A DNA stretch of 64,000 nt from Sediminibacterium sp. GTDB taxonomy: Bacteria > Bacteroidota > Bacteroidia > Chitinophagales > Chitinophagaceae. How positions within the stretch are numbered: the first letter of the stretch is position 1; each line of letters starts with the position of its first letter. Shown here piece after piece: positions 1 to 64,000 of the stretch. The stretch lies in NCBI GenBank assembly GCA_017537025.1, contig JAFWCB010000008.1, positions 620,001-684,000 on the forward strand. The letters run 5' to 3'. The notes below the pieces were generated by a model. The model saw only the letters and a program-made list of their open reading frames with translations. It was not told the DNA's origin and did not search any database. Made by a program: the position numbers and the translations under genes.

Positions 1-1393
1 CTATAATGGCAGAAACACCGGTATTAGCACTACGTATAACCCATCTGTTATTTTCAATAGCTCTTAGTTTTGCGTAAGCCAAGTGTTGTTGATAGCCTGG
101 TGTGTTGCCCCACCAACCATCGTTTGTAATAATACTTAAAAGCGTAGCTTTTTTTTCTACATAAGTTCTTATATAGTCTCCATAAATACTTTCATAACAA
201 ATAATGGGAGCCGCAATGTAATTTTTGTCTGCACTTGTAAATACAGCAGCTTCAGCCGATTTTCCGTAGCCACCGGTGCTGCCGCCAAATTTTTCAAAAA
301 CCGGTGAGAGTATTTGTAAGAATGAAGGGAGCGCTTCTACGCCGGGTACCAGTTTACTTTTATTATAAAACTCAAGTGGAGAGCCGGCGGTAATTTTAAT
401 GGCTGCATTAAAATTGTCATAATACGTGCCTATATCTGTTTGCTTAGCAGTAATTGTTTCTTTTATGTTACCATAATTTTTAAAGGTCTCAATACCCGAT
501 ATTAAAGTGACGGAAGGATGTTTTTGCATAAAAGCAAATACCGGCTGGTAGTATCTGTTTTGCGCTACCAGATTTTGCCATTCCCCAACACTCATAGCCG
601 TTTCGGGCCATAGTATTAAAACCGTATTGGTGTCAATGGCTTTCTCAGAAAGCTGTATCAAGTTATTGATTTGCTGAGATGCTGATTCAATAGAAAACTT
701 TTCGTATGCATTTACATTTGGTTGAATGGCAACAATATTTTTTGTAGCTGTAAGAGGTTGATAGTTTTTTCTTTCTAATGTATTACTCCATACCCATAGC
801 AGAAAAGGTATTACAAAAAATAATCCGGCAAAAGGCAGCCAATTTTTTATGTTCTTATTGGAGTGCCATTTTGTTATAACGATAAGCAATAAAATATTTT
901 CGAGAAGAATGAACAATGAACCTCCTGCAACACCGGTATAACTATACCATTGAATAAAATGAGTATTATTAGCAAATACATTTCCTAAAGTTAGCCATGG
1001 CCAACTCAGTTCCCAGTTTAAGTGTATATATTCAAAGTAAAGCCAAATAGATATAAAACCAACCAATGCAGTAATTGGAGTTAAAAACTGTTTCGATTTA
1101 TGATAGGCTATCCAGGGGATACACATGAGTAAGCTATTCGCAATAATGGCACTAATACCCCCAATAAGCGTAGAATTACATACCCACCAGGTTGCGCCTA
1201 TATTCCAAATAAGCATTGCAGTAAAAACGTACTTAAAAAACCCCTTGTTTGTTGATTCCGCAATTAAAAATAAGGGTACAAATCCAAGCACTATTAAGAA
1301 AGCTAGTGGATAAGGGGGCCAAGAAAAAAATAGCAGTAAACCACTGAGTACGCTATATGCCCAATATTTTTTTGAAGAAGTACTCACTTTCAT
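1..1393 (-). CDS. lnt: Apolipoprotein N-acyltransferase, C-terminus cut by window edge
   Basis: Transfers the third acyl chain onto the N-terminal cysteine of outer-membrane lipoproteins, in the inner membrane. Reading the minus strand from ATG at 1393 gives an open frame to the window edge (464 codons). A hydrophobic multi-span N-terminal half is followed by a nitrilase-like domain with all three family landmarks: a Glu in LWPETAM (around residue 260), a Lys in SKLVPGVE (around 345) and the catalytic Cys at residue 399 in ICYES. NDGWWGNTPG and AIENNRWVIRSANTG follow, as in Lnt. The last residues lie outside the window. Assignment is firm from motifs alone. Confidence 0.93.
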   Translation of the reverse strand, partial: MKVSTSSKKYWAYSVLSGLLLFFSWPPYPLAFLIVLGFVPLFLIAESTNKGFFKYVFTAMLIWNIGATWWVCNSTLIGGISAIIANSLLMCIPWIAYHKSKQFLTPITALVGFISIWLYFEYIHLNWELSWPWLTLGNVFANNTHFIQWYSYTGVAGGSLFILLENILLLIVITKWHSNKNIKNWLPFAGLFFVIPFLLWVWSNTLERKNYQPLTATKNIVAIQPNVNAYEKFSIESASQQINNLIQLSEKAIDTNTVLILWPETAMSVGEWQNLVAQNRYYQPVFAFMQKHPSVTLISGIETFKNYGNIKETITAKQTDIGTYYDNFNAAIKITAGSPLEFYNKSKLVPGVEALPSFLQILSPVFEKFGGSTGGYGKSAEAAVFTSADKNYIAAPIICYESIYGDYIRTYVEKKATLLSIITNDGWWGNTPGYQQHLAYAKLRAIENNRWVIRSANTGVSAII

Positions 1394-1505
1394 TTCTGTA
1401 CACAAAATGGATATAAGCAAAGTACGGAAAATTGTATTGTACTAGGTATATAAAATTTAAGTCGTATTTAAAGTTAATGCAGATAATTATTTTGTAAATT
1501 ACCAT

Positions 1506-1997
1506 ATGTATAAAGCAATGCCGGATGCAAAGGGAAAGTTGTATAGTTATTTAGGTATTGTTCTTTTTAGCCTGATCACAATATTGCTTTTTATTTCATT
1601 AAAGCAGAATGATATATCACAAGTATTTGTGTTATGGCTTATTTTTCTTTTAGTTTTCTCGATTCCTTATCTGCGACAAATAATAGGGTATAGCATTGCT
1701 GATCATGAAATAATAATACATCGTCATGTAAAAAATATCCGCATTCCAAGATCAAGTATTCTAGATGCCCAAATAGTAGAGCCCGAGCTTTTAAAACAAA
1801 GTAGAAGAGTGTTTAGCGATGGCGGCTTATTAGGCTATACGGGCACTTATTCGAATTCCACACTTGGTATTATGGAAGTTTACTGTACCAATCTTAACAC
1901 AACCATTATATTGGTAACTCAAAGCCATAAAATATTGATATCGCCTAATGATTTAGTAGGTTTTATGGTAGAGCTAGGTTTTGAAAACCTGATTTAA
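1506..1997 (+). CDS. Small membrane protein with PH-like domain
   Basis: A 163-residue protein with two N-terminal hydrophobic segments (about residues 14-33 and 40-58), then a soluble region (residues 60-163) whose pattern (GYSIADHEIIIHR, IPRSSILDAQ, ILISPNDLVGFMVEL) resembles bacterial PH-like domains often annotated bPH. The C-terminal phrase, a strand followed by P.D...F...L, is typical of that fold. It stands alone between divergent lnt and convergent guaB. Function is unknown; the domain call is from pattern recognition only. Confidence 0.7.
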   Translation: MYKAMPDAKGKLYSYLGIVLFSLITILLFISLKQNDISQVFVLWLIFLLVFSIPYLRQIIGYSIADHEIIIHRHVKNIRIPRSSILDAQIVEPELLKQSRRVFSDGGLLGYTGTYSNSTLGIMEVYCTNLNTTIILVTQSHKILISPNDLVGFMVELGFENLI

Positions 1998-2042
1998 CAC
2001 CATCATTAAGCAAATAATACTACAGGAACTACACGTTCTATA

Positions 2043-2077
2043 AATTCAGAATTCTTAATTCCTAATTCTTAACTCAT
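2043..2077. repeat. Heptad tandem array AATTCNN
   Basis: Five consecutive 7-base units (AATTCAG, AATTCTT, AATTCCT, AATTCTT, AACTCAT) fill the gap between two convergent genes, the last unit touching the guaB stop codon. It has the same 5-constant-plus-2-variable design as the TAGTGNN arrays elsewhere in the window. Confidence 0.75.
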
Positions 2078-3576
2078 CACTTCCTGCTATAATTTGGCGC
2101 CTCTTTGGTGATATCGATATCATGTGCATGACTTTCCTTCATACCCGCATTAGTAATTTTTACAAAAGTAGCTTGTTGTAAAGCAGCTATATCTTTAGCC
2201 CCGCAATAACCCATACCGGCACGTAACCCGCCTACATATTGATATACGATTTCACTTAAACTTCCTTTATAAGCTACACGACCTTCAATACCCTCCGGTA
2301 CAAATTTTTTGATATCGGCTTCTACATCCTGAAAATATCTATCGCCACTACCTTGGCTCATGGCTCCTAAACTTCCCATGCCTCGGTACTCTTTGAACTT
2401 ACGACCTTCATAAATAATCGTATCACCCGGACTTTCCTCTACCCCGGCAAATACACTTCCCATCATCACTACATTGGCACCTGCGGCAAGTGCTTTCACC
2501 ATATCACCGGTATATCTGATACCACCGTCTGCAATTAAAGGAATGCCCAATGGTTTTAATGCCTTGGCAGCTTCCATTACCGCGGTAAGTTGCGGAACAC
2601 CTGCACCTGCTACAATACGGGTTGTACAAATTGAACCCGGACCAATACCCACTTTAATGCAATCGGCTCCAGCATCAGCCAAAGCTTTTGCACCGGCTGC
2701 TGTGCCTACATTACCCGCAATTATTTGTAGTGTTTTGAAATTCTTTCTCAACGCTTTTAATGCTTGAATAACACCCTTGCTATGCCCGTGCGCGCTATCC
2801 AGCGTTACTATGTCCACACCTACTTGTTGTAAGGCTGCTGCACGATCCATTAAATCGTTGGTAATACCCAACGCCGCACCTACCAATAATCTTCCTAAAC
2901 CATCTTTTACCGCATTCGGATAATTGCGTAATTGTAAAATATCCCGGTATGTGATAAGTCCGATCAGTTTACCTTGCTTATTTACTACCGGCAGTTTTTC
3001 GATTTTATGCTGACGTAAAATTTTCTCTGCTTTTTTCAAATCGGTTCCTTCGGGGGCGATGATCAAATTTTCTTTTGTCATCACTTCTTTTACATGCCTG
3101 CGCATATCGGTTTCAAAACGTAAATCTCTGTTGGTAAGGATGCCCACTAATTTACCTGCATTATCTACAACCGGTATGCCTCCAATTTTATTTTCCTTCA
3201 TCAGCCGTAAGGCATCTCCAATGGTTGCTTCTACTAAGAGTGTAATAGGGTCGATGATCATACCACTTTCACTTCTTTTAACCTTACGTACTTGCTCAGC
3301 CTGCTTTTCAATACTCATATTTTTATGCAGAATGCCAAGCCCTCCTTCACGTGCCAGCGCAATGGCTAGATTAGCTTCCGTAACGGTATCCATAGCCGCT
3401 GAGAGCATCGGGATGTTCAACGTAATTTGTTTGGTAAGATGGGTGCGGGTGCTCACTTCACGTGGTAATATCTCGCTATAAGCGGGCATTAACAGAACAT
3501 CATCGAAGGTTAATCCTTCACCAAATAATCGGGAGTTATTGTTCGCGGAAACGGAACGTGTAAGCTTTGTTGCCAT
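2077..3576 (-). CDS. guaB: Inosine-5'-monophosphate dehydrogenase
   Basis: Catalyses the NAD-dependent oxidation of IMP to XMP, the committed step of GTP synthesis, in the cytoplasm. 499 residues from the chosen ATG at 3576 (MATKLTRS...). The frame is open 8 codons further upstream but that ATG lies upstream of the -7 box. Seen: an N-terminal TIM-barrel part ([14 protein letters not shown]), a CBS-domain pair (about residues 100-215), the catalytic-cysteine loop [13 protein letters not shown], the phosphate-binding [17 protein letters not shown] and the flap RGMGSLGAM. Length matches bacterial GuaB. It is divergent from the MFS gene with a 62-bp gap. Confidence 0.97.
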
Positions 3577-3579
3577 GTG

Positions 3580-3587
3580 CAAAGATA
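3580..3587 (-). promoter_or_regulatory. -7 box TATCTTTG of guaB
   Basis: Exact match to the Bacteroidota -7 consensus TAnnTTTG on the minus strand, ending 3 nt before the guaB ATG. Transcription would start at or next to the start codon, so a leaderless mRNA is expected. It also argues for the 3576 start rather than the longer frame. Confidence 0.65.
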
Positions 3588-3638
3588 GGGCAAGGTTCAA
3601 ATTGCTTCCAAATTAATTCTGTTATCTTTACACCAGAA

Positions 3639-4826
3639 ATGTCACTATCGAACTCAACCAGCAATCATCGGTTTTTTACTTTCCAATTCGCGCTGCTCTG
3701 TTTAAGCAATGTTTTATTTGCTACAAGCTTTAATATGATGATACCTGAATTACCGGGTTATCTTACCATGTTGGGGGGTGCGGAATATAAGGGACTCATC
3801 ATAGCATTGTTTACTTTGATGGCAGGTATTTCCCGACCCTTTAGTGGGAAATTAACCGATACCGTTGGTCGTGTACCTGTGATGATATTCGGATCTCTTA
3901 CTTGTGTTGTTTGTAGTTTATTATATCCTGTTCTCACTTCTGTAGCCGGATTTTTATTTTTACGATTTATACATGGATTTTCTACCGGCTTCAAACCTAC
4001 TGCTACGGCTGCTTACGGAGCTGATGTGGTTCACGAATCCCGAAGGGGGGAAGCCATGGGGGCATTAGCTATTGGCTACACGTTAGGATCTTCTGTTGGC
4101 CCGGTGGTAGGCAGTTATTTTGTTGCTAGATATGGTTATGATACTATGTTTTATGCCTCATCTATTTTTGCACTGGGTTCTGTGGTAATACTCTATAATG
4201 TAAAAGAAACTTTGCTAGAGCCTGAAAAATTCAGGCCTCATTTATTAAGAGTAAAACGAAATGAAATTTTCGAAAAAACGGCTTTATTACCTGCTATTAC
4301 TACAGTGTTATTATGCTTTTCTATAGGTACCGTTCTTACTATTGCACCCGATTTAAGTGAGCACTTGGGCTTGCATAATAAGGGAATATTTTTTGCCTTT
4401 TTTACCATCGCTTCTTTAGTTATTCGTTTTTTAACCGGTAAGCTATCTGATAAAATTGGAAGAATACCTATGCTGATCATGTCGGCCTTCGCTTTGATAA
4501 TTGCTATGGGTATATTGGCATTTGCGAATTCTGTAACTATGATGTTGATAGGCTCTGTTATATATGGCTTGAGTTGGGGAGTTAGTACGCCTACTATAAC
4601 TGCATGGACCATCGATCTTGCCTCACCGGAAACAAGAGGGAAAGCTATCGCATCTATGTATATTGCGCTAGAGGTTGGCATTGGCGGCGGTGCTTTGGTA
4701 TCGGCGGCTATCTATCAAAACAACCCTGCTAATTTTATATATGCTTTTTCGCTACCGGGGATATTGGCAATTATTACCACGCTGCTACTGTATAAATGGA
4801 ATAAGCGACCGATTATAAAAGCGTAA
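3639..4826 (+). CDS. MFS transporter (drug/sugar efflux type)
   Basis: About 395 residues, 12 predicted membrane spans, inner membrane. The N-terminal half has the MFS motif-A region GKLTDTVGRVPVM between spans 2 and 3, with the equivalent GKLSDKIGRIPML in the second half; RGEAMGALAIGYTLGSSVGP is the antiporter-type motif C region. The start is set at the ATG giving MSLSNSTSN, since the upstream extension runs into the divergent guaB promoter. A near -7 match (TATCTTTA, 3623-3630) precedes it. The 3' end overlaps the convergent dprA by 14 bp. Substrate cannot be told from sequence. Confidence 0.85.
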   Translation: MSLSNSTSNHRFFTFQFALLCLSNVLFATSFNMMIPELPGYLTMLGGAEYKGLIIALFTLMAGISRPFSGKLTDTVGRVPVMIFGSLTCVVCSLLYPVLTSVAGFLFLRFIHGFSTGFKPTATAAYGADVVHESRRGEAMGALAIGYTLGSSVGPVVGSYFVARYGYDTMFYASSIFALGSVVILYNVKETLLEPEKFRPHLLRVKRNEIFEKTALLPAITTVLLCFSIGTVLTIAPDLSEHLGLHNKGIFFAFFTIASLVIRFLTGKLSDKIGRIPMLIMSAFALIIAMGILAFANSVTMMLIGSVIYGLSWGVSTPTITAWTIDLASPETRGKAIASMYIALEVGIGGGALVSAAIYQNNPANFIYAFSLPGILAIITTLLLYKWNKRPIIKA

Positions 4827-5907
4827 TCTTTTTTCCGGGTAAAATACTAATCAGTTGTTCTAACTCCAATACTAATAATCCTTCCGATAAATCTGCATCG
4901 GATAAGGCTGCAATCGTCTTTAATTCATCAATATATATTGTTTCCTTGGTTTTTAAAGTGTCTAGGATGCTATTTGCCGCACTCGATAAAGTATTAATCG
5001 TTAATTGTTGGATTGTTTTTTTCTTTTTTGTAGCGGTCCATTTCAAGGTCTCTAACAGATTATTTACACTCGTATAAACAGTGGCTTTGTTTTGTTCAAT
5101 CAATTGTAAGCAGCCACTACTTTTTTCATCCTGAATTCTCCCGGGAACGGCAAATACTTCTCTATTGTAGTGAAAAGCCATGTCTGCCGTAATCATACTG
5201 CCTCCTTTATGGGCGGTTTCTATAACAATAGTTGCGTCTGATAATCCGGCAACAATTCTGTTTCTTCTGGGAAAATTATGTTTATCGGCTTTCACCCCTT
5301 TTCCAAATTCGGTTAGTAAGGCACCTTGTTGTATCATTTCTCTTGCTAATTGTTTATGTTGTGCAGGATACATTTCATTCAATCCATGTGCTAATACACC
5401 AATTGTTGGTAATTGATGATCCATGGCAGCACTATGCGCAATGGCATCAATGCCAAAAGCCAAGCCACTTACTATTGTAATATCTTTAGGTAGAGCGGCA
5501 ATTAATTGCTCAGTAACTTTTTTCCCATAAATGGTATTATTACGCGTACCTATAATACTCAGCATTTTTGTATTGTTCAAGGGTGTATGTCCTTTTTCGT
5601 ATATCAACAAAGGCGCGTCTGGACAAGCTGCAAGCTTGAGTGGGTAAGCTTTATCGTTTACACAGTATATCTGGATATGATGTTGTTCCGTGAAACGCAA
5701 TTCCTCTTCTACCAATGAAAATTCATCCCACTCTTTTATTCTCTTAGCCAATAGTGCACCTATACCTTCTACATACTGTAAATCTTTTTTTCTGGCTTTA
5801 AAAATTAATGCAGCTTCTCCAAAATGATCTAATAATCGGCGTTGTAATATGGGGCCTGTTTCCGGGATTAAGCTTAACGCAATTTCATACCAGTATTGTT
5901 TTTGCAT
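4813..5907 (-). CDS. dprA: DNA processing protein DprA (Smf)
   Basis: Loads RecA on incoming single-stranded DNA during natural transformation; cytoplasmic. 364 residues. An N-terminal helix-hairpin-helix-like segment (LQYVEGIGALLAKRI) is followed by the Rossmann-like DprA core: IIGTRNNTIYGK, VSGLAFGIDAIAHSAA, GVLAHGLNEMYPAQH, FPRRNRIVAGLSD, GSMITADMAF and VFAVPGR. The C-terminal winged-helix part (about residues 300-364) is present, so the protein is full length. It stands between the MFS gene and the PorE-like gene; no other competence gene is in view. Confidence 0.96.
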   Translation of the reverse strand: MQKQYWYEIALSLIPETGPILQRRLLDHFGEAALIFKARKKDLQYVEGIGALLAKRIKEWDEFSLVEEELRFTEQHHIQIYCVNDKAYPLKLAACPDAPLLIYEKGHTPLNNTKMLSIIGTRNNTIYGKKVTEQLIAALPKDITIVSGLAFGIDAIAHSAAMDHQLPTIGVLAHGLNEMYPAQHKQLAREMIQQGALLTEFGKGVKADKHNFPRRNRIVAGLSDATIVIETAHKGGSMITADMAFHYNREVFAVPGRIQDEKSSGCLQLIEQNKATVYTSVNNLLETLKWTATKKKKTIQQLTINTLSSAANSILDTLKTKETIYIDELKTIAALSDADLSEGLLVLELEQLISILPGKKITLL

Positions 5908-5954
5908 CCGGCAAGCTGGCGAAAAAAAACTAAAAATAATTAGGTATTTATACG

Positions 5955-7871
5955 CTAAATTTTTGTGATTGTAACGGTAGTTCTTCTGTTAATGGCACGT
6001 CCGGCCTCTGTTTTGTTATCTGCAATGGGCTTTGTACTTCCATAGCCTTTGAACGAAATTATTTCTGCAGCTATGCCTTTGCCAACAATATAATTGGCAA
6101 TAGATTTTGCTCTTTCGGTAGAGAGTTTATTATTGTCTTCCGGCTTTCCAATATTATCTGTATGTCCGCCTATCTCAATTTGTAAGGAAGGATTTTCTTG
6201 TAATACTTGTATCAATTTATCTAATTCGATATGGGCATCCTTAGGCAATTCATATGCATTCGTACTGAATAAAATATTATTGAAAACATAATTAGCATAT
6301 AATTCGATGGGTTGCAGTAAAATATTTTTCTTGTATACGCTATCTGCCTCTTTACTGCTCAAAGCATATTGTTCACTATAAAATAAATAGCCTTTCCTAT
6401 TTACCACGAAAGTGTAATCTTTTCCAATAGGTAGTGTAATAAAATATTCACCTGTTTCATCAGTTTGAACTTTCATGAGCGATTCCCCGGTATTGTTTTC
6501 AATAAGTTCAACGGTAGATGGTAATTTCTTACCTGTTTTTTTATCAGCAACAATGCCTTTTACATAGAGGGTTCTAAACGGACGAATATCTTTACGCATA
6601 TCGAACCGGTACAAATCGAGTTGTCCTCTGCTATCTGCTCTGTCGCTGGCGTAATAAGCGGTTAATCCGTCTGCGGATACTGCCAGGCTTCCTTCATTTT
6701 CAATGGTATTGATAGGATACCCTAAATTTTCGGGAACACCCCATTCACCTTTGGTATTTTTTCTTACTACATATAAATCCGAACCTCCATATCCCGGTAA
6801 TCCATCTGAGGTATAGTATAGTGTTTGATTATCTGCATGTATATAAGGTGCCAATTCATCTCCTGCCGTATTAATGCTAGGCCCCATATTTATTGCCGGA
6901 GACCAAGTACCGTTTGGTTTTCTATAGCTTACATATAGATCCCTTCCTCCGTATCCTCCGGGGCGGTTACTGCTGAAATAAAGTGTTTGTTTATCCGGAC
7001 TAATAGCCGGCGAACTTTCCCAGAAATCAGTGTTGATAGCGGTGCCCATATTTTGAGGCTCACTCCAGCCTTGTGGCGTATAGTATGAAATATATAAGTC
7101 AAAATTACCGTAGCCTTGCTCTGCAAATCTTCCTGCAAAAAGCATCCATTCTCCATCCTGAGATACTGTTATAGCACCTTTTTGAGGCTCAATATTGATA
7201 TCGCCCTTGATGGCTTTTGCTTTCCCAAAAGTTTTACCATTGATAGTACTCTGAAAAAAATCTTCTCTTAAATGTTCACCCCTTCTGGTAAACACCAATA
7301 AACTATCCGTAACGGTAACAGAAGGATAATATTCTGAGAAAGGAGAGTTTACACTATCTCCTAAATTGATAGGATTAAATTGATAGGTGTCATTTCCATG
7401 CTGTGAAGCATAGCTTAGTGCAAATTCATAAGTTCTTTTTCTATAATTGGCACTCTTAATACTTTTATCATTTAGATTCGGTAAACTCAAAAATTTATTT
7501 ACAGCAGCTAAGGCTTCTGCAAACTTTCCTTCACCGGCTAGATTGATGGAATAGGGTAAGTTATAAATATTAAAATAAACAGAATCTTTTGAACGGGCTT
7601 TTTCGTAGAATTGATTGGATCTTTTATATTGTTTTAATTGTCCGAATACACCGGCAGCAGATAAATATGCATCTAAATGATTCGTATCTGCTTCAATGGC
7701 AGTGAGTAAATAAGGCATGGCTTCTTTGAACTCATCATTGCGTAAAAATTCAATTGCTTTCGCATATAGTTTTGCCGATTTTTCTTTTACCTTATCTGAA
7801 TCGTACCATTGCGCATTGGCTGTAAAAGCACAGCATATACATACTCCAATAAAAGCAACCGATTTTTTCAT
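5955..7871 (-). CDS. PorE-like TPR / PD40 propeller / OmpA-domain envelope protein
   Basis: 638 residues with signal peptide (MKKSVAFIGVCICCAFTANA, cleavage before QW). Order seen: TPR repeats (about 30-150), WD40-like PD40 blades (about 185-430) with repeated phrases such as SPDKQTLYFSSNRPGGYGG and YYTSDGLPGYGGSD, a carboxypeptidase-regulatory-like beta domain (about 440-520), then an OmpA C-terminal peptidoglycan-binding domain (IEIGGHTDNIG, RAKSIANYIVGKGI, GRAINRRTTV). This order matches PorE, the periplasmic peptidoglycan-linked component of the type IX secretion system, as I recall it. PorE is described as a lipoprotein, but no clear lipobox is visible here, so a PorE paralog is equally possible. 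Confidence 0.85.
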   Translation of the reverse strand: MKKSVAFIGVCICCAFTANAQWYDSDKVKEKSAKLYAKAIEFLRNDEFKEAMPYLLTAIEADTNHLDAYLSAAGVFGQLKQYKRSNQFYEKARSKDSVYFNIYNLPYSINLAGEGKFAEALAAVNKFLSLPNLNDKSIKSANYRKRTYEFALSYASQHGNDTYQFNPINLGDSVNSPFSEYYPSVTVTDSLLVFTRRGEHLREDFFQSTINGKTFGKAKAIKGDINIEPQKGAITVSQDGEWMLFAGRFAEQGYGNFDLYISYYTPQGWSEPQNMGTAINTDFWESSPAISPDKQTLYFSSNRPGGYGGRDLYVSYRKPNGTWSPAINMGPSINTAGDELAPYIHADNQTLYYTSDGLPGYGGSDLYVVRKNTKGEWGVPENLGYPINTIENEGSLAVSADGLTAYYASDRADSRGQLDLYRFDMRKDIRPFRTLYVKGIVADKKTGKKLPSTVELIENNTGESLMKVQTDETGEYFITLPIGKDYTFVVNRKGYLFYSEQYALSSKEADSVYKKNILLQPIELYANYVFNNILFSTNAYELPKDAHIELDKLIQVLQENPSLQIEIGGHTDNIGKPEDNNKLSTERAKSIANYIVGKGIAAEIISFKGYGSTKPIADNKTEAGRAINRRTTVTITKI

Positions 7872-7940
7872 GCTTTGAATATCGGAAAAAAAAGGGTATC
7901 GATTTGTTAAAATAGGTACCTAATGCTTTCTCAGTTCGTA

Positions 7941-8558
7941 TTAAGGTATATGCAAGTATTTATGTACTTGCAAACTCATTTGCCATTTTGGATTTTGTTG
8001 AATGTAACTGATGATCATTGGCGTTACCGAACTTGCTTTATCCCATTCGGGTTGTAAGTATAATTTGCATGAAGAAGATACTTGATTAGCGTATGTTTCA
8101 GCCCATTCAAAATCGTGCTTATTGTAAATAACAACTTTTAATTCATGGGCAAGAGGAATAATTTCTGGTAGAGGAGCTTTAAATTTTTTAGGAGATAAAC
8201 ATATCCAATTCCAATTGCCAGATAGCGGAGATGAACCAGAGGTTTCAATATTTGTTTCAAAACCAATTTCTTGTAATGCAATAGTTAGCTCAGTAAGATC
8301 GTGTAATAAAGGTTCACCACCGGTTATTACAGCTAATCTTCCCGGATATTTTTTTGCTTCATGTAAAATTTGGTTTACGGAATATTGAGGATGTTTTGAT
8401 GCATCCCAACTATCTTTTACATCGCACCAAAAACAACCTACATCACAACCGCCCAAGCGAATAAAATAAGCTGCTCTTCCTTGGTGGAAACCTTCTCCTT
8501 GTAAGGTATAGAATGCTTCCATTACCGGTAATGTATTTGAAGTAGATGCGATTTGCAT
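7941..8558 (-). CDS. queE: 7-carboxy-7-deazaguanine synthase
   Basis: Radical SAM enzyme of queuosine/7-deazaguanine synthesis, turning 6-carboxy-tetrahydropterin into 7-carboxy-7-deazaguanine. 205 residues, typical size. Seen: N-terminal VMEAFYTLQGEGFHQGRAA with substrate-binding residues, the Cys-x3-Cys-x2-Cys cluster in GGCDVGCFWCD, VITGGEPLLHD, and ETSGSSP. C-terminal LYLQPEWDK also fits. Followed by folD on the same strand with a 14-nt gap, yet it has its own promoter inside that junction. No other que genes are in the window. Confidence 0.93.
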   Translation of the reverse strand: MQIASTSNTLPVMEAFYTLQGEGFHQGRAAYFIRLGGCDVGCFWCDVKDSWDASKHPQYSVNQILHEAKKYPGRLAVITGGEPLLHDLTELTIALQEIGFETNIETSGSSPLSGNWNWICLSPKKFKAPLPEIIPLAHELKVVIYNKHDFEWAETYANQVSSSCKLYLQPEWDKASSVTPMIISYIQQNPKWQMSLQVHKYLHIP

Positions 8559-8562
8559 GAGG

Positions 8563-8570
8563 CAAAGTTA
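8563..8570 (-). promoter_or_regulatory. -7 box TAACTTTG of queE
   Basis: Exact TAnnTTTG match on the minus strand, 4 nt before the queE ATG, lying between the folD stop and queE. It implies separate, probably leaderless transcription of queE despite the operon-like spacing. Confidence 0.6.
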
Positions 8571-8572
8571 TA

Positions 8573-9451
8573 TTAACCACGGTTGTTGAGATAGGCTTGC
8601 ATCGTATTTTTCAGTAAGCCTGCAATAGTCATGAGTCCAACACCGCCCGGTACCGGTGTAATGGCACCTGCTTTGGTAGCTGCTTCTGCATAGTTTACAT
8701 CCCCTTTTATACGGAATCCCTTTTTTGCGGTATCGTCGTTCACCCTGGTAATACCAACATCTATTACAACGGCACCGGGTTTAACCATATCGGCAGTTAC
8801 AAATTCGGGTTTGCCTAAAGCCGCTACTAAAATATCAGCGGTAGCAGCTATCTCGGATAGGTTAGGGGTATGAGAATGACAAATGGTTACGGTGCAATTT
8901 CCTTTTGCCATATTGCTGCTTAATAATATGCTCATGGGTCGGCCAACAATATTACTTCTTCCAATCACAACAGCATGTTTACCCTTGGTAGGTATATCGT
9001 AGTGTTCGAGTAATAAAATAATTCCATAAGGAGTTGCCGGAATAAATGTGGGCAAGCCTTGCACCAGTTTACCTACACTACTTGGATGAAAGCCATCTAC
9101 ATCTTTAGTAGGGTCGATGGCTTCTATTAATTTTTGTTCCGAAATATGTTTAGGTAATGGAAGTTGTACCAGAATGCCGTCGATATCCTTGTTTTTATTG
9201 AGTGAATCAACAGTTTGAAGTAATTCTTGCTCCGCAATATCATCTGGGAAGCGAATAAGGGTAGATCGAAAACCTATTTCTTCGCAATTCTTCACTTTAC
9301 TGGCTACATAGGTTTCACTAGCTCCGTTATTTCCTATTAAAATAGCAGCTAAATGCGGACTGGGCTTGCCTTTTGCCGCAAGATCCGTAGTTTCTTTTTT
9401 AAGTAATTCTTTTACGGAAGCAGCTGCAATTTTACCATCTAGTACTAACAT
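8573..9451 (-). CDS. folD: Bifunctional methylenetetrahydrofolate dehydrogenase / cyclohydrolase
   Basis: Interconverts 5,10-methylene- and 10-formyl-tetrahydrofolate in one-carbon metabolism. 292 residues, full length. Family signatures: SETYVASKVKNCEEIGF with the catalytic Tyr and Lys (around 46-64), GILVQLPLPKHI, KDVDGFHP, the NADP-binding VVIGRSNIVGRPM, CHSHT and the C-terminal TPVPGGVGLMT (usually GPMT; here Leu replaces Pro). A divergent promoter pair separates it from the DUF3467 gene. Confidence 0.97.
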   Translation of the reverse strand: MLVLDGKIAAASVKELLKKETTDLAAKGKPSPHLAAILIGNNGASETYVASKVKNCEEIGFRSTLIRFPDDIAEQELLQTVDSLNKNKDIDGILVQLPLPKHISEQKLIEAIDPTKDVDGFHPSSVGKLVQGLPTFIPATPYGIILLLEHYDIPTKGKHAVVIGRSNIVGRPMSILLSSNMAKGNCTVTICHSHTPNLSEIAATADILVAALGKPEFVTADMVKPGAVVIDVGITRVNDDTAKKGFRIKGDVNYAEAATKAGAITPVPGGVGLMTIAGLLKNTMQAYLNNRG

Positions 9452-9455
9452 GCCG

Positions 9456-9463
9456 CAAAAGTA
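9456..9463 (-). promoter_or_regulatory. -7 box TACTTTTG of folD
   Basis: Exact TAnnTTTG match on the minus strand, ending 4 nt before the folD ATG; leaderless transcript expected. Confidence 0.6.
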
Positions 9464-9471
9464 TAATTATT

Positions 9472-9479
9472 TACCTTTG
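9472..9479 (+). promoter_or_regulatory. -7 box TACCTTTG of the DUF3467 gene
   Basis: Exact TAnnTTTG match on the plus strand, 17 nt before the DUF3467 ATG and 8 nt from the folD -7 box on the other strand: a compact divergent promoter. Confidence 0.6.
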
Positions 9480-9496
9480 CCCTTCAATAATTGTAT

Positions 9497-9805
9497 ATGG
9501 AACAAATACCCAACAATCAACTGAATATTGAAATAAGTGAAGAAATGGCGGAGGGCGATTACGCGAACTTGGCTATTATAACACATAGTAATGCTGAATT
9601 TGTTATTGATTTTGTAAGTGTTATGCCGGGAACTCCCAAGAGTAGGGTAAAATCCAGAATTATATTTACACCCATGCATGCCAAACGTTTTATGAAAGCA
9701 TTAGAAGAGAACATAGAGCGTTTTGAAGCTGCTAATGGTCCTATTCAAGATTTAGAGCAGGTAGAGATACCGATGCATTTCGGAGGACCGGCGGGGCAGG
9801 CCTAA
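9497..9805 (+). CDS. DUF3467 family protein
   Basis: 102 residues from ATG at 9497 (an upstream TTG is possible but lacks support). The pattern GDYANLAIITHSNAEFVIDFV, MPGTPKSRVKSRIIFTP.HAKRF and LEENIERFE is that of DUF3467 proteins, small cytoplasmic proteins frequent in Bacteroidota and without known function. Ends directly against a heptad array that separates it from the convergent radC. Confidence 0.85.
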   Translation: MEQIPNNQLNIEISEEMAEGDYANLAIITHSNAEFVIDFVSVMPGTPKSRVKSRIIFTPMHAKRFMKALEENIERFEAANGPIQDLEQVEIPMHFGGPAGQA

Positions 9806-9905
9806 TAGTGACTAGTGACTAGTGAGTAGTGAGTAGTGAATAGTGAGTAGTCAGATGTGGGTTTTCACTAATCACTACACACTACCCACTATACACTATC
9901 CACTA
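9806..9905. repeat. Inverted TAGTGNN heptad arrays between convergent genes
   Basis: Left arm: seven units of TAGTGNN or close (9806-9854), beginning on the base after the DUF3467 stop. Right arm: units ending CACTA (9866-9905), the last of which supplies the radC stop codon. The arms are complementary at the five core positions, so either strand can fold into one long imperfect hairpin. It probably works as a bidirectional terminator. Confidence 0.8.
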
Positions 9906-10592
9906 CATAAGTCCCTCTTCTGCAAAACTGAAATAGCCTTCACTACTAACGATGATATGATCGGCAACTTTGATGTCTAAAAAATCTGCTGCTTTTTTTA
10001 TTTTTTGGGTGAGCATTTCATCGGCGCTACTGGGTTTGAGGTTACCGCTGGGATGATTATGACATAGAATAATCGCGGTAGCCTGGTGCTCTAAAGCTTT
10101 CTTTAGGATGATACGCGGATCGGCAACGGTACCCGTAATTCCTCCCTCACTAATAATTTCTACTTGTAAAATTTTGCTTGCCTGATTTAAAAACACGACA
10201 GCAAAAATTTCGCGGGTATAAAACTGAAAAGAGGATTTCAAAAAAGCGGCCATATCAGTAGTGGTATTGATTTTTTCTTTGCGGGTGATGGCTGTTTGTC
10301 GGCGTACACCCAATTCAAGAGAAGCCACGATACTAATGGCTTTGGCACTGCCTAATCCTTTGATATTCAGTTGTGTTATGTCACGAACAGAGAGGGTTCC
10401 GAGTTTAGATAAGTCGTTGTTTACTGCATGTAATAATGCCCTCGCAATATCGAATGCGGTAGCCTGTGGTGTGCCGGTATTAATCAAAATCGCCAATAGC
10501 TCGGTATTGCTCAAATGATCACTGCCCAGTAGTAACATCTTTTCACGGGGGCGCTCTGTTTCAGCCCATTCTTTAATAGAAAATTTCCTCAT
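9903..10592 (-). CDS. radC: RadC family JAB/JAMM-domain protein
   Basis: 229 residues from ATG at 10592 (MRKFSIKEWAETERPREK). The open frame runs 66 codons further upstream but that part is antisense to the prs start and lacks family similarity. Seen: N-terminal UPF0758 helix-hairpin-helix part (LNIKGLGSAKAISIVASLELG) and the C-terminal metalloprotease-like motif CHNHPSGN.KPSSAD. The biochemical role of RadC is not settled. Convergent with the DUF3467 gene, divergent from prs. Confidence 0.93.
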   Translation of the reverse strand: MRKFSIKEWAETERPREKMLLLGSDHLSNTELLAILINTGTPQATAFDIARALLHAVNNDLSKLGTLSVRDITQLNIKGLGSAKAISIVASLELGVRRQTAITRKEKINTTTDMAAFLKSSFQFYTREIFAVVFLNQASKILQVEIISEGGITGTVADPRIILKKALEHQATAIILCHNHPSGNLKPSSADEMLTQKIKKAADFLDIKVADHIIVSSEGYFSFAEEGLM

Positions 10593-10664
10593 AATATAAA
10601 CAAGTGTTATTTCAAAATAGTATTTCTTATTTGAATCAATATCTTCGCGCCATATAACTGTGTT

Positions 10665-11621
10665 ATGAATCCTTCTGTCAAGATATTTTCGGGTACGGGT
10701 TCTCAAAAACTCGCCGAGAAAATTGCCAAGCAATTTGGCGCCCCCATTGGAAAAATTAATATTCAGAAATTCAGTGATGGAGAGTTTCAACCCATTTTTT
10801 TGGAAAGTATTCGCGGCGATTATGTTTTTTTAGTACAGAGTACCTATGCTCCTACTGATAACTTAATGGAATTACTGTTAATGATTGATGCAGCCAAAAG
10901 AGCTAGTGCCTATAAAATCATAGCCGTAATACCTTATTATGGTTTTGCCAGACAGGATAGAAAAGATAAACCCCGTGTCGCCATCGGCTCTAAACTTATT
11001 GCCACCCTTCTAGAGGCGGCCGGTGCTAACAGAGTCATTACAATGGACCTGCATGCACCACAAATTCAAGCATTCTTTGAAGTGCCTGTAGACCATTTGG
11101 ATAGTTCTGCGATTTTTATTCCTTATATCGAACAATTAAAACTGAAAAACCTGGCTTTTGCTGCACCTGATGTGGGCAGTACCAATCGAGTAAGAGAGGT
11201 AGCCAGCTATTTTAATGCAGAAATGGTTATTTGCGATAAGCATAGAAAGCGTGCCAATGAAATTGCGAGCATGGTAGTAATTGGAGATGTTATGGATAGA
11301 GATATTGTTATCATCGATGATATCTGCGATACCGGTGGTACCTTGGCCAAAGCTGCCGCCTTATTAAAAGAAAAAGGAGCCAGGAGTGTTAGAGCTTTAA
11401 TCACCCATCCTGTACTCAGCGGTAAAGCGTATGAAAATATCGAAAACTCAGTACTGGAAGAATTGGTGGTATGCGATACCATTCCACTAAAAAAAGAAAC
11501 ATCGAAGATCAAAATTATTTCTGTAGCGGAGCTTTTTGCTATCGCTATTCGTAATGCTTATGAAAATAAAAGTATTACCAGCCTCTTTATTCACTCTCAG
11601 TTGAGGGGAAAGGATAAGTAA
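10665..11621 (+). CDS. prs: Ribose-phosphate pyrophosphokinase
   Basis: Makes PRPP from ribose 5-phosphate and ATP for nucleotide, His and Trp synthesis. 318 residues, normal size. Motifs: KFSDGEFQP, RQDRKDKPRVAIGSKL, the metal-binding ITMDLHAPQIQAFFEVPVDHL and the PRPP loop IVIIDDICDTGGTLAKAA. Upstream a weaker -7 box (TATCTTCG, 10640-10647) is visible. Downstream it is separated from rplY by an inverted heptad array. Confidence 0.97.
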   Translation: MNPSVKIFSGTGSQKLAEKIAKQFGAPIGKINIQKFSDGEFQPIFLESIRGDYVFLVQSTYAPTDNLMELLLMIDAAKRASAYKIIAVIPYYGFARQDRKDKPRVAIGSKLIATLLEAAGANRVITMDLHAPQIQAFFEVPVDHLDSSAIFIPYIEQLKLKNLAFAAPDVGSTNRVREVASYFNAEMVICDKHRKRANEIASMVVIGDVMDRDIVIIDDICDTGGTLAKAAALLKEKGARSVRALITHPVLSGKAYENIENSVLEELVVCDTIPLKKETSKIKIISVAELFAIAIRNAYENKSITSLFIHSQLRGKDK

Positions 11622-11749
11622 AAGTGATTAGTGTTTAGTGTTTAGTGTATAGTGTATAGTGGGTAGTGGGTAGTGTTTAACTCATTGATTATTAATTAGT
11701 TGTGTTTATATTTTGATACTATTGACTAACCACTATACACTATCCACTA
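11622..11749. repeat. Inverted TAGTGNN heptad arrays downstream of prs
   Basis: Seven TAGTGNN units at exact 7-base steps (11629-11677), about 45 bases of unrelated AT-rich sequence, then inverted units ending CACTA (about 11724-11749). Same family as the array at 9806-9905. It lies between co-directional prs and rplY and just before the rplY promoter. Confidence 0.8.
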
Positions 11750-11756
11750 AAATCCC

Positions 11757-11764
11757 TACCTTTG
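11757..11764 (+). promoter_or_regulatory. -7 box TACCTTTG of rplY
   Basis: Exact TAnnTTTG match 20 nt before the rplY ATG, immediately after the heptad array, giving rplY its own promoter with a short leader. Confidence 0.65.
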
Positions 11765-11784
11765 CCGTCCAAAAATTTAAATAA

Positions 11785-12375
11785 ATGAAAACAATTACAA
11801 TCGAAGGTGTTCTGAGGACCGAACACGGGAAGAAGGCAGCCCGCCAAATTCGCTCTCAGGAAAATGTGCCGGGTGTAATTTACGGTGGTGCCGAGGAGAT
11901 CAATTTCTACGCTCCGGCTAAAGCTTTAAAACCTTTAGTATACACTGGTGAATTCCAATTGGCAGAAGTTCAAGTAGGCGGAAAAAAATACAAGTGTATT
12001 TTGAAAGACCTACAGTTTGATAAGGTTTCTGATGAATTAATTCATGTTGATTTATTAGAATTAGTAGATAACAAACCCGTTATCGCTACGCTACCTTTGA
12101 AATTTACAGGCGCTTCAGCAGGTGTTAAAGAAGGTGGTAAGTTAGTTACGAAAATGAAGTCATTAAAAGTAAAGGCATTACCTAAACATTTGCGTGAAAC
12201 TATTAATGTAGATATTACTAACTTAGAATTAAACGGAAATATTCGTGTAGAAGATGTAAAGGCCGATAATATTGAGATCTTGAACTCACCACGTATTCCT
12301 ATTGCTTCTGTAGTAATGACTCGTCAGTTAAAGCAAGAAGAAGCTACTGCTGCGAAAGACGAAAAGAAGAAATAA
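11785..12375 (+). CDS. rplY: 50S ribosomal protein L25/general stress protein Ctc
   Basis: 196 residues; binds 5S rRNA in the large subunit. The L25 N-terminal domain (GKKAARQIRSQENVPGVIYGG) is followed by the longer TL5/Ctc C-terminal beta domain (HVDLLELVDNKPVIATLPLKFTG, GVKEGGKL, LPKHLRETINVDI), so it is the two-domain Ctc form. The tail is Lys-rich. Own promoter and strong terminator. The usual prs-ctc-pth gene association is kept here, with a histidine kinase inserted before pth. Confidence 0.96.
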   Translation: MKTITIEGVLRTEHGKKAARQIRSQENVPGVIYGGAEEINFYAPAKALKPLVYTGEFQLAEVQVGGKKYKCILKDLQFDKVSDELIHVDLLELVDNKPVIATLPLKFTGASAGVKEGGKLVTKMKSLKVKALPKHLRETINVDITNLELNGNIRVEDVKADNIEILNSPRIPIASVVMTRQLKQEEATAAKDEKKK

Positions 12376-12396
12376 TTTTTATCAAGATTTTTATCA

Positions 12397-12424
12397 AGCC
12401 CCACCATTTGGTTGGGGCTTTTTA
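12397..12424 (+). terminator. Rho-independent terminator of rplY
   Basis: GC-rich hairpin (AGCCCCA paired with TGGGGCT, extended by CC/GG) followed by TTTTTATTT, 22 nt after the rplY stop and reaching the 3' end of the convergent histidine kinase gene. Confidence 0.85.
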
Positions 12425-13705
12425 TTTAGCCAAGGGTAAACTAATTGTAAATCTTGTACCCTTACCTATTTCACTTTGTACATCGATCGTTCCTTGATTG
12501 ATATGAATAAATTCTTTACAGAGTTTTAAACCCAATCCTGTTCCCTTTTCCTTTTCAGTTCCTCTCGAAGAAATGATCGGTTCATTCGTAAGCAGTTTTG
12601 CCAGGGTAGTTTCTTCAATGCCTACCCCTTCATCTTGAATGGTAACAGAAGCAAGTCCGTTTTCCAGGGTAGATAATAAATAGATACTGCTTTTTCTATT
12701 ACTAAATTTAATAGCGTTAAATATGAGATTACGAATTACAATACGAATTTGATCGGGATCAGCATAAATCATCATCGGCGCTAATTGGCGTTCAATCGTA
12801 ATTTCTTTTTCATGAGCAACTTGTTGTATCAAACTAACAGCTTCCTCCGTAAGTGCTTTGATAGAACATATCTTTGGTTTAGTAGTAATGCCCCCTAACT
12901 GACTCTGACTCCAATTTAGTAGGGTATCCAAATTAGCTTGTAATTCATCAATTTGTTTATAAAATCCACCCGACATTCCCTTGAATTCTTCTGCAGATAT
13001 ATATTGCTTGTTTACTAAATCTAATCCTCCCTTTAACTGTGCAATAGGGGATCGTAAATCATGTGCAACAATGGTAAAGATTTTTTCTTTGGTATTATTG
13101 GCTGCAGATAACTGATCATTTTTTTCCTCCAGCGACTTCTTTATTCTTCGTTGATTTCTTTTGAAATATAGAAGCCCGAAAACCATCATAGCCAAAAACC
13201 ATGTCATATTAAACGCAACTCTGCCGGTAGATACTTGCTCAATAATAGGAGGGTGTGTGATCACCCAATACTTAGCAAACACGAAACATATAACACTGGT
13301 ACCGATGGAAGGGATCAGGAATTTTCTGTCGTTGAAAAAAATCATGATCACCACTAAATTTTGAATATTAAAATATTCAGAACCATTATGGTAAGATATT
13401 GCCTGAACGGTACAAGTGATAGATAAGATTATATTCAGCACTAATTTCAGCGTATCATATTTCTTAAATGGGTTAATCAGTATCGTTAGTGTCCCAACTA
13501 TAAATACAACTGTATTGGTGCCGGCTAATAAGTACCGGGCATTTGTAATATTTAGTATTATAAGTACTAGGAGAATAGGTAGGCTGGGTGCGATGATAAA
13601 ATTCACCACTTTAATTTTGTCTTGCTCGTCTATATCAGATGTATGCTTGGTTCCGTAATATAAAATACCCTTTATAAGCCCGCGTATATTCGCCTTGAAT
13701 CCCAT
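12422..13705 (-). CDS. Membrane sensor histidine kinase
   Basis: 427 residues from the ATG at 13705 (a TTG three codons upstream is less likely). N-terminal half: about six hydrophobic spans (residues 30-190) with very short loops and no large sensor domain. Then a coiled linker, a HisKA domain with the phosphoacceptor in FTIVAHDLRSPIAQ, and HATPase_c with N-box LIFNAIKFSN, DEGVGIEE and GTGLGLKLCKEF. No response regulator gene is adjacent, so it is an orphan; signal unknown. Confidence 0.92.
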   Translation of the reverse strand: MGFKANIRGLIKGILYYGTKHTSDIDEQDKIKVVNFIIAPSLPILLVLIILNITNARYLLAGTNTVVFIVGTLTILINPFKKYDTLKLVLNIILSITCTVQAISYHNGSEYFNIQNLVVIMIFFNDRKFLIPSIGTSVICFVFAKYWVITHPPIIEQVSTGRVAFNMTWFLAMMVFGLLYFKRNQRRIKKSLEEKNDQLSAANNTKEKIFTIVAHDLRSPIAQLKGGLDLVNKQYISAEEFKGMSGGFYKQIDELQANLDTLLNWSQSQLGGITTKPKICSIKALTEEAVSLIQQVAHEKEITIERQLAPMMIYADPDQIRIVIRNLIFNAIKFSNRKSSIYLLSTLENGLASVTIQDEGVGIEETTLAKLLTNEPIISSRGTEKEKGTGLGLKLCKEFIHINQGTIDVQSEIGKGTRFTISLPLAK

Positions 13706-13772
13706 ACCGAGCAAATTACGATAATCTATGCATTGGCTTTGTAGTTATAATTCTAAATTTAACACAAGAAGC

Positions 13773-13780
13773 TATTTTTG
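13773..13780 (+). promoter_or_regulatory. -7 box TATTTTTG of pth
   Basis: Exact TAnnTTTG match ending one base before the ATGATG that starts pth. Transcription should begin at or within these two codons, so the message is predicted leaderless, possibly from the second ATG. Confidence 0.6.
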
Positions 13781-13781
13781 C

Positions 13782-14360
13782 ATGATGCAACGATTTTTAA
13801 TAATTGGACTCGGGAATATTGGAGACGAATACAAGCATACCAGACATAATATTGGGTTTGATGTACTCGATGCCTTTGTTCGGAAACACAATGTTTTTTT
13901 TAGTACCGGCCGTTTGGCAGATGTAGCAGAGGTAAAATGGAAGGGTAAAACCTTTATTTGTATTAAGCCCACTACATATATGAATTTGAGCGGAAAAGCC
14001 TTTAAATATTGGCTTGATAAGGAAAAACTCGATCTGTCTCAAACCCTTACGATTGTAGATGAACTGGCTTTACCGCTAGATAAACTTCGATTGAGAGGTA
14101 GTGGCAGTGCCGGCGGACATAATGGGTTGAAAGATATTGAACTTACCCTTGGAAGTACGGAGTACGCCCGGTTACGCTTTGGAATAGGTAATAATTACCC
14201 AAAAGGCCGACAGGCCGAGTTTGTACTGAGCAAATGGTTACCGGAGGAAAGGGTAATGGTTGATAAAAAAATACCTGCTTGCTTGGATATAATTGAAGCC
14301 TTTGCGACAATAGGCCTCCAAAAAGCCATGAATATGGCAAATAATTTAAGTTTTACATAA
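13782..14360 (+). CDS. pth: Peptidyl-tRNA hydrolase
   Basis: Frees tRNA from prematurely released peptidyl-tRNA. About 192 residues. Motifs: LIIGLGNIGDEYKHTRHNIGFDVLD with the catalytic His, KPTTYMNLSGKA, the Asp of IVDELALPLDKLRLRGSGSAGGHNGLKDI, and RLRFGIGN. The open frame extends 18 codons upstream, but the -7 box overlaps that part. ATG at 13782 and ATG at 13785 are both possible; promoter spacing slightly favours the second. Confidence 0.95.
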   Translation: MMQRFLIIGLGNIGDEYKHTRHNIGFDVLDAFVRKHNVFFSTGRLADVAEVKWKGKTFICIKPTTYMNLSGKAFKYWLDKEKLDLSQTLTIVDELALPLDKLRLRGSGSAGGHNGLKDIELTLGSTEYARLRFGIGNNYPKGRQAEFVLSKWLPEERVMVDKKIPACLDIIEAFATIGLQKAMNMANNLSFT

Positions 14361-14479
14361 TAAACCATAGTCTTTCATAGTTATAAGTGTTGGAAATATA
14401 ATTGAGTTGACCCCAAACCGTACCCACAAATTAAAATTACTCAGGGGCAGCTCGTTACTATTTTAAATGCGACTGTACT

Positions 14480-15091
14480 ATGAAAATTTTTTGCGTAGGC
14501 CGAAATTATGCCGATCATGCAAAAGAACTGGGCAACGAAGTTCCTGAAGAGCCCGTTATTTTCATGAAACCTAAAACTGCACTGCTACAGTCGCATACGC
14601 CATTCTATTATCCCGAGTTTTCCAACGAATTGCATTATGAAGCCGAGCTCGTGTTACGCGTTTGTAAAAACGGGCGCTATATCACCGAGCAACAAGCCCA
14701 GCGTTATTACGATGCGGTAACTATCGGTATTGATTTTACCGCCCGTGATATACAGGCTGCATTGAAGAAGAAAGGCTTGCCTTGGGAGAAAGCCAAAGCT
14801 TGGGATAATTCGGCAGTGGTTGGAAATTGGGTGCCTTTAACAGAAAAACTCTTAAAGAACCCTATTCATTTTTCACTGAAAAATAATCAAACAACGGTTC
14901 AGGTGGGAGATACATCACACATGATCTTTTCTTTCAACCAAATCGTTTCTCATATCTCAAATTATTTCTCCCTCAATATCGGCGACCTCATTTATACAGG
15001 TACACCGGCAGGAGTAGGAGAATGTGTGGTAGGAGATATATTGGAAGGTTTTTTTGAGAATGAAAAAATGTTTGAACTGGAAATAAAATAG
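14480..15091 (+). CDS. Fumarylacetoacetate hydrolase family protein (FAHD1-like)
   Basis: 203 residues. Shows the FAH fold metal ligands in HYEAELVLRV and GIDFTARDIQ, plus the C-terminal GDLIYTGTPAGVG. The size and the start (IFCVGRNYADHAKELG) match the short FAHD1/YcgM group, which hydrolyses acylpyruvates or decarboxylates oxaloacetate. Followed after one base by the E1 gene, so the two are probably cotranscribed and possibly act in the same 2-oxoacid route. Exact substrate not deducible. Confidence 0.88.
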   Translation: MKIFCVGRNYADHAKELGNEVPEEPVIFMKPKTALLQSHTPFYYPEFSNELHYEAELVLRVCKNGRYITEQQAQRYYDAVTIGIDFTARDIQAALKKKGLPWEKAKAWDNSAVVGNWVPLTEKLLKNPIHFSLKNNQTTVQVGDTSHMIFSFNQIVSHISNYFSLNIGDLIYTGTPAGVGECVVGDILEGFFENEKMFELEIK

Positions 15092-15092
15092 C

Positions 15093-17159
15093 ATGCTTAC
15101 ACCCAATATATTACTGCAGGCGTATAAGCTCATGATGATGGCAAAATCCATGAGTGAAACCTACGATGCCAATAGGCAGGTGTGTAAGTATGTGCATTCT
15201 ACCTCTCGCGGCCACGAAGCTATTCAAATTGCAACCGGTTTACAATTACTACCCTGCGATTGGGTAAGCCCCTATTATAGAGATGATAGTTTAATGCTCG
15301 CAGCAGGCTTTGAGCCGTACGAGTTAATGCTTCAATTGTTGGCCAAAAAAGATGATCCCTTCTCCGGTGGTAGGTCATATTATTGCCACCCCAGTAATAA
15401 AGATGAAGTTCGTCCTTCTATCATACACCAAAGCAGTGCCACTGGTATGCAGGCCATACCTACCACAGGTTTAGCCCAAGGTGTTCAGTTTCTGGAGCAA
15501 ACACAATCGGCCAAACTCCGAAAATCCGCCGATGGAAAATCACCCATCGTTATATGTTCATTAGGTGATGGAAGTATGACGGAAGGAGAGGTAAGTGAAG
15601 CCCTTCAATTTGCATCCCTCAAACAATTACCGATTGTTTATTTAGTACAGGATAACCAGTGGAGTATCAGTGCCAGTGCCGATGAAGTAAGAACCATGAA
15701 TGCCTATGAATATGCTTGTGGTTTTAAAGGTCTTAAGCGAATGCAATGCGATGGCAGCGATTTTATGCGTTGCTATGAAACTATGGAGCAGGCAGTAAAC
15801 TATGCCCGCACCGAAAGAAAACCAGTACTAGTGCATGCGAAAGTGCCATTATTAGGGCATCATACCAGCGGGGTACGCAAAGAGTTTTACAGAAGCAGAG
15901 AAGATTTATTAAAACATGGATTATATGATCCAATCCCTAAACTAAGGCATCTCCTAAACGGTGTGGGATTTAATGATCATGAAATTAATAAAGTAGAAAC
16001 CGACGCTCTTGAAATCATACTGGAAGATTTTAAGAAAGCACAAGGAGCTGCTGAACCAGATATTCGTTCCGTTGAAGATCATGTGTTTGCACCTACAGCT
16101 ATTAAAGAAGAAAAAGGACAAAGAGTACCCAAAGGTGCTGAGAAAGTGATGATGGTAGATGCTGCCCTACATGCCATTGATGAAATTTTAGATGAATATC
16201 CTGAAGCCATATTATACGGACAAGATGTAGGAGGAAGGCTAGGGGGTGTTTTCCGGGAAGCGGCAACCCTGGCAGAAAAATATGGTGAGAACAGAGTGTT
16301 TAATACAGCCATTCAAGAGGCTTATATAGTTGGATCTACTGTTGGCTTGAGCGCTATGGGTATGAAGCCGATCGTAGAAATCCAGTTTGCCGATTATATC
16401 TATCCCGGCTTAAATCAGTTGGTTACCGAAGTAGCCAAATCTTGTTATTTATCTAACGGTAAGTTTCCCGTACAAATGGTATTGCGTGTACCTGTAGGTG
16501 CGTATGGGGGTGGGGGGCCATATCATAGTGGCAGTATCGAAAGTACCTTATTATCTATCAAGGGTATTAAAGTAGTATATCCTTCCAATGCCGCAGACAT
16601 GAAGGGTTTGATGAAAGCCGCCTTCCTCGATCCTAATCCTGTTATTATGCTTGAGCATAAAGGATTGTACTGGAGTAAAGTGCCCGGTACCGATGATGCC
16701 AAAACCATCGAACCGGCAAAAGATTATATATTGCCCCTAGGTAAAGCCAACGTAGTATTACAAACAGAAATGGAGCGGGTACGTAAGGGAGAAACTATTA
16801 CAGTGGTTACTTATGGCATGGGAGTATATTGGGCAAAAGCGGCTGCAGAGCGTTATCCCGGACAAGTAGAAATAGTAGACCTCCGATCTTTGTATCCATT
16901 AGATGAAGAAACCATCTTTAATTCGGTAAAGCGCCATGGTAAAGTATTAGTACTAACCGAAGAGCAACAAAATAATTCATTTGCCGAGGCTTTATCGCTT
17001 CGTATATCTAACGATTGCTACCATTTTTTAGATGCCAAGGTTGAAGTAATGGGAGCTAAAAACCTGCCGGCTATTCCTATCAATGTGGCATTAGAAACCG
17101 CCATGCTCCCCACTGCCACCAAAGTGGCTGAACGCATCGGGAAATTGTTGGCGTATTAG
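15093..17159 (+). CDS. Fused alpha/beta thiamine-diphosphate 2-oxoacid dehydrogenase E1
   Basis: 688 residues. The first half is an E1-alpha domain with the ThDP motif GDGSMTEGEVSEALQFA...QDNQ (around 150-190); the second half (from about 345) is E1-beta with VMMVDAALHAIDEIL, GQDVGGRLGGVFREA and EIQFADYIYPGLNQL. Fusion of the two subunits in one chain is common in Bacteroidota. Likely acts on branched-chain 2-oxoacids or pyruvate with E2/E3 encoded elsewhere. A longer paralog lies at 35095-37485. Confidence 0.88.
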   Translation: MLTPNILLQAYKLMMMAKSMSETYDANRQVCKYVHSTSRGHEAIQIATGLQLLPCDWVSPYYRDDSLMLAAGFEPYELMLQLLAKKDDPFSGGRSYYCHPSNKDEVRPSIIHQSSATGMQAIPTTGLAQGVQFLEQTQSAKLRKSADGKSPIVICSLGDGSMTEGEVSEALQFASLKQLPIVYLVQDNQWSISASADEVRTMNAYEYACGFKGLKRMQCDGSDFMRCYETMEQAVNYARTERKPVLVHAKVPLLGHHTSGVRKEFYRSREDLLKHGLYDPIPKLRHLLNGVGFNDHEINKVETDALEIILEDFKKAQGAAEPDIRSVEDHVFAPTAIKEEKGQRVPKGAEKVMMVDAALHAIDEILDEYPEAILYGQDVGGRLGGVFREAATLAEKYGENRVFNTAIQEAYIVGSTVGLSAMGMKPIVEIQFADYIYPGLNQLVTEVAKSCYLSNGKFPVQMVLRVPVGAYGGGGPYHSGSIESTLLSIKGIKVVYPSNAADMKGLMKAAFLDPNPVIMLEHKGLYWSKVPGTDDAKTIEPAKDYILPLGKANVVLQTEMERVRKGETITVVTYGMGVYWAKAAAERYPGQVEIVDLRSLYPLDEETIFNSVKRHGKVLVLTEEQQNNSFAEALSLRISNDCYHFLDAKVEVMGAKNLPAIPINVALETAMLPTATKVAERIGKLLAY

Positions 17160-17184
17160 GCTTTTCCCATTCATCCAAACCACC

Positions 17185-17192
17185 TATATTTG
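17185..17192 (+). promoter_or_regulatory. -7 box TATATTTG of the tRNA-Met repeat array
   Basis: Exact TAnnTTTG match 10 bases upstream of the first tRNA-like unit. Transcription from here would run through both pseudo-copies before reaching the intact tRNA. Confidence 0.55.
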
Positions 17193-17202
17193 CACCCCAA
17201 TT

Positions 17203-17274
17203 GGCGAGGTAGCTCAGTTGGTTAGAGCACAGGATTCATAACCGCCTAAGGCGGACTGGGTTCAAGACATATTT
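17203..17274 (+). pseudogene. tRNA-Met pseudo-copy 1 (5' half only)
   Basis: The first 39 or so bases are identical to the 5' half of the tRNA at 17347, including the acceptor strand, D-arm and CAT anticodon. After the anticodon loop the sequence switches to a small hairpin (CCGCC-TAA-GGCGG) and a relic GGGTTCAAG without a matching 3' T-stem or acceptor strand. It cannot fold as a tRNA. Unit length is 72 bases. Confidence 0.8.
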
Positions 17275-17346
17275 GGCGAGGTAGCTCAGTTGGTTAGAGC
17301 ACAGGATTCATATCCGCCTAAGGCGGACTGGGTTCAAGACATATTT
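17275..17346 (+). pseudogene. tRNA-Met pseudo-copy 2 (5' half only)
   Basis: Second 72-base unit, identical to the first except for a base right after the anticodon (CATA-T instead of CATA-A). It also switches away from tRNA sequence immediately 3' of the anticodon loop. Confidence 0.8.
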
Positions 17347-17420
17347 GGCGAGGTAGCTCAGTTGGTTAGAGCACAGGATTCATAACCCTGAGGTCTCGGG
17401 TTCAAGTCCCGATCTCGCTA
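17347..17420 (+). tRNA. tRNA-Met (CAT)
   Basis: Folds as a complete tRNA: acceptor GGCGAGG with TCTCGCT (G1-T72 and G7-T66 wobbles), D-arm GCTC/GAGC, anticodon loop TTCATAA, T-arm TCGGG-TTCAAGT-CCCGA, discriminator A. CCA is not fully encoded. The CAT anticodon could be elongator Met, initiator or Ile2 (lysidine). The absence of three G-C pairs in the anticodon stem argues against initiator. Its 3' 44 bases belong to the left direct repeat of the hydrogenase island. Confidence 0.92.
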
Positions 17421-17422
17421 CA
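17377..17422 (+). repeat. attL-like copy of 46-bp direct repeat
   Basis: Runs from GATTCAT at the anticodon loop to the tRNA 3' end (CTACA). It is identical over 46 bp to 30132-30177. Flanks differ on both sides, so these are the exact repeat ends. Confidence 0.9.
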
Positions 17423-17430
17423 TGAAAATC

Positions 17431-17462
17431 AAGGACTTACGTTAAATCGTGAGTCCTTTTTT
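17431..17462 (+). terminator. Terminator after tRNA-Met
   Basis: Hairpin AAGGACTTACG / CGTGAGTCCTT (one G-T pair) with loop TTAAAT, followed by six T. It lies on the island side of the left repeat, so the intact tRNA now uses a terminator brought by the island. Confidence 0.85.
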
Positions 17463-17706
17463 GTGTGAGGAAAAAGGCATTTTATATTGAAACCCTTGTT
17501 ATTATTGGATTTGATTGCGTGAGGAAGAGAAATATATTATTCTTTGTTTAATCGAAAAACGTCCAATTTTAGTAAGAAGCGATCCTTTTTATTTGACATA
17601 AAATTTCTATTCAACATCTAAAACATAAAATCTGAATTATAAAAAAATTAAACTTTATAATTTTTTTTATAAAATATTTGCTAAATTCAACTTCAAATTA
17701 AACATT
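17463..17706 (+). other. Leader region of the hydrogenase operon
   Basis: 244 bases without a gene, very AT-rich towards the 3' end. No exact TAnnTTTG box is present; the nearest are TATTCTTTG (one base too long, around 17540) and a TTGACA-like stretch around 17595. The long untranslated leader leaves room for regulation, but no operator could be identified by eye. Confidence 0.4.
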
Positions 17707-18663
17707 ATGGCAAATGTACTATGGCTTCAAGGAGGTGCTTGCAGTGGGAACACAATGTCCTTTTTGAATGCACAAGAACCAACTGTTGTGGAATTGATTG
17801 TCGATTTTGGCATTAATATTCTATGGCATCCTACGGTGGGTTTGGAGCTGGGTGACCAGGTGGGTAATCTCATGAAAAAGTGTATAAGTGGCGAAACACC
17901 TTTGGACATTTTTGTTTTTGAGGGATCAATTATTGAGGGCCCTCATGGGACAGGCACAATGAACTACTTTGCTGAGCGACCAATGAAAGATTGGGTTCGT
18001 GAACTGGCAGGAGTAGCACAGTTTGTCGTAGCTGTCGGAGATTGCGCTACTTATGGTGGAATTCCGGCAGTCGATCCAAATCCAAGTGAGTCCACAGGTA
18101 TGCAGTTTTTGAAAAAGAACAAAGGTGGGTTTTTGGGTGCAAACTTTGTTGCAAAATCAGGCCTTCCTGTTATCAATATTCCAGGTTGTCCATGTCACCC
18201 TGATTGGGTTTCTCAAATTTTAGTTGCAATTGCTACAGGAAGAGCTGGTGATATTTTGATAGATGAATATCATCGTCCTAAAACATTCTTCTCAACTTAT
18301 GTGCAATCTGGTTGTACAAAAGTGAATGGCTTTGCAAATAAAATCGAAGGTGGCTTTGGAAAGAAAGGTGGATGTTTATTCTATGAGGTAGGCTGTAGAG
18401 GACCAATGACTAAAGCTAGTTGTAATAATATATTATGGAATCGTTGGTCTTCTAAAACAAGAGCTAATCACCCATGTTTAGGTTGTACTGAACCAGGATT
18501 CCCTCACCATGATTTAAAGCCAGGTTCAGTATTTAATACCATGAAATATTTGGGTGTATTTCCAAAGGAAGTTCCTGATGGAGACTCAAAATTGGGTTAT
18601 TACGTAAAAGCTGGTGTTGAAAAAGTATTTTCCAACAGCAAAGTGGGGTCTTATTCAAAATAA
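17707..18663 (+). CDS. hupS: [NiFe] hydrogenase small subunit, group 2a (HupS/HucS type)
   Basis: Electron-transfer subunit with three Fe-S clusters. 318 residues, no Tat signal peptide, so cytoplasmic-side. The start MANVLWLQGGACSGNTMSFL and overall pattern match cyanobacterial HupS and mycobacterial HucS rather than membrane-bound group 1 enzymes. Cluster ligands: C12, C113 and C161 (the first Cys of the usual CxxC is Gly), then C203, C223, C230 with Gln200 where other families have His, and C239, C257, C260. Three Cys per cluster suggests [3Fe-4S] clusters, as I recall reported for Huc. An extra C163 is unexplained. First gene of the island operon. Confidence 0.95.
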   Translation: MANVLWLQGGACSGNTMSFLNAQEPTVVELIVDFGINILWHPTVGLELGDQVGNLMKKCISGETPLDIFVFEGSIIEGPHGTGTMNYFAERPMKDWVRELAGVAQFVVAVGDCATYGGIPAVDPNPSESTGMQFLKKNKGGFLGANFVAKSGLPVINIPGCPCHPDWVSQILVAIATGRAGDILIDEYHRPKTFFSTYVQSGCTKVNGFANKIEGGFGKKGGCLFYEVGCRGPMTKASCNNILWNRWSSKTRANHPCLGCTEPGFPHHDLKPGSVFNTMKYLGVFPKEVPDGDSKLGYYVKAGVEKVFSNSKVGSYSK

Positions 18664-18689
18664 ACTTACAACCTTAAAAAAATCATCAA

Positions 18690-20285
18690 ATGAGTGCATC
18701 TGAAAAAATTATGAACATTTCTCCTGTAGGTCGCGTTGAAGGCGATTTAGATGTTCGAGTATATATCGAAAATAATAGGGTTGTTCGTGCCCATACTCAA
18801 GCTGCAATGTTTAGAGGCTTTGAAAAAATCATGCAAGGAAAAGACTATCAATCTGGATTGATTGTCACACCTCGTATTTGTGGTATTTGTGGAGGATCAC
18901 ATCTTTATTGTGCATCTTCAGCATTAGATACTGCAATGCAAACAACTTTGCCTTCAAATGCTCTATTATTAAGAGCAATTGGACAAATTACTGAAACCAT
19001 TCAAAGTATACCAAGATGGTTTTATGCTATTTTTGCAACTGATTTATGTAACAAAAAATTTGCTCATCATCCTTCTTATCAAGAAGTATGCAGACGTTGG
19101 GCAGCCTATGCAGGTAAACATTTTCAAATTGGTGTTACTGCATCAGGTAGACCAGTGGAAGTTTATGCTCTGTTTGGTGGTCAGTGGCCTCATTCTTCAT
19201 ACATGGTTCCAGGTGGTGTAATGTGTTCCCCAACACTTTCTGATATAACTAGAGCATATTCTATTTTGAATCAATTTAGGAATGATTGGTTAGAGCCAAT
19301 ATTTCTTGGATGCTCTGTTGAACGATACATGCAAATTAAAACATGGGATGATTTACTAGCTTGGGTTGACGAGAAAGAAAGTCACAAGAATTCTGATATG
19401 GGTTTCTTCATTAAAGTTGCTCAAGAATTTGGATTAGATACTTTCGGACAAGGTGTTGGTAAGTATATGGCTTTTGGTACTTATATACACAAAGATCTTT
19501 GGAACCAACCAAAAATTGAAACAAGAAATAATGCATTGATTTCTCCTTCTGGTTTTTGGGATGGATTTAATTTCCATGAATTAGATCATTTAAAGGTTAC
19601 TGAACACGTGAAACACAGCTGGTATGAGGATTATCCTGCAGCACATCCTTGGGATGAGCCAATGCCAAATCCTCTAAAATCTACCAATCTACACCATACA
19701 GATTTTGATGGTAAATATTCATGGGCTAAAGCACCTAGATACGATGATCATGCAGTAGAAGTTGGTCCATTAGCTAGAGTAATCATGGCTGGTAATCCAA
19801 ATAATAAATCACACCAAATCCAAGATCCACTTTTCTTGGATATTATGAAAGTTAAAGGACCGTCTGTGTTTACTCGTACTTTAGCACGTTTACATGAAGA
19901 GGCAAAACTATTTAGTTTAGTGCATGAATGGCTTGGACAAATCAACCTTAATGATGAATTTTACATCAAGCCAACTCAAAGAGATGGACGTGGTTGGGGT
20001 GCAACCGAGGCTGCACGTGGTGCATTAGCACATTGGGTTGAAATTGAAGATGGTAAAATCAAAAATTATCAAGTAATGGCTCCAACAACTTGGAATGTTG
20101 GCCCAAATGATGAAAAAGGAAGAGCAGGAGCAATTGAAGCTGCATTAACTGGAATTGAGATCGCTGATCCAAATGATCCGGTAGAGGTTGGACTTGTTGC
20201 ACGTTCATTTGACTCATGTCTAGTATGTACTGTTCATGCATTAGATAAAAATGGTAAGGACTTAACTAAGTTCAGAATTAATTAG
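18690..20285 (+). CDS. hupL: [NiFe] hydrogenase large subunit, group 2a (HupL/HucL type)
   Basis: Carries the Ni-Fe(CN)2CO active site that splits H2. 531 residues. The L1 motif RICGICGGSH gives C64 and C67; the L2 motif DSCLVCTVH gives C510 and C513 with H516. The 15 residues after H516 (ALDKNGKDLTKFRIN) are the C-terminal extension expected to be removed by the endopeptidase encoded next. L2 has Ser509 where most families have Pro. Begins 26 nt after hupS. A strong hairpin terminator follows the gene. Confidence 0.96.
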   Translation: MSASEKIMNISPVGRVEGDLDVRVYIENNRVVRAHTQAAMFRGFEKIMQGKDYQSGLIVTPRICGICGGSHLYCASSALDTAMQTTLPSNALLLRAIGQITETIQSIPRWFYAIFATDLCNKKFAHHPSYQEVCRRWAAYAGKHFQIGVTASGRPVEVYALFGGQWPHSSYMVPGGVMCSPTLSDITRAYSILNQFRNDWLEPIFLGCSVERYMQIKTWDDLLAWVDEKESHKNSDMGFFIKVAQEFGLDTFGQGVGKYMAFGTYIHKDLWNQPKIETRNNALISPSGFWDGFNFHELDHLKVTEHVKHSWYEDYPAAHPWDEPMPNPLKSTNLHHTDFDGKYSWAKAPRYDDHAVEVGPLARVIMAGNPNNKSHQIQDPLFLDIMKVKGPSVFTRTLARLHEEAKLFSLVHEWLGQINLNDEFYIKPTQRDGRGWGATEAARGALAHWVEIEDGKIKNYQVMAPTTWNVGPNDEKGRAGAIEAALTGIEIADPNDPVEVGLVARSFDSCLVCTVHALDKNGKDLTKFRIN

Positions 20286-20304
20286 ATATTAGTCAGAAAT
20301 TAAA

Positions 20305-20338
20305 TTAAGTATGGGTTACATCCCATACTTAATTTTTT
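20305..20338 (+). terminator. Intrinsic terminator/attenuator after hupL
   Basis: Perfect 11-bp stem TTAAGTATGGG / CCCATACTTAA with loop TTACAT, followed by six T. It sits between hupL and the maturation genes. Partial read-through would give more structural subunits than maturation proteins. Confidence 0.85.
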
Positions 20339-20374
20339 GTAACCCATAAGAAGTTGATCAATTAAAACGTGAAA

Positions 20375-20854
20375 ATGAAATGTGCAATACTTGGTTTTGG
20401 AAACCCTGTACGAGGCGATGATGCTGTAGGTTGCCAAGTTATAGAAAAACTCCACGAAAAGTTCAATAATGAAAAAGATCATATCGGTTTATTTGATATG
20501 GGTACAAATGGATTTGAAATTTTATTTACACTTTCAGGATACAATAAAATTATAGTTGTTGATGCAGTCCTTGATAATCAAAATAAAATTGGTCAAATAT
20601 ACAAAGTTCCTGCAGAAGAAGTTTTGATGGCTCCTGAAGAAGATCCTCTTCTTTTTTTACACGGAATGAAATGGAATCAGGGGTTAAGCTATGCAAAAAA
20701 AATTATGGGTGATTCCTATCCAACTGATGTGGATGCTTATTTAATAAGTATTTCTAATATTAGTTTCATTGAAGCAATGCAGCCAGAGGTTGAAAAAGCA
20801 AGGGATGAAGTTATTGAGTTAATTTTTAAAGAGGTAGTATCGTGGTTGAATTAA
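20375..20854 (+). CDS. Hydrogenase maturation endopeptidase (HupD/HupW type)
   Basis: Cleaves the C-terminal tail of the large subunit after nickel insertion. 159 residues from ATG at 20375 (a GTG two codons upstream is also open). N-terminal ILGFGNPVRGDDAVGCQVIE carries the conserved Asp nickel-probing residue; D(M)GTNGFEI and VVDAVLDNQNKIG continue the HyaD/HupD family pattern. Positioned right after the subunit it processes. Confidence 0.9.
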   Translation: MKCAILGFGNPVRGDDAVGCQVIEKLHEKFNNEKDHIGLFDMGTNGFEILFTLSGYNKIIVVDAVLDNQNKIGQIYKVPAEEVLMAPEEDPLLFLHGMKWNQGLSYAKKIMGDSYPTDVDAYLISISNISFIEAMQPEVEKARDEVIELIFKEVVSWLN

Positions 20855-21153
20855 TTAATCATTACTTGCATATTGACGAATCCGTTTTCTCAAATTGTCT
20901 GAATAGTTCAGAAAATGTTTTGTATGTTTATTATCCAAGAGAATGCAAACTTTTAATTACACCTGTAAGCAATGAATTTTTTAAGAATATCCATAAATGT
21001 AACGGTACATTTTTAAAACAGAAAAATACAAAGGGCGTTCGGGTCTTTCAAATTGCTAACATATTACTTGATAACGAAATTTCTTTAGTAGACAGATCAT
21101 TGTCATATGAAGCTGATGCTCTTACATCAATTTTAACCGTTAAGTTTAATTGA
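20842..21153 (+). CDS. Unknown 103-residue hydrogenase-cluster protein
   Basis: Begins at GTG 20842 inside the 3' end of the endopeptidase gene (13-bp overlap) with a purine-rich GAGGTAG ahead of it; stop one base before the next ATG. No domain recognised: mixed alpha/beta, no signal peptide, no membrane span, two Cys (residues 19, 35) plus C49. Overlap with its neighbours says it is translated in step with them. It may be a small structural or scaffolding partner of the enzyme (HucM plays that role in mycobacterial Huc, as I recall), but no sequence similarity to HucM can be claimed. Confidence 0.75.
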   Translation: MVELINHYLHIDESVFSNCLNSSENVLYVYYPRECKLLITPVSNEFFKNIHKCNGTFLKQKNTKGVRVFQIANILLDNEISLVDRSLSYEADALTSILTVKFN

Positions 21154-21154
21154 T

Positions 21155-22609
21155 ATGAAAATAAATATTGAGGAAAATAACAGTTTTTTAAAATCTAAAT
21201 TAATTGGAATTAATTTTGAGGAAGTGGACAATGATTTTTGTGATGTAAAAATCACGCCACTTGGGTTATCAATATTTCCTGATTGGAATCTAAGAAGAGT
21301 TCCTTTTATCTATTCTGATAGAATAGATGTAAAGTATTGGTCAGAAGTGTGTAAGATCATAGATGGAGCATTAGCTAGCGATGAAGAGTTACTTAAAAAT
21401 TATCCATTGATTAATCGTATTTCACAATGTGTACAAACAGTATTTGATGACGGGGTATTATATACAAATATATTTGAAGATATTATTCCACAAACACAAT
21501 TTGAGGAATATGCAATACAACACAATAAAGCGGTTTTACTTCACTTTAATTATAGCAAATTAAATACTGATATTGAGGAAATAAATGAGCAATTTAAGCA
21601 CGCAGCTTATTTAGCACCAGATGCTTATTGGATGTCTTTTACCCATTATCTCAATTTTGTTTTTTTACTTGATCATGATAGGATAGATGAAGCATATGAT
21701 CTTGTTATGAAAATCGAAAGGAGAATCGATATAAATTCAGTAAGATCAATAGTGCTACTTACCATATTGAAGTATTTATCATTACAAGAAGATGTATCAA
21801 ATTATCAAAGTATGGTACTACAAATTGCCGATTTATTAACTAGTATGAAAGATTTACCTGAATGTCAAATAGATGGTTTAATTGCACTTTCTCAGTTTCA
21901 AGAAACACAACAAAATATAAATGAAGCTGTTGCAAGTTTCGAAAAAGCTCTTTCTATTGCTAAATCAAGCAATTCAAAACAACTTTCATATATCTATGCT
22001 TCATTAGGTGATCTTCAGTTGAAGGCTGCACAATTTGGCGATATTTCTCAATATAGTTTTGCCCAACACTCATATCAGCAGGCATTAAAAACAATTCTCA
22101 GAGAAAACGATGCTCAACGATATGGACTATGTCAAATGAATCTTGGTATCATATACGCAGAAATGCCAATACGTGACGTTAAAAGACATGTATATGCTGG
22201 CCTTGCTCAAACAGCATTTACAGAAGCAATGCAAGTTTTTAATAAGTTTGATGATCCATATCAATATGCTATGGTGTGTACAAACTTTGCAAATGCAATG
22301 CTAAGATTGCTCCCTGATATTGATAAAGAAAGATTTGATAAAATAAGTTTTTATTTGTTTGAGGCTTTGAATATCAGAAAATCAAATCAATTCCCAGAAG
22401 AGCGAGCAATTACAATTTGTACTCTTTTAAACTTGTATTTCCATCGGATAGAAACAGCTGAGGAAATAGACTATCAATGGCTTAATGAGATGAAGCTTAT
22501 GTCAGATGAAATTATTTCACTTACTTCAAATACATTTCTAGTTGACAATGCACATAATGCTATTAAGTTCGTTGATAATACAAAATCACAATTAAGTAGT
22601 AATGCATGA
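21155..22609 (+). CDS. TPR-repeat protein of the hydrogenase cluster
   Basis: 484 residues, cytoplasmic (no signal peptide). The N-terminal 100 residues form an unrecognised domain; from about 130 to 460 the chain is helical with TPR-like 34-residue units, clearest at 240-400 (INEAVASFEKALSIAKSSNSKQLSYIYASLGDLQ, then QHSYQQALKTIL, AQTAFTEAMQVF). TPR proteins accompany group 2a hydrogenases in other bacteria, as I recall, but their job is unknown; chaperoning of subunits is plausible. The end overlaps hypA by 8 bp. Confidence 0.8.
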   Translation: MKINIEENNSFLKSKLIGINFEEVDNDFCDVKITPLGLSIFPDWNLRRVPFIYSDRIDVKYWSEVCKIIDGALASDEELLKNYPLINRISQCVQTVFDDGVLYTNIFEDIIPQTQFEEYAIQHNKAVLLHFNYSKLNTDIEEINEQFKHAAYLAPDAYWMSFTHYLNFVFLLDHDRIDEAYDLVMKIERRIDINSVRSIVLLTILKYLSLQEDVSNYQSMVLQIADLLTSMKDLPECQIDGLIALSQFQETQQNINEAVASFEKALSIAKSSNSKQLSYIYASLGDLQLKAAQFGDISQYSFAQHSYQQALKTILRENDAQRYGLCQMNLGIIYAEMPIRDVKRHVYAGLAQTAFTEAMQVFNKFDDPYQYAMVCTNFANAMLRLLPDIDKERFDKISFYLFEALNIRKSNQFPEERAITICTLLNLYFHRIETAEEIDYQWLNEMKLMSDEIISLTSNTFLVDNAHNAIKFVDNTKSQLSSNA

Positions 22610-22964
22610 GATGTCAATCATACAACAAGTAGTTAATTCACTAAACAGTGAACTAAGTGCAGAAGAAAAATATCAAGTAAGTAATATAATTTTGCATTTG
22701 GGTGAATTGAGTAATGTACAACCTATTTTACTAGAAAATGCATTCAAGGCCTACCAAGAGGCGTCTGCTGATTATGTACACACACGGTTAACAGTTTTAC
22801 AAATTCCTGTGGTCATTCATTGTGATCAATGTGGTGAAGATTCACGAGTAAAGCAATATGTTTTTAAGTGCAATAATTGTGGAAAGCCTTCAACTAACCT
22901 TATAAGTGGTGAGGAGTTGCTCATACACAAAATAGAATTTTTTGATCCTTTTAAACTTCAATAA
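22602..22964 (+). CDS. hypA: Hydrogenase nickel-insertion protein HypA
   Basis: 120 residues. N-terminal MHEMSI with the Ni-binding His2, and a zinc loop with two CxxC motifs (HCDQCGED around 71-77 and FKCNNCGKP around 90-95). Delivers nickel to the large subunit together with HypB. Overlaps the TPR gene by 8 bp. Confidence 0.96.
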   Translation: MHEMSIIQQVVNSLNSELSAEEKYQVSNIILHLGELSNVQPILLENAFKAYQEASADYVHTRLTVLQIPVVIHCDQCGEDSRVKQYVFKCNNCGKPSTNLISGEELLIHKIEFFDPFKLQ

Positions 22965-22970
22965 AAAAAT

Positions 22971-23684
22971 ATGATACAGTTATCTCAACAACGAACATCA
23001 AAAAATAAGCGTGGGACAATTAATTGTGATAATACTACTAGGCACTTGTTACAAGCAAATGATTTTGTAGCAGAAGCAATAAGAAATAAAATGCTTCAAT
23101 CTAAAACACTTGTAATTAATATTGTTTCTTCTGCAGGAAGTGGTAAAACAACATTAATGATAGAAACAGGAAAAAGACTCAAAGAAAAATATTCAATTAA
23201 GGTCCTCGTTGGGGATCTTGAAACTGAACGCGATGCTGATAGAATAAAAGCAGCTGGTGTTGATGCACTTCAAATTGTCACAGGTGGCATTTGTCATTTA
23301 GAAGCACAAATGGTATGGCAAGCAATGGAGACAATGGATCTTACTGGAACCGATTTACTTTTTATCGAAAATGTTGGTAATTTAGTTTGTCCAGCTTCTT
23401 TTGATTTGGGGGAAGATTATAGAGTTACACTTATTGCAAGTACAGAAGGAGACGATAAGCCCAAAAAATATCCAAGAATGTTTTTAACCTCAGAACTGAT
23501 GATTGTTTCGAAGGCCGATTTACTTCCTTATGTCCCTTTTTCGGTTGAAGAAGTTACGAAAGATGCTAGAGATATTAATCATGAATTAGAAGTTATTACA
23601 ATTTCCTCAATAAAAGGAGATGGAATTGAAGAATGGTGTCAATGGTTAGAAGAAAGAATTGCACTAAAAAGACAGATTGTTTGA
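22971..23684 (+). CDS. hypB: Hydrogenase nickel-incorporation GTPase HypB
   Basis: 237 residues. P-loop SSAGSGKTTL (about residues 50-60), VGDLETERDADRI, TGGICHLEA with the metal-binding Cys-His pair, ENVGNLVCPASFDLGED and the base-specificity segment SKADLLPY. There is no histidine-rich nickel-storage stretch or N-terminal CxxCGC motif, so nickel must be supplied directly, perhaps by HypA and the permease at the end of the operon. Confidence 0.96.
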   Translation: MIQLSQQRTSKNKRGTINCDNTTRHLLQANDFVAEAIRNKMLQSKTLVINIVSSAGSGKTTLMIETGKRLKEKYSIKVLVGDLETERDADRIKAAGVDALQIVTGGICHLEAQMVWQAMETMDLTGTDLLFIENVGNLVCPASFDLGEDYRVTLIASTEGDDKPKKYPRMFLTSELMIVSKADLLPYVPFSVEEVTKDARDINHELEVITISSIKGDGIEEWCQWLEERIALKRQIV

Positions 23685-23687
23685 TAG

Positions 23688-25940
23688 ATGGTTAAAACAT
23701 GGTCAATAGTAGTTGAAGGTTTGGTCCAAGGTGTTGGATTCAGACCTCATTTACTTAAAAAATCAATGTTAAATAATATTCCTATTGAAATAGGAAATAC
23801 TGCAAAAGGTGTTGAAGTTATTCTCAATGCAGATACAGAAATTTCTGCTAATGAATACATGCATATCTTGACTGTCGACTTGCCAGCAAAAGTTAGAATT
23901 GAAAAGTGGGCTATTTTTAAAAGTGAGAATCGTTTAATATATAACAGTAAGATTATTTATCCTCAGTATGAGGTAAATAATCTTTTCATAACGCCTGATT
24001 TCTCCTGGTGTAGCTCTTGCAAAAAAGAATTTGATGATTTTTCTAATGTGAGGCATGACTTTTCATTTATTAATTGTACCCAATGTGGTCCTCGATATAG
24101 TGTTATGAAAAAACTACCTTTTGAAAGAGAGAACACTACCCATGAAATAGAAATGTGTGTGAGTTGTTCACAAGAGTATAGTGATCTTAACAATTCTCGA
24201 GCACTTTCACAATTGAATTCATGTAAGAACTGTTTTCCTTCCTCTCATTTGTATTTTGATAATGAGAATAAAATTGTTAAGGAACAATTAGCAAAGCTAT
24301 CTTTACATATTACTAATGGTAAAGTAGTTGCTGTTCAAGGTATTGCTGGTTTTCTTTTGCTTCTAGATTATAAGAACAATCAAGCTATAACATATTTGAG
24401 AGAAAAGAAAAATCGTCCAAAAAAGCCATTTGCAATAATGTTTGCTACAATTGAACAAATCAAGAATAATTTTGAGTGTAGTGATATTGAAATAAAATTA
24501 TTGAGTGATACTTCAGCACCAATAGTATTACTATCTCCAAAAATGAAATTCAAAGAAAGGGTTTCATTAGAAAATATTTCTGGACCTTCTCAATTGGTTG
24601 GTGTTATGCTTGCACCATCTGCCTATTTATATCAATTATGTATTTCAAATGACGGTGGTTTAATTGCTACAAGTGCTAATAATCAAGGCTTGCCGCTTTC
24701 TTATTCAATGCCAACTGCTAATCATTTATTGAGTTCAATTGCTGTTGAAGCTTGGTATTTTGATAGAGAAATCTTTTTCCCTCAAGATGATTCTGTAACA
24801 ATGGTAACACCACTTAATCAATTACCAATAGTAATTAGAAGATCTAGAGGTTTATCACCAAGTTTAACAAAAGTGAAGAATTACTATTCTACCCAAATAG
24901 TTTTAGCGCTAGGAGCCGAAATAAAATCTACATTTACATTGGCATTTGAGAGTCAGATTTTGGTTTCACCATATCAAGGAAATATTGCAAACTTAGATAA
25001 TTTTGAACGGTTTTCTGAGAATATTAATAAGCAATTAACACTGTGTTCTGTAAAACCAGATGTTATTTTAATTGATCGCCACCCTTTGTTCCAGCATAAC
25101 GAGTTTGTTGATTCATTTAAACATGGTTCTCTTTTGGTAAAATCAGTACAACATCATGAGGCTCATGCTTGTGCTATTTTAGGGGAATCACATCTGTTTG
25201 AAAGTGATGGTAAGGTAATGTGTATAATTATGGATGGAATGGGTTTTGAGGATGAACAATTTATTAGAGGTGCTGCATGTTATATCTATGAAAAGGGACG
25301 ACTTATCGAATTGGAGAAATTTCCAACTTTCCGTTATCTCTTTAATGATAAAATGTCTTTTGAACCTCAGCTTTCTTTAGTTAGCATTATGGATGGAGAA
25401 GTTTTTGATGGAATGAAATTTACTTTTGAAGAATCCTATTTACACAATATTCAAACTTTAAAAGCACGTCAACCATTGACTAATAGTATAGGAAGGGTAT
25501 TTGACGCATTTGCTGCTTTAATAGGATTTGATTCAGTAAATAGTTTTGAAGGCGAGGCTGTGATTTGGCTAGACCAATTTGCAAGAAAAGGACTACTAGA
25601 GTATGGTTATGAAGGGCCATCTTATCAGTGGAATCGTTTATCTTGGAGAGATCTGTTCAGAAGATGTTGGATTGATATACAAAATGGGCTTTCTCCTTCA
25701 ACAATTGTATATAGTTTTATTAATACTATTGCAATCGATGTTGTAAACAACGTTTTGGATCAAAAAATAAAACATCTAGCAGTGAGTGGAGGTGTATTTC
25801 AGAATGCTGTATTGGTTGATTTGATTCAGTCACATTGTCAAAGTAATAGTATTTGTTTACATCTACACCAAGAACTTTCACCCAATGATGAAAATATAAG
25901 TTTTGGACAATATATGCACTATCTTCATATAACCTCATAA
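23688..25940 (+). CDS. hypF: Carbamoyltransferase HypF
   Basis: Makes the cyanide ligands from carbamoyl phosphate together with HypE. 750 residues, all domains present: acylphosphatase (VEGLVQGVGFRPHL, residues 8-21), two C4 zinc fingers (CSSC...CTQC and CVSC...CKNC, about 105-185), a YrdC-like domain (VAVQGIAGFLLLLD, RPKKPFAIMF) and a C-terminal Kae1-like carbamoyltransferase domain (VQHHEAHACA, LAVSGGVFQN). Full length. Confidence 0.96.
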   Translation: MVKTWSIVVEGLVQGVGFRPHLLKKSMLNNIPIEIGNTAKGVEVILNADTEISANEYMHILTVDLPAKVRIEKWAIFKSENRLIYNSKIIYPQYEVNNLFITPDFSWCSSCKKEFDDFSNVRHDFSFINCTQCGPRYSVMKKLPFERENTTHEIEMCVSCSQEYSDLNNSRALSQLNSCKNCFPSSHLYFDNENKIVKEQLAKLSLHITNGKVVAVQGIAGFLLLLDYKNNQAITYLREKKNRPKKPFAIMFATIEQIKNNFECSDIEIKLLSDTSAPIVLLSPKMKFKERVSLENISGPSQLVGVMLAPSAYLYQLCISNDGGLIATSANNQGLPLSYSMPTANHLLSSIAVEAWYFDREIFFPQDDSVTMVTPLNQLPIVIRRSRGLSPSLTKVKNYYSTQIVLALGAEIKSTFTLAFESQILVSPYQGNIANLDNFERFSENINKQLTLCSVKPDVILIDRHPLFQHNEFVDSFKHGSLLVKSVQHHEAHACAILGESHLFESDGKVMCIIMDGMGFEDEQFIRGAACYIYEKGRLIELEKFPTFRYLFNDKMSFEPQLSLVSIMDGEVFDGMKFTFEESYLHNIQTLKARQPLTNSIGRVFDAFAALIGFDSVNSFEGEAVIWLDQFARKGLLEYGYEGPSYQWNRLSWRDLFRRCWIDIQNGLSPSTIVYSFINTIAIDVVNNVLDQKIKHLAVSGGVFQNAVLVDLIQSHCQSNSICLHLHQELSPNDENISFGQYMHYLHITS

Positions 25941-25950
25941 ATAAATAATT

Positions 25951-26199
25951 ATGTGTTTAGCAATTCCTGGTAAAGTTGAAAGTATAGAATTTATGTATGA
26001 TAATTCAGTAAGAATGGCCAAAGTATCATTTGGTGGAATTATAAAACAGGCGAGTCTTGAAATGCTTCCTCAAGCAGAGGTTGGTGACTATGTACTCGTG
26101 CATGTTGGTGTTGCCATTAGTAGAGTTGATGAAGAAGAAGCACAGAAAGTATTTGAATATTTAAGAGAGGCAGGTGAATTAGATGAATTAAATCATTAA
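25951..26199 (+). CDS. hypC: Hydrogenase assembly chaperone HypC
   Basis: 82 residues. Starts MCLAIPGKV with the Cys2 that carries the Fe(CN)2CO unit with HypD, then YVLVHVGVAISRVDEEEA typical of HypC/HupF. Only 10 bp after hypF and 2 bp before hypD. Confidence 0.97.
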   Translation: MCLAIPGKVESIEFMYDNSVRMAKVSFGGIIKQASLEMLPQAEVGDYVLVHVGVAISRVDEEEAQKVFEYLREAGELDELNH

Positions 26200-26201
26200 A
26201 C

Positions 26202-27293
26202 ATGAAATACGTAACTGAGTATAGAGACGCAGATATAGTTCATAGTTATCTGGCTTGTATAAAGTCAATTGTAACAAAGCCTTGGACTATTATGGAAGTA
26301 TGTGGAGGACAAACACATAGTCTTGTTAAACATGGTTTGTTAGATATATTACCACCTGAGATTACTATAGTACATGGCCCTGGTTGTCCAGTTTGTGTAA
26401 CACCACAGTCCTTAATAAATCAAGCTGTAAGCCTTTCTATTGATCATAAAGTTATTTTATGTTCGTTCGGTGATATGCTTCGTGTACCTGGATCTAAGAT
26501 GAGTTTGTTGGAAGCAAAGGCAAGAGGAGCAGATGTTCGAATTTTATATTCTCCACTTGAGGCTGTAGAGATAGCGAAAAAATTTCCAGATAAACAGGTT
26601 GTTTTCTTTGCTGTAGGATTTGAAACTACAGCCCCAGCAAATGCTTTGTCTGTATTGCATGCATATCGCGCAGGTCTTAAAAATTATTCTATTCTAACTG
26701 CGCATGTATTAGTTCCTCCTGCTATTAGGGCTATTATGGATGACCCACATACAAGAGTAAATGGATTTCTTGCTGCAGGTCATGTTTGTACAATCATGGG
26801 AAATAGCGAATATTATCCAATTGCTGAAGAGTATAAAATTCCATTAGTGGTTACAGGATTTGAACCTGTAGATTTAATGCAAGGATTGTATCTAACCATA
26901 CAGCAATTAGAGGAAGGAAAATTTGAGGTAATCAATCAGTATAGTAGAGTTGTAAAAGAGGAAGGTAATCCAGAAGCAAGAGCAGTCATCAACAAAGTGT
27001 TTGAGGTTTCCCATCGAAATTGGAGAGGGATAGGAGTGATTCCGCGAAGTGGATATGCACTTAGAGAAGAGTTTGCTTTGTATGATGCTGAAAAAAAATT
27101 TGGTTTTTTATCTCAAGATCAAGAAAATGTAAATGGTTGTATTGCAGGATCAATATTAAAAGGCTTAAAAAAGCCTAAAGATTGTCCTCATTTTAATAAA
27201 ACATGTACACCTCTAAACCCATTGGGAGCACCAATGGTTTCTACAGAAGGTGCATGTGCTGCTTATTATCATTTTTCTGGAATAATAGAATAA
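26202..27293 (+). CDS. hypD: Fe-CN-CO assembly scaffold HypD
   Basis: 363 residues. Contains the family motifs MEVCGGQTHSLVKHG, IVHGPGCPVCVTP, FFAVGFETTAPANA and the [4Fe-4S]-ligand cysteines near the C-terminus (VNGCIAGSIL, CPHFNKTCTP, TEGACAAYY). Acts with HypC to build the diatomic-ligand iron moiety. All conserved cysteines are present. Confidence 0.97.
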   Translation: MKYVTEYRDADIVHSYLACIKSIVTKPWTIMEVCGGQTHSLVKHGLLDILPPEITIVHGPGCPVCVTPQSLINQAVSLSIDHKVILCSFGDMLRVPGSKMSLLEAKARGADVRILYSPLEAVEIAKKFPDKQVVFFAVGFETTAPANALSVLHAYRAGLKNYSILTAHVLVPPAIRAIMDDPHTRVNGFLAAGHVCTIMGNSEYYPIAEEYKIPLVVTGFEPVDLMQGLYLTIQQLEEGKFEVINQYSRVVKEEGNPEARAVINKVFEVSHRNWRGIGVIPRSGYALREEFALYDAEKKFGFLSQDQENVNGCIAGSILKGLKKPKDCPHFNKTCTPLNPLGAPMVSTEGACAAYYHFSGIIE

Positions 27294-27302
27294 AATTAAA
27301 TT

Positions 27303-28340
27303 ATGCATTTACAATGTCCGATTCCAAAAACAGATTTTGATGTCATAACCTTAGGTCATGGTAGTGGTGGTCAACTTACATCTCGATTACTTGATACTTT
27401 TGTTATTAATCAACTTTCAAATCCAGAATTAGAAAAACGTCTTGATGGAGCAATACTTCAACTGGATGGGAATTTAGCTTTTTCAACTGATAGCTATGTT
27501 GTTTCTCCTATATTTTTTCCTGGAGGTAATATAGGTGATTTGGCAATTAATGGAACAGTAAATGATTTAGCTATGTGCGGTGCTTTACCCAAATACCTAT
27601 CTCTTTCGTTTATTATTGAAGAAGGTTTACCTGTAAGTGAATTTTGGGAAGTTATCCAATCTATAAAGCAAGCTGCATCAAAAGCGAATATTTCTATTGT
27701 AACAGGAGATACTAAGGTTGTTGAGAAGGGGAAGGGAGATAAATTATTTATCAATACATCTGGTATAGGCAGATTACATCCAAAGGCTCAAATTGATGTA
27801 AACAGGGTATCTGCTGGAGATGTAATAATTGTAAGTAATAAAATTGCACATCATGGTATGGCTATAATGAGTGTAAGGGAGGGATTGATATTTGAAAGTA
27901 ACATACTCACAGACAGCAAACCATTGGCCCATGTATGTATGTCATGTTTAGATAAATTTGGAGATAGTATTAAATTATTTCGGGATCCAACAAGAGGTGG
28001 TGTTGCAACTACCCTTACTGAAATTGCTGAATCGTGTGGGAAAGGGATTTTTATTCAAGAAAAAAATATCAGTTTGGATCCTTCGGTAGAAGGAGCTTGT
28101 GAGATGCTAGGTCTGGATCCTTTATATGTTGCAAATGAGGGAGTTTTTATTGTAATTGTAGATGCTTTAAAGGCAAATGAGTTTTTGGAATTTTTGAGTC
28201 AGAAGGAAGAAACATCTTTTGCATTTAAACTTGGAGAAGTAACTGATTCTTATGAAGGGAAAGTGATTTTAGAATCAAAAATGAAAGGTAAAAGAGTGTT
28301 GACTAAATTAATAGGCGATCAACTTCCAAGAATTTGTTGA
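27303..28340 (+). CDS. hypE: Carbamoyl dehydratase HypE
   Basis: 345 residues. N-terminal ITLGHGSGGQLTSRL, FSTDSYVVSPIFFPGG, GDLAINGTVNDLAMCGA, DPTRGGVATTLTEIA, and a C-terminus ending in PRIC, the cysteine that receives the carbamoyl group from HypF. Its TGA overlaps the ATG of the NHL gene by one base. Confidence 0.97.
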   Translation: MHLQCPIPKTDFDVITLGHGSGGQLTSRLLDTFVINQLSNPELEKRLDGAILQLDGNLAFSTDSYVVSPIFFPGGNIGDLAINGTVNDLAMCGALPKYLSLSFIIEEGLPVSEFWEVIQSIKQAASKANISIVTGDTKVVEKGKGDKLFINTSGIGRLHPKAQIDVNRVSAGDVIIVSNKIAHHGMAIMSVREGLIFESNILTDSKPLAHVCMSCLDKFGDSIKLFRDPTRGGVATTLTEIAESCGKGIFIQEKNISLDPSVEGACEMLGLDPLYVANEGVFIVIVDALKANEFLEFLSQKEETSFAFKLGEVTDSYEGKVILESKMKGKRVLTKLIGDQLPRIC

Positions 28341-29383
28341 TGTTAAAAAATCCTGAACATATATTTTTAGGAAGTGATCAATCTCCCTTCCTTGCACCTA
28401 GAGGAATTTGTGTACATAATAATTGTCTACTTGTATCCGATACTGCTCAAAATAGAATATTTATTTGGAAAAATATTCCAACTACAAGTTATGCTGAACC
28501 TGATATTATTTTAGGTAATCAAGAAGCAGATGTTTCTGAAATGAATTTTAAATATCCAAGTGGCATTTGGACAAATGGAGACAAGTTAGTAGTTGCTGAT
28601 GCTTGGAACCATCGCGTTTTAATTTGGCATAAATTCCCGACAACTAATCATACACTACCTGATGTAGTAGTAGGTCAGTTAGATTTTAATTCAGATTTAC
28701 CTAATCAATTGGGAGTTAATAATCCTCCAAGTTCATCTAGTTTATATTGGCCATATGGTGTTTATAGCGATGGAGTATCATTGTGGATTGCAGATACTGG
28801 TAATAGAAGAATATTATTTTATAAAAATATACCTTTGCATAATGGTAGTTCAGCAGATGAAGTAATTGGGCAAGATAATATGGAATCAAGGGATTTGAAT
28901 CCAAATTTTTCAACATGGCCATATTCAATAAAATTAGATGTAAATGGAGGTATGATTGTTACTGATACCCAATATTTTCGAGTTTTATATTGGAAGTCTT
29001 GGAAAAATGCTATAAAAGGCGAACCAAATGCGATATGGGGTCAACAAGATTTAGAATCAAATGGACAAAATCGGCATTACTTAAAGCCTACTGCTTATTC
29101 ACTAAGTTGGAATTATGATGCATTAATACATGAGAAACATAAGTTGGTCTTCATTGCAGATACCGGAAACAGTAGAATATTGAGTTATCCTTTTGACTTA
29201 AATTATGGTGAATCTGCAACAACTATTTATGGACAAAAAGATTTTGATTCTATTGGAGAAAATAAAGAAAGTATAATGGGACTTGATGGACATTTATATT
29301 GGCCATTTAGCATTGCAGTTGATGACGAAAGATTGTTTGTATGTGAAACAGGCAATAATCGTATATTTATATACAAAATATAA
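28340..29383 (+). CDS. NHL-repeat beta-propeller protein of the hydrogenase cluster
   Basis: 347 residues from the ATG overlapping the hypE stop. Repeats of a 50-70-residue unit with phrases LLVSDTAQNRIFIWKNIPT, VVADAWNHRVLIWHKFPT, WIADTGNRRILFYKN, FIADTGNSRILSY and FVCETGNNRIFIYK form about six NHL blades; each also carries an ILGNQ/VGQ/YGQ segment. No signal peptide. NHL genes are found beside group 2a hydrogenases elsewhere, as I recall; a protein-docking or assembly role is an inference. Confidence 0.88.
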   Translation: MLKNPEHIFLGSDQSPFLAPRGICVHNNCLLVSDTAQNRIFIWKNIPTTSYAEPDIILGNQEADVSEMNFKYPSGIWTNGDKLVVADAWNHRVLIWHKFPTTNHTLPDVVVGQLDFNSDLPNQLGVNNPPSSSSLYWPYGVYSDGVSLWIADTGNRRILFYKNIPLHNGSSADEVIGQDNMESRDLNPNFSTWPYSIKLDVNGGMIVTDTQYFRVLYWKSWKNAIKGEPNAIWGQQDLESNGQNRHYLKPTAYSLSWNYDALIHEKHKLVFIADTGNSRILSYPFDLNYGESATTIYGQKDFDSIGENKESIMGLDGHLYWPFSIAVDDERLFVCETGNNRIFIYKI

Positions 29384-29385
29384 TC

Positions 29386-29997
29386 ATGCAAGATCTGATT
29401 TTATTTATAATCGCATTTTCAGTTGGATTTGTTCATACTTTTGAAGCAGATCATTTAGCGGCAGTCACAAATTTAGTAACGCGCAATATTGGATTTTCAG
29501 TTACTGCAAAAGATGGATTTTACTGGGGTATTGGACATTCTGCAACGATTTGGTTCATAGGTTTGGTTATCTTAGTTTTCAAATATAATATTTCTAATAC
29601 TTCTTTTTCTAAACTAGAAAGTATTGTTGGTTTAATGTTAATAGTGCTGGGTGTAGTTAGAATGATTCATTTTAAAAAAGGGCATCAACATACTAAATTT
29701 AGTTCGCCAAAGTTGGCATTTGGAGTTGGTGTGGTGCATGGATTAGCTGGAAGTGGTGCAGTAGTTGCCGCTGCAGTAACAAAAACCTCTAATATTAGCT
29801 CAGGATTAATCTATTTGTTATTGTTTGGTTTAGGAAGCATAGTTGGGATGTTTTCTGTCTCTGCAGGATTGAGTTGGATGCTTCAAAAACTCAATTTCAA
29901 AATTACAACTCTAGTAACCCTTTTTACTTTTTTTTCTTCACTAATTTGTATTGTTTACGGCAGCGTAATTATTTATAATTCTTTGTTTACAATTTAA
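29386..29997 (+). CDS. Nickel permease, UreH/NicO-like
   Basis: 203 residues, about six membrane spans. The first span holds HTFEADH, the HX4DH nickel-binding signature of NiCoT-type permeases, followed by GIGHSATIW and GVVHGLAGSGAVV, as in UreH/HupE-type transporters. Last gene of the hydrogenase operon, 2 bp after the NHL gene, so it very likely feeds nickel to HypA/HypB. Confidence 0.87.
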   Translation: MQDLILFIIAFSVGFVHTFEADHLAAVTNLVTRNIGFSVTAKDGFYWGIGHSATIWFIGLVILVFKYNISNTSFSKLESIVGLMLIVLGVVRMIHFKKGHQHTKFSSPKLAFGVGVVHGLAGSGAVVAAAVTKTSNISSGLIYLLLFGLGSIVGMFSVSAGLSWMLQKLNFKITTLVTLFTFFSSLICIVYGSVIIYNSLFTI

Positions 29998-30050
29998 TCT
30001 GAGTTATATAAAATAATAACATTTTCCCTTGCGTGAGGTACATCTCACAA

Positions 30051-30094
30051 AAAATGTTCACTTATACACTAATTCAATCTAAAGTGAACATTTT
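30051..30094. terminator. Terminator hairpin at the end of the hydrogenase operon
   Basis: Perfect 13-bp inverted repeat AAAATGTTCACTT / AAGTGAACATTTT with an 18-base loop, 53 bp after the permease stop. A smaller hairpin GTGAG / CTCAC followed by six A lies just upstream (around 30034-30049). Confidence 0.65.
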
Positions 30095-30131
30095 ATATAC
30101 TGATTATCAATAGGTTAATCTATTCAAGATA

Positions 30132-30177
30132 GATTCATAACCCTGAGGTCTCGGGTTCAAGTCCCGATCTCGCTACA
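30132..30177 (+). repeat. attR-like copy of 46-bp direct repeat (tRNA-Met 3' fragment)
   Basis: Second exact copy of the tRNA-Met 3' part, from the anticodon loop to CTACA. The preceding bases (TTCAAGATA) do not continue the tRNA, so this is a 3' fragment left on the far side of the insertion. Confidence 0.9.
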
Positions 30178-30178
30178 A

Positions 30179-30209
30179 AGCCCCGATAGTATCGTCGGGG
30201 CTTTTTTAT
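30179..30209 (+). terminator. Original terminator of the tRNA-Met gene
   Basis: Hairpin AGCCCCGA / TCGGGGCT followed by TTTTTATT, directly after the tRNA fragment. Before the island was inserted this would have terminated the tRNA transcript. Confidence 0.85.
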
Positions 30210-30232
30210 TGAGATTATCGGTAATTTCACAC

Positions 30233-30526
30233 ATGCATCCGTACATCATCAACGCATCTGTTCAAATCGTTCCCATTGGTACTAAAAAACATCCTTACGT
30301 TTGGGTAGATGAAGCAATCAGCATTATTCAGCAATCCGGGTTAAAGTATACCGTTGGGGCTTTTGGTACCGATATTGAAGGCAGTTATAAAGAAGTAATG
30401 AAACTCATTGAAGATATAAATGAGTATTTGTATCAACAAGCTTGCGAAGAATGGATAGTAAATTGTCAAATTCAGTTTAGAGCAGGATCCGATATTACCA
30501 TTGAGGAAAAAACCAACAAATATTAG
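30233..30526 (+). CDS. Thiamine-binding-like protein (DUF77/YqgV family)
   Basis: 97 residues from ATG at 30233; the frame is open 8 codons upstream from a TTG inside the tRNA terminator region. The pattern INASVQIVPIGTK..PYVWVDEAISIIQQSGLKYTVGAFGTDIEG is that of the MTH1187/YqgV/YkoF ferredoxin-like family, which binds thiamine or its pyrimidine. First host gene right of the hydrogenase island. Confidence 0.85.
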   Translation: MHPYIINASVQIVPIGTKKHPYVWVDEAISIIQQSGLKYTVGAFGTDIEGSYKEVMKLIEDINEYLYQQACEEWIVNCQIQFRAGSDITIEEKTNKY

Positions 30527-30577
30527 CTTCCTTGTTGGGGGCTTCTATCGCAGTATACAATATTTAAAACTAAAAAT

Positions 30578-30769
30578 ATGCAAACCCCAATCATCACAAA
30601 TCCAAACAAAGCATTATGGGAAAAGGGCGACTTCACCCGCATTGCGCAGACTATGCGTGAAAGTGTCGAAGCGCTTATTACCAAACTTGGTATTACAAGT
30701 GATATGAAAATTCTTGACCTTAGTTGTGGTGATGGAACTACTGCAGGAATTAATTTCGCTATTCAGTAG
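30578..30769 (+). pseudogene. Truncated SAM-dependent methyltransferase
   Basis: 63 residues that begin like class I methyltransferases (NPNKALWEKGDFTRIAQTMR...MKILDLSCGDGTTA, motif I) and then run into unrelated residues and a stop. The remaining two thirds of the domain are absent from all frames of the following 120 bases. The break lies about 550 bp from the attR repeat. Called a remnant of a once longer gene. Confidence 0.75.
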
Positions 30770-30891
30770 TCAGCATAAAAGCACGGATTTAGACAAGACC
30801 GAGATTCCTGCAACTTACCTGCGCGTAACAGTCACTTGTTGAATGGATATAAAACAAGTAGCTAATGTAGTAACCCTAATCATTTTCTATC

Positions 30892-31245
30892 ATGCAATTC
30901 CAATCACTCGAACCCTTTGTTCCTTCAGGTGCAGATATTGAAAAATCTAAACAACTATTTCTGGAGTTAGGCTTTACTATTAATTGGGATGTAGGAGATT
31001 ATATCGGCTTTCAAAAAGATGAATGCCGATTTATTCTGCAAAAGTTTGACAATAAAGCTTTTGCTGAAAATTTTATGATCAGTGTTAAGCTCGATGATAT
31101 CCAGGCTTTTTTAAAAAGCATTAAAGAGAAAAAATTAGAAGAAAAATTTGGTATAAAAATCGGAAACATTACCCGGCAATCATACGGGCAAGAACTTAAT
31201 CTGATAGACTTGGCCGGTGTGTGCTGGCATTTTGTGGAACAATAA
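30892..31245 (+). CDS. VOC (glyoxalase/bleomycin-resistance-like) family protein
   Basis: 117 residues with the beta-alpha-beta-beta-beta fold pattern: FVPSGADIEKSKQLFLELGFTINW.VGDYIGFQKDECRFILQKF, then ISVKLDDIQAFLKSIKE and INLIDLAGVCWHF-like ending. Cytoplasmic; substrate unknown. Proteins of this kind act in detoxification or as resistance-like binders. Confidence 0.8.
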   Translation: MQFQSLEPFVPSGADIEKSKQLFLELGFTINWDVGDYIGFQKDECRFILQKFDNKAFAENFMISVKLDDIQAFLKSIKEKKLEEKFGIKIGNITRQSYGQELNLIDLAGVCWHFVEQ

Positions 31246-31262
31246 AAAATTGTTGCTGATTA

Positions 31263-32699
31263 TCACAAACAATCGTATCTCGATCTTCTTGCTTTTTCCT
31301 TAAATGGGTGCACTTGAATAAGTAAATATGCCCCTCCATTAATCATAGGATCTTTGGTTAAGAATAATTTATAATCATGAATCCCCATGATTAAAGGTCC
31401 GGCTTTAAAGGCGCCTCCTATCCATAATTGTCCCTGTGTGTTATATTGTATGGGCATATACAAACCCCAAGTACGGGTTTCCCAACGAGGCGTTAGGGTA
31501 AGTAAACTCAACTCGCGTACATTCATGGTTTTACCGTAACTGCTGCTGTACAAGTTTAAACTGGCCTGGGCATTAATAAAAAAATGATTTCCCAAATCAT
31601 GATCAGCATTGATCACAAGCCTGGTAGGAATACGCATTTTAAAGCTGGCAGGTAAAGCGGTGGTTGTATCAAATAATGTGGCTAAAGAATCACGCAATCC
31701 CTTAGCATCGGCAATGCCTTGTAACTTTTTTGAAATCTGCCAGTCTTCCAATATTGTCTTAGGATTACCAAAATTGAGGGTGTATTCGCTGGTCTTAAAT
31801 TTCGCAAAACCAATATCCATGATACTGATACCAAGCTTCCAGCTATATTGTCTGGGTTCATTCTCTTCTCCATTATACTCATCTTTAAACCAAATAAATT
31901 CCGCACCTATGCTCAATCCCAGCGCGGTTGGACCGTTCTTCAGAAATTGTTTTAGATTACCGCTGGTAGTATAATAAGGACTCCAGCTATCGTAGTTGGC
32001 AGAATACGCGTAAGCTCCGGTACCATCGGTTATTTTATATGCGGTATCAAAAGGACGAACCGATTCTACATAGCTCAATCTATTCACGGAGGCATATGCG
32101 CCGGATATACCTTTCATGATTTGAAGAGTGGCGCCTACATTAATTTTACGAAGCGGTGTTTCAAAAAGGGTTCTGCCATAATTCAGGTCGAACTCCAGCC
32201 ATCCTGCATGGCGGCTATTGAAATCGATGAAATTATTGCTTCTATTGGCTTTTAAAAATTGATGAAAACTGGTGATAGTATCGCTGTATCCAAAAGCATT
32301 TGTTTTAAAATGGTTTAGGGTTCTAGCCCTGATACCAAAGCCGATAACCGTTTTTTTATTGATCTTGTACATGCTGTTTAATAAGCCAACATCTATGGTG
32401 GCATGTAAACTGCGGTTATGGGTACCGGGTATTAAAGTGACTTCTGTTTTTGAAGCAGATGGGAACTTGAAGTTGTTCAAATAAATAGCATTGGTAATGA
32501 TACCTAAGTTAAAATTAAAAAGAGTGATATCCCAAGGATGCCGGGAGTTCACGTTTGCGGCCGGATTGTTGAATATGGCAGGTGCGCCGGCGTAATCAGA
32601 GCCATGTAAGGCAAAATATTGTTGAGCCTTAGTAGTTAGTTGGAAACTGATTGCAACTAATAGAATCGACAGGCATTTGAAGAGGGGGTAAATACGCAC
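31263..32699 (-). CDS. DUF5723 family outer-membrane beta-barrel protein
   Basis: 478 residues with a signal peptide (MRIYPLFKCLSILLVAISFQ...TKA, cleavage before QQ). The opening HGSDYAGAPAIFNNPAANVNSRHPWDITLFNFN and the alternating aromatic strands throughout are typical of DUF5723 proteins of Bacteroidota, predicted outer-membrane barrels of unknown role. A single gene convergent with the VOC gene. Confidence 0.85.
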   Translation of the reverse strand: MRIYPLFKCLSILLVAISFQLTTKAQQYFALHGSDYAGAPAIFNNPAANVNSRHPWDITLFNFNLGIITNAIYLNNFKFPSASKTEVTLIPGTHNRSLHATIDVGLLNSMYKINKKTVIGFGIRARTLNHFKTNAFGYSDTITSFHQFLKANRSNNFIDFNSRHAGWLEFDLNYGRTLFETPLRKINVGATLQIMKGISGAYASVNRLSYVESVRPFDTAYKITDGTGAYAYSANYDSWSPYYTTSGNLKQFLKNGPTALGLSIGAEFIWFKDEYNGEENEPRQYSWKLGISIMDIGFAKFKTSEYTLNFGNPKTILEDWQISKKLQGIADAKGLRDSLATLFDTTTALPASFKMRIPTRLVINADHDLGNHFFINAQASLNLYSSSYGKTMNVRELSLLTLTPRWETRTWGLYMPIQYNTQGQLWIGGAFKAGPLIMGIHDYKLFLTKDPMINGGAYLLIQVHPFKEKARRSRYDCL

Positions 32700-32755
32700 C
32701 CATAGATAACGAAATACCTGCTTTTTTATTCGGTTTAAAGGTCAATTTCTAAAAA

Positions 32756-32838
32756 AAATCCCCGCGTAGAAACGAGGGGATTTACGATTGCTTGCCATTA
32801 TAGAGAGTCTTCAAATTCAATTGATAATGTGAAGATAA
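32756..32838 (-). ncRNA. Candidate small RNA with its own promoter and terminator
   Basis: Minus strand: an exact TAnnTTTG box (TATTTTTG, 32842-32849), about 80 nt of transcript with a possible CTTCA/TGAAG stem, then a terminator hairpin (AAATCCCC / GGGGATTT) followed by eight T (ending about 32752). No open frame of useful length. The hairpin could instead simply end the aminotransferase transcript 180 bp upstream. Confidence 0.4.
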
Positions 32839-32964
32839 CGACAAAAATAATATAAAATATATTTTTTTATAATTTTAACAAAAAACAGGTTTTTGCTTCA
32901 ACAAAATGAATTTTCGGTTAAATTTATTCATATTAAATTATTTATAATATAATATGAATTTAAC

Positions 32965-34158
32965 TTATTTTCTCCCCGGATATACTTTGATGGCGACAGC
33001 TAAACAGTCCATCGCCTTCGCTAAGTCGTTGCTATTCAATACATAAGCTAATCTTACCTCTTGTTTTCCCAGCCCTTCCGTTCCATAAAAACCGGTAGCA
33101 GGGGCTAACATTACGGTTTGACCCTCAAAACTAAATTCTTCTAATAACCACTGACAAAAACGATCTGCATCATCAATCGGTAATCTTGCCATAGCATAAA
33201 AAGCACCTCCCGGGTTGGGACAAAATACCCCTTCCATTTGGTTTAAACGGCTAACGATCAGATCACGGCGACTCTTATATTCTGCCTTTGTAGTATCAAA
33301 ATAATCAGCCGGTAAATCTACCGCTGCCTCACCGGCAATTTGAGCAAAACCGGGTGGACTTAACCTTGCCTGAGCGAATTTCATGGCGGCATCCAATACT
33401 TGCTGATTCTTCGTTACAAATGCCCCAATTCTACCTCCGCATGCGCTATAGCGTTTACTGATCGTGTCCATTATAATCACATGATCATCTACACCGGTTA
33501 AATGCATCGCACTGGTTTGATGTCCCTCATAACAAAACTCTCTATAAGCTTCATCGGAGAATAAATAGAGATTATGCTTTATGATCAATGCCTTTAACTG
33601 CTCCATCTCTTCTTTGCTATATAAATAACCGGTAGGATTATTGGGGTTACATATCACAATTGCTTTGGTGCGTGGTGTGATCTTTTTCTCCATCTCGCTA
33701 ATGGGAGGTAGTGCAAAACCATTTTCTATAAAAGAGGTTACGGGCACTACTTTTACGCCGGCAGCAACGGCAAACCCATTGTAGTTAGCATAAAAAGGTT
33801 CCGGAATAATTACTTCATCACCTGCATCCAAACAACTCATAAAACCAAAAGCAATGGCTTCACTACCTCCGGTAGTAACAATGATTTGATTAGCATTTAC
33901 ATTGATACCAACCGAAGCATAATACTGCACCAATTTTTTACGATAACTTTCATTACCCGCACTATGGCTGTATTCCAGTACTTTAAAATTGCTTTGTCGC
34001 ACGGCATCTAACACCATTTTAGGTGTTTCAATATCAGGCTGACCAATATTCAGGTGATACACTGTAATCCCTTTTTTCTTCGCCGCTTCAGCAAAAGGAA
34101 CCAGTTTACGAATAGGAGAAGCAGGCATGGCTTGGCCACGCGTAGATATCGTTAGCAT
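32965..34158 (-). CDS. Class I/II PLP-dependent aminotransferase (AspC-like)
   Basis: 397 residues. MPASPIRKLVPFAEAAKKKGITVYHLNIGQPDIETP, TTGGSEAIAFGF, EPFYANY, ICNPNNPTGYLYS, FSDEAYREFCYEG, and the PLP lysine in MDTISKRYSACGGRIG. The fold type I pattern is complete. Aspartate or aromatic aminotransferase is likeliest; the true amino donor cannot be fixed from sequence. Followed after 11 bp by DUF1573 genes on the same strand, so possibly the last gene of a three-gene unit. Confidence 0.93.
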   Translation of the reverse strand: MLTISTRGQAMPASPIRKLVPFAEAAKKKGITVYHLNIGQPDIETPKMVLDAVRQSNFKVLEYSHSAGNESYRKKLVQYYASVGINVNANQIIVTTGGSEAIAFGFMSCLDAGDEVIIPEPFYANYNGFAVAAGVKVVPVTSFIENGFALPPISEMEKKITPRTKAIVICNPNNPTGYLYSKEEMEQLKALIIKHNLYLFSDEAYREFCYEGHQTSAMHLTGVDDHVIIMDTISKRYSACGGRIGAFVTKNQQVLDAAMKFAQARLSPPGFAQIAGEAAVDLPADYFDTTKAEYKSRRDLIVSRLNQMEGVFCPNPGGAFYAMARLPIDDADRFCQWLLEEFSFEGQTVMLAPATGFYGTEGLGKQEVRLAYVLNSNDLAKAMDCLAVAIKVYPGRK

Positions 34159-34169
34159 AGATATGTCTA

Positions 34170-34550
34170 TTAATGTTTTCCTTTGGGGTCTATCACTTCG
34201 CCCTCAATAGTTAAGGTGTAAGGCTGTGTAGAATGAGCAAATTTCACATCCACTTTTTTCTTAAAAGCGCCCAAAGTAGCGGCATTATAAGTTACTTGAA
34301 TGGTTCCTTTTTTTCCTGCAGGAGTTGGAGCCAAAGAATAAACAGGCTTGGTGCATCCGCATTCCGCATTGGCAAATTCAACAACTATAGGCTTGGTAGA
34401 TTGATTGGTATAAGTGAAAGTATACGTAGCCGGTACGTTCAAATTCACTTTGCCAAAACCATGGCTTAATTCTTTAAAAGCTACATCTTTCTGTGCTATT
34501 ACCTGCACACTGCAAAAACAAATCAACGCAAGAGTAATCAATGATTTCAT
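34170..34550 (-). CDS. DUF1573 secreted protein
   Basis: 126 residues with a signal peptide (MKSLITLALICFCSVQVIA). One Ig-like DUF1573 domain: SHGFGKVNLNVPATYTFTYTNQSTKPI, ECGCTKP and the tail of beta strands. These are periplasmic or surface proteins of unknown role, abundant in Bacteroidota. Paralog of the gene just upstream (5-bp gap). Confidence 0.85.
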   Translation of the reverse strand: MKSLITLALICFCSVQVIAQKDVAFKELSHGFGKVNLNVPATYTFTYTNQSTKPIVVEFANAECGCTKPVYSLAPTPAGKKGTIQVTYNAATLGAFKKKVDVKFAHSTQPYTLTIEGEVIDPKGKH

Positions 34551-34555
34551 ACTAA

Positions 34556-34951
34556 TTATTTACTTTTATTATTCTTAGTTTCTTGAACTCCTTCTCCTGT
34601 AAAACTAACCTGTTTTGTAATGCCTCCCGATAAAAATATATCGGTATAACGAACAAACCGACCCAAAACCGATCCATCAAATCGAATGGTAATTTGGATG
34701 GATTGTCCGGGACCAAATACTTGATTAGGAACAAAACTCGGCGTAGTGCAGCCACAGCCCGCTTTTACATTCTTGAGCGTTAAACTATCAGTACCTGTAT
34801 TGGTGAGCGTTACTATATATTCTACGGGTTTGCCGTAGGTAATTTTGCCGAATTCATACTTCTCATTCTGAATCGTCAATGGATCTTTAGTTTGAGAACA
34901 AGCAACTGTTGTTACAATCGCCATCAAAAGGGTAAAAAATAAACTCTTCAT
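34556..34951 (-). CDS. DUF1573 lipoprotein
   Basis: 131 residues. N-terminus MKSLFFTLLMAIVTTVACSQ ends in a lipobox (TVAC), so it is probably a lipoprotein. One DUF1573 domain (YEFGKITYGKPVEYIVTLTNTG, GCGCTTP). Together with the neighbouring secreted paralog it looks like a tandem duplication that has diverged in anchoring. Confidence 0.85.
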   Translation of the reverse strand: MKSLFFTLLMAIVTTVACSQTKDPLTIQNEKYEFGKITYGKPVEYIVTLTNTGTDSLTLKNVKAGCGCTTPSFVPNQVFGPGQSIQITIRFDGSVLGRFVRYTDIFLSGGITKQVSFTGEGVQETKNNKSK

Positions 34952-35082
34952 ACCACGAATTTACGGCTCAAAATTAGCATTTTGATTGATAAACGTTTAT
35001 CTTCAAATAAAAACAGCAATTTTAACTTTTGGCGGGAAGCCGGGGATAAACTAATTATTGTTAGTCTTTGCCTTCCTACCAT

Positions 35083-35090
35083 TATTTTTG
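35083..35090 (+). promoter_or_regulatory. -7 box TATTTTTG of the 805-codon-frame E1 gene
   Basis: Exact TAnnTTTG match ending 4 nt before ATG 35095, supporting that start over the upstream one at 35068 and predicting a leaderless message. Confidence 0.6.
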
Positions 35091-35094
35091 CCGT

Positions 35095-37485
35095 ATGGAA
35101 TCTGCTAGCTCAATTCAACTTAAAGACGATATGCTTTCATTCGAAGGTTTTAGATCAACTGTTTTAGAGGATTACCGTACTGCAGTAGTGAGTAGGGAAG
35201 TGAGTTTATTAGGAAGGAGGGAAGTGCTTACGGGGAAAGCTAAGTTTGGGATTTTCGGGGATGGTAAGGAAGTTGCGCAATTAGCCATGGCTAAATTTTT
35301 TGAACCCGGCGATTTTCGGAGCGGCTATTATCGCGATCAAACCTTTATGTTCGCCAGTGGGTTGGCCAGCGTGGAGCAGTTTTTTGCACAGCTCTATGCC
35401 GATCCGGATGTGAAGAATGATCCTTTTAGTGCCGGCAGACAAATGAATGCACATTTCGCAACACGTTTTGTAGATGATAATGGAAATTGGTTGGATCTGG
35501 CGAATCGTAAAAATATTTCTTCAGACATGGCGCCTACTGCCGCTCAAATGCCGCGAGCATTGGGTTTGGCCTGGGCTTCAAAATTATTTCGTTATAATCA
35601 GGGTCTCAAGCAATTCGATCATCTGAGTCATAACGGAAATGAAGTTTGCTTTTGTACTATTGGCGACGCCAGTACCAGTGAGGGGCATTTTTGGGAAACC
35701 ATCAACGCAGCCGGCGTGTTACAAATACCACTGGCAGTTTTTGTATGGGATGATGGGTATGGCATTTCCGTACCTAAAAATTTTCAAACTACCAAAGGCT
35801 CTATCTCCGATGCATTACGCGGGTTTGAGAAAATGGACAATACCAATGGTATCCGTATTTACAAACTGAAAGCATGGGATTATGCCGGTATGTGTCAGGT
35901 TTTTGAAGAAGGAATACAGCGTGTGCGTGAAACACATGTACCTGTTTTATTTCATGTGGAAGAAGTTACGCAACCACAGGGGCATTCTACCAGCGGTAGC
36001 CACGAACGCTATAAAACAGCAGATCGTTTAGCCTGGGAAAAAGAATGGGATTGTATCAAGAAAATGCGTGAATGGATGATAGAGAATGGTCTTTCCAGTG
36101 AAGAGGAATTAAATGATATTGATGCTGCTGCAAAAGAATATGTGCGTGCGAGTAGATTGAAAGCCTGGGAGAAATATGTAGCTCCCATAAAAGAGACGGC
36201 CGACAATGCAGCTACGCTCATTCGCCAAATGATGGTGAATGATATGGACAAGTACAATGCTTTACAGCAAATAGCTAATGAGTTGCAAAATAATAAGGAG
36301 CCACAACGCAGAGATGTGCTGCGCTTATTGAATATAGCTATTGAAACAGCACCGGATTCTCCTTCAGCAGAAGATCTCAGCTATTATTATAAAGAATTAT
36401 TAGCAGCTAACCGTGCTTTATATAATACCCATTTACACGATCAAACACCCAAAAGTGCTTTATTAGTGAATGAAGTAAAGCCGTTGATTTCTTTTGATGC
36501 CCCATTGGTAAATGGGTATGAAGTATTGAATAAATATTTCGATGCGCTCTTTGCGCAGAATCCGAAAGTATTTGCTTTTGGAGAAGATGTTGGGCATATT
36601 GGAGATGTGAATCAGGGCTTTGCAGGCTTACAGGAGAAATATGGAAAAGATAGGATTTCAGATACGGGTATTCGGGAACTAACTATTGTAGGGCAGGCAC
36701 TGGGCTTGGCTTTGCGCGGATTACGACCAATCGCTGAAATTCAATACCTTGATTATTTGTTATATGGATTGCAAGTGTTGAGCGACGATGTAGCCACCAC
36801 CCATTTCCGTACAAAAGGCCAGCAGAGTTGTCCGCTTATTATTCGCACACGCGGCCACCGTTTAGAAGGTATCTGGCATAGCGGATCGCCCATGGGTATG
36901 ATTATTAACTCGCTGCGCGGCATGTATGTATGTGTGCCCCGTAATATGGTTCAAGCTGCAGGTATGTATAATACCTTATTAGCGAGCAACGATCCGGCTA
37001 TTGTTATTGAATGTTTAAATGGTTATCGATTAAAAGAAAAATTACCGGCTAACTTATTAGAATATACTGTTCCATTGGGTATTCCGGAAATATTGAAAGA
37101 GGGAGATGATCTAACGATTGTTTCCTATGGTTCTACTTTACGTATTGTACAGGATGCTGCTGAGCGTTTAGCAAAAGAAAATATTCATTGTGAAGTGATT
37201 GATGTACAAACTCTATTACCTTTCGATAACCATCATAGTATTTTACAATCATTGAAAAAAACGAATCGTATTTTATTTGTGGATGAAGATGTACCCGGCG
37301 GTGCTGCCGCATATATGTACAATCAAGTAATTGAAGTACAAAAAGCATTTCAATGGTTAGATGTTAGTCCACGTACACTTACCGCCCAGGCACATCGCCC
37401 AAGTTTCGGCAGTGATGGAGATTATTTCAGTAAGCCTAATGCAGAAGATATAATAACTGTTGTGAGAGAGATGATGATGGAATAA
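35095..37485 (+). CDS. Fused alpha/beta thiamine-diphosphate 2-oxoacid dehydrogenase E1 (long form)
   Basis: 796 residues from ATG 35095. E1-alpha half with GYYRDQTFMFASGLASVEQFF, the ThDP motif CTIGDASTSEGHFWETINAAG and the phosphorylation-loop-like GHSTSGSHERY; E1-beta half from about 480 with AFGEDVGHIGDVNQGFAGL, AEIQYLDYLLYG and RGHRLEGIWHSG. Two E1 fusions of clearly different length in one window suggest different substrates, for example branched-chain 2-oxoacids and pyruvate. No E2/E3 genes are nearby. Confidence 0.88.
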   Translation: MESASSIQLKDDMLSFEGFRSTVLEDYRTAVVSREVSLLGRREVLTGKAKFGIFGDGKEVAQLAMAKFFEPGDFRSGYYRDQTFMFASGLASVEQFFAQLYADPDVKNDPFSAGRQMNAHFATRFVDDNGNWLDLANRKNISSDMAPTAAQMPRALGLAWASKLFRYNQGLKQFDHLSHNGNEVCFCTIGDASTSEGHFWETINAAGVLQIPLAVFVWDDGYGISVPKNFQTTKGSISDALRGFEKMDNTNGIRIYKLKAWDYAGMCQVFEEGIQRVRETHVPVLFHVEEVTQPQGHSTSGSHERYKTADRLAWEKEWDCIKKMREWMIENGLSSEEELNDIDAAAKEYVRASRLKAWEKYVAPIKETADNAATLIRQMMVNDMDKYNALQQIANELQNNKEPQRRDVLRLLNIAIETAPDSPSAEDLSYYYKELLAANRALYNTHLHDQTPKSALLVNEVKPLISFDAPLVNGYEVLNKYFDALFAQNPKVFAFGEDVGHIGDVNQGFAGLQEKYGKDRISDTGIRELTIVGQALGLALRGLRPIAEIQYLDYLLYGLQVLSDDVATTHFRTKGQQSCPLIIRTRGHRLEGIWHSGSPMGMIINSLRGMYVCVPRNMVQAAGMYNTLLASNDPAIVIECLNGYRLKEKLPANLLEYTVPLGIPEILKEGDDLTIVSYGSTLRIVQDAAERLAKENIHCEVIDVQTLLPFDNHHSILQSLKKTNRILFVDEDVPGGAAAYMYNQVIEVQKAFQWLDVSPRTLTAQAHRPSFGSDGDYFSKPNAEDIITVVREMMME

Positions 37486-37841
37486 TTATAGTCATTAGTC
37501 AATGCCTGCCCCGCGCCATGGGGGGGGTCTATTGTCTTTCTTTATATAATCCCGCTTCTTTAAGTCGTGCAAGCTTAAGCTTATGTGATGCTGAGTTCCG
37601 AACCCCGGAGGGGTTGAATAATTCTAGAAGAATGTGTAGGGTAAAAGGTCAAGGGTGGGATGTTTGAGAACGACTACGAAGGGGTTGAATAATAATAAAA
37701 AGTATAATGCATTGGCGCAACGACAATACGAAATGTATAACGCCGTAAGGCTTGCTGGGACTGGATTGGTGGTTTGGAGATGAGGAAATGGTTGCGTATT
37801 TTTAAGTGCTGGGTGTTATTTTATATTAGCAAAATATTGTC
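37486..37841. other. Intergenic stretch at the left edge of the defence region
   Basis: 356 bases without a gene. Contains a G-run (GGGGGGGG at about 37525) and two related phrases GGAGGGGTTGAATAAT (about 37605) and GAAGGGGTTGAATAAT (about 37679). No clear promoter precedes the TIR gene. It probably marks the host/island junction, but no direct repeat pairing with the right edge was found. Confidence 0.4.
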
Positions 37842-38690
37842 ATGGCAACTTTATATGAATATTATTTAAAAGATTTTTCAAGATTATTATCAACTCATTT
37901 AGATTGGACACTTAATAATCCAGATGATGGGAATATGAATGTGACAGTAAAGGTTCATTTAGACTTTGATTCAAATATTTTTTTTCTTTCATTCTTTTTA
38001 CCAAGGGTTACCAATGAGATTTCGATTTTTAATTTTTTAATTTCAAAATTACAAGACGCCATTAAATTAAAAGACAATGTACTTGTAAAAACTAAATTGC
38101 CCGGTGAAATGGAAATTAGTTCATCTGAATTAAAATTTTCGGGACGAATTTTCTTTTATTATGAGGGTAATGTCAATAAAACTGAATTTTTAAAATTGCA
38201 ATCAGGATTAAAAACGCAAGGACTTTTTTTACACTTTAGAGATATTGATTTTGCAAAGACAAGAAGTAAAACTGAAAGTCCATTAGCTTTTATTTCACAT
38301 GATAGCCGTGACAAAGATTCGATAGCTACTCCTATTGCAAATGAACTTCAAAGCAGAATACTTCCAATATGGTATGATGAATATTCATTAAAGCTTGGAG
38401 ATAGCTTACGAGAATCAATAGAAAAAGGCCTTAAAGAATGTAAAAAATGTATTCTAATATTATCAAAAAATTTTCTAAATAACTCTGGTTGGACAAAAAC
38501 AGAATTCAACACCATTTTCACACGAGAAATTATTGAAACAAAAAATCTTGTACTACCAATTTGGGTTGACGTAGATAAAAACGACATTTATAATTATTCA
38601 CCAATCCTTCTCGACAGAGTTGGAATACAATGGTCAAAAGGCATTGATGTTGTTGTCAACAAAATTCAACATGCTCTGATTACAGAATAA
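37842..38690 (+). CDS. TIR-domain protein, probable defence effector
   Basis: 282 residues. The N-terminal 140 residues are an unrecognised domain. The C-terminal half is a TIR domain: LAFISHDSRDKDSIATPIAN, WYDEYSLKLGDSLRESIEKGL, CILILSKNFLNNSGWTKTEF and VLPIWVDVDK. The Glu of IEKGL region and W...E pattern fit NAD-consuming TIR domains. Bacterial TIR proteins next to restriction systems often act in abortive infection by NAD+ depletion. No Thoeris or CBASS partner is adjacent, so it would be a stand-alone TIR. Confidence 0.82.
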   Translation: MATLYEYYLKDFSRLLSTHLDWTLNNPDDGNMNVTVKVHLDFDSNIFFLSFFLPRVTNEISIFNFLISKLQDAIKLKDNVLVKTKLPGEMEISSSELKFSGRIFFYYEGNVNKTEFLKLQSGLKTQGLFLHFRDIDFAKTRSKTESPLAFISHDSRDKDSIATPIANELQSRILPIWYDEYSLKLGDSLRESIEKGLKECKKCILILSKNFLNNSGWTKTEFNTIFTREIIETKNLVLPIWVDVDKNDIYNYSPILLDRVGIQWSKGIDVVVNKIQHALITE

Positions 38691-38696
38691 AACGAA

Positions 38697-38909
38697 TGCC
38701 CAACAATAGTATTTGCAAAATCGAGGCTGGAGATTGTAATCAGCAGTTACGGGATGCAAGCATCAGTCCCGAACTTTCGGGATTCGGAGCTTAACGTTCA
38801 TTTTTCAGTTTTAGTTCTTAACTTCAACAATATTTTTTTCAAATGGACATTTGTACAGAGCTGGACAGACCATGAATTCCCTAGCTTCGCAAATACTTGA
38901 ACGTTAAAT
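38697..38909 (+). other. attC-like element after the TIR gene
   Basis: Starts 7 bases after the TIR stop with GCCCAAC (fits R'' RYYYAAC) and ends with GTTAAAT (fits R' GTTRRRY). Inside each end lies a complementary 9-mer (AGTATTTGC at 38707-38715, GCAAATACT at 38889-38897). A second internal pair TTAACGTTCA (38791) and TGAACGTTAA (38898) is also inverted. At 213 bp it is longer than ordinary attC sites. Candidate integron-type cassette boundary only. Confidence 0.4.
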
Positions 38910-39273
38910 GTAACCCGATTGAAACATTCTGCACATATACAATCACAAAGGACTTTACTGCCAAACCCCACTATTTTTTTGCACATTACAAGGCTCGCAA
39001 AGCCGACACAAAAGCAAATTTTACAAAGATCTAAAAATTTCGACGCATTACCCTCCCACCCTAGCCGACGGAATAATTATCAATTACATCAATATATTCT
39101 GAGCTGAAGAACAACCATCAACAACCTATAATCAGACACCTTAAAGCCAAACTGTAGCTACTTATTGTAATGACATTGCTAATATTGGGGGCGGACACAT
39201 TTAAAAGCATAAACCGGTAATAGGTTCGTAACCCATTAATATTCGTATTTTTATCCCTCATATATTTGACCTA
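38910..39273. other. Intergenic stretch before hsdR
   Basis: 364 bases without a convincing gene; low-complexity mixed sequence. The only recognisable signal is the promoter box at its right end. Confidence 0.5.
39261..39268 (+). promoter_or_regulatory. -7 box TATATTTG of the type I restriction operon
   Basis: Exact TAnnTTTG match ending 5 nt before the hsdR ATG. The horizontally acquired operon is thus fitted with a host-style, nearly leaderless promoter. Confidence 0.55.
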
Positions 39274-41679
39274 ATGGCAGACCCGATTATTCACATACTC
39301 GACCACGACAGCGAAGCAGACACCTGCCGGAAATTTGTATTGCCCAAACTCAAAGATGAAAGCGGTTGGACAGATGAGCAGATAATAGAGCAAAGACCAT
39401 TTACAGACGGTAAGATAATTGTAATAGGCAGGATTGGACGTAGAAAGAAAGCAAAAAAGGCTGACTACCTACTTCGCTATTCACAAAACTATTTGATAGC
39501 AGTTGTTGAAGCAAAGAAACATTACAAGACCGCAGCCGACGGTATGCAACAAGCAAAAGACTATGCTCAAATTTTAGGACTGAAATTTTGCTATGCAACA
39601 AACGGTAAAGAAATTTTGGAATTCAATTTCATTACAGGACTTGAAACTAAAATCGAAAAGTTTCCAACTGCACAAGAGTTATGGAATAGACTGAACATAA
39701 TTGAACCCGTTAAGCGGGAAATTCAGGAAACACTTTTAAAACCATTTGCCGTAACTCCGGGCAAAGAAATTCGATACTACCAGCAAATAGCAATAAACAG
39801 AGCAGTTAAACATATTCTTGAAGGAAATAGAAAAGGTTTGCTCACCCTTGCGACAGGAACAGGTAAAACAACAGTAGCTTTTCAAATCATTCATAAACTT
39901 TGGAATAACCGTTGGAATACAAAAGGGGAACACCGCAGACCAAAAGTTTTATTCCTTGCTGATAGAAGCGTTTTAGTAACTGACCCACATGCAAAAGACT
40001 TTGCTTTATTCGGTGATGCAAGATGCTTAGTACCTGAAGAAGGTTTGCCAAGCAGCAGAGAGATTTATTTTTCTACTTATCAATCATTAGCAGAAGATAA
40101 AAGTAAAGTTGGAGCATTCAGAAATTTACCAAGAGATTTCTTTGACCTTATTGTAATTGACGAGTGCCATCGGGGAAGTTCTTCTGATGATAGCAACTGG
40201 CGAATAATATTGGAATACTTCAATACTTCAGTTCAATTAGGTTTGACTGCAACACCTTTACGAGCTGACAACAAAGACACTTATGCTTATTTTGGCAATC
40301 CGCTCTATACATACAGCTTACGTCAGGGAATTGAAGATGGATTTTTAGCACCATATATTGTTCATCGTGTAGTTACAGATGCAGATGCAACAGGATGGCG
40401 GCCACATGATGGCCAAGTTGATTCAACAGGCCAAGTAATTCCAGATGGAGTTTACACTACTCCCGACTTTGAAAATTCACTATCTCTTTTACCAAGAACG
40501 AAAGCAGTTGCAAAACATCTGCATCAGTTCATGCTTAAAAATGGAAGATTTGATAAGACAATTGTTTTTTGTGTTGACCAGGAACATGCAGACCAGTTTC
40601 GAAGAGAGATAAGCAATTTGAATTCTGACCTTGTACGTCAGTATTCTGATTTTGCAGTTCGTATTGTTTCAGAAGAAGGAGACATCGGTAAAGGGCATTT
40701 GAGTAAGTTCATGGATATTGATGAACCGATACCTGTTGTTGTAACCACTTCACGGCTTATGAGTACAGGTGTAGATGTGCCTACATGCAAGAATATTGTT
40801 TTGTTCCGTATGGTAAATTCAATGACAGAGTTTAAACAGATTATTGGCAGAGGGACAAGAGTTAGAGATGACAAACAAAAACTTTTCTTTACAATACTTG
40901 ACTATACTGGAAGTGCCACAAGAAATTTTGCTGACCCTGATTTTGATGGCGACCCACCACTTATCACACAAGAAGAGATTGACGAAAATGGACAAACCGT
41001 TGAAGGAACTTATCAGGAATTTCCAGAGCCACAGCAAGAGGAAGATGATGACTTTGAAGATTTCAATGGGAACATTCAAGATGATGGAGGCGACACAGGT
41101 GGCAGAAGAAAATATTATGTTACCGAGGGTGAAATGGGAATAGCTGCGGAAACTATTCAAATCATTGACCCGGTTAGCGGAAGGTTGATTACAGTTCAAC
41201 TTTCACAATATGCCAAAGAAAAGATTTCTACCATGTTCACCAATGCAAATGATTTTCGCAGCCATTGGAATAATCTTGAAGAAAGAAAACAAATACTTGA
41301 GCAGCTAGAAAACAACGGAATTTCAATTGAGCAACTCATGGAAATTACAAAGCAAAAAGAAGCCGACCCGTTTGACTTGCTTTGTTTTGTTGCTTACGAC
41401 CTAAAACCAAAAACAAGAAAACAGAGAGCAGAACTCTTGAAGAAAAACAAGCATGATTTCTTTTCGCTTTACAGCGAAAAGGCACAACACATTTTGCAGA
41501 TGATATTGGAGAAGTATGTTGACTTTGGTTTGAATCAAATCCGACCCGACATTATTTCTGTTGACCCTTTCACACAGGAGGGCAACACGATTGAAATTGT
41601 AAATGAGTTTGGCGGCATGGACAATTACAAGAAGGCAATCGAAGAATTACAAAAATTACTTTACGCTGAAGCAGCATAA
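39274..41679 (+). CDS. hsdR: Type I restriction endonuclease subunit R (EcoEI-like, short form)
   Basis: 801 residues. N-terminal PD-(D/E)xK nuclease with KKADYLLRYSQNYLIAVVEAKK (catalytic Asp and ExK, about 60-85). SF2 translocase motor with Walker A LATGTGKTTVAF (about 190), DECH box VIDECHRGS, LGLTATPLR, and helicase motif VI QIIGRGTRVRDD. The C-terminal EcoEI_R_C-like domain (about 640-800) completes it. Cuts and translocates unmodified DNA together with the MS fusion encoded next (8-bp gap). Confidence 0.95.
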   Translation: MADPIIHILDHDSEADTCRKFVLPKLKDESGWTDEQIIEQRPFTDGKIIVIGRIGRRKKAKKADYLLRYSQNYLIAVVEAKKHYKTAADGMQQAKDYAQILGLKFCYATNGKEILEFNFITGLETKIEKFPTAQELWNRLNIIEPVKREIQETLLKPFAVTPGKEIRYYQQIAINRAVKHILEGNRKGLLTLATGTGKTTVAFQIIHKLWNNRWNTKGEHRRPKVLFLADRSVLVTDPHAKDFALFGDARCLVPEEGLPSSREIYFSTYQSLAEDKSKVGAFRNLPRDFFDLIVIDECHRGSSSDDSNWRIILEYFNTSVQLGLTATPLRADNKDTYAYFGNPLYTYSLRQGIEDGFLAPYIVHRVVTDADATGWRPHDGQVDSTGQVIPDGVYTTPDFENSLSLLPRTKAVAKHLHQFMLKNGRFDKTIVFCVDQEHADQFRREISNLNSDLVRQYSDFAVRIVSEEGDIGKGHLSKFMDIDEPIPVVVTTSRLMSTGVDVPTCKNIVLFRMVNSMTEFKQIIGRGTRVRDDKQKLFFTILDYTGSATRNFADPDFDGDPPLITQEEIDENGQTVEGTYQEFPEPQQEEDDDFEDFNGNIQDDGGDTGGRRKYYVTEGEMGIAAETIQIIDPVSGRLITVQLSQYAKEKISTMFTNANDFRSHWNNLEERKQILEQLENNGISIEQLMEITKQKEADPFDLLCFVAYDLKPKTRKQRAELLKKNKHDFFSLYSEKAQHILQMILEKYVDFGLNQIRPDIISVDPFTQEGNTIEIVNEFGGMDNYKKAIEELQKLLYAEAA

Positions 41680-41687
41680 AATTTAAA

Positions 41688-43829
41688 ATGGCAAAGAGGA
41701 AAAAAGATAAAGTAGTTAAGCAGGAAACAACAGCACAGCGACTTTCGGGCATAATCAAAAGTTGCCGAAAGATTATGCGTAAAGACAAAGGCATGAATGG
41801 TGATGCTGACCGTTTGCCAATGCTGACTTGGATAATGTTTCTAAAATTTTTGGACGACAACGAAAATCTTCAACAGACAAACGCAGAGTTGGAAGGAAAG
41901 AAATACAAACCTGCTATTGCTAGTCCATATCGTTGGCGTGATTGGGCAAAAGACAAAAATCTAACTGGTGATGATTTACTTGCTTTCATCAACAACGAAA
42001 AAGTAAAACTCACTGACGGAAAGGAACGCACAGGATTGTTTTACTACTTGCGTGGACTGCAAAGCGAAAATGGAACAGAACGCAAAGATGTGATTGCAAC
42101 AGTTTTTAAAGGAGTTACAAACCGAATGATTAACGGTTATTTGTTGCGTGATGTGGTAAATAAGATTGACGAAATACATTTCACTAACAACGAGGAGATA
42201 AACACACTTTCTCACTTGTATGAAAGCATACTCAAAGAAATGCGTGATGCAAGCGGTGATGCAGGTGAGTTCTACACACCACGACCAGTTGTAAAGTTCA
42301 TGGTTGAAATACTTGACCCGAAAATTGGTGAAACAGTTCTTGACCCTGCAAGCGGAACTGGAGGATTTTTGGTTGAAGCTTTTGACTATTTGAAGAAACA
42401 GGCAAAGACAGTTGAACAGCGAAAACTTTTGCAACGCAATTCAATTATCGGAGGCGAACCAAAGTCGCTTCCCTACTTACTTTGTCAAATGAATCTTCTT
42501 TTGCATGGCTTGGAATACCCGAACATTGACAGCGGTAACAGTTTGCGTTTTCCATTGCGTGATATTGGCGACAGAGAACGGGTAGATATTGTATTAACTA
42601 ATCCGCCATTCGGTGGAGAAGAGGAAAGAGGCATCCTCAACAATTTTCCTGATGATAAAAAAACAGCCGAAACCGCTTTGCTTTTTCTTCAACTCATCAT
42701 GCGAAAACTCAAACGCAAAAAACCAAACGAGCAAGGAGGTAGAGCTGCAGTTGTTGTCCCTGATGGCATTCTTTCAGGCGATGGAGTTTGTGCAAGAATC
42801 AAAAAAGAACTTTTAGAAAATTTCAATTTGCACACGATTGTAAAATTGCAAGAGGGAGTTTTTCATCCATACACAGGTATTCCTTGTAACTTACTTTTCT
42901 TTGAGCATGGCAAACCAACAAGCAAAGTTTGGTATTATGAAGTGCCAATGCCAGCCGATAGAAAAAGTTATTCAAAGACAAGACCGTTAAGCATCTCAGA
43001 ATTCATTCCTGTTTCGCAATGGTGGAGCAAAAGAAAAGTGTCAGACATTTCTTGGTTTGTTGATGTAGATGAAATCGTAAATAGAAATTACAATCTTGAT
43101 ATAAAAAATCCATCAAAGAAACTTGAAGATTTTTCTGTTACAGTTGCAGATAAAGTCAAGAAGGAATTAGATGTTTTCAAAACAACTTTCTCCGCTACTG
43201 ACAAACTGCTTTCAAAGGGATATTGGAAATCTTTGAATCAAATAAATCCTTCTGAATTTAACGAAATTATTTTGGGAAATGTATTGAAGGAGAAACTAAA
43301 CTACGAGACATTGATTCCGACAAAAGCATACAACATACTTGGTTGTTCGCTTGCGGGCAGAGGACCATTTTTGAGAGAGACAAAACTTGGACAAGAAATT
43401 AGCGGAAAGGAATTAAATAAAGTTTCAAAAGGAAATTTCCTTTACAGTCGATTATTTGCCTGGAAAGGTGCATTTGGAATTATTGCAGATGAATTTGACG
43501 GCTACTACTGCTCAAACGAATTTCCAGTTTATGAAGTTGACGAGACACAAGTATTAGCAGAATATTTGAGTTTGTATTTCACAAGACCATTTGTTTGGAG
43601 TGAAGTTGAGAAGTTCTGCAAAGGCACAACCAAAGCAAGCCGAAACAGATTCAAGGAAGAGTTTTTACTTGCAATGAAAATTCGTGTTCCGAAAGTTGAA
43701 CGGCAAAAGGAAATTTTAAAAGCAGTTTCAGAATTGAACAAAACTGTTTCTCAAATAAATGAGTTTGCAAGTAGTTTGAGTGAAATACCTTTGAATGTTT
43801 TGGCGAATCTTTATCAGGGAGAGTTATAG
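41688..43829 (+). CDS. Type I methyltransferase-specificity fusion (HsdM-HsdS)
   Basis: 713 residues. Residues 1-480: HsdM with N-terminal helical domain (MLTWIMFLKFLDDNE), GEFYTPRPVVKFMVEILDP, SAM motif LDPASGTGGFLVEAFDYL and adenine-methylase NPPFGGEEERG. Residues about 500-713: one HsdS target-recognition domain plus a helical spacer (LAEYLSLYFTRPFVWSEVEKFCKGTTKASRNRFKE, then IRVPKVERQKEILKAVSELNKTV). Normal HsdS has two recognition domains; only one is fused here and no separate hsdS is nearby. The DNA site would then be set by two copies of the fusion. Confidence 0.93.
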   Translation: MAKRKKDKVVKQETTAQRLSGIIKSCRKIMRKDKGMNGDADRLPMLTWIMFLKFLDDNENLQQTNAELEGKKYKPAIASPYRWRDWAKDKNLTGDDLLAFINNEKVKLTDGKERTGLFYYLRGLQSENGTERKDVIATVFKGVTNRMINGYLLRDVVNKIDEIHFTNNEEINTLSHLYESILKEMRDASGDAGEFYTPRPVVKFMVEILDPKIGETVLDPASGTGGFLVEAFDYLKKQAKTVEQRKLLQRNSIIGGEPKSLPYLLCQMNLLLHGLEYPNIDSGNSLRFPLRDIGDRERVDIVLTNPPFGGEEERGILNNFPDDKKTAETALLFLQLIMRKLKRKKPNEQGGRAAVVVPDGILSGDGVCARIKKELLENFNLHTIVKLQEGVFHPYTGIPCNLLFFEHGKPTSKVWYYEVPMPADRKSYSKTRPLSISEFIPVSQWWSKRKVSDISWFVDVDEIVNRNYNLDIKNPSKKLEDFSVTVADKVKKELDVFKTTFSATDKLLSKGYWKSLNQINPSEFNEIILGNVLKEKLNYETLIPTKAYNILGCSLAGRGPFLRETKLGQEISGKELNKVSKGNFLYSRLFAWKGAFGIIADEFDGYYCSNEFPVYEVDETQVLAEYLSLYFTRPFVWSEVEKFCKGTTKASRNRFKEEFLLAMKIRVPKVERQKEILKAVSELNKTVSQINEFASSLSEIPLNVLANLYQGEL

Positions 43830-43832
43830 AAT

Positions 43833-43919
43833 ATGAAACCAAAACTATTTACAGCCATATTATTATTAATCAGTGCATATTCGCCGCTGTTTGTGATATT
43901 GGCTGTAAAGGAAAATTAA
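43833..43919 (+). CDS. 28-residue membrane peptide, perhaps a truncated gene
   Basis: Begins 3 bp after the hsdMS stop: MKPKLFTAILLLISAYSPLF is one membrane span, then VILAVKEN and stop. It could be a tiny membrane peptide, or the surviving N-terminus of a longer membrane protein; nothing downstream continues it. Low confidence. Confidence 0.4.
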   Translation: MKPKLFTAILLLISAYSPLFVILAVKEN

Positions 43920-43937
43920 TTTACAGAGTAGAAATGC

Positions 43938-43945
43938 TACCTTTG
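43938..43945 (+). promoter_or_regulatory. -7 box TACCTTTG of the DUF262 operon
   Basis: Exact TAnnTTTG match 23 nt before the DUF262 ATG; gives this three-gene operon its own promoter, separate from the restriction operon. Confidence 0.6.
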
Positions 43946-43968
43946 AAGTATCAGATGACGATAAAAAT

Positions 43969-45201
43969 ATGCCAAAAAATACAGACGAACTAGAAAAACA
44001 ATTAGAACTTTTATCACTAGGTTCAGGAGTTGAAGACGAGGTTGAGGAATTCCAACCTTTCGACCCTGAGAAAATTTCTATTGATACAAAACCAGTAATG
44101 ATGGATACTTTACTTCGTAGATTGGAGCAAGGTTCAATTATTCTTAATCCAGATTTTCAGCGTAATGAAGTTTGGACAATGGATAAGAAGTGTAAACTAA
44201 TTGAATCGCTTATGCTGAAAATTCCTCTGCCAATGTTTTATGTTTCAGCTGACGAAAAGGCAAACTATTATGTTGTAGATGGATTGCAGCGATTGAGCAC
44301 ACTTCGTGATTTTATTTTAGGGCAGAAGTTTTTGAAAACAAAAGAAGAAAGGTTCAAAGGCGAAGGATTTAAGTTAGAGGATTTAGAATTTTGGGGTGAT
44401 TCTTACGATGGATTAAATTTTAATGCACTCCCTACCAATATAAAAAACAGAATTTTAGAAACGGGTTTTACCTTTACTATTATAAACCCTGGCACTCCCG
44501 AAGAGGTAAAGCGAAATATTTTCAAACGTATTAACACAGGCGGTGAACCATTGACACCACAAGAAATCCGTCATGCACTTTATATTGGTCAGTCAACGAA
44601 ATTATTACTTAAACTCTCGCAGACTGAAGAATTTTTGGAAGCAACTGGACGTTCTGTAAAATCAAATCGAATGATGGACAGAGAGCTTATTTTACGTTGC
44701 CTAGCTTTCAATGTTCGGTCTTATGAAAATTATCCAAAGAACAATGATATGGATGCATTCCTTAGTGATACAATGCGCATCATCAATGTTATGCCTTCAC
44801 TCAATGGTAAAGAGGGAGCAAAAGTATTTAAAGAGGGGGTAACGAGAGAGCAGGTTTTAATTAAAGATATTGATATTTTGGAAGAAAGATTTTTGCTAGC
44901 AATGGAGAGGGCAAAAGAAATTTTTGAAGAGCATGCTTTTAGAAAAAGTTATCCGGGAAAACGCAGAACACCAATTAATAAAGGGTTATTTGAAGTATGG
45001 GCTAATCTTTTAGGTCAAATATCTGAAAAAGAGTTCGGGAGATTGGTGCAGAATAAAGATGCCTTTATTGAGGAGCATTCCGAGTTATTGGATGACGATA
45101 TGTTTATATATTACATTTCAAGGGACAGTTTAAAATTCTTTTCAGTTAAAGAGCGCTATGAAAAATTGCTAAGGTTGTTAAATAAATACACAAATGATTA
45201 G
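43969..45201 (+). CDS. DUF262 (ParB/GmrSD N-terminal-like) protein
   Basis: 410 residues. The DUF262 core is plain: SIILNPDFQRNEVWTMDKKCKLIESLML..PLPMFYV, the DGLQRLSTL motif (DGQQR in most members, about residue 103) and FKRINTGGEPLTPQEIRHALY. The C-terminal 180 residues are helical and lack the DUF1524/HNH nuclease part of full GmrSD enzymes. First gene of a tight operon; its stop overlaps the ATPase start by 8 bp. Likely an NTP-binding or nicking component of a defence system. Confidence 0.88.
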   Translation: MPKNTDELEKQLELLSLGSGVEDEVEEFQPFDPEKISIDTKPVMMDTLLRRLEQGSIILNPDFQRNEVWTMDKKCKLIESLMLKIPLPMFYVSADEKANYYVVDGLQRLSTLRDFILGQKFLKTKEERFKGEGFKLEDLEFWGDSYDGLNFNALPTNIKNRILETGFTFTIINPGTPEEVKRNIFKRINTGGEPLTPQEIRHALYIGQSTKLLLKLSQTEEFLEATGRSVKSNRMMDRELILRCLAFNVRSYENYPKNNDMDAFLSDTMRIINVMPSLNGKEGAKVFKEGVTREQVLIKDIDILEERFLLAMERAKEIFEEHAFRKSYPGKRRTPINKGLFEVWANLLGQISEKEFGRLVQNKDAFIEEHSELLDDDMFIYYISRDSLKFFSVKERYEKLLRLLNKYTND

Positions 45202-46216
45202 TGAAGTATCTCTTATAGGATTTAAATCATTTTTGAATCGCAAGTTAAAATTGGGTCAACTAACCGTTCTCACTGGATTAAATAGCAGTGGGAAAAGCTC
45301 AATAATTCAGGCTCTTCTTATTCTTGAAAAGGCAAAGCGTAATGAAAATAGCATTTTGCTTGATGGGCATGGTTCGGTTGAAGAAATAAGAAACACATAT
45401 CATAACAAAGAAATTCAGTTGGGGGTTACTGATGAATTTGGCTTGGAGTTTACAACTGACATTGCCATAGGAAATATAGAAGGTCAAACTTATGCTTGCA
45501 AAAACAGAGAAGAATTTAAGTATCCCGAAATCATTTACATTTCGGCAAATAGATTTGGACCAAAAACATCTGTTCCGATTTATAATGACAGTTTCAAGAG
45601 AAACAGAATTGGAGCAAACGGAGAAAATCTGTTTCAGTTTATCAAATCGTTTGAAGACAAAACAATTGATGAAAGATTGAAGCACCCGAAATCAGAAGGG
45701 GAAACTTTAGAATATAACATCAGAGGTTGGATGAGTGTTATTTCTCCCAATGTTAAATTCAGATACGAAATAGATAAGAACAGTGATACTTCCTATTCCA
45801 TGTTCAACGAGCATAGAGCAACCAATGTTGGCTTTGGTTTGAGCTATTCTCTTTCGGTAATTGCATCTCTACTTATTGGAACATTAATCCCAAACAGTTT
45901 GGTGCTAATTGAAAATCCTGAAGCTCATCTGCATCCTAAAGGGCAAACTGAAATTGCTAACCTTATTTCGCTTTGTGCAATGGTAGGGACGCAAGTAATA
46001 ATTGAAACTCACAGCGACCATATTTTTGATGGAATTAGAATCGCTGCAAAAAATTCAAATGGTTTTGCGAAGAATGTTCAAATACACTGGTTTGAACTAA
46101 ACGACAAACAAAACTCCGAGGTTGCTTCACCAGAACTGAATGATGATGGAAGATTAAACAAGTGGCCCAAAGGATTATTTGACGAGTTTGAAATCAATGC
46201 CTCTAAACTTCTGTAA
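45194..46216 (+). CDS. RecF/OLD-like AAA ATPase with DUF3696 C-terminus
   Basis: 340 residues. Starts directly with an ABC/SMC-like ATPase head: FKSFLNRKLKLGQLTVLTG and Walker A GLNSSGKSSII (about 29-39), Walker B with signature LVLIENPEAHLHPKGQ, and the switch IIETHSDHIFDGIRIA. The last 40 residues (DDGRLNKWPKGLFDEFE) are the DUF3696 motif. There is no TOPRIM nuclease domain, unlike OLD or GajA. Coupled by overlap to DUF262 and 8 bp from the third gene. Confidence 0.9.
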   Translation: MISEVSLIGFKSFLNRKLKLGQLTVLTGLNSSGKSSIIQALLILEKAKRNENSILLDGHGSVEEIRNTYHNKEIQLGVTDEFGLEFTTDIAIGNIEGQTYACKNREEFKYPEIIYISANRFGPKTSVPIYNDSFKRNRIGANGENLFQFIKSFEDKTIDERLKHPKSEGETLEYNIRGWMSVISPNVKFRYEIDKNSDTSYSMFNEHRATNVGFGLSYSLSVIASLLIGTLIPNSLVLIENPEAHLHPKGQTEIANLISLCAMVGTQVIIETHSDHIFDGIRIAAKNSNGFAKNVQIHWFELNDKQNSEVASPELNDDGRLNKWPKGLFDEFEINASKLL

Positions 46217-46224
46217 TTAAGTTT

Positions 46225-47139
46225 ATGTTTCATTTTTGCTTCAACGACAGCATTCCGAAAGACGGAACTAATGATGGACTGGTAAAACATTTATCAGTTA
46301 CACTTATTCATTACGACAAAATCAAAAGGCGTTTTCCTACATCTGTGAATGGAATCATTACCGACCGATTACCTGAGAAAGTTTATCTGAATACTTCTGA
46401 ATTTTCCTTGAGTGATTGCATCGAGCATTTAGATAGAGAATTGAAAATAATTGCTTGTGCAAATTTCGGTAAGTATCCTGTAGATGATTATTACAATCAA
46501 TTTGATATTGACAGCTTGCTAGCAAATGAATACACGATTACAGTAAATAAAATTGAGCATGATGCAACTAATGCAAAGATTGTTCAGGAGAATGGAGGTA
46601 TACTTTTCACACTCCCAATTCATAAGGAATTAGAAAACAACACTCTTGTAATTAGCGGCAAAGAAAAGCAAACTTGCGATGCAATAAATCAATATGGTTC
46701 TGACACAAACACTAATTTCATTTCTGATTACATCCAAGACGACATTGTAAAAAGGGCAGCCGGTTTTGATAAATTAATTGCTTTTGTTGGCGCTTGTAAG
46801 TATGATGCAAGATTTAAATCTGATTTTGACAACCTAACTTTTGCAACACAGAAAAAACTTTTAAGTCATGTTCACCAATCAATAGAACGGAAAGCCGAAA
46901 CAAGATTTTATCCTGATGATAAAAAAATAAAAGATGTAACTCCACATAATGAAAAATCAATTAAGGTTTTTGAATTAAGAGTTTTTGAACCTGTTGCAGT
47001 CAGAATGTATTTCTACGAGACTCCAAAGAAAATTTATTTCGGCTGCATAAATGGGAAACCAAAAAAGAAAGTTCAAGACAACGATATTTTGAACGCTGCT
47101 TCAATAATCAAAGAACTTATTATATTGGATAAGAGTTAA
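46225..47139 (+). CDS. Unknown third protein of the DUF262-ATPase operon
   Basis: 304 residues, no recognised N-terminal domain, no signal or membrane segment. The last 60 residues (IKVFELRVFEPVAVRMYFYE..KKIYFGCINGKPKKKVQDNDILNAASII) look like the core strands of RelE/Gp49-type toxins, with basic residues in the final strand. That is a pattern impression, not a search result. Operon position says it works with the DUF262 protein and ATPase, perhaps as effector. Confidence 0.8.
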   Translation: MFHFCFNDSIPKDGTNDGLVKHLSVTLIHYDKIKRRFPTSVNGIITDRLPEKVYLNTSEFSLSDCIEHLDRELKIIACANFGKYPVDDYYNQFDIDSLLANEYTITVNKIEHDATNAKIVQENGGILFTLPIHKELENNTLVISGKEKQTCDAINQYGSDTNTNFISDYIQDDIVKRAAGFDKLIAFVGACKYDARFKSDFDNLTFATQKKLLSHVHQSIERKAETRFYPDDKKIKDVTPHNEKSIKVFELRVFEPVAVRMYFYETPKKIYFGCINGKPKKKVQDNDILNAASIIKELIILDKS

Positions 47140-47142
47140 AAA

Positions 47143-47322
47143 ATGATAAAAGAAGAAATCAACGCACAAAAAGCATACATATTTGCAATTCTCACAAGCC
47201 AACGCACAGACCGAAGCTTAGGCAAAGAACTTGCAAAGTCAATGCAGGAAAAAATTATATTTAAAAAATTTCCTTACTCTTCAAAAAATAAAAAACGCCA
47301 CACACAACCCGACAGACAGTGA
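47143..47322 (+). CDS. Small 59-residue frame after the defence operon
   Basis: ATG 47143 to TGA 47322, 3 bp after the previous stop, so positioned like a fourth operon gene. MIKEEINAQKAYIFAILTSQ is helical; the rest is Lys/Arg-rich and low complexity (KKFPYSSKNKKRHTQPDRQ). No similarity recognised. May be a real small protein or chance reading in a decaying end. Confidence 0.35.
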   Translation: MIKEEINAQKAYIFAILTSQRTDRSLGKELAKSMQEKIIFKKFPYSSKNKKRHTQPDRQ

Positions 47323-47383
47323 CACGAAAACTCAATACTGGCAATGGTTTACAAATACGACCGGACAGAATACCAGCCGGTAA

Positions 47384-47527
47384 CAACGTGTTGCCTCAAT
47401 TGGCGATAACCCCGACAAGTCGGGGCAGGCTGTGCAAAATTGAAGCAGAGTGCTACTATCAAGCTTTTATGCTGGGTAACAGTGTAGTGCTCCGGAATCG
47501 CCAACTGTTGCAACACGCAAAACGTTG
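47384..47527. repeat. Long imperfect inverted repeat around a REP-like hairpin
   Basis: Left arm 47384-47407 (CAACGTGTTGC...TTGGCGAT) and right arm 47497-47527 (ATCGCCAACTGTTGCAACACG...CGTTG) are complementary at CGTGTTGC and TTGGCGAT. Between them lies a perfect CCCCGAC-AA-GTCGGGG hairpin (47410-47425). It resembles the secondary structure of cassette recombination sites, but the ends do not fit RYYYAAC/GTTRRRY. Origin uncertain. Confidence 0.5.
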
Positions 47528-47874
47528 TGTAATGCAATGACTGCGCTATCAGGAAAAGATATAATCAAGTTTTTGAAGGTCAACATTCAATTGTTGGTCG
47601 ACAATACTTATGGACTTGGATATTGAGCATCAACAACTTTAAAAGATGAGACTTTTACCTTCTGTTATTTTTCTTTATCCAGCTACAATAGCTACCACCA
47701 ACCTCTAAGGATTTACACGATTTAGACTTTCATAATGGAGCTTTAACTTTTGATATTTAACTTTTAAATTCACATACAAATATCTAAATACGATGTTGTA
47801 GAATTACATTAGCTGGTACAATAATTTGAACCCCTTCATGAAGCCACTTCGACTCCTTTTTTAGAAAAACTTGT
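47528..47874. other. Gene-free stretch before the toxin-antitoxin pair
   Basis: About 350 AT-rich bases with scattered short stops in all frames and no gene. It probably joins two separately acquired modules. Confidence 0.5.
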
Positions 47875-47897
47875 AGTATATACAAAAAGTATATACT
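47875..47897. promoter_or_regulatory. Palindromic operator of the RHH/MazF operon
   Basis: Perfect 9-bp inverted repeat AGTATATAC / GTATATACT around AAAAA, 21 bp before the antitoxin ATG. Its position and symmetry suit autoregulation by the ribbon-helix-helix antitoxin. Confidence 0.7.
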
Positions 47898-47918
47898 TTT
47901 ATAAAAAATATAGTTTCT

Positions 47919-48149
47919 ATGAAAACTTTATCATTAAAACTCGATGATACCACATTCGATGAAGCCGAAGAAATAATTACAAAGCTTAACGTAGCAAGAA
48001 ACAGATACATAAACGAAGCGGTTAGTGTTTACAACCGATATAATAAAAGAAAAATGCTTAAGAGTAAGCTTCTAAAGGAATCGAAACTTACAATGACTGA
48101 TTCATTACAAATTCTTCATGAATTTGAAAAGCTTATAGATGAAAATTAA
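47919..48149 (+). CDS. Ribbon-helix-helix antitoxin
   Basis: 76 residues. The N-terminal strand KTLSLKLDDTTFDEAEEII followed by ARNRYINEAVSVYN is an RHH DNA-binding unit; the C-terminal tail (SLQILHEFEKLIDEN) would wrap and inhibit the toxin. Overlaps the toxin gene by 11 bp, the usual coupling of antitoxin and toxin. Confidence 0.85.
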   Translation: MKTLSLKLDDTTFDEAEEIITKLNVARNRYINEAVSVYNRYNKRKMLKSKLLKESKLTMTDSLQILHEFEKLIDEN

Positions 48150-48474
48150 GCAATATGAGATCTGGCTTGCCGATTTGGACCCGAGTAGAGGAACAGAGCC
48201 GGGTAAAACGAGACCGGTTGTAATTATACAGACAGACCTGTTAAACACGCATCATTTATCTACGCTGATTTGTCCAATAACTTCAAATGTTCAACCTGAA
48301 ATTGAAATTCTAAGAGTCCAACTAAAGAAAAATCAACTTGATAAGCCAAGTGATATTTTGGTAGATCAAATTAGAGCCATTGATAACAACAGACTTATTC
48401 AAAAAATTGGTAAGCTTAATGAGGAGCAAATTGTCAAATTGAGAAATAATATCTCGATCGTGTTAGATTTATAA
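48139..48474 (+). CDS. MazF/PemK-family mRNA interferase toxin
   Basis: 111 residues. Family pattern: YEIWLADLDPSRGTEPGKTRPVVIIQ (with the catalytic Arg of GKTRP), LICPITSN, LVDQIRAIDNNRL. Sequence-specific RNase expected to cut mRNA when the antitoxin is degraded. Full length with intact key residues. Confidence 0.93.
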   Translation: MKIKQYEIWLADLDPSRGTEPGKTRPVVIIQTDLLNTHHLSTLICPITSNVQPEIEILRVQLKKNQLDKPSDILVDQIRAIDNNRLIQKIGKLNEEQIVKLRNNISIVLDL

Positions 48475-48516
48475 GCGCTGCAATTGGGGTATAACGGCCT
48501 ACAACCCCCAAATCCT

Positions 48517-48930
48517 CTACATAAACCTATCCCTCAATTCCTCAGTTGGTACCCAGCATTCTTCTTTTTTTCCAAACCATTGATATCTGTTTTTCGCGAT
48601 ATAATCGTACACTAAGTTTCTGATGAATGGAGGTACAATAATAAAGGCGTACAACAAATTATAGGGGAAGGAGAGTTGTTTAGCAATTCGTAAGGCAGCA
48701 GTAGATCGGTAATAAACTTTTCCTTCTTCTACCAAAATAACAGAGTTGAAAGAAGTAGAAGCTGCGGCAAAATCTTGGAGGATGCTTTTAGCAATATCAC
48801 TTTGCAAAGAGGCAAATTTGAATTTTTGTTCCGAATCGTGTTTAATCACAAACTGAACAGAGCTGCTACACAGGTTACATACACCATCGAAGAGAATGAT
48901 AGGGTGTTGATATGTAGCGAGTTTACTCAT
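48517..48930 (-). CDS. DCC-family thiol-disulfide oxidoreductase-like protein
   Basis: 137 residues from ATG 48930; the frame is open six codons upstream from a TTG, but that extension is a run of heptad repeat. DUF393/DCC motif IILFDGVCNLCSSSVQFVI with the DxxCxxC residues, SVILVEEGKVYYRSTAALRI, and the C-terminal aromatic segment. Function poorly known. First host gene right of the defence region. Confidence 0.9.
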   Translation of the reverse strand: MSKLATYQHPIILFDGVCNLCSSSVQFVIKHDSEQKFKFASLQSDIAKSILQDFAAASTSFNSVILVEEGKVYYRSTAALRIAKQLSFPYNLLYAFIIVPPFIRNLVYDYIAKNRYQWFGKKEECWVPTEELRDRFM

Positions 48931-48938
48931 ATAATTTT

Positions 48939-49015
48939 CAATCTTCAATCTACAATCTTCAATCTACAATCTGAGTATTTCCAGATTCCAGTCTCCGGTC
49001 TTTGGTCTCCGGTCT
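48939..49015. repeat. Two heptad arrays, CAATCTN and NNGGTCT
   Basis: Five CAATCTN units at exact 7-base steps (48939-48973), then after 7 bases five units CCAGATT, CCAGTCT, CCGGTCT, TTGGTCT, CCGGTCT (48981-49015) ending two bases before the yebC stop. The cores differ but the 7-base period is kept. Confidence 0.8.
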
Positions 49016-49016
49016 A

Positions 49017-49739
49017 CTATCCCATATTATGAAACACCTTATTCACATCTTCATCCTGCTCTAACTTTTCAATAAGCTTGGATACTTCTTCTGCCTGCTC
49101 ATCGGTAACAGGAACGGTGGTGGTAGGTATCCATTCAAGCTCAGCGCTTAGCGGTGTCAAATTTTTATCTTCTAAGGCTTTTTGTAGTTTACCAAAATCT
49201 ACAAAGGCGCAACGTAAAACGAGTAAAGAATTTCCTTGATCATCGCTACTTTCGCCTAACTCTTCTAAGCCAAAATCTATCAATTCCAATTCTAATTCTT
49301 CGGGATCAATGCCTTCGGGTTTTAATTTAAAAACCCCCATTTTCTTAAACTGAAAACTAACACTACCACTGGTTCCCATAGCGCCGTTGCCTTTATTAAA
49401 ATAGCTTTTAATATTGGCTACAGTTCTTACATGGTTATCAGTAGCTGTTTCAATTAGGAGGGCAACACCATGAGGAGCATATCCTTCGTATAAAATTTCT
49501 TCATAGTTGCTGGTATCTTTACCCATGGCTCTTTTAATAGCCGCTTCCACTCTATCTTTTGGCATACCCACACTACGCGCATTTTGAAAACATCTTCTTA
49601 ATGCGGGATTAGTGGCAGGATCCGGACCACTTGCTTTAACAGCAATCACTATTTCTTTTCCAATCCGGGTAAACTGCTTCGCCATTCTATCCCAGCGCGC
49701 AAACATCGTAGCTTTTCGTACTTCAAATATTCTTCCCAT
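49017..49739 (-). CDS. YebC/PmpR family protein (TACO1-like)
   Basis: 240 residues, cytoplasmic. [49 protein letters not shown] and [21 protein letters not shown] are YebC hallmarks. Members act as transcriptional regulators or help ribosomes through difficult (polyproline) stretches. The residues [22 protein letters not shown] replace the common MAGHSKWAN start, typical of the Bacteroidota variants. Confidence 0.93.
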
Positions 49740-49780
49740 TTCTATCTACTAAATTTTTTAATTTTCATTATTAAGGCATT

Positions 49781-49808
49781 CTATCACCTATAACCTATAA
49801 CCTATTGC
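49781..49808. repeat. Short heptad array CTATNNC
   Basis: Four 7-base units CTATCAC, CTATAAC, CTATAAC, CTATTGC between the yebC start and the permease terminator; another member of the 7-base-period repeats. Confidence 0.65.
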
Positions 49809-49846
49809 GTAAAATTACTGCATATTCTTCTTGCCCCCAAGTCAAT

Positions 49847-49874
49847 AAAAAACCCGCTACCATGGTAACGGGCT
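49847..49874 (-). terminator. Terminator of the APC permease gene
   Basis: On the minus strand a hairpin CCCGTTACC-AT-GGTAGCGGG (one mismatch) followed by TTTTTTATTG, 22 bp after the permease stop. Confidence 0.8.
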
Positions 49875-49895
49875 CTTAGTAGAATTATATATCAG

Positions 49896-51467
49896 TTATT
49901 TTAAAGCACTTCTATTCTTAGAATATGTGAAGTAAACAACTAAGCCAATAGCCATCCATCCAAAAGCTACTTTTAATGTTTGTTGATCTAATGCAACGAT
50001 CATACCTAAACAAATAACAGCACCTAAAATGGGTACTAAAGGAACTAATGGTGTTTTGAATGGTCGCTCCATTTCGGGCGATTTTATGCGTAAGATCCAA
50101 ACCCCGATACTCACTAATACGAAGGCAAATAATGTTCCGAAAGAAGTTAAATCACCTGCTACACTACCCGGTATAAAAGCGGCAAATAAGCCAACGAAAA
50201 TGAATAATATCCAGTTGGCTTTATAAGGTGTTTTAAATTTAGGATGTAAGTCGCCAAAAGCTTTCGGAATCAATCCATCATTACTCATCGTATAGAAAAT
50301 ACGACTTTGTCCCATTAACATCACCAATATTACAGAGGAGAAACCGGCAAGGATGGCTACCGTTACACTGGTACCTAACCATTCATACCCTTTCATATAG
50401 GTTTGAATAGCATACGCTACAGAAGCTTCTTTACCTGCTGTTTTAAATTCGGTATAGTTCGCAACTCCTGTTAGTACATGTCCGAATAAAATGTACAATA
50501 TGGTACATACCACTAAAGAGCCCAAGATACCGATGGGCATATCTCTTTTAGGATTTTTGGCTTCCTGAGCGGCAGTACTTACGGCATCAAAACCAATGAA
50601 GGCAAAGAATACAATGGCAGCGCCACCGATTACACCACCCCATCCCCATTTAAAGAACCCTTCATGTCCAACAGTGCCTTCGGGAATCAAGTAAGGGGTA
50701 TGATTTTGTGGGTTGATGAATTTCCAGCCAAAACCGATGAAAAGCAATACAATGGCCACTTTTACAAATACGATGATCATATTTACAAAAGCTGATTCCT
50801 GCGATCCCTTTATTAACAAAAGCGTTAATAGCAATAAGATGATAAGGGCAGGGGCATTTACAATACCGCTGGTAATAGACACTAAGCCGGTTAGGTTAGC
50901 GGGTAAAGCCTTGTACTGGTCGGCACTTAATAAAAGAATACCATGCTTAACAGATTTAGCAGCAACAGGCAACACAGCCGTAATTTGATTTACGGCATCA
51001 CCGGTTACCTGGTATAATTTCTCAAAGGGGGAATGGCACCATTGATAGGGTATGGTTCCGCCCAATAAATTATTTAAATATTCGCTCCATGCGATAGACA
51101 CCGTAGCAGCACCCAATGCATATTCCATAATTAGGGCCCATCCAATGATCCAGGCAACCAATTCACCCATGGTTACATAAGAGTATGCATACGCACTACC
51201 TGCAATGGGTATCATGGCAGCGAATTCAGCATAACATAAACCTGCGAATGCGCAACCAATAGCAGCCACAATAAAGGAAATAGTAACAGCCGGACCAGCC
51301 GCTTCGGCAGAAGCAGCAGCTGTTCTTACAAATAATCCGGCACCAATAATAGCACCGATACCGAGTGCCACAAGATTACCGGCTCCGAGGGTTCTTTTTA
51401 ATCCCTTTTCAGAATCACCGGCTTGAGACAACATTACCGAAAGCGATTTCTTTCTAAATAAACTCAT
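49896..51467 (-). CDS. APC-superfamily amino-acid permease (CAT type)
   Basis: 523 residues with about 12-13 membrane spans, inner membrane. The N-terminal GAGNLVALGIGAIIGAGLFVRTG-like signature (APC motif), EYALGAATVSIAWSEY and FIGFDAVSTAAQEAKNPKRDMP are hallmarks of cationic-amino-acid/YhdG-type transporters. Substrate not certain. Single gene with own terminator. Confidence 0.9.
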   Translation of the reverse strand: MSLFRKKSLSVMLSQAGDSEKGLKRTLGAGNLVALGIGAIIGAGLFVRTAAASAEAAGPAVTISFIVAAIGCAFAGLCYAEFAAMIPIAGSAYAYSYVTMGELVAWIIGWALIMEYALGAATVSIAWSEYLNNLLGGTIPYQWCHSPFEKLYQVTGDAVNQITAVLPVAAKSVKHGILLLSADQYKALPANLTGLVSITSGIVNAPALIILLLLTLLLIKGSQESAFVNMIIVFVKVAIVLLFIGFGWKFINPQNHTPYLIPEGTVGHEGFFKWGWGGVIGGAAIVFFAFIGFDAVSTAAQEAKNPKRDMPIGILGSLVVCTILYILFGHVLTGVANYTEFKTAGKEASVAYAIQTYMKGYEWLGTSVTVAILAGFSSVILVMLMGQSRIFYTMSNDGLIPKAFGDLHPKFKTPYKANWILFIFVGLFAAFIPGSVAGDLTSFGTLFAFVLVSIGVWILRIKSPEMERPFKTPLVPLVPILGAVICLGMIVALDQQTLKVAFGWMAIGLVVYFTYSKNRSALK

Positions 51468-51602
51468 AATTTGTTAATTGGGTTCTTTGAAGAATGTTGG
51501 GCAAAATAATCATAATATCGCTTTCTACCACCAAAACTTACACAAATCTATCCTATAGGCTATTCCAATTATTGGGTTATATTGCCGCCAAATTAGTTGC
51601 CG

Positions 51603-52850
51603 ATGAAGAATAAGCTAACGATCTCCATCATAATTGCAATGTTTTTGGGCATTGTAGCCGGGTATATTGTACATGAAACGGCTTCGCCCGAATCAATCGG
51701 CACATTTGCCAAAAGCATTAAATTGCTGGGTACCATATTTATCCGGTTGGTAAAAACCATTATCGCCCCGCTTGTATTTACTACGCTGGTTGTAGGTATT
51801 GCTAAATTGGGTGATTTGAAAACAGTTGGACGTGTAGGCGGAAAAGCCATGCTTTGGTTTATCAGTGCATCCTTAGTGAGTTTGCTTATAGGTATGATAT
51901 TGGTAAACTTTTTTAAACCCGGCTCTTATATTGATTTGTCTCATGCAGATAATGCCGGATTAAAAGACCTGATGGGTAAAACAACGGAATTTTCTTTGCA
52001 AAAATTTATCGAGCATGTAGTGCCATCCAGTGCTTTTGATGCCTTAGCTACCAATGAAATTTTACAGATCGTAGTGTTCTCTATTTTCTTCGGTGTAGCG
52101 GCCGCCAATTTGGGTGAATATTCTAAACCTGTTATTAAAGCTTTAGATGTAGTAGCCCATATTATTTTAAAAATCGTAGGGTATGTAATGAATTTTGCAC
52201 CTTTTGGAGTATTTGGTACACTGGCTGCCGTGGTTGCTGAAAAGGGTTTGGGTATTTTTAATTTCTACTTTATTTACTTTGGCTATTTCGTAATGGGGAT
52301 TGCCATACTATGGATCCTTCTTTCAACAGCAGGATTTCTCATCTTAGGTAAAAGAATGAGAAGTTTATTTCAGCATATTGCAAACCCTTTATTGGTAGCG
52401 TTCAGCACAACGAGTAGCGAAGCCGTATTCCCTAAATTAACAGAAGAGTTAGAACGCTTTGGTTGTAAAAATAAAATTGTTTCTTTTATACTTCCCTTGG
52501 GTTATTCTTTCAATTTAGATGGAAGTATGATGTACATGACTTTTGCTAGTTTAGCTATTGCGCAAGCCTATGGTATTCATATGCCCATTGGAGAGCAACT
52601 TACCATGTTATTGGTTTTAATGCTCACCAGTAAAGGTATTGCAGGTGTTCCAAGAGCATCATTGATAATTGTACTAGCAACCTGTGCGATGTTTAAAATT
52701 CCACCGGAAGGGGTTGCCCTCATTTTACCGATCGATCATTTCTGTGATATGTTCCGTACCGGTACTAATGTATTGGGGAATGCTTTAGCCACTAGTGTAG
52801 TGAGTAAATGGGAAGGTGAATTAAATGAACCTGCAGCCACCGCTGCTTAA
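51603..52850 (+). CDS. Dicarboxylate/amino acid:cation symporter (DAACS family)
   Basis: 415 residues from ATG 51603 (upstream TTG two codons earlier rejected). Seen: FIRLVKTIIAPLVFTTLVVGIAKLGD, the serine-rich hairpin FSTTSSEAVFPKL, GYSFNLDGSMMYMTFASLAIAQA (NMDGT-like motif) and GIAGVPRASLI. These are substrate and Na+/H+ binding regions of GltP/DctA transporters; uptake of glutamate, aspartate or C4-dicarboxylates. 9 bp before dedA. Confidence 0.94.
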   Translation: MKNKLTISIIIAMFLGIVAGYIVHETASPESIGTFAKSIKLLGTIFIRLVKTIIAPLVFTTLVVGIAKLGDLKTVGRVGGKAMLWFISASLVSLLIGMILVNFFKPGSYIDLSHADNAGLKDLMGKTTEFSLQKFIEHVVPSSAFDALATNEILQIVVFSIFFGVAAANLGEYSKPVIKALDVVAHIILKIVGYVMNFAPFGVFGTLAAVVAEKGLGIFNFYFIYFGYFVMGIAILWILLSTAGFLILGKRMRSLFQHIANPLLVAFSTTSSEAVFPKLTEELERFGCKNKIVSFILPLGYSFNLDGSMMYMTFASLAIAQAYGIHMPIGEQLTMLLVLMLTSKGIAGVPRASLIIVLATCAMFKIPPEGVALILPIDHFCDMFRTGTNVLGNALATSVVSKWEGELNEPAATAA

Positions 52851-52859
52851 AGAAATAGT

Positions 52860-53585
52860 ATGTTAGCGATATTACTCGATTTTCATTGGACACAATTATT
52901 ACAACCTCAGTTCTATGTTGAGAACGGAGGTTTGTGGCTAATACTCTTTGTGATTTTTGCAGAAACAGGATTATTTGCCGGCTTCTTCTTACCGGGCGAT
53001 TCCCTGCTTTTTGTAGCAGGTATTTTTGCACACACCATTGGTGAAGGTGCTACTGTAGCACCCGGCTTATCACATGAATTTTTGAAATTGATAGGCTTAG
53101 GTGCCATACAAAATGAGTGGCTCGATTTATTAGTATTGATTGCATTAGTAAGTGTAGCAGGAATTATAGGAAATACAGTGGGGTATACATTTGGGAGAAG
53201 AATTGGTCCGGCTATGTACCAATGGAAAGATAACCTGTTATTCAAACAAAGATATTTACAACAGGCGCACGACTTTTATGAACAACATGGAGGCGGTGCC
53301 ATTATTATTGCTCGTTTTTTGCCCATTGTAAGAACTTTCGCTCCTATTGTAGCCGGTATTGTTGCGATGGATCAAAAAAAATTCAGCTTCTATAATATTG
53401 TTGGCTGTATTGCCTGGGTGAGTACCATGATATTAGCCGGACATTTTTTGCAGAAATGGATTCTCTCTGAATTCGGGTTTGACTTAAAAAAGCATCTTGA
53501 AGTAATTGTGCTTGGGATTGTATTAGTAACTACCGCACCTGTAATTTTTAAGTTAGTGTTTGGAAAGAAGAAAAAAAGTGTTTAG
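52860..53585 (+). CDS. DedA/SNARE-associated family membrane protein
   Basis: 241 residues. ETGLFAGFFLPGDSLLFVAG, the re-entrant FARFLPIVRTFAPIVAGIVAMDQKKF-like segment (here IIIARFLPIVRTFAP) and conserved Glu/Asp/Arg residues of DedA proteins, recently linked to undecaprenyl-phosphate and phospholipid flipping. The TAG stop lies in the first unit of a TAGTGNN heptad array. Confidence 0.92.
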   Translation: MLAILLDFHWTQLLQPQFYVENGGLWLILFVIFAETGLFAGFFLPGDSLLFVAGIFAHTIGEGATVAPGLSHEFLKLIGLGAIQNEWLDLLVLIALVSVAGIIGNTVGYTFGRRIGPAMYQWKDNLLFKQRYLQQAHDFYEQHGGGAIIIARFLPIVRTFAPIVAGIVAMDQKKFSFYNIVGCIAWVSTMILAGHFLQKWILSEFGFDLKKHLEVIVLGIVLVTTAPVIFKLVFGKKKKSV

Positions 53586-53610
53586 TGAATAGTGTATAGT
53601 GAGTAGTACT
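53583..53610. repeat. TAGTGNN heptads forming a stop and a start codon
   Basis: Units TAGTGAA, TAGTGTA, TAGTGAG, TAGTACT at 7-base steps. The first TAG is the dedA stop codon and the GTG across the second and third units is the start of the next gene. Confidence 0.75.
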
Positions 53611-54825
53611 AAAACATATAGCATATTCTCTCTCCCGGTAATTGTGGGTGCGCTTGGTTTTTTTGTAGATGTATATGATCTTCTTTTATTTGGCATTATA
53701 CGAAAACCTAGTTTAACCGATCTAGGATTAACTCCCGACGAAGTATTACACCAGGGCGAATGGATTATTAGTATCCAAATGATTGGATTATTAGTAGGCG
53801 GTATTCTTTGGGGTATCATGGGGGATAAGAAAGGACGGCTAAGTGTTTTATTTGGTTCCATACTCATGTATTCATTGGCTAATATTGCCAATGGTTTTGT
53901 AAATACAGTACCTCAATATACTTTGATGCGTTTCATAGCCGGTGTAGGATTAGCCGGAGAATTAGGCGCCAGTATAACCCTGGTAAGCGAGTTATTGCCA
54001 AAAGAAAAAAGAGGGATCGCCGCCTCTGTTATTGCCGGTTTTGGAATTGTGGGCGCTGTGATCGCATTTTTCTTAAAAGAAAATTTTCATTGGCGTACCT
54101 GTTATTTTATAGGCGGGGGCATGGGACTATTATTATTGCTGTTACGCGTAAGTATTTTTGAAAGTGGTTTATATAATCAAGTAAAAACTCAAGCCGTTCA
54201 GAGAGGTAATTATATCATGCTCTTCAATAATAGAGAGCGTTTTATCCGCTATTTAAAATGTATTTTAATTGGTATACCTGCCTGGTACGTGATAGGAGTA
54301 TTAGTTACGTTTTCAGATAAATTTGGAGAAGCATTTGGTATTGAAGGTATAGACCCCGGTAAAGCTATTATGTATCAGTACACTGCTATTGCTTTCGGAG
54401 ATATTACCACAGGATTATTAAGTAATTATTTAAAGAGTAGAAAAAAAGCATTGTTTATTTTTTATGGAATTACGGCTTTTTTCATATTGCTTTATTTTAT
54501 TCAACCCTTCGGTACGGCTCAAGGCATGTATTGGATTTGCGCCGGTTTAGGTTTCGGCACCGGATTCTCGGTGGTATATATTACGATGAGTGCTGAACAG
54601 TTTGGTACAAATCTAAGAGCAACAACGGCCATATCTGTTCCCAATATGGTGCGTGGTGCCTTACCTTTAATTATCTTGTTATTCAAATTATTAAGAGATA
54701 TTACCGGAAGTTACGTAACGGGTGGATGGATTACAGGTGTAATATTGATGACAGTAGCCTTAATAGCTGCTTTTACTATTGAAGAAAGCTTTGGAAAGAA
54801 CTTAGATTTTGTAGAAATAAATTAA
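53599..54825 (+). CDS. MFS transporter (metabolite:H+ symporter type), copy 1
   Basis: 408 residues, 12 spans. GTG start at 53599 is chosen because the first residues align with the paralog next door (SxxxYxIxSLPVIVxALGxFVDxYDLLLF). Motif A GDKKGRLSVLFGS, RFIAGVGLAGELGASITLVSELLPKEKRGI, and EQFGTNLRATTAISVPNMVRGALPL are like the sugar/metabolite porter groups. Substrate unknown. Confidence 0.87.
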   Translation: MSSTKTYSIFSLPVIVGALGFFVDVYDLLLFGIIRKPSLTDLGLTPDEVLHQGEWIISIQMIGLLVGGILWGIMGDKKGRLSVLFGSILMYSLANIANGFVNTVPQYTLMRFIAGVGLAGELGASITLVSELLPKEKRGIAASVIAGFGIVGAVIAFFLKENFHWRTCYFIGGGMGLLLLLLRVSIFESGLYNQVKTQAVQRGNYIMLFNNRERFIRYLKCILIGIPAWYVIGVLVTFSDKFGEAFGIEGIDPGKAIMYQYTAIAFGDITTGLLSNYLKSRKKALFIFYGITAFFILLYFIQPFGTAQGMYWICAGLGFGTGFSVVYITMSAEQFGTNLRATTAISVPNMVRGALPLIILLFKLLRDITGSYVTGGWITGVILMTVALIAAFTIEESFGKNLDFVEIN

Positions 54826-54834
54826 AGCGTTTAT

Positions 54835-56079
54835 ATGTCTCAAAAACAATATGGAATTATCTCTTTACCCGTTATTGTAGCAGCACTTGGCTATTTTGTA
54901 GATATCTACGATTTACTTTTATTTACGATAGTTAGAGAGCCAAGTTTATTAGGTTTGGGAGTGGTATTAACAGATAAGGCTCAAGTACTTGCTGCCAGCA
55001 CGCAAATTATCAATTGGCAAATGGTAGGCTTACTTATAGGAGGAATTTTGTGGGGAACTATCGGCGATAAGAAGGGAAGACTAAGCGTATTATTTGGCTC
55101 TATTGCTTTGTATTCCATTGCCAATTTTGTTACCGGTTATGTACAAACCGTTGATCAATATGCCTGGGCTCGTTTTGTTGCAGGTGTTGGTTTAGCAGGA
55201 GAGTTAGGAGCGGGTATTACTTTAGTAAGTGAACTATTACCAAAAAATAAAAGAGGGGTGGGTACTTCTTTGGTTGCAGGCATTGGATTATTCGGGGCTG
55301 TATTTGCTTATTTCGTGTATAAAGCCACAGATGATTGGCGTTTATGTTATAAAATCGGCGGTGGTTTAGGTTTGTTTTTATTAGTACTAAGAATTTCTGT
55401 GGCTGAAAGCGGAATGTATCAAACAGCTAAAGAACATAAACATATTCAAAAAGGCAACTTCTTCATGTTTTTCAATAATGGCAAACGATTCAAAAAATAT
55501 ATATTGGCCATTTTGATCGGATTACCTACCTGGTATGTGATTGGTATTTTAGTGAACCTAAGCAACCGTTTTGCAGGAGAAATTTATGGAGCAAATGCCA
55601 TAGAAAGTGGCAGGGCTATTATGTACGCATATACAGGTATTGCTTTTGGAGATATTCTCATTGGCTTAGTAAGTCAATATTTTAAGAGTAGGAAAAAAGC
55701 CTTACTTATTTTTTACAGCTTAACTGTAATAGGATTATTATTATTTTTCAGTAGCGTAAATGCTAACGATACGACCATGTATTGGATCTGCGGTATGCTT
55801 GGATTTAGTACCGGTTTTTGGGCCATATTTGTAACCATGGGTGCGGAACAGTTTGGTACTAATTTGCGGGCTACAGCAGCTACTACTGTCCCGAATATGG
55901 TGCGTGGGGCATTACCTTTAATTAACCTGATGTTCCTTAACTTATTCCAAAAAAATTGGGGATGGAGTTTATACCAAAGTGGTGTAGTAACAGGTATTGT
56001 AGTAATTAGTATTACCCTGGTTGCTTTTTATTTTACAGAAGAAACTTTTCAAAAGGATTTGAATTATCTCGAGGAATAG
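54835..56079 (+). CDS. MFS transporter, copy 2 (tandem paralog)
   Basis: 414 residues, closely similar to the preceding gene over the whole length (YDLLLFTIVREPSLLGLG, GDKKGRLSVLFGSIALYSIANF, FVAGVGLAGELGAGITLVSELLPKNKRG, EQFGTNLRATAATTVPNMVRGALPLI). 9-bp gap. An insertion of about 10 residues (VVLTDKAQVLAAST) in the first loop and divergence in the C-terminal spans suggest different substrates after duplication. Confidence 0.87.
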   Translation: MSQKQYGIISLPVIVAALGYFVDIYDLLLFTIVREPSLLGLGVVLTDKAQVLAASTQIINWQMVGLLIGGILWGTIGDKKGRLSVLFGSIALYSIANFVTGYVQTVDQYAWARFVAGVGLAGELGAGITLVSELLPKNKRGVGTSLVAGIGLFGAVFAYFVYKATDDWRLCYKIGGGLGLFLLVLRISVAESGMYQTAKEHKHIQKGNFFMFFNNGKRFKKYILAILIGLPTWYVIGILVNLSNRFAGEIYGANAIESGRAIMYAYTGIAFGDILIGLVSQYFKSRKKALLIFYSLTVIGLLLFFSSVNANDTTMYWICGMLGFSTGFWAIFVTMGAEQFGTNLRATAATTVPNMVRGALPLINLMFLNLFQKNWGWSLYQSGVVTGIVVISITLVAFYFTEETFQKDLNYLEE

Positions 56080-56111
56080 TCCGTAAGCGAGTCGGGGGAG
56101 TCAGTGAGCCG

Positions 56112-56133
56112 AGTCCGTAAGCTTGCTTACGGT
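56112..56133 (+). terminator. Hairpin after the tandem MFS genes
   Basis: Perfect stem CCGTAAGC-TT-GCTTACGG followed by TCTTTCC, set inside a wider inverted array of GAGTC / GACTT phrases (about 56080-56170). No long T-run, so termination strength is unclear. Confidence 0.5.
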
Positions 56134-56182
56134 CTTTCCTCTCGACTTTCCCTTGGACTTTCTCATTGACTATATTTACATC

Positions 56183-57181
56183 ATGAAGTTTTTAGTTATA
56201 AGATTTTCCTCAATCGGCGATATTGTACTTGCTACCCCGGCAATCCGCTGTTTAAAACAACAGGTGCCGAATGCAGAAGTGCATTTCCTTACCAAAAAAT
56301 CTTTTAAGGCTGTAACTGAAGCAAACCCCTACATCGATAAGTTTTTTTATTATGATGATAATTTGAGTGAGCTGATCGGGTATCTTAAAAAAGAAGGGTA
56401 TCACTATATCATAGATCTTCATAAAAACTTTCGAACAGCTATTATTAAATGGAGACTTGATGTGCCGGCACTTACTTTTGATAAAGAAAGCCGGCAAAAA
56501 TTTTTACTTACAAAATTTGGTATCAACCGAATGCGTGGCAGGCATATCAGCGATAGATGCGTAGATACTTTAAAGCCTTTGGGTGTAGTGAATGATGAAC
56601 GTGGACTCGATTATTTCATTCCTGCTTCATCTAAAATATCTGATAGCGACCTGCCTATGTCGCATCGAGCCGGTTATATAGCTATTGTTATTGGGGCTTC
56701 TTATTTTACCAAAAAAATGCCTATTGCTAAGCTACAACAGTTATGTAGTGCTATTCAATTCCCCATCATTTTGGTAGGAGGTAAAGAAGATATAGTTGAA
56801 GGAGAAGCTATTGCTGTTGTAGATCCTATTCGGATATATAATGCCTGCGGAAAATTTTCCTTGAATGAATCTGCCGATATTATTCGATTAGCAAAAATGG
56901 TAATATCGCACGATACCGGGTTGCTTTATATAGCTTGTGCTTTAGGTAAAAAAACGATTGCCATTTGGGGTGGTACATCTCCTAAATTGGATGTAGAGCC
57001 CTACTACGGTAAGCAACAATTATCTTTATTGGGAGATCATCCCTATCAAAATTTTGTAGTTCCCAATTTATCATGTCAACCTTGTTCTAATTATGGCACA
57101 AAAAAATGCCCCAAAGGGCATTTTAAATGTATGCAAGAACAGGATATTGAAGCGATTGCTGAAACAGTGTTAAGACTATAG
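56183..57181 (+). CDS. Glycosyltransferase family 9 (heptosyltransferase-like)
   Basis: 332 residues from ATG 56183; the longer frame runs into the repeat region. MKFLVIRFSSIGDIVLATPAIRCLK, HYIIDLHKNFRT, VIGASYFTKKMPIAKLQQLC, GGKEDIVEGEAIA, and the donor-site ISHDTGLLYIACALGKKTIAIWGGTSP. Transfers a heptose or similar sugar during lipopolysaccharide core synthesis; acceptor unknown. C-terminal Cys-rich QPCSNYGTKKCPKGHFKCM is common in Bacteroidota members. Confidence 0.92.
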   Translation: MKFLVIRFSSIGDIVLATPAIRCLKQQVPNAEVHFLTKKSFKAVTEANPYIDKFFYYDDNLSELIGYLKKEGYHYIIDLHKNFRTAIIKWRLDVPALTFDKESRQKFLLTKFGINRMRGRHISDRCVDTLKPLGVVNDERGLDYFIPASSKISDSDLPMSHRAGYIAIVIGASYFTKKMPIAKLQQLCSAIQFPIILVGGKEDIVEGEAIAVVDPIRIYNACGKFSLNESADIIRLAKMVISHDTGLLYIACALGKKTIAIWGGTSPKLDVEPYYGKQQLSLLGDHPYQNFVVPNLSCQPCSNYGTKKCPKGHFKCMQEQDIEAIAETVLRL

Positions 57182-57255
57182 TATTTATACGTATATATAC
57201 GTTTAAACAGCATTTGACAGTATTTTTTATAGTAATTTTATATAAAATCCATACT

Positions 57256-57486
57256 ATGATAAAAGATACGCTAACTAAAACCACAATTCAAGCAATCAAA
57301 AAACTTCCAGACAATAAATTAGTGGAAGTTGCTGAATTCGTAGATTCTCTCTCCCAAAGATTAGAGGTAACAAACTTTTCTTTTGAATTAGCTAAATTAT
57401 CATCAACTACAAAATCTTTTGATTTTTTGAAAGATGAAGAAGAACTGTATAGTATAGCTGATTTAAAGGAAGTTTATAATGGATAA
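57256..57486 (+). CDS. Antitoxin-like protein of a decayed toxin-antitoxin pair
   Basis: 76 residues from ATG 57256 (IKDTLTKTTIQAIKKLPDNKLVEVAEFVDSL). The helical N-terminus resembles DUF2281-type antitoxins. Its stop overlaps by 8 bp the start of a truncated MazF-like frame, the arrangement expected of an antitoxin gene. It may still be expressed without a working toxin. Confidence 0.65.
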   Translation: MIKDTLTKTTIQAIKKLPDNKLVEVAEFVDSLSQRLEVTNFSFELAKLSSTTKSFDFLKDEEELYSIADLKEVYNG

Positions 57487-57553
57487 GGGTGATATTGTAT
57501 TGGTAAACTTTCCTTTTACAGATTTTACCTCTAATACCTCGGTTATAATTTAA
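57479..57553 (+). pseudogene. Truncated MazF/PemK toxin
   Basis: 24 codons: MDKGDIVLVNFPFTDFTSNT then SVII and stop. This is the N-terminal strand of MazF-family toxins (KGDIVLVPFPFTD); the remaining 90 or so residues are gone. Pairs with the antitoxin-like gene just upstream. Confidence 0.75.
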
Positions 57554-57612
57554 ATTAAGAAACTATCAAGAAGAAAAATCACGCTAGTCGTTCTAAGTAA
57601 ATACAAATATAA

Positions 57613-57639
57613 AAAGCCCCAAAGAATCGTTGGGGCTTT
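57613..57639 (-). terminator. Terminator of mdh
   Basis: Perfect 10-bp stem AAAGCCCCAA / TTGGGGCTTT with 7-base loop; on the minus strand it is followed by TTATATTTG. Located 21 bp after the mdh stop and palindromic enough to act in both directions. Confidence 0.85.
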
Positions 57640-57660
57640 GAGAATAATATATCCGTGAAA

Positions 57661-58590
57661 TTATAATGTCTTCAATACATCATTCATATTGCGAACGGCG
57701 TCGGCACTTTTATTGAAGGCAGCTTGCTCTTCGGCATTTAGCTTGAAATCAATAATTTTCTCCCAACCATTTTTACCGATAGTTACAGGTACGCCCAAAC
57801 AAATATCTTTTTGACCGTATTCGCCATCCAAGCTAACACAACAAGTGAATAATTTTTTCTGATCACGTACAATGCTTTCTACTAAAGCAGCACCTGCAGC
57901 ACCCGGAGCATACCAGGCAGAAGTACCAATTAACTTGGTGAGGGTAGCACCACCCACCATGGTATCGTTTACGATTTGTTGTTGTTGTTCAGCACTTAAA
58001 AAATCGGTTACGGGGGCACTATTCCAGGTAGCATAACGTATCAACGGAATCATAGTGGTATCTCCATGTCCGCCTACTACTACTGCATTTAAATCTGCGG
58101 GACTACAACCTAAATGTTGACTTAATTGGTATTTAAAGCGACTGCTATCGAGCGTACCACCCATACCAATAATCCGATTTTTGGGTAAACCTGTAGAAGT
58201 TAATGCTAAATAGGTCATCGTATCCATCGGATTACTGATAACAATAATGATAGCATTAGGAGAATATTTTAAAATATTTTCACAAACGCCTTTTACGATT
58301 CCTGCATTGGTGCCTATTAGTTCTTCACGAGTCATTCCCGGTTTACGAGGAATACCGGAAGTAATAACTACTACATCGCTACCGGCAGTTTTACTGTAAT
58401 CATTGGTACTGCCAACAATTTTAGTATCGAAGCCAAGCAATGCAGCAGTTTGCATCATATCTTGAGCTTTCCCTTCTGCCAAACCTTCTTTAATGTCGAG
58501 CAATACCAATTCGGTACATAATTCTTTACGGGCAATATTATCGGCACAGGTTGCGCCTACGGCACCGGCACCAACTACAGTAACTTTCAT
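57661..58590 (-). CDS. mdh: Malate dehydrogenase (LDH-like type)
   Basis: 309 residues. NAD-binding VTVVGAGAVGATCADNIA, the substrate loop SGIPRKPGMTREEL whose second Arg/Lys context is malate- rather than lactate-specific, VISNPMDTMTYLA, IGMGGTLDSSRF and the catalytic His in VVGGHGDTTMIP. TCA-cycle interconversion of malate and oxaloacetate. Single gene with its own promoter and terminator. Confidence 0.95.
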   Translation of the reverse strand: MKVTVVGAGAVGATCADNIARKELCTELVLLDIKEGLAEGKAQDMMQTAALLGFDTKIVGSTNDYSKTAGSDVVVITSGIPRKPGMTREELIGTNAGIVKGVCENILKYSPNAIIIVISNPMDTMTYLALTSTGLPKNRIIGMGGTLDSSRFKYQLSQHLGCSPADLNAVVVGGHGDTTMIPLIRYATWNSAPVTDFLSAEQQQQIVNDTMVGGATLTKLIGTSAWYAPGAAGAALVESIVRDQKKLFTCCVSLDGEYGQKDICLGVPVTIGKNGWEKIIDFKLNAEEQAAFNKSADAVRNMNDVLKTL

Positions 58591-58621
58591 ATGGAACTAT
58601 TTAAATGATTTAATGACGGGG

Positions 58622-58629
58622 CAAAGGTA
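58622..58629 (-). promoter_or_regulatory. -7 box TACCTTTG of mdh
   Basis: Exact TAnnTTTG match on the minus strand, 31 nt before the mdh ATG. Confidence 0.6.
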
Positions 58630-58639
58630 GGGGCTATAT

Positions 58640-59143
58640 TTATTTTTTTCGGATAAATTCAATCAATTCCGGGATTTCTACCCCCATATCCCAGGTTGTT
58701 AACAAATGCTGCTTTCTGTTATATAAAGCTACAAAAGGAGTATAGCGAACCTGGTAGAAACTTGGGATAGCGTATTTAGGATCTCTTCCGATAATCATAT
58801 TCGGGTAGAGATCCAACTTATAGTGATGATAGAATTTTTTGATATCATTAAAATCGCGGTAGCTCACCCAAATAAAGAGCACATTTTTTAGAGAGTCGAT
58901 ATTGTTCACTATCTCTTTGGCTTCATGTTGGCAGTGGCCACAATCCGGACTAAAATAAATAATAGCGGTATAGTCGTACGGTTTTATATTCTTTTTTGTA
59001 AACCAAGTACTATCCATTTGTAAGATGCTAAACTCAGGAATAGTAGGATTTTTTTTATAGGGAGGAACCGTATCAATGGGGCTTTGCGCAAAAACATTGA
59101 TTGATAAGAAAAGAAGAATAATTAGTGAGATAACTGGTTTCAT
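58640..59143 (-). CDS. Secreted thioredoxin-fold protein
   Basis: 167 residues from ATG 59143, whose A is shared with the upstream gene's TAA (TAATG). Signal peptide MKPVISLIILLFLSINVFA. Thioredoxin-like domain with IIYFSPDCGHCQHEAKEI (CGHC active site) and a later VRYTPFVALYN cis-Pro loop. Likely a periplasmic redoxin of the TlpA/DUF5106-like kind; exact partner unknown. Translationally coupled to the amidohydrolase. Confidence 0.85.
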   Translation of the reverse strand: MKPVISLIILLFLSINVFAQSPIDTVPPYKKNPTIPEFSILQMDSTWFTKKNIKPYDYTAIIYFSPDCGHCQHEAKEIVNNIDSLKNVLFIWVSYRDFNDIKKFYHHYKLDLYPNMIIGRDPKYAIPSFYQVRYTPFVALYNRKQHLLTTWDMGVEIPELIEFIRKK

Positions 59144-60630
59144 TATTGCCAATTTTTATATTTCCCATAAATGGGCTGTCCTGCAAAAGTATTAGCTACC
59201 GTCTTTCCATTTTTTAATGCAAATATCCCATTTACAATTACATATTCAACACCTTCTGAAAAAGCAGGCCCTGTTTCGAAAGTGCCCTTATCTGTAATTG
59301 TGGTTGGGTTGAAAACAGTAATATCTGCATCAGCGCCAACTTGTAGTCGTCCTTTAGTTTTCATCATGGGCGAAATTTCCTCTAATCTTTTTGCAGGTAA
59401 TAAAGTCATTTTTTCTATAGCACTCATTAGCGTTAATACCTTTTCTTCTCTTACATATGAGCCCAATGTCCTTGCAAAAGTTCCGCTAGTTCTTGGGTGC
59501 GCTAACTTTGAGTAGGGCATACCATCAGATGCAATTAATACTCCTGGTGCTTTAATACCTGTTTTTATCCACGCTGGCTTCATCATATGCATAATTACAA
59601 CTCCCCCTTGGTTACGGTATTTTTCAAAACTTTCTTTAGTAAGTCGTTCCCCGGTAGCTTCCCATTGTAAATCTGCATAATTAATACCTAAGCGCTCTTG
59701 CCATCCATCATTAAACATAGCGCTTTGTAAAGTAGTAGATGCTGCTGTGTATGGATAGAGTTCGGTAGTGATTTCAAATCCTTTCTTTTGCGCAGTGGTA
59801 ACCATTTCAAGCGCAAGATCAATATTACCCGTGGCCATACTATTGATATGCACTAAATGGAGAGAACTGTTTGTAAGTATAGCATTGTTGATGGCTTCCT
59901 GTATAGAAATAATATCTGGATTTCGAACATGTACAAATATGGGTGACTTTAATTCGCTTGCTGTTTGAAATATCCTATAAAATTCTAGGGGATTCGATTT
60001 AGGCAAATACCCAATAGGTGCTCCAATACCAATGGCACCTTCTAGTAATGAATTTTTTACATTAGCCGCAGTTTTCAATATTTCAGCATCGGTTAGTTTT
60101 TCTGTTGCTGCTGGAAGTACCGTATTTGTCATGGCTTCAATATCACTGATGCCTTCTTTTCGGTTCTTTTGCAGAAGAGAATTTGCATTATCTGTAAATT
60201 TCGAGATGGCTTTAAATCTTTCATAAGGCCAGTTTACACTTCCTCCATAATTAATGAGTGCTTTGTCTTTACGCGATAAATACCAGTCTTTTAAATTTTC
60301 AATACCCCATTCTAATTCAAGTGCTGTTGTTAAACCATCATGTAATTGGTACTCTTGCTCAATATTTGTGCGGCCATGAATATGTAAATCAATAAATCCG
60401 GGTGATACTACTAATCCGGAAACATTAATTGTTTCTTTTCCTTTAATCGAGTTTGAAGAAATGACAGCAATTTTATTATTTCGAATGCCTACATTTCTTA
60501 TCGCATCTAATTTTGTTTCTGGGTCTATTACACGTCCGCCGATTAGTACAATATCATATTCATTAGTTGATTGTGCATAAAGAGAGCAATTCAAAACAAC
60601 AATGGAGAATAAAAAGTATATTTTTTTCAT
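59143..60630 (-). CDS. Secreted amidohydrolase (N-acyl-D-amino-acid deacylase-like)
   Basis: 495 residues with a signal peptide (MKKIYFLFSIVVLNCSLYAQ). Composite-domain start YDIVLIGGRVIDPETKLDAIRNVGI, metal-binding GFIDLHIHG, HVRNPD and LVHINS in mid-barrel, and the C-terminal GRLQVGADADITVFNPTTI. It fits the D-aminoacylase/dihydroorotase-like amidohydrolase group. The usual catalytic Asp region ASDGMPYSKLAHPR is present. Substrate unproven. Confidence 0.85.
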   Translation of the reverse strand: MKKIYFLFSIVVLNCSLYAQSTNEYDIVLIGGRVIDPETKLDAIRNVGIRNNKIAVISSNSIKGKETINVSGLVVSPGFIDLHIHGRTNIEQEYQLHDGLTTALELEWGIENLKDWYLSRKDKALINYGGSVNWPYERFKAISKFTDNANSLLQKNRKEGISDIEAMTNTVLPAATEKLTDAEILKTAANVKNSLLEGAIGIGAPIGYLPKSNPLEFYRIFQTASELKSPIFVHVRNPDIISIQEAINNAILTNSSLHLVHINSMATGNIDLALEMVTTAQKKGFEITTELYPYTAASTTLQSAMFNDGWQERLGINYADLQWEATGERLTKESFEKYRNQGGVVIMHMMKPAWIKTGIKAPGVLIASDGMPYSKLAHPRTSGTFARTLGSYVREEKVLTLMSAIEKMTLLPAKRLEEISPMMKTKGRLQVGADADITVFNPTTITDKGTFETGPAFSEGVEYVIVNGIFALKNGKTVANTFAGQPIYGKYKNWQ

Positions 60631-60643
60631 ACTAAGTATTTAA

Positions 60644-60714
60644 ACGCAAAGTCGCGAAGACGCAAAGTTTTAACCACTACTCACTACCTACTAGTATCTA
60701 CCGTCTCCGGTCTG
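60644..60714. repeat. Octamer NCGCAAAG units and degenerate heptads
   Basis: Three 8-base units ACGCAAAG, TCGCGAAG, ACGCAAAG (60645-60668), then degenerate 7-base units around CACTA and GGTCT (60673-60714) up to the stop of the ABC ATPase gene. Fills the whole gap between two co-directional genes. Confidence 0.6.
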
Positions 60715-61509
60715 TCACCCTGAGCCTGTCGAAGGGCGGTTTCTCTCTGCTTCAATCATCCTCATCTCTTTAGCATCTTGCAAAAACTCAGAGGCGAAAA
60801 TAAAATTATTGAGTAATTCATCTTTACTGAAGATAATATCTTTATTAGAGCCTTCCCATTGCTTCCTTCCTTGATACAGGTATACGATATGATCGCCGAT
60901 TTCCATCACACTATTCATATCGTGTGTAACCACAATGGTGGTAATATTATATTCCGTAGTGATCTCTTTAATAAGCTTATCAATTACCAAAGAAGTTTGC
61001 GGATCTAAACCAGAATTCGGCTCATCGCAAAATAAATACTTAGGATTAAGTACAATCGATCTGGCAATCCCTACTCTTTTTTTCATCCCTCCGCTAATTT
61101 CTGCCGGATATTTTTTATGGGCGTCAGTTAAATTAACCTTGGCTAATACTTCATTCACTCGCTTCTTTTTTTCTGATTGCGATATGCGCGTGAACATATC
61201 CAGCGGGAATAAAACATTCTGCTCAACAGTCATGGAATCAAACAGCGCATTTCCCTGAAAAAGCATACCAATTTGTTGACGTAATTGCTTTCTTTCATGC
61301 TCATCCATTAAAACCATATCCGCGCCATCATATAAGATATGACCGCTATCCGGGGCAAAAAGACCAACAATGCATTTAGTAAGTACGGTTTTGCCGCTAC
61401 CACTGGTTCCTATAATTAAATTACATTTCCCGGCTTCCATGGTAGCACTGATACCATCTAAAATGGTTTTGTCTCCAAATGTTTTTCTGATATCTGTAAC
61501 TTGAATCAT
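60715..61509 (-). CDS. ABC transporter ATPase, MlaF/Ttg2A type
   Basis: 264 residues from ATG 61509 (TTG three codons upstream less likely). Walker A GTSGSGKTVL, signature SGGMKKRVGIARSI (the Mla form of LSGGQ), Walker B YLFCDEPNSGLDP and VVTHDMNSVM. Energises lipid transport between the membranes; the permease and MCE-protein genes are not in the window. The last residues (NRPSTGSG) are encoded by a dispersed repeat, see findings. Confidence 0.93.
   Translation of the reverse strand: MIQVTDIRKTFGDKTILDGISATMEAGKCNLIIGTSGSGKTVLTKCIVGLFAPDSGHILYDGADMVLMDEHERKQLRQQIGMLFQGNALFDSMTVEQNVLFPLDMFTRISQSEKKKRVNEVLAKVNLTDAHKKYPAEISGGMKKRVGIARSIVLNPKYLFCDEPNSGLDPQTSLVIDKLIKEITTEYNITTIVVTHDMNSVMEIGDHIVYLYQGRKQWEGSNKDIIFSKDELLNNFIFASEFLQDAKEMRMIEAERNRPSTGSG
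60718..60736. repeat. Dispersed REP-like element CCCTGAGCCTGTCGAAGGG
   Basis: This 19-base sequence is a repeat familiar from many bacterial genomes (recollection). Here it lies within the 3' end of the ABC ATPase gene and codes for its final residues. Confidence 0.55.
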
Positions 61510-61526
61510 TGGATGCAAACTACAAA

Positions 61527-62747
61527 TTAGTTTTCATCAACGATTACTTGATTTCTTAATAAATCTTCAAAAATATCTCGCTTGCGTATTAAATGGGGAT
61601 TGCCATCTTTTATCATTACCTGAGCAGGTAATAGGCGAGAATTATAATTACTGCCCATTTCAAAACCATAGGCACCGGCATTACTGAAAACTAGTAAATC
61701 GCCTTCTCGCACTTCAGGTAATAGCCTGTCTGTAGCGAAGGTATCCGTTTCACAAATATTCCCCGTAACCATATAATTTTTTCTAGGACCCTCAGGATTA
61801 GAAATATTTGTTATCTCATGATAAGCATCATAAAACATGGGGCGAATTAAATGATTGAAACCACTATTAACACCGGCAATCAAGGTTTCCCCATTTTGTT
61901 TCAACACATTTACAGCTGTTACAAAATATCCTGCAGCACTTACTAAAAATTTTCCGGGCTCAAACCAAACCTGTAATTTTTTTGGATATGATTGATGAAA
62001 ATGATCAAAGGCCGCAGTTACTTCTTGTCCCAGCTTAATCATATCAGTTCCTTCTTCTCCCTCTTTATAAGCCACTTTAAAGCCACCTCCTAAATCGAGA
62101 TAGACCAACTCATCAAACCGATTAGCAAGATCAAATAACACACTACTTCCCTTGATGAAAACATCTACATCTTTAATTTCACTACCGGTATGAATATGTA
62201 ATCCTTGGATATGGATATTATATTTATTTTTTAACTGAATAATATCATCGATTTGTTCGATCGGGATACCGAATTTGCTTTTTGTATGTCCGGTAGAAAT
62301 TTTCAGATTACCACCAGCCATAATGTTGGGCCTTAACCGGAGTCCAACCGGGTAACTATGACCGTATTTTTCGCCAAACTTCTCCAAATTGGAAAGACTG
62401 TCTATATTAATATATACACCCAGTGAAACAGCTTCTTCAATTTCGCTAAAATGAATACCATTACTGGTGTATAAAATTTGTGATCCTTTAAAACCTGCTC
62501 TCAATGCCAATTTGGCTTCATTGATAGAGCTACAATCTATATTAGCACCGATGCGGTGTAAATGTTTTAAAATATTGATATTCGTATTGGCCTTACAGGC
62601 ATAGAAAAATTTAGCATCTGTATGGGCAAACGCGTGAGTAAGTGTTTGATACTGTTTCGTAATGGTATCAGTATCATAAATATATAGTGGAGTTCCGTAA
62701 GTAGCTGCGAGAGATTGAATCTGTATGGGAGAAATCGATAATGCCAT
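61527..62747 (-). CDS. lysA: Diaminopimelate decarboxylase
   Basis: Last step of lysine synthesis. 406 residues. PLP lysine in FFYACKANTN (about residue 50), HTGSEI, LDLGGGFKVAYKE, WFEPGKFLV, and C-terminal NICETDTFATDR with the dimer-contributed Cys plus NAGAYGFEMGSNYNSR. A near -7 match TATCTTTA (62753-62760, minus) lies 5 nt before the ATG. scpB lies 15 bp upstream on the same strand. Confidence 0.95.
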   Translation of the reverse strand: MALSISPIQIQSLAATYGTPLYIYDTDTITKQYQTLTHAFAHTDAKFFYACKANTNINILKHLHRIGANIDCSSINEAKLALRAGFKGSQILYTSNGIHFSEIEEAVSLGVYINIDSLSNLEKFGEKYGHSYPVGLRLRPNIMAGGNLKISTGHTKSKFGIPIEQIDDIIQLKNKYNIHIQGLHIHTGSEIKDVDVFIKGSSVLFDLANRFDELVYLDLGGGFKVAYKEGEEGTDMIKLGQEVTAAFDHFHQSYPKKLQVWFEPGKFLVSAAGYFVTAVNVLKQNGETLIAGVNSGFNHLIRPMFYDAYHEITNISNPEGPRKNYMVTGNICETDTFATDRLLPEVREGDLLVFSNAGAYGFEMGSNYNSRLLPAQVMIKDGNPHLIRKRDIFEDLLRNQVIVDEN

Positions 62748-62762
62748 AGTGCTAAAGATACA

Positions 62763-63497
62763 TTAATCCTGTGGGGCATCTGTTTCGTTAGTATTGTCTG
62801 CTTCGTCTTTTTTTACGATCAATTCACCTTCTTCATTCACGGTAATGTCGGATACATCACCCTCTACGCCATCAGCTTCTGCTAATGAATCGGCAACAGG
62901 CTGATCCGTGAAATCTTCGGGTTTAATGATGGTGCCTTCAACGATTTGCTCGGCTAATACCTCTTTAATTTTCGGTAAATCGGAAGCTGTATTAATGCCG
63001 AAATAATCCATAAATGTTTTGGAAGTAGCATAAACTAGTGGCTTGCCGGGCATCTGTTCATTTCTCCCGGAGATCAGGATCAATTCTTTCTCTAATAATT
63101 TTTGTATGCTATAATCGCTGTTCACACCGCGGATAGCTTCTATTTCTCCTTTAGTAATAGGCTGCTTGTAAGCGATGATTGCCAAAGTTTCTAAAGCTGC
63201 TGTAGATAATCGCTTCAAAAATTTATCACCATTTAATTGAGCGATAGTTTTATGGAACTCTTTTTTTGTGAGGAATTGCCAACCACCTCCACTTTCGCGT
63301 ACTTCAAAAGGATAAAATTCTGAACTGTATTTCTCCCGAATACCTTCCACCGCAGATTCAACCTGATCTAAAGAAATGCGCTCTTCCAAGAAGCCAAAGC
63401 TATTATTGATTAATTCAACAATATCTAATGAAGTCAGTGGTTTTTCACTGGCGAATATGAGTACTTCAATATGAGGAATGATTTCGCTAAGTTCCAT
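62763..63497 (-). CDS. scpB: Segregation and condensation protein B
   Basis: 244 residues from ATG 63497 (MELSEIIPHIEVLIFASEKPL). The frame is open for 42 more codons upstream, but that part is the heptad array read as protein (HYALCTMHYTLCTIHYALL). Two winged-helix domains with LSTAALETLAIIAYKQPITKGEIEAIRGV, the ScpB hallmark; acidic low-complexity C-terminus. Works with ScpA and SMC in chromosome compaction. Confidence 0.94.
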   Translation of the reverse strand: MELSEIIPHIEVLIFASEKPLTSLDIVELINNSFGFLEERISLDQVESAVEGIREKYSSEFYPFEVRESGGGWQFLTKKEFHKTIAQLNGDKFLKRLSTAALETLAIIAYKQPITKGEIEAIRGVNSDYSIQKLLEKELILISGRNEQMPGKPLVYATSKTFMDYFGINTASDLPKIKEVLAEQIVEGTIIKPEDFTDQPVADSLAEADGVEGDVSDITVNEEGELIVKKDEADNTNETDAPQD

Positions 63498-63541
63498 TTG
63501 GTTTAGAGTCTTTTGGATGAAGGTAAAGAAGTTAGTGGATA

Positions 63542-63648
63542 TCAATAGTGCATAGTGTATAGTGCATAGTGTATAGTGCATAGTGCATAGTGCATAGTGG
63601 GTAGTGGGGGTTTTACTAGTCACTTTGCACTAATCACTTACCACTAAC
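63542..63648. repeat. Inverted TAGTGNN heptad arrays between atpG and scpB
   Basis: Eight or more TAGTGCA/TAGTGTA/TAGTGGG units at 7-base steps (about 63546-63608), then GGTTTT and inverted units ending CACTA/CACTT (63617-63648). It stops two bases before the atpG stop codon. Confidence 0.8.
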
Positions 63649-63649
63649 C

Positions 63650-64000
63650 TTATCCCTGCAACGCGGCCGCACCGCTTACAATCTCAGTAAGTTCAGTTGT
63701 AATAGCTGCTTGTCGAGCTCTATTGTAACTGATCTTAAGCGATTTCAACAATTCATTCGCATTATCGCTGGCTTTATCCATCGCTGTCATACGGGCTCCA
63801 TGTTCACTAGCATTACCATCGAGTACGGCCTTATATAATTGTGTATTTAAAATTTTAGGCATCAGCTCGGCAATCAATGCTTCTTTGGCAGGCTCAAAAA
63901 TAAAATCAGATTTTTTCTTATTGCTGGTATTGGCAACTTTGGGAATGGGTAGGAATGGCTCGGCTACAAAAACCTGTGTAGCTGCGTTTTTAAACTCACT
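63650..64000 (-). CDS. atpG: ATP synthase F1 gamma subunit, C-terminal part
   Basis: 116 residues up to the window edge. The frame continues to the last base; EHGARMTAMDKASDNANELL and LSYNRARQAAITTELTEIVSGAAAL-type ending (here ISYNRARQAAITTELTEIV) is the universal gamma-subunit C-terminus forming the central stalk. N-terminus lies outside the window. Confidence 0.95.
   Translation of the reverse strand, partial: SEFKNAATQVFVAEPFLPIPKVANTSNKKKSDFIFEPAKEALIAELMPKILNTQLYKAVLDGNASEHGARMTAMDKASDNANELLKSLKISYNRARQAAITTELTEIVSGAAALQG

Follow-up and report, generated by a model that had tools for sequence, protein, structure and literature searches.

A hydrogenase island at a tRNA-Met gene of Sediminibacterium looks like one member of a cassette pool common to related bacteria

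A hydrogenase gene cluster of Sediminibacterium sp. lies between two copies of the 3' part of a tRNA-Met gene, in a stretch of 64,000 nucleotides analysed as a whole (the window; source genome G000, other genomes of the genus bearing handles of the same form). Judged by sequence, this 12.8-kb island looks like one member of a cassette pool common to related bacteria, because both ends have counterparts in other cassettes at this tRNA gene. It is probably a non-autonomous cargo cassette, inserted by a tRNA-Met-specific integrase from elsewhere and spread recently by homologous recombination. The island reading of a preliminary description of this DNA is supported. All genes, repeats and sites given below by coordinates are on the forward strand.

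The integration target is an intact tRNA-Met(cat) gene (17347–17421; ARAGORN, and Rfam RF00005 at 66.3 bits), the sole tRNA detected in the window. Its 3' part, starting 2 nt upstream of the 7-nt anticodon loop TTCATAA, forms the left attachment repeat (attL core, 17377–17422) inside the gene and recurs at a spacing of 12,755 nt as the right attachment repeat (attR core, 30132–30177), a displaced tRNA 3' part. The two 46-nt copies are 100% identical, and a search of the genome's 29-contig assembly with up to three mismatches returned this pair alone, so that the perfect direct repeat of the preliminary description is confirmed. A second copy of the tRNA 3' end at the distal boundary is a mark of tRNA-integrated islands. 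A terminator-like hairpin follows each copy (17431–17458 at the island's left end; 30177–30204 after the right repeat), as had been claimed. These are two of the three terminator-like sites in 17200–30400, where shuffled sequence has a mean of 5.6; the count is thus not significant, and the positions, which fit, alone matter.

The island ends extend this picture beyond the tRNA. The conserved left end (17423–17526), consisting of the terminator and two arm-like sites, has 85–88% identity over 103–106 alignment columns to loci in G096, G049, G107, G040 and G061, with matches covering about 40 bp in further genus genomes, and in several genus genomes it sits after the same tRNA-Met. The conserved right end (30028–30131) is 84.6% identical over 104 bp to G022; in G022 and G096 it stands directly before the tRNA fragment with different cargo. 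The window-type right end is a rare subtype (4/147 genomes). A search of both strands of the 64 kb for TGYGTGAGG gave three matches, TGTGTGAGG at 17462–17470 and TGCGTGAGG at 17516–17524 and, upstream of the right repeat, at 30030–30038. Each is no more than about 110 bp away from one of the two repeats; 100 shuffles gave a mean of 0.39 matches, and none reached three. By similarity these arm-like sites are candidate integrase-binding sites. As in CIME-like elements, the island keeps attachment sites without recombination or transfer genes.

The layout is visible in the sequence, and from it we infer the integration event and the movement. A tyrosine integrase encoded elsewhere would insert the cassette by recombination at the tRNA-Met(cat) anticodon loop; the cassette's own tRNA 3' half and terminator would replace the old 3' half, which would be displaced to the far end. 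Because the cassette brings both parts, the tRNA would remain whole. The ends of about 100 bp with arm-like sites resemble those of other cassettes, and the left end also that of integrase-bearing elements. Later spread between close species would proceed by homologous recombination across the island flanks.

Arrays of such cassettes occur at tRNA-Met across the genus. At least two tRNA-Met cores are present in 39 of 147 genus genomes among the matches listed, a count possibly raised by second true tRNA-Met genes. Cassette mapping used loci of 30 genomes, chosen for the presence of tRNA fragments, out of 89 with a core match among those listed. The mapped loci hold 92 sites and, with cassettes crossing the ends of the retrieved stretches left out, 39 closed cassettes of 0.7–13.5 kb in 17 genomes; the sites share descent, so these counts are not independent. 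Of the 90 mapped sites followed by 60 nt or more of sequence, 58 have the terminator stem type after them and 32 have no stem. Of the 63 fragments mapped, 51 have an arm-like site 102–103 nt before the tRNA fragment or loop (absent there in 12; 49/61 without G000 and G144). Among 78 left ends, not counting those of G000 and G144, 34 combine stem and arm-like site. The cassette family is heterogeneous, stem or arm-like site often being missing. An exact-pattern search for the order of elements in 298 genomes gave one match, in the same genus, with a pattern that misses most known cassettes. Compared with integrons, the island has no integrase, and its repeat is a tRNA 3' half.

Other cassettes carry N2O reductase with Nos accessory genes, or a Mo hydroxylase with a cofactor pathway. 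Since one port carries N2O reduction and molybdoenzyme sets besides the hydrogenase, trace-gas functions may be swapped as units and not inherited. We raise tentatively, as a reading that could well prove wrong, that tRNA-Met serves the genus as an integron-like docking port, at which a dedicated integrase of other elements moves integrase-less, standard-end cassettes of self-sufficient enzyme kits (for H2 oxidation, one that includes Ni maturation), each rewiring energy metabolism singly. If so, traits that need many genes, hydrogen oxidation among them, can be acquired ready-made, and an environmental Bacteroidota genus offers a testable helper-and-cassette system.

The candidate helper is a family of tRNA-Met tyrosine integrases found in 21 of the 101 genus genomes searched. 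In G019, G045, G060, G064, G067, G081 and G096, among the matches listed, the distance from the end of the integrase match to the tRNA-Met core is about 80–110 bp; a normal stop codon closes the genes of G064 and G045. The left ends of the integrase-bearing elements have a stem and repeated boxes similar to those of the window, and their right end was available from one, G093. The preliminary description found no integrase in the island, and none is among its 13 genes; in this it departs from tRNA islands with an integrase inside and from tycheposons, in which a tyrosine recombinase lies within the tRNA-flanked element. The accompanying statement that the island is either mobilised in trans or fixed can be sharpened, given cassettes with common ends and integrase-bearing elements at the same tRNA. 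The family has no match in G000, so the present copy is probably dormant. Two PF00589 proteins on other contigs of G000 (306 and 302 aa), which we take from their size to be housekeeping XerC/D, score 26.9 and 18.6 bits against the tRNA-Met integrase profile, versus 692 and 777 for true members; as the island's integrase they were rejected on size, low scores and the missing family match.

Autonomous entry with an integrase that was later lost, leaving a fixed remnant without mobilisation in trans, is an unlikely but serious alternative. Integrase-bearing elements with similar left ends do occupy the same tRNA, and remnants of an integrase C-terminus are present close to the left ends of cassettes in G066 (45 bits) and, weakly, G004 (12.5 bits), yet the 39 closed cassettes contain no intact tRNA-Met integrase, and a profile search detected nothing of one in the window cassette and a further 34 of these. 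That search returned weaker pieces elsewhere in G146 and G081 cassettes. Remnants in up to four cassettes mean that some may be deletion products, and the further weak ones move weight from the cassette explanation to loss of an integrase. Such loss sits poorly with the 104-bp left end attached to differing integrase-less cargo in G049, G096 and G064, and with cassettes closely similar, in whole or in part, between genomes (G014/G120, G146/G041, G009/G004).

The recent history of the island is marked by a block near-identical to G144 (13001–31500), in which 4 of 14,703 aligned bases differ. Beyond the island it continues almost unchanged for about 4.4 kb on the left and 1.3 kb on the right, and its flanks differ by about 8–10%; this contrast suggests recent homologous exchange between close species. 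The G144 sequence comes from a draft bin (4% contamination), and the block could be an assembly mosaic; the G144 assembly lacks window positions 17658–21454 (the hupSL stretch), while the island ends and most island genes are present. Spread by homologous recombination between common flanks alone, the repeats stemming from one old insertion, would account for this block and is best taken as an added route. It does not account for the origin, and the common ends with different cargo and the two tRNA alleles at the mapped G014 sites (5 and 4) point to site-specific recombination, so that as a full explanation it is very improbable.

The cassette reading also draws on G046, whose upstream gene is the most similar among the relatives. 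Alignment to close relatives for a site without the island had been proposed, and G046 has the same tRNA-Met site with a small GIY-YIG insert and no hydrogenase. There the GIY-YIG ORF is flanked by two tRNA 3' copies, so a GIY-YIG-associated insertion without a tyrosine integrase might have produced the window's tRNA 3' copy too. Just upstream of the window's tRNA-Met (17201–17344) the tRNA 5' half recurs in two decayed copies of 72 bp, both bearing the same CCGCCTAAGGCGGA palindrome as G046, which fit such an origin; in the window the palindrome is confined to these decayed copies, and the island ends lack it and match the cassette family instead. We give this origin next to no credence. The decayed copies do not appear in the preliminary description.

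Precedents exist for a cassette of this kind: tRNA cassettes with hydrogenase in Alteromonas, which belongs to another phylum than the host, and integrase-less RNA-gene islands in Dehalococcoides, with a Ccr-like recombinase, which is of the serine type. In Alteromonas fGI1 a tRNA is likewise the cassette target and one cassette type is a complete hydrogenase cluster, shared by A. macleodii DE and A. australica H17 at >99% similarity; the relevant passages of that source (PMC4119200) describe neither common cassette ends nor a helper integrase. The Dehalococcoides ssrA islands, including vcr-GI, are tandem elements bounded by RNA-gene 3' repeats, as here, with cargo that includes vinyl chloride respiration, and many lack an integrase (15/31 have no integration module and have been suggested as cis-mobilizable); they use the tmRNA T-loop and a Ccr-like recombinase, whereas here the tRNA-Met anticodon loop and a tyrosine integrase are concerned (excerpts of PMC3146451). 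Among Methylophilaceae elements, fGI-2 at tRNA-Lys is similar in its variable cargo and in the tRNA 3' repeats that recur along it, but has a 20-bp repeat and 79–80% unknown proteins; the fGI-3 'tycheposon' shares tRNA-Met and a tyrosine recombinase, which lies within the element, unlike in the window island (excerpts of PMC10872708). No closer system was found in the available portions of PMC6501319 and PMC11389934, and no published report of a tRNA-Met array in the genus in the limited literature searched.

The cargo comprises 13 co-directional ORFs between the repeats (17707 to 29997), and is predicted to encode a group 2a uptake [NiFe] hydrogenase that would let the host oxidise trace H2. 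The first are the small subunit (HupS/HucS-like, 17707–18663) and the large subunit (HupL/HucL-like, 18690–20285; motifs RICGICGGSH and DSCLVCTVH). Both score below curated cut-offs, so the assignment rests on the match of the large subunit to Huc 7UUS/7UTD, at an E of about 1e-186 over nearly the whole length. A HycI-type maturation protease (20369–20854), a 103-aa protein of homologous group 2a loci (20842–21153; 26–37% identity where found) and a TPR protein (21155–22609; repeats below the Pfam cut-off) are followed by HypA (22602–22964; 61.9 bits, below the curated cut-off of 88.1), HypB (22971–23684), full-length HypF (23688–25940; 460.6, 5.5 bits below the cut-off of 466.1), HypC (25951–26199), HypD (26202–27293), HypE (27303–28340), an NHL-repeat protein (28334–29383) and a weakly matching NicO-like nickel permease (29386–29997; 26.8, below the cut-off of 27.7). 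The earlier inventory of hydrogenase, six Hyp proteins, protease and nickel permease holds, several scores being below cut-off. The subunit sequences and the gene order, which recurs in homologous loci, are those of group 2a, hydrogenases that include a Bacteroidota-associated clade; the locus has in common with Huc an NHL protein as well as maturation genes (PDB 7UTD/7UUS; parts of PMC7784904). Unlike in Huc, no electron-transfer partner such as the Rieske-type HucE was identified among the 13 genes, so that 'complete', as the system had been called, applies to subunits and maturation.

Acquisition of H2 oxidation in one step is plausible. A composition check, also proposed beforehand, gave a lower GC3 inside the island (0.17–0.28) than in sampled flank genes (0.28–0.36). 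Presence of the island in all relatives with host-like codon use, or a hydrogenase tree matching the species tree, had been named as evidence against acquisition; these tests left it standing. Of the 147 genus genomes only three encode a close small subunit (G000 itself, plus G127 and G130 with 76% identity), and a further 33 encode one of 28–36% identity. Such sporadic presence is expected of a tRNA-integrated island together with the island-free site of G046. In the HupSL tree the window gene does not group with those of same-genus G127 and G130. The latter lie at other loci with about 69.5% DNA identity over the subunit genes, and no tRNA was found in two 20-kb stretches around them; a hydrogenase shared with G127 and G130 by descent is unsupported on these three counts. 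An ancestral hydrogenase with chance repeats was rejected on the G046 site, the sporadic presence, the discordant tree and the perfect repeat. Relatives of the hydrogenase point mainly to Bacteroidota, with one from Gemmatimonadaceae and one labelled Thalassobius.

The tRNA-Met site is a cassette port in this genus, and the hydrogenase island of the window belongs to the family of tRNA-Met cassettes. A pattern for the tRNA-Met 3' core, run on 147 genus genomes with up to 3 mismatches, matched in 89 of them; 39 of the 147 carry at least two copies, up to 11 (own count from the match table). Mapping in loci from 30 genomes gave 92 sites, of which 21 were counted as intact tRNAs, as well as 39 closed intervals (729–13,525 bp, median 3,552), which lie in 17 genomes and include the window's. 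Each fragment begins with the 7-nt anticodon loop, and two in G077 carry one altered base. Of the 90 sites followed by 60 nt or more, 58 bear a window-type terminator stem and 46 at least one arm-like GYGTGAGG. For the 63 fragments preceded by 115 nt or more, the main right-end type is present in 52 and an arm-like site in 53, in 51 of them 102–103 nt from the loop; omitting the window's source genome (G000) and G144 leaves 49 of 61 fragments, from 19 genomes. The mapped sites share common ancestry, and the counts therefore describe a family, not independent trials. Cassettes similar to one another are found in more than one genome. Array sites in G014 (loci L215–L218) carry two tRNA-Met 3' alleles (5 and 4 mapped sites); these alleles, with the similar cassettes in different genomes, suggest donors of different species.

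At the window's locus, the preliminary description reported a perfect 46-bp direct repeat of the tRNA 3' part, a terminator behind each copy and 13 co-directional genes in between, all of which hold. The two identical copies (17377–17422 and 30132–30177) are spaced 12,755 bp apart, and no third copy with up to 3 mismatches was found across the G000 assembly. The tRNA-Met(cat) to which the left copy belongs, as its 3' part, is intact, and a terminator-like hairpin follows each copy. The island's left 104 bp are 85–88% identical to the left ends of five relatives. The right end belongs to a rarer subtype that 4 of the 147 genomes share (G000, G144, G022 and G096), in each case directly preceding a tRNA fragment; it closes a 3.0 kb AraC/cupin/hydrolase cassette in G022 and a molybdoenzyme cassette in G096. 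TGYGTGAGG occurs three times in the window, always at the island ends, against a mean of 0.39 in shuffled windows (three reached in 0 of 100 shuffles); these are putative arm-type integrase sites. Just outside, 17201–17344 holds a tandem pair of 72-bp decayed tRNA 5'-half copies with the palindrome CCGCCTAAGGCGGA, which is confined to them within the window; the copies also occur in G144, and the matching stretch of G046 has one tRNA 5' half. Immediately right of the island flank, a 63-aa ORF (30578–30769) presumably resembles a truncated methyltransferase start, judging by a motif.

Candidate mobilisation machinery lies elsewhere in the genus. A search of 101 genus genomes found matches to a tyrosine recombinase family (about 400–427 aa, weak to Pfam PF00589) in 21, in several as short pieces only. 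In seven (G019, G045, G060, G064, G067, G081 and G096) the match ends about 80–110 bp from a tRNA-Met core, and the left ends beside these integrases are similarly arranged: a terminator stem comes first, then repeated boxes of GTGAGG type, or of GTGTCATG type in G019, G060 and G067. In G093 the recombinase sits about 4 kb into an interval of 37.5 kb. By eye, 126-aa proteins beside the integrase are alike in G060 and G093 (L243:9243–9620 and L116:6726–7103); they have no Pfam match, and a role as recombination partner is possible. The island was described as lacking an integrase, and this extends to the mapped cassettes: G000 has no match to the recombinase, and neither tblastn nor a profile search found it encoded in any of the 39 cassettes, the window's included. 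Tblastn returned a single 29-residue remnant, in G066. With the profile, built from nine family members, true members score 692 and 777 bits, the remnant 45, and weak matches 12.5 (G004, near the left end), 14.1 (G146) and 17.3 (G081). Integrase-less cassettes fit mobilisation in trans, and some were perhaps born through integrase deletion.

Cargo is varied. Among 136 ORFs of at least 90 aa from the other 38 cassettes, TonB receptors top the best 25 of 127 families (11 Plug matches). A 13.5-kb cassette in G009 (L228, about 1920–15490) carries a nos gene set: Sec-dependent NosZ (927.6 bits, above cut-off), NosD, NosL, a di-iron repair protein, and an ABC ATPase and permease in NosFY-like position. 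The G096 cassette (L269, contig C178, 2–9784; left end beyond the contig) combines a cut molybdopterin-binding subunit, cytochrome c and XdhC/CoxI with MobA-like, MoaA, MoeA, TauE, a 77-aa ThiS/MoaD-like protein, ThiF/MoeB-like, MoaE and MoaC; no further enzyme subunit was seen on the contig. G049 has an RND efflux set, and G064 has a sulfide-quinone-reductase-like protein scoring far below cut-off. Earlier reports describe, in Alteromonas, cassettes that target a tRNA, hold an entire hydrogenase cluster and are common to different species (PMC4119200). In Dehalococcoides, RNA-gene islands stand in tandem, some with an integration module and some lacking one (PMC3146451), and Methylophilaceae have both tycheposons and islands with tRNA repeats (PMC10872708). 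On these precedents, the window feature belongs to an already described kind. Less usual here, it seems, are the uniform ends on many integrase-less cassettes and the recurring enzyme-plus-maturation kits.

Family searches agree with the proposed [NiFe] hydrogenase, Hyp proteins, protease and nickel permease, for several of them weakly. The island encodes hydrogenase small and large subunits, a maturation protease, a 103-aa protein, a TPR protein, HypA/B/F/C/D/E, an NHL protein and a NicO-like permease. Scores fall short of the curated cut-offs for HypA, HypF, the TPR repeats, the permease and the two hydrogenase subunits, but the large subunit has a match to Huc, the group 2a enzyme (7UUS/7UTD), at E about 1e-186. 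It also carries the motifs RICGICGGSH and DSCLVCTVH. Reading across 29 related loci, the window's order from small subunit to HypD recurs in 17 (the 103-aa gene being undetected in one), 6 are consistent up to the end of the contig or fetched stretch, HypF and HypE are undetected in 2, and the order differs in 4 (L091, L096, L101 and L102). G127 and G130 keep it through NHL.

Close small subunits occur only in G000, G127 and G130 among the 147 genomes searched; the latter two are at 76% and lie at loci other than the window's, and 33 further genomes have small subunits at 28–36% identity. In a HupSL tree (32 sequences, LG+G4, Gemmatimonadaceae outgroup) the window gene is alone on a deep branch, and the split of window plus outgroup from all others has support 93.2/92; several inner nodes are weak. 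Composition inside and outside, a comparison proposed earlier, does differ: GC is 33.5% in the island against 38.8% and 37.5% outside, and GC3 is 0.17–0.28 in ten island genes against 0.28–0.36 in fifteen hand-picked flank genes. G046, the genome with the most similar upstream gene (96.7% DNA identity over 3.3 kb), has no hydrogenase at its tRNA site, and a small subunit search of this genome (76% completeness) was also negative. At the site, a 258-bp GIY-YIG ORF separates the tRNA from a second 3' copy, followed by the right flank (86% identity over 380 bp). This feature (L115:3266–3691) looks like a separate mini-insertion type at tRNA-Met. The two tRNA 3' copies have the same terminator, and the second bears the CCGCCTAAGGCGGA palindrome of the window's decayed copies.

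At the same site, G144 carries most of the island together with its two ends; the hupSL-bearing 3.8 kb is absent from its assembly. Window 13,001–17,657 and 21,455–31,500 show 4 differences in 14,703 aligned bases, against about 9.7% divergence in 9,501–13,000 and 7.8% in 31,501–37,481, unevenly distributed. Divergence is about 1.2% in 1–9,500; farther upstream it is 5–15% over about 20 kb, then mostly below 2%, individual kilobases reaching 11.1%. Such a pattern could reflect either recent transfer of the island together with its flanks by homologous recombination, or mosaic draft contigs in G144, which has 4% listed contamination. On a contig of 3.9 kb, G144 also has another tRNA-Met that differs from the first.
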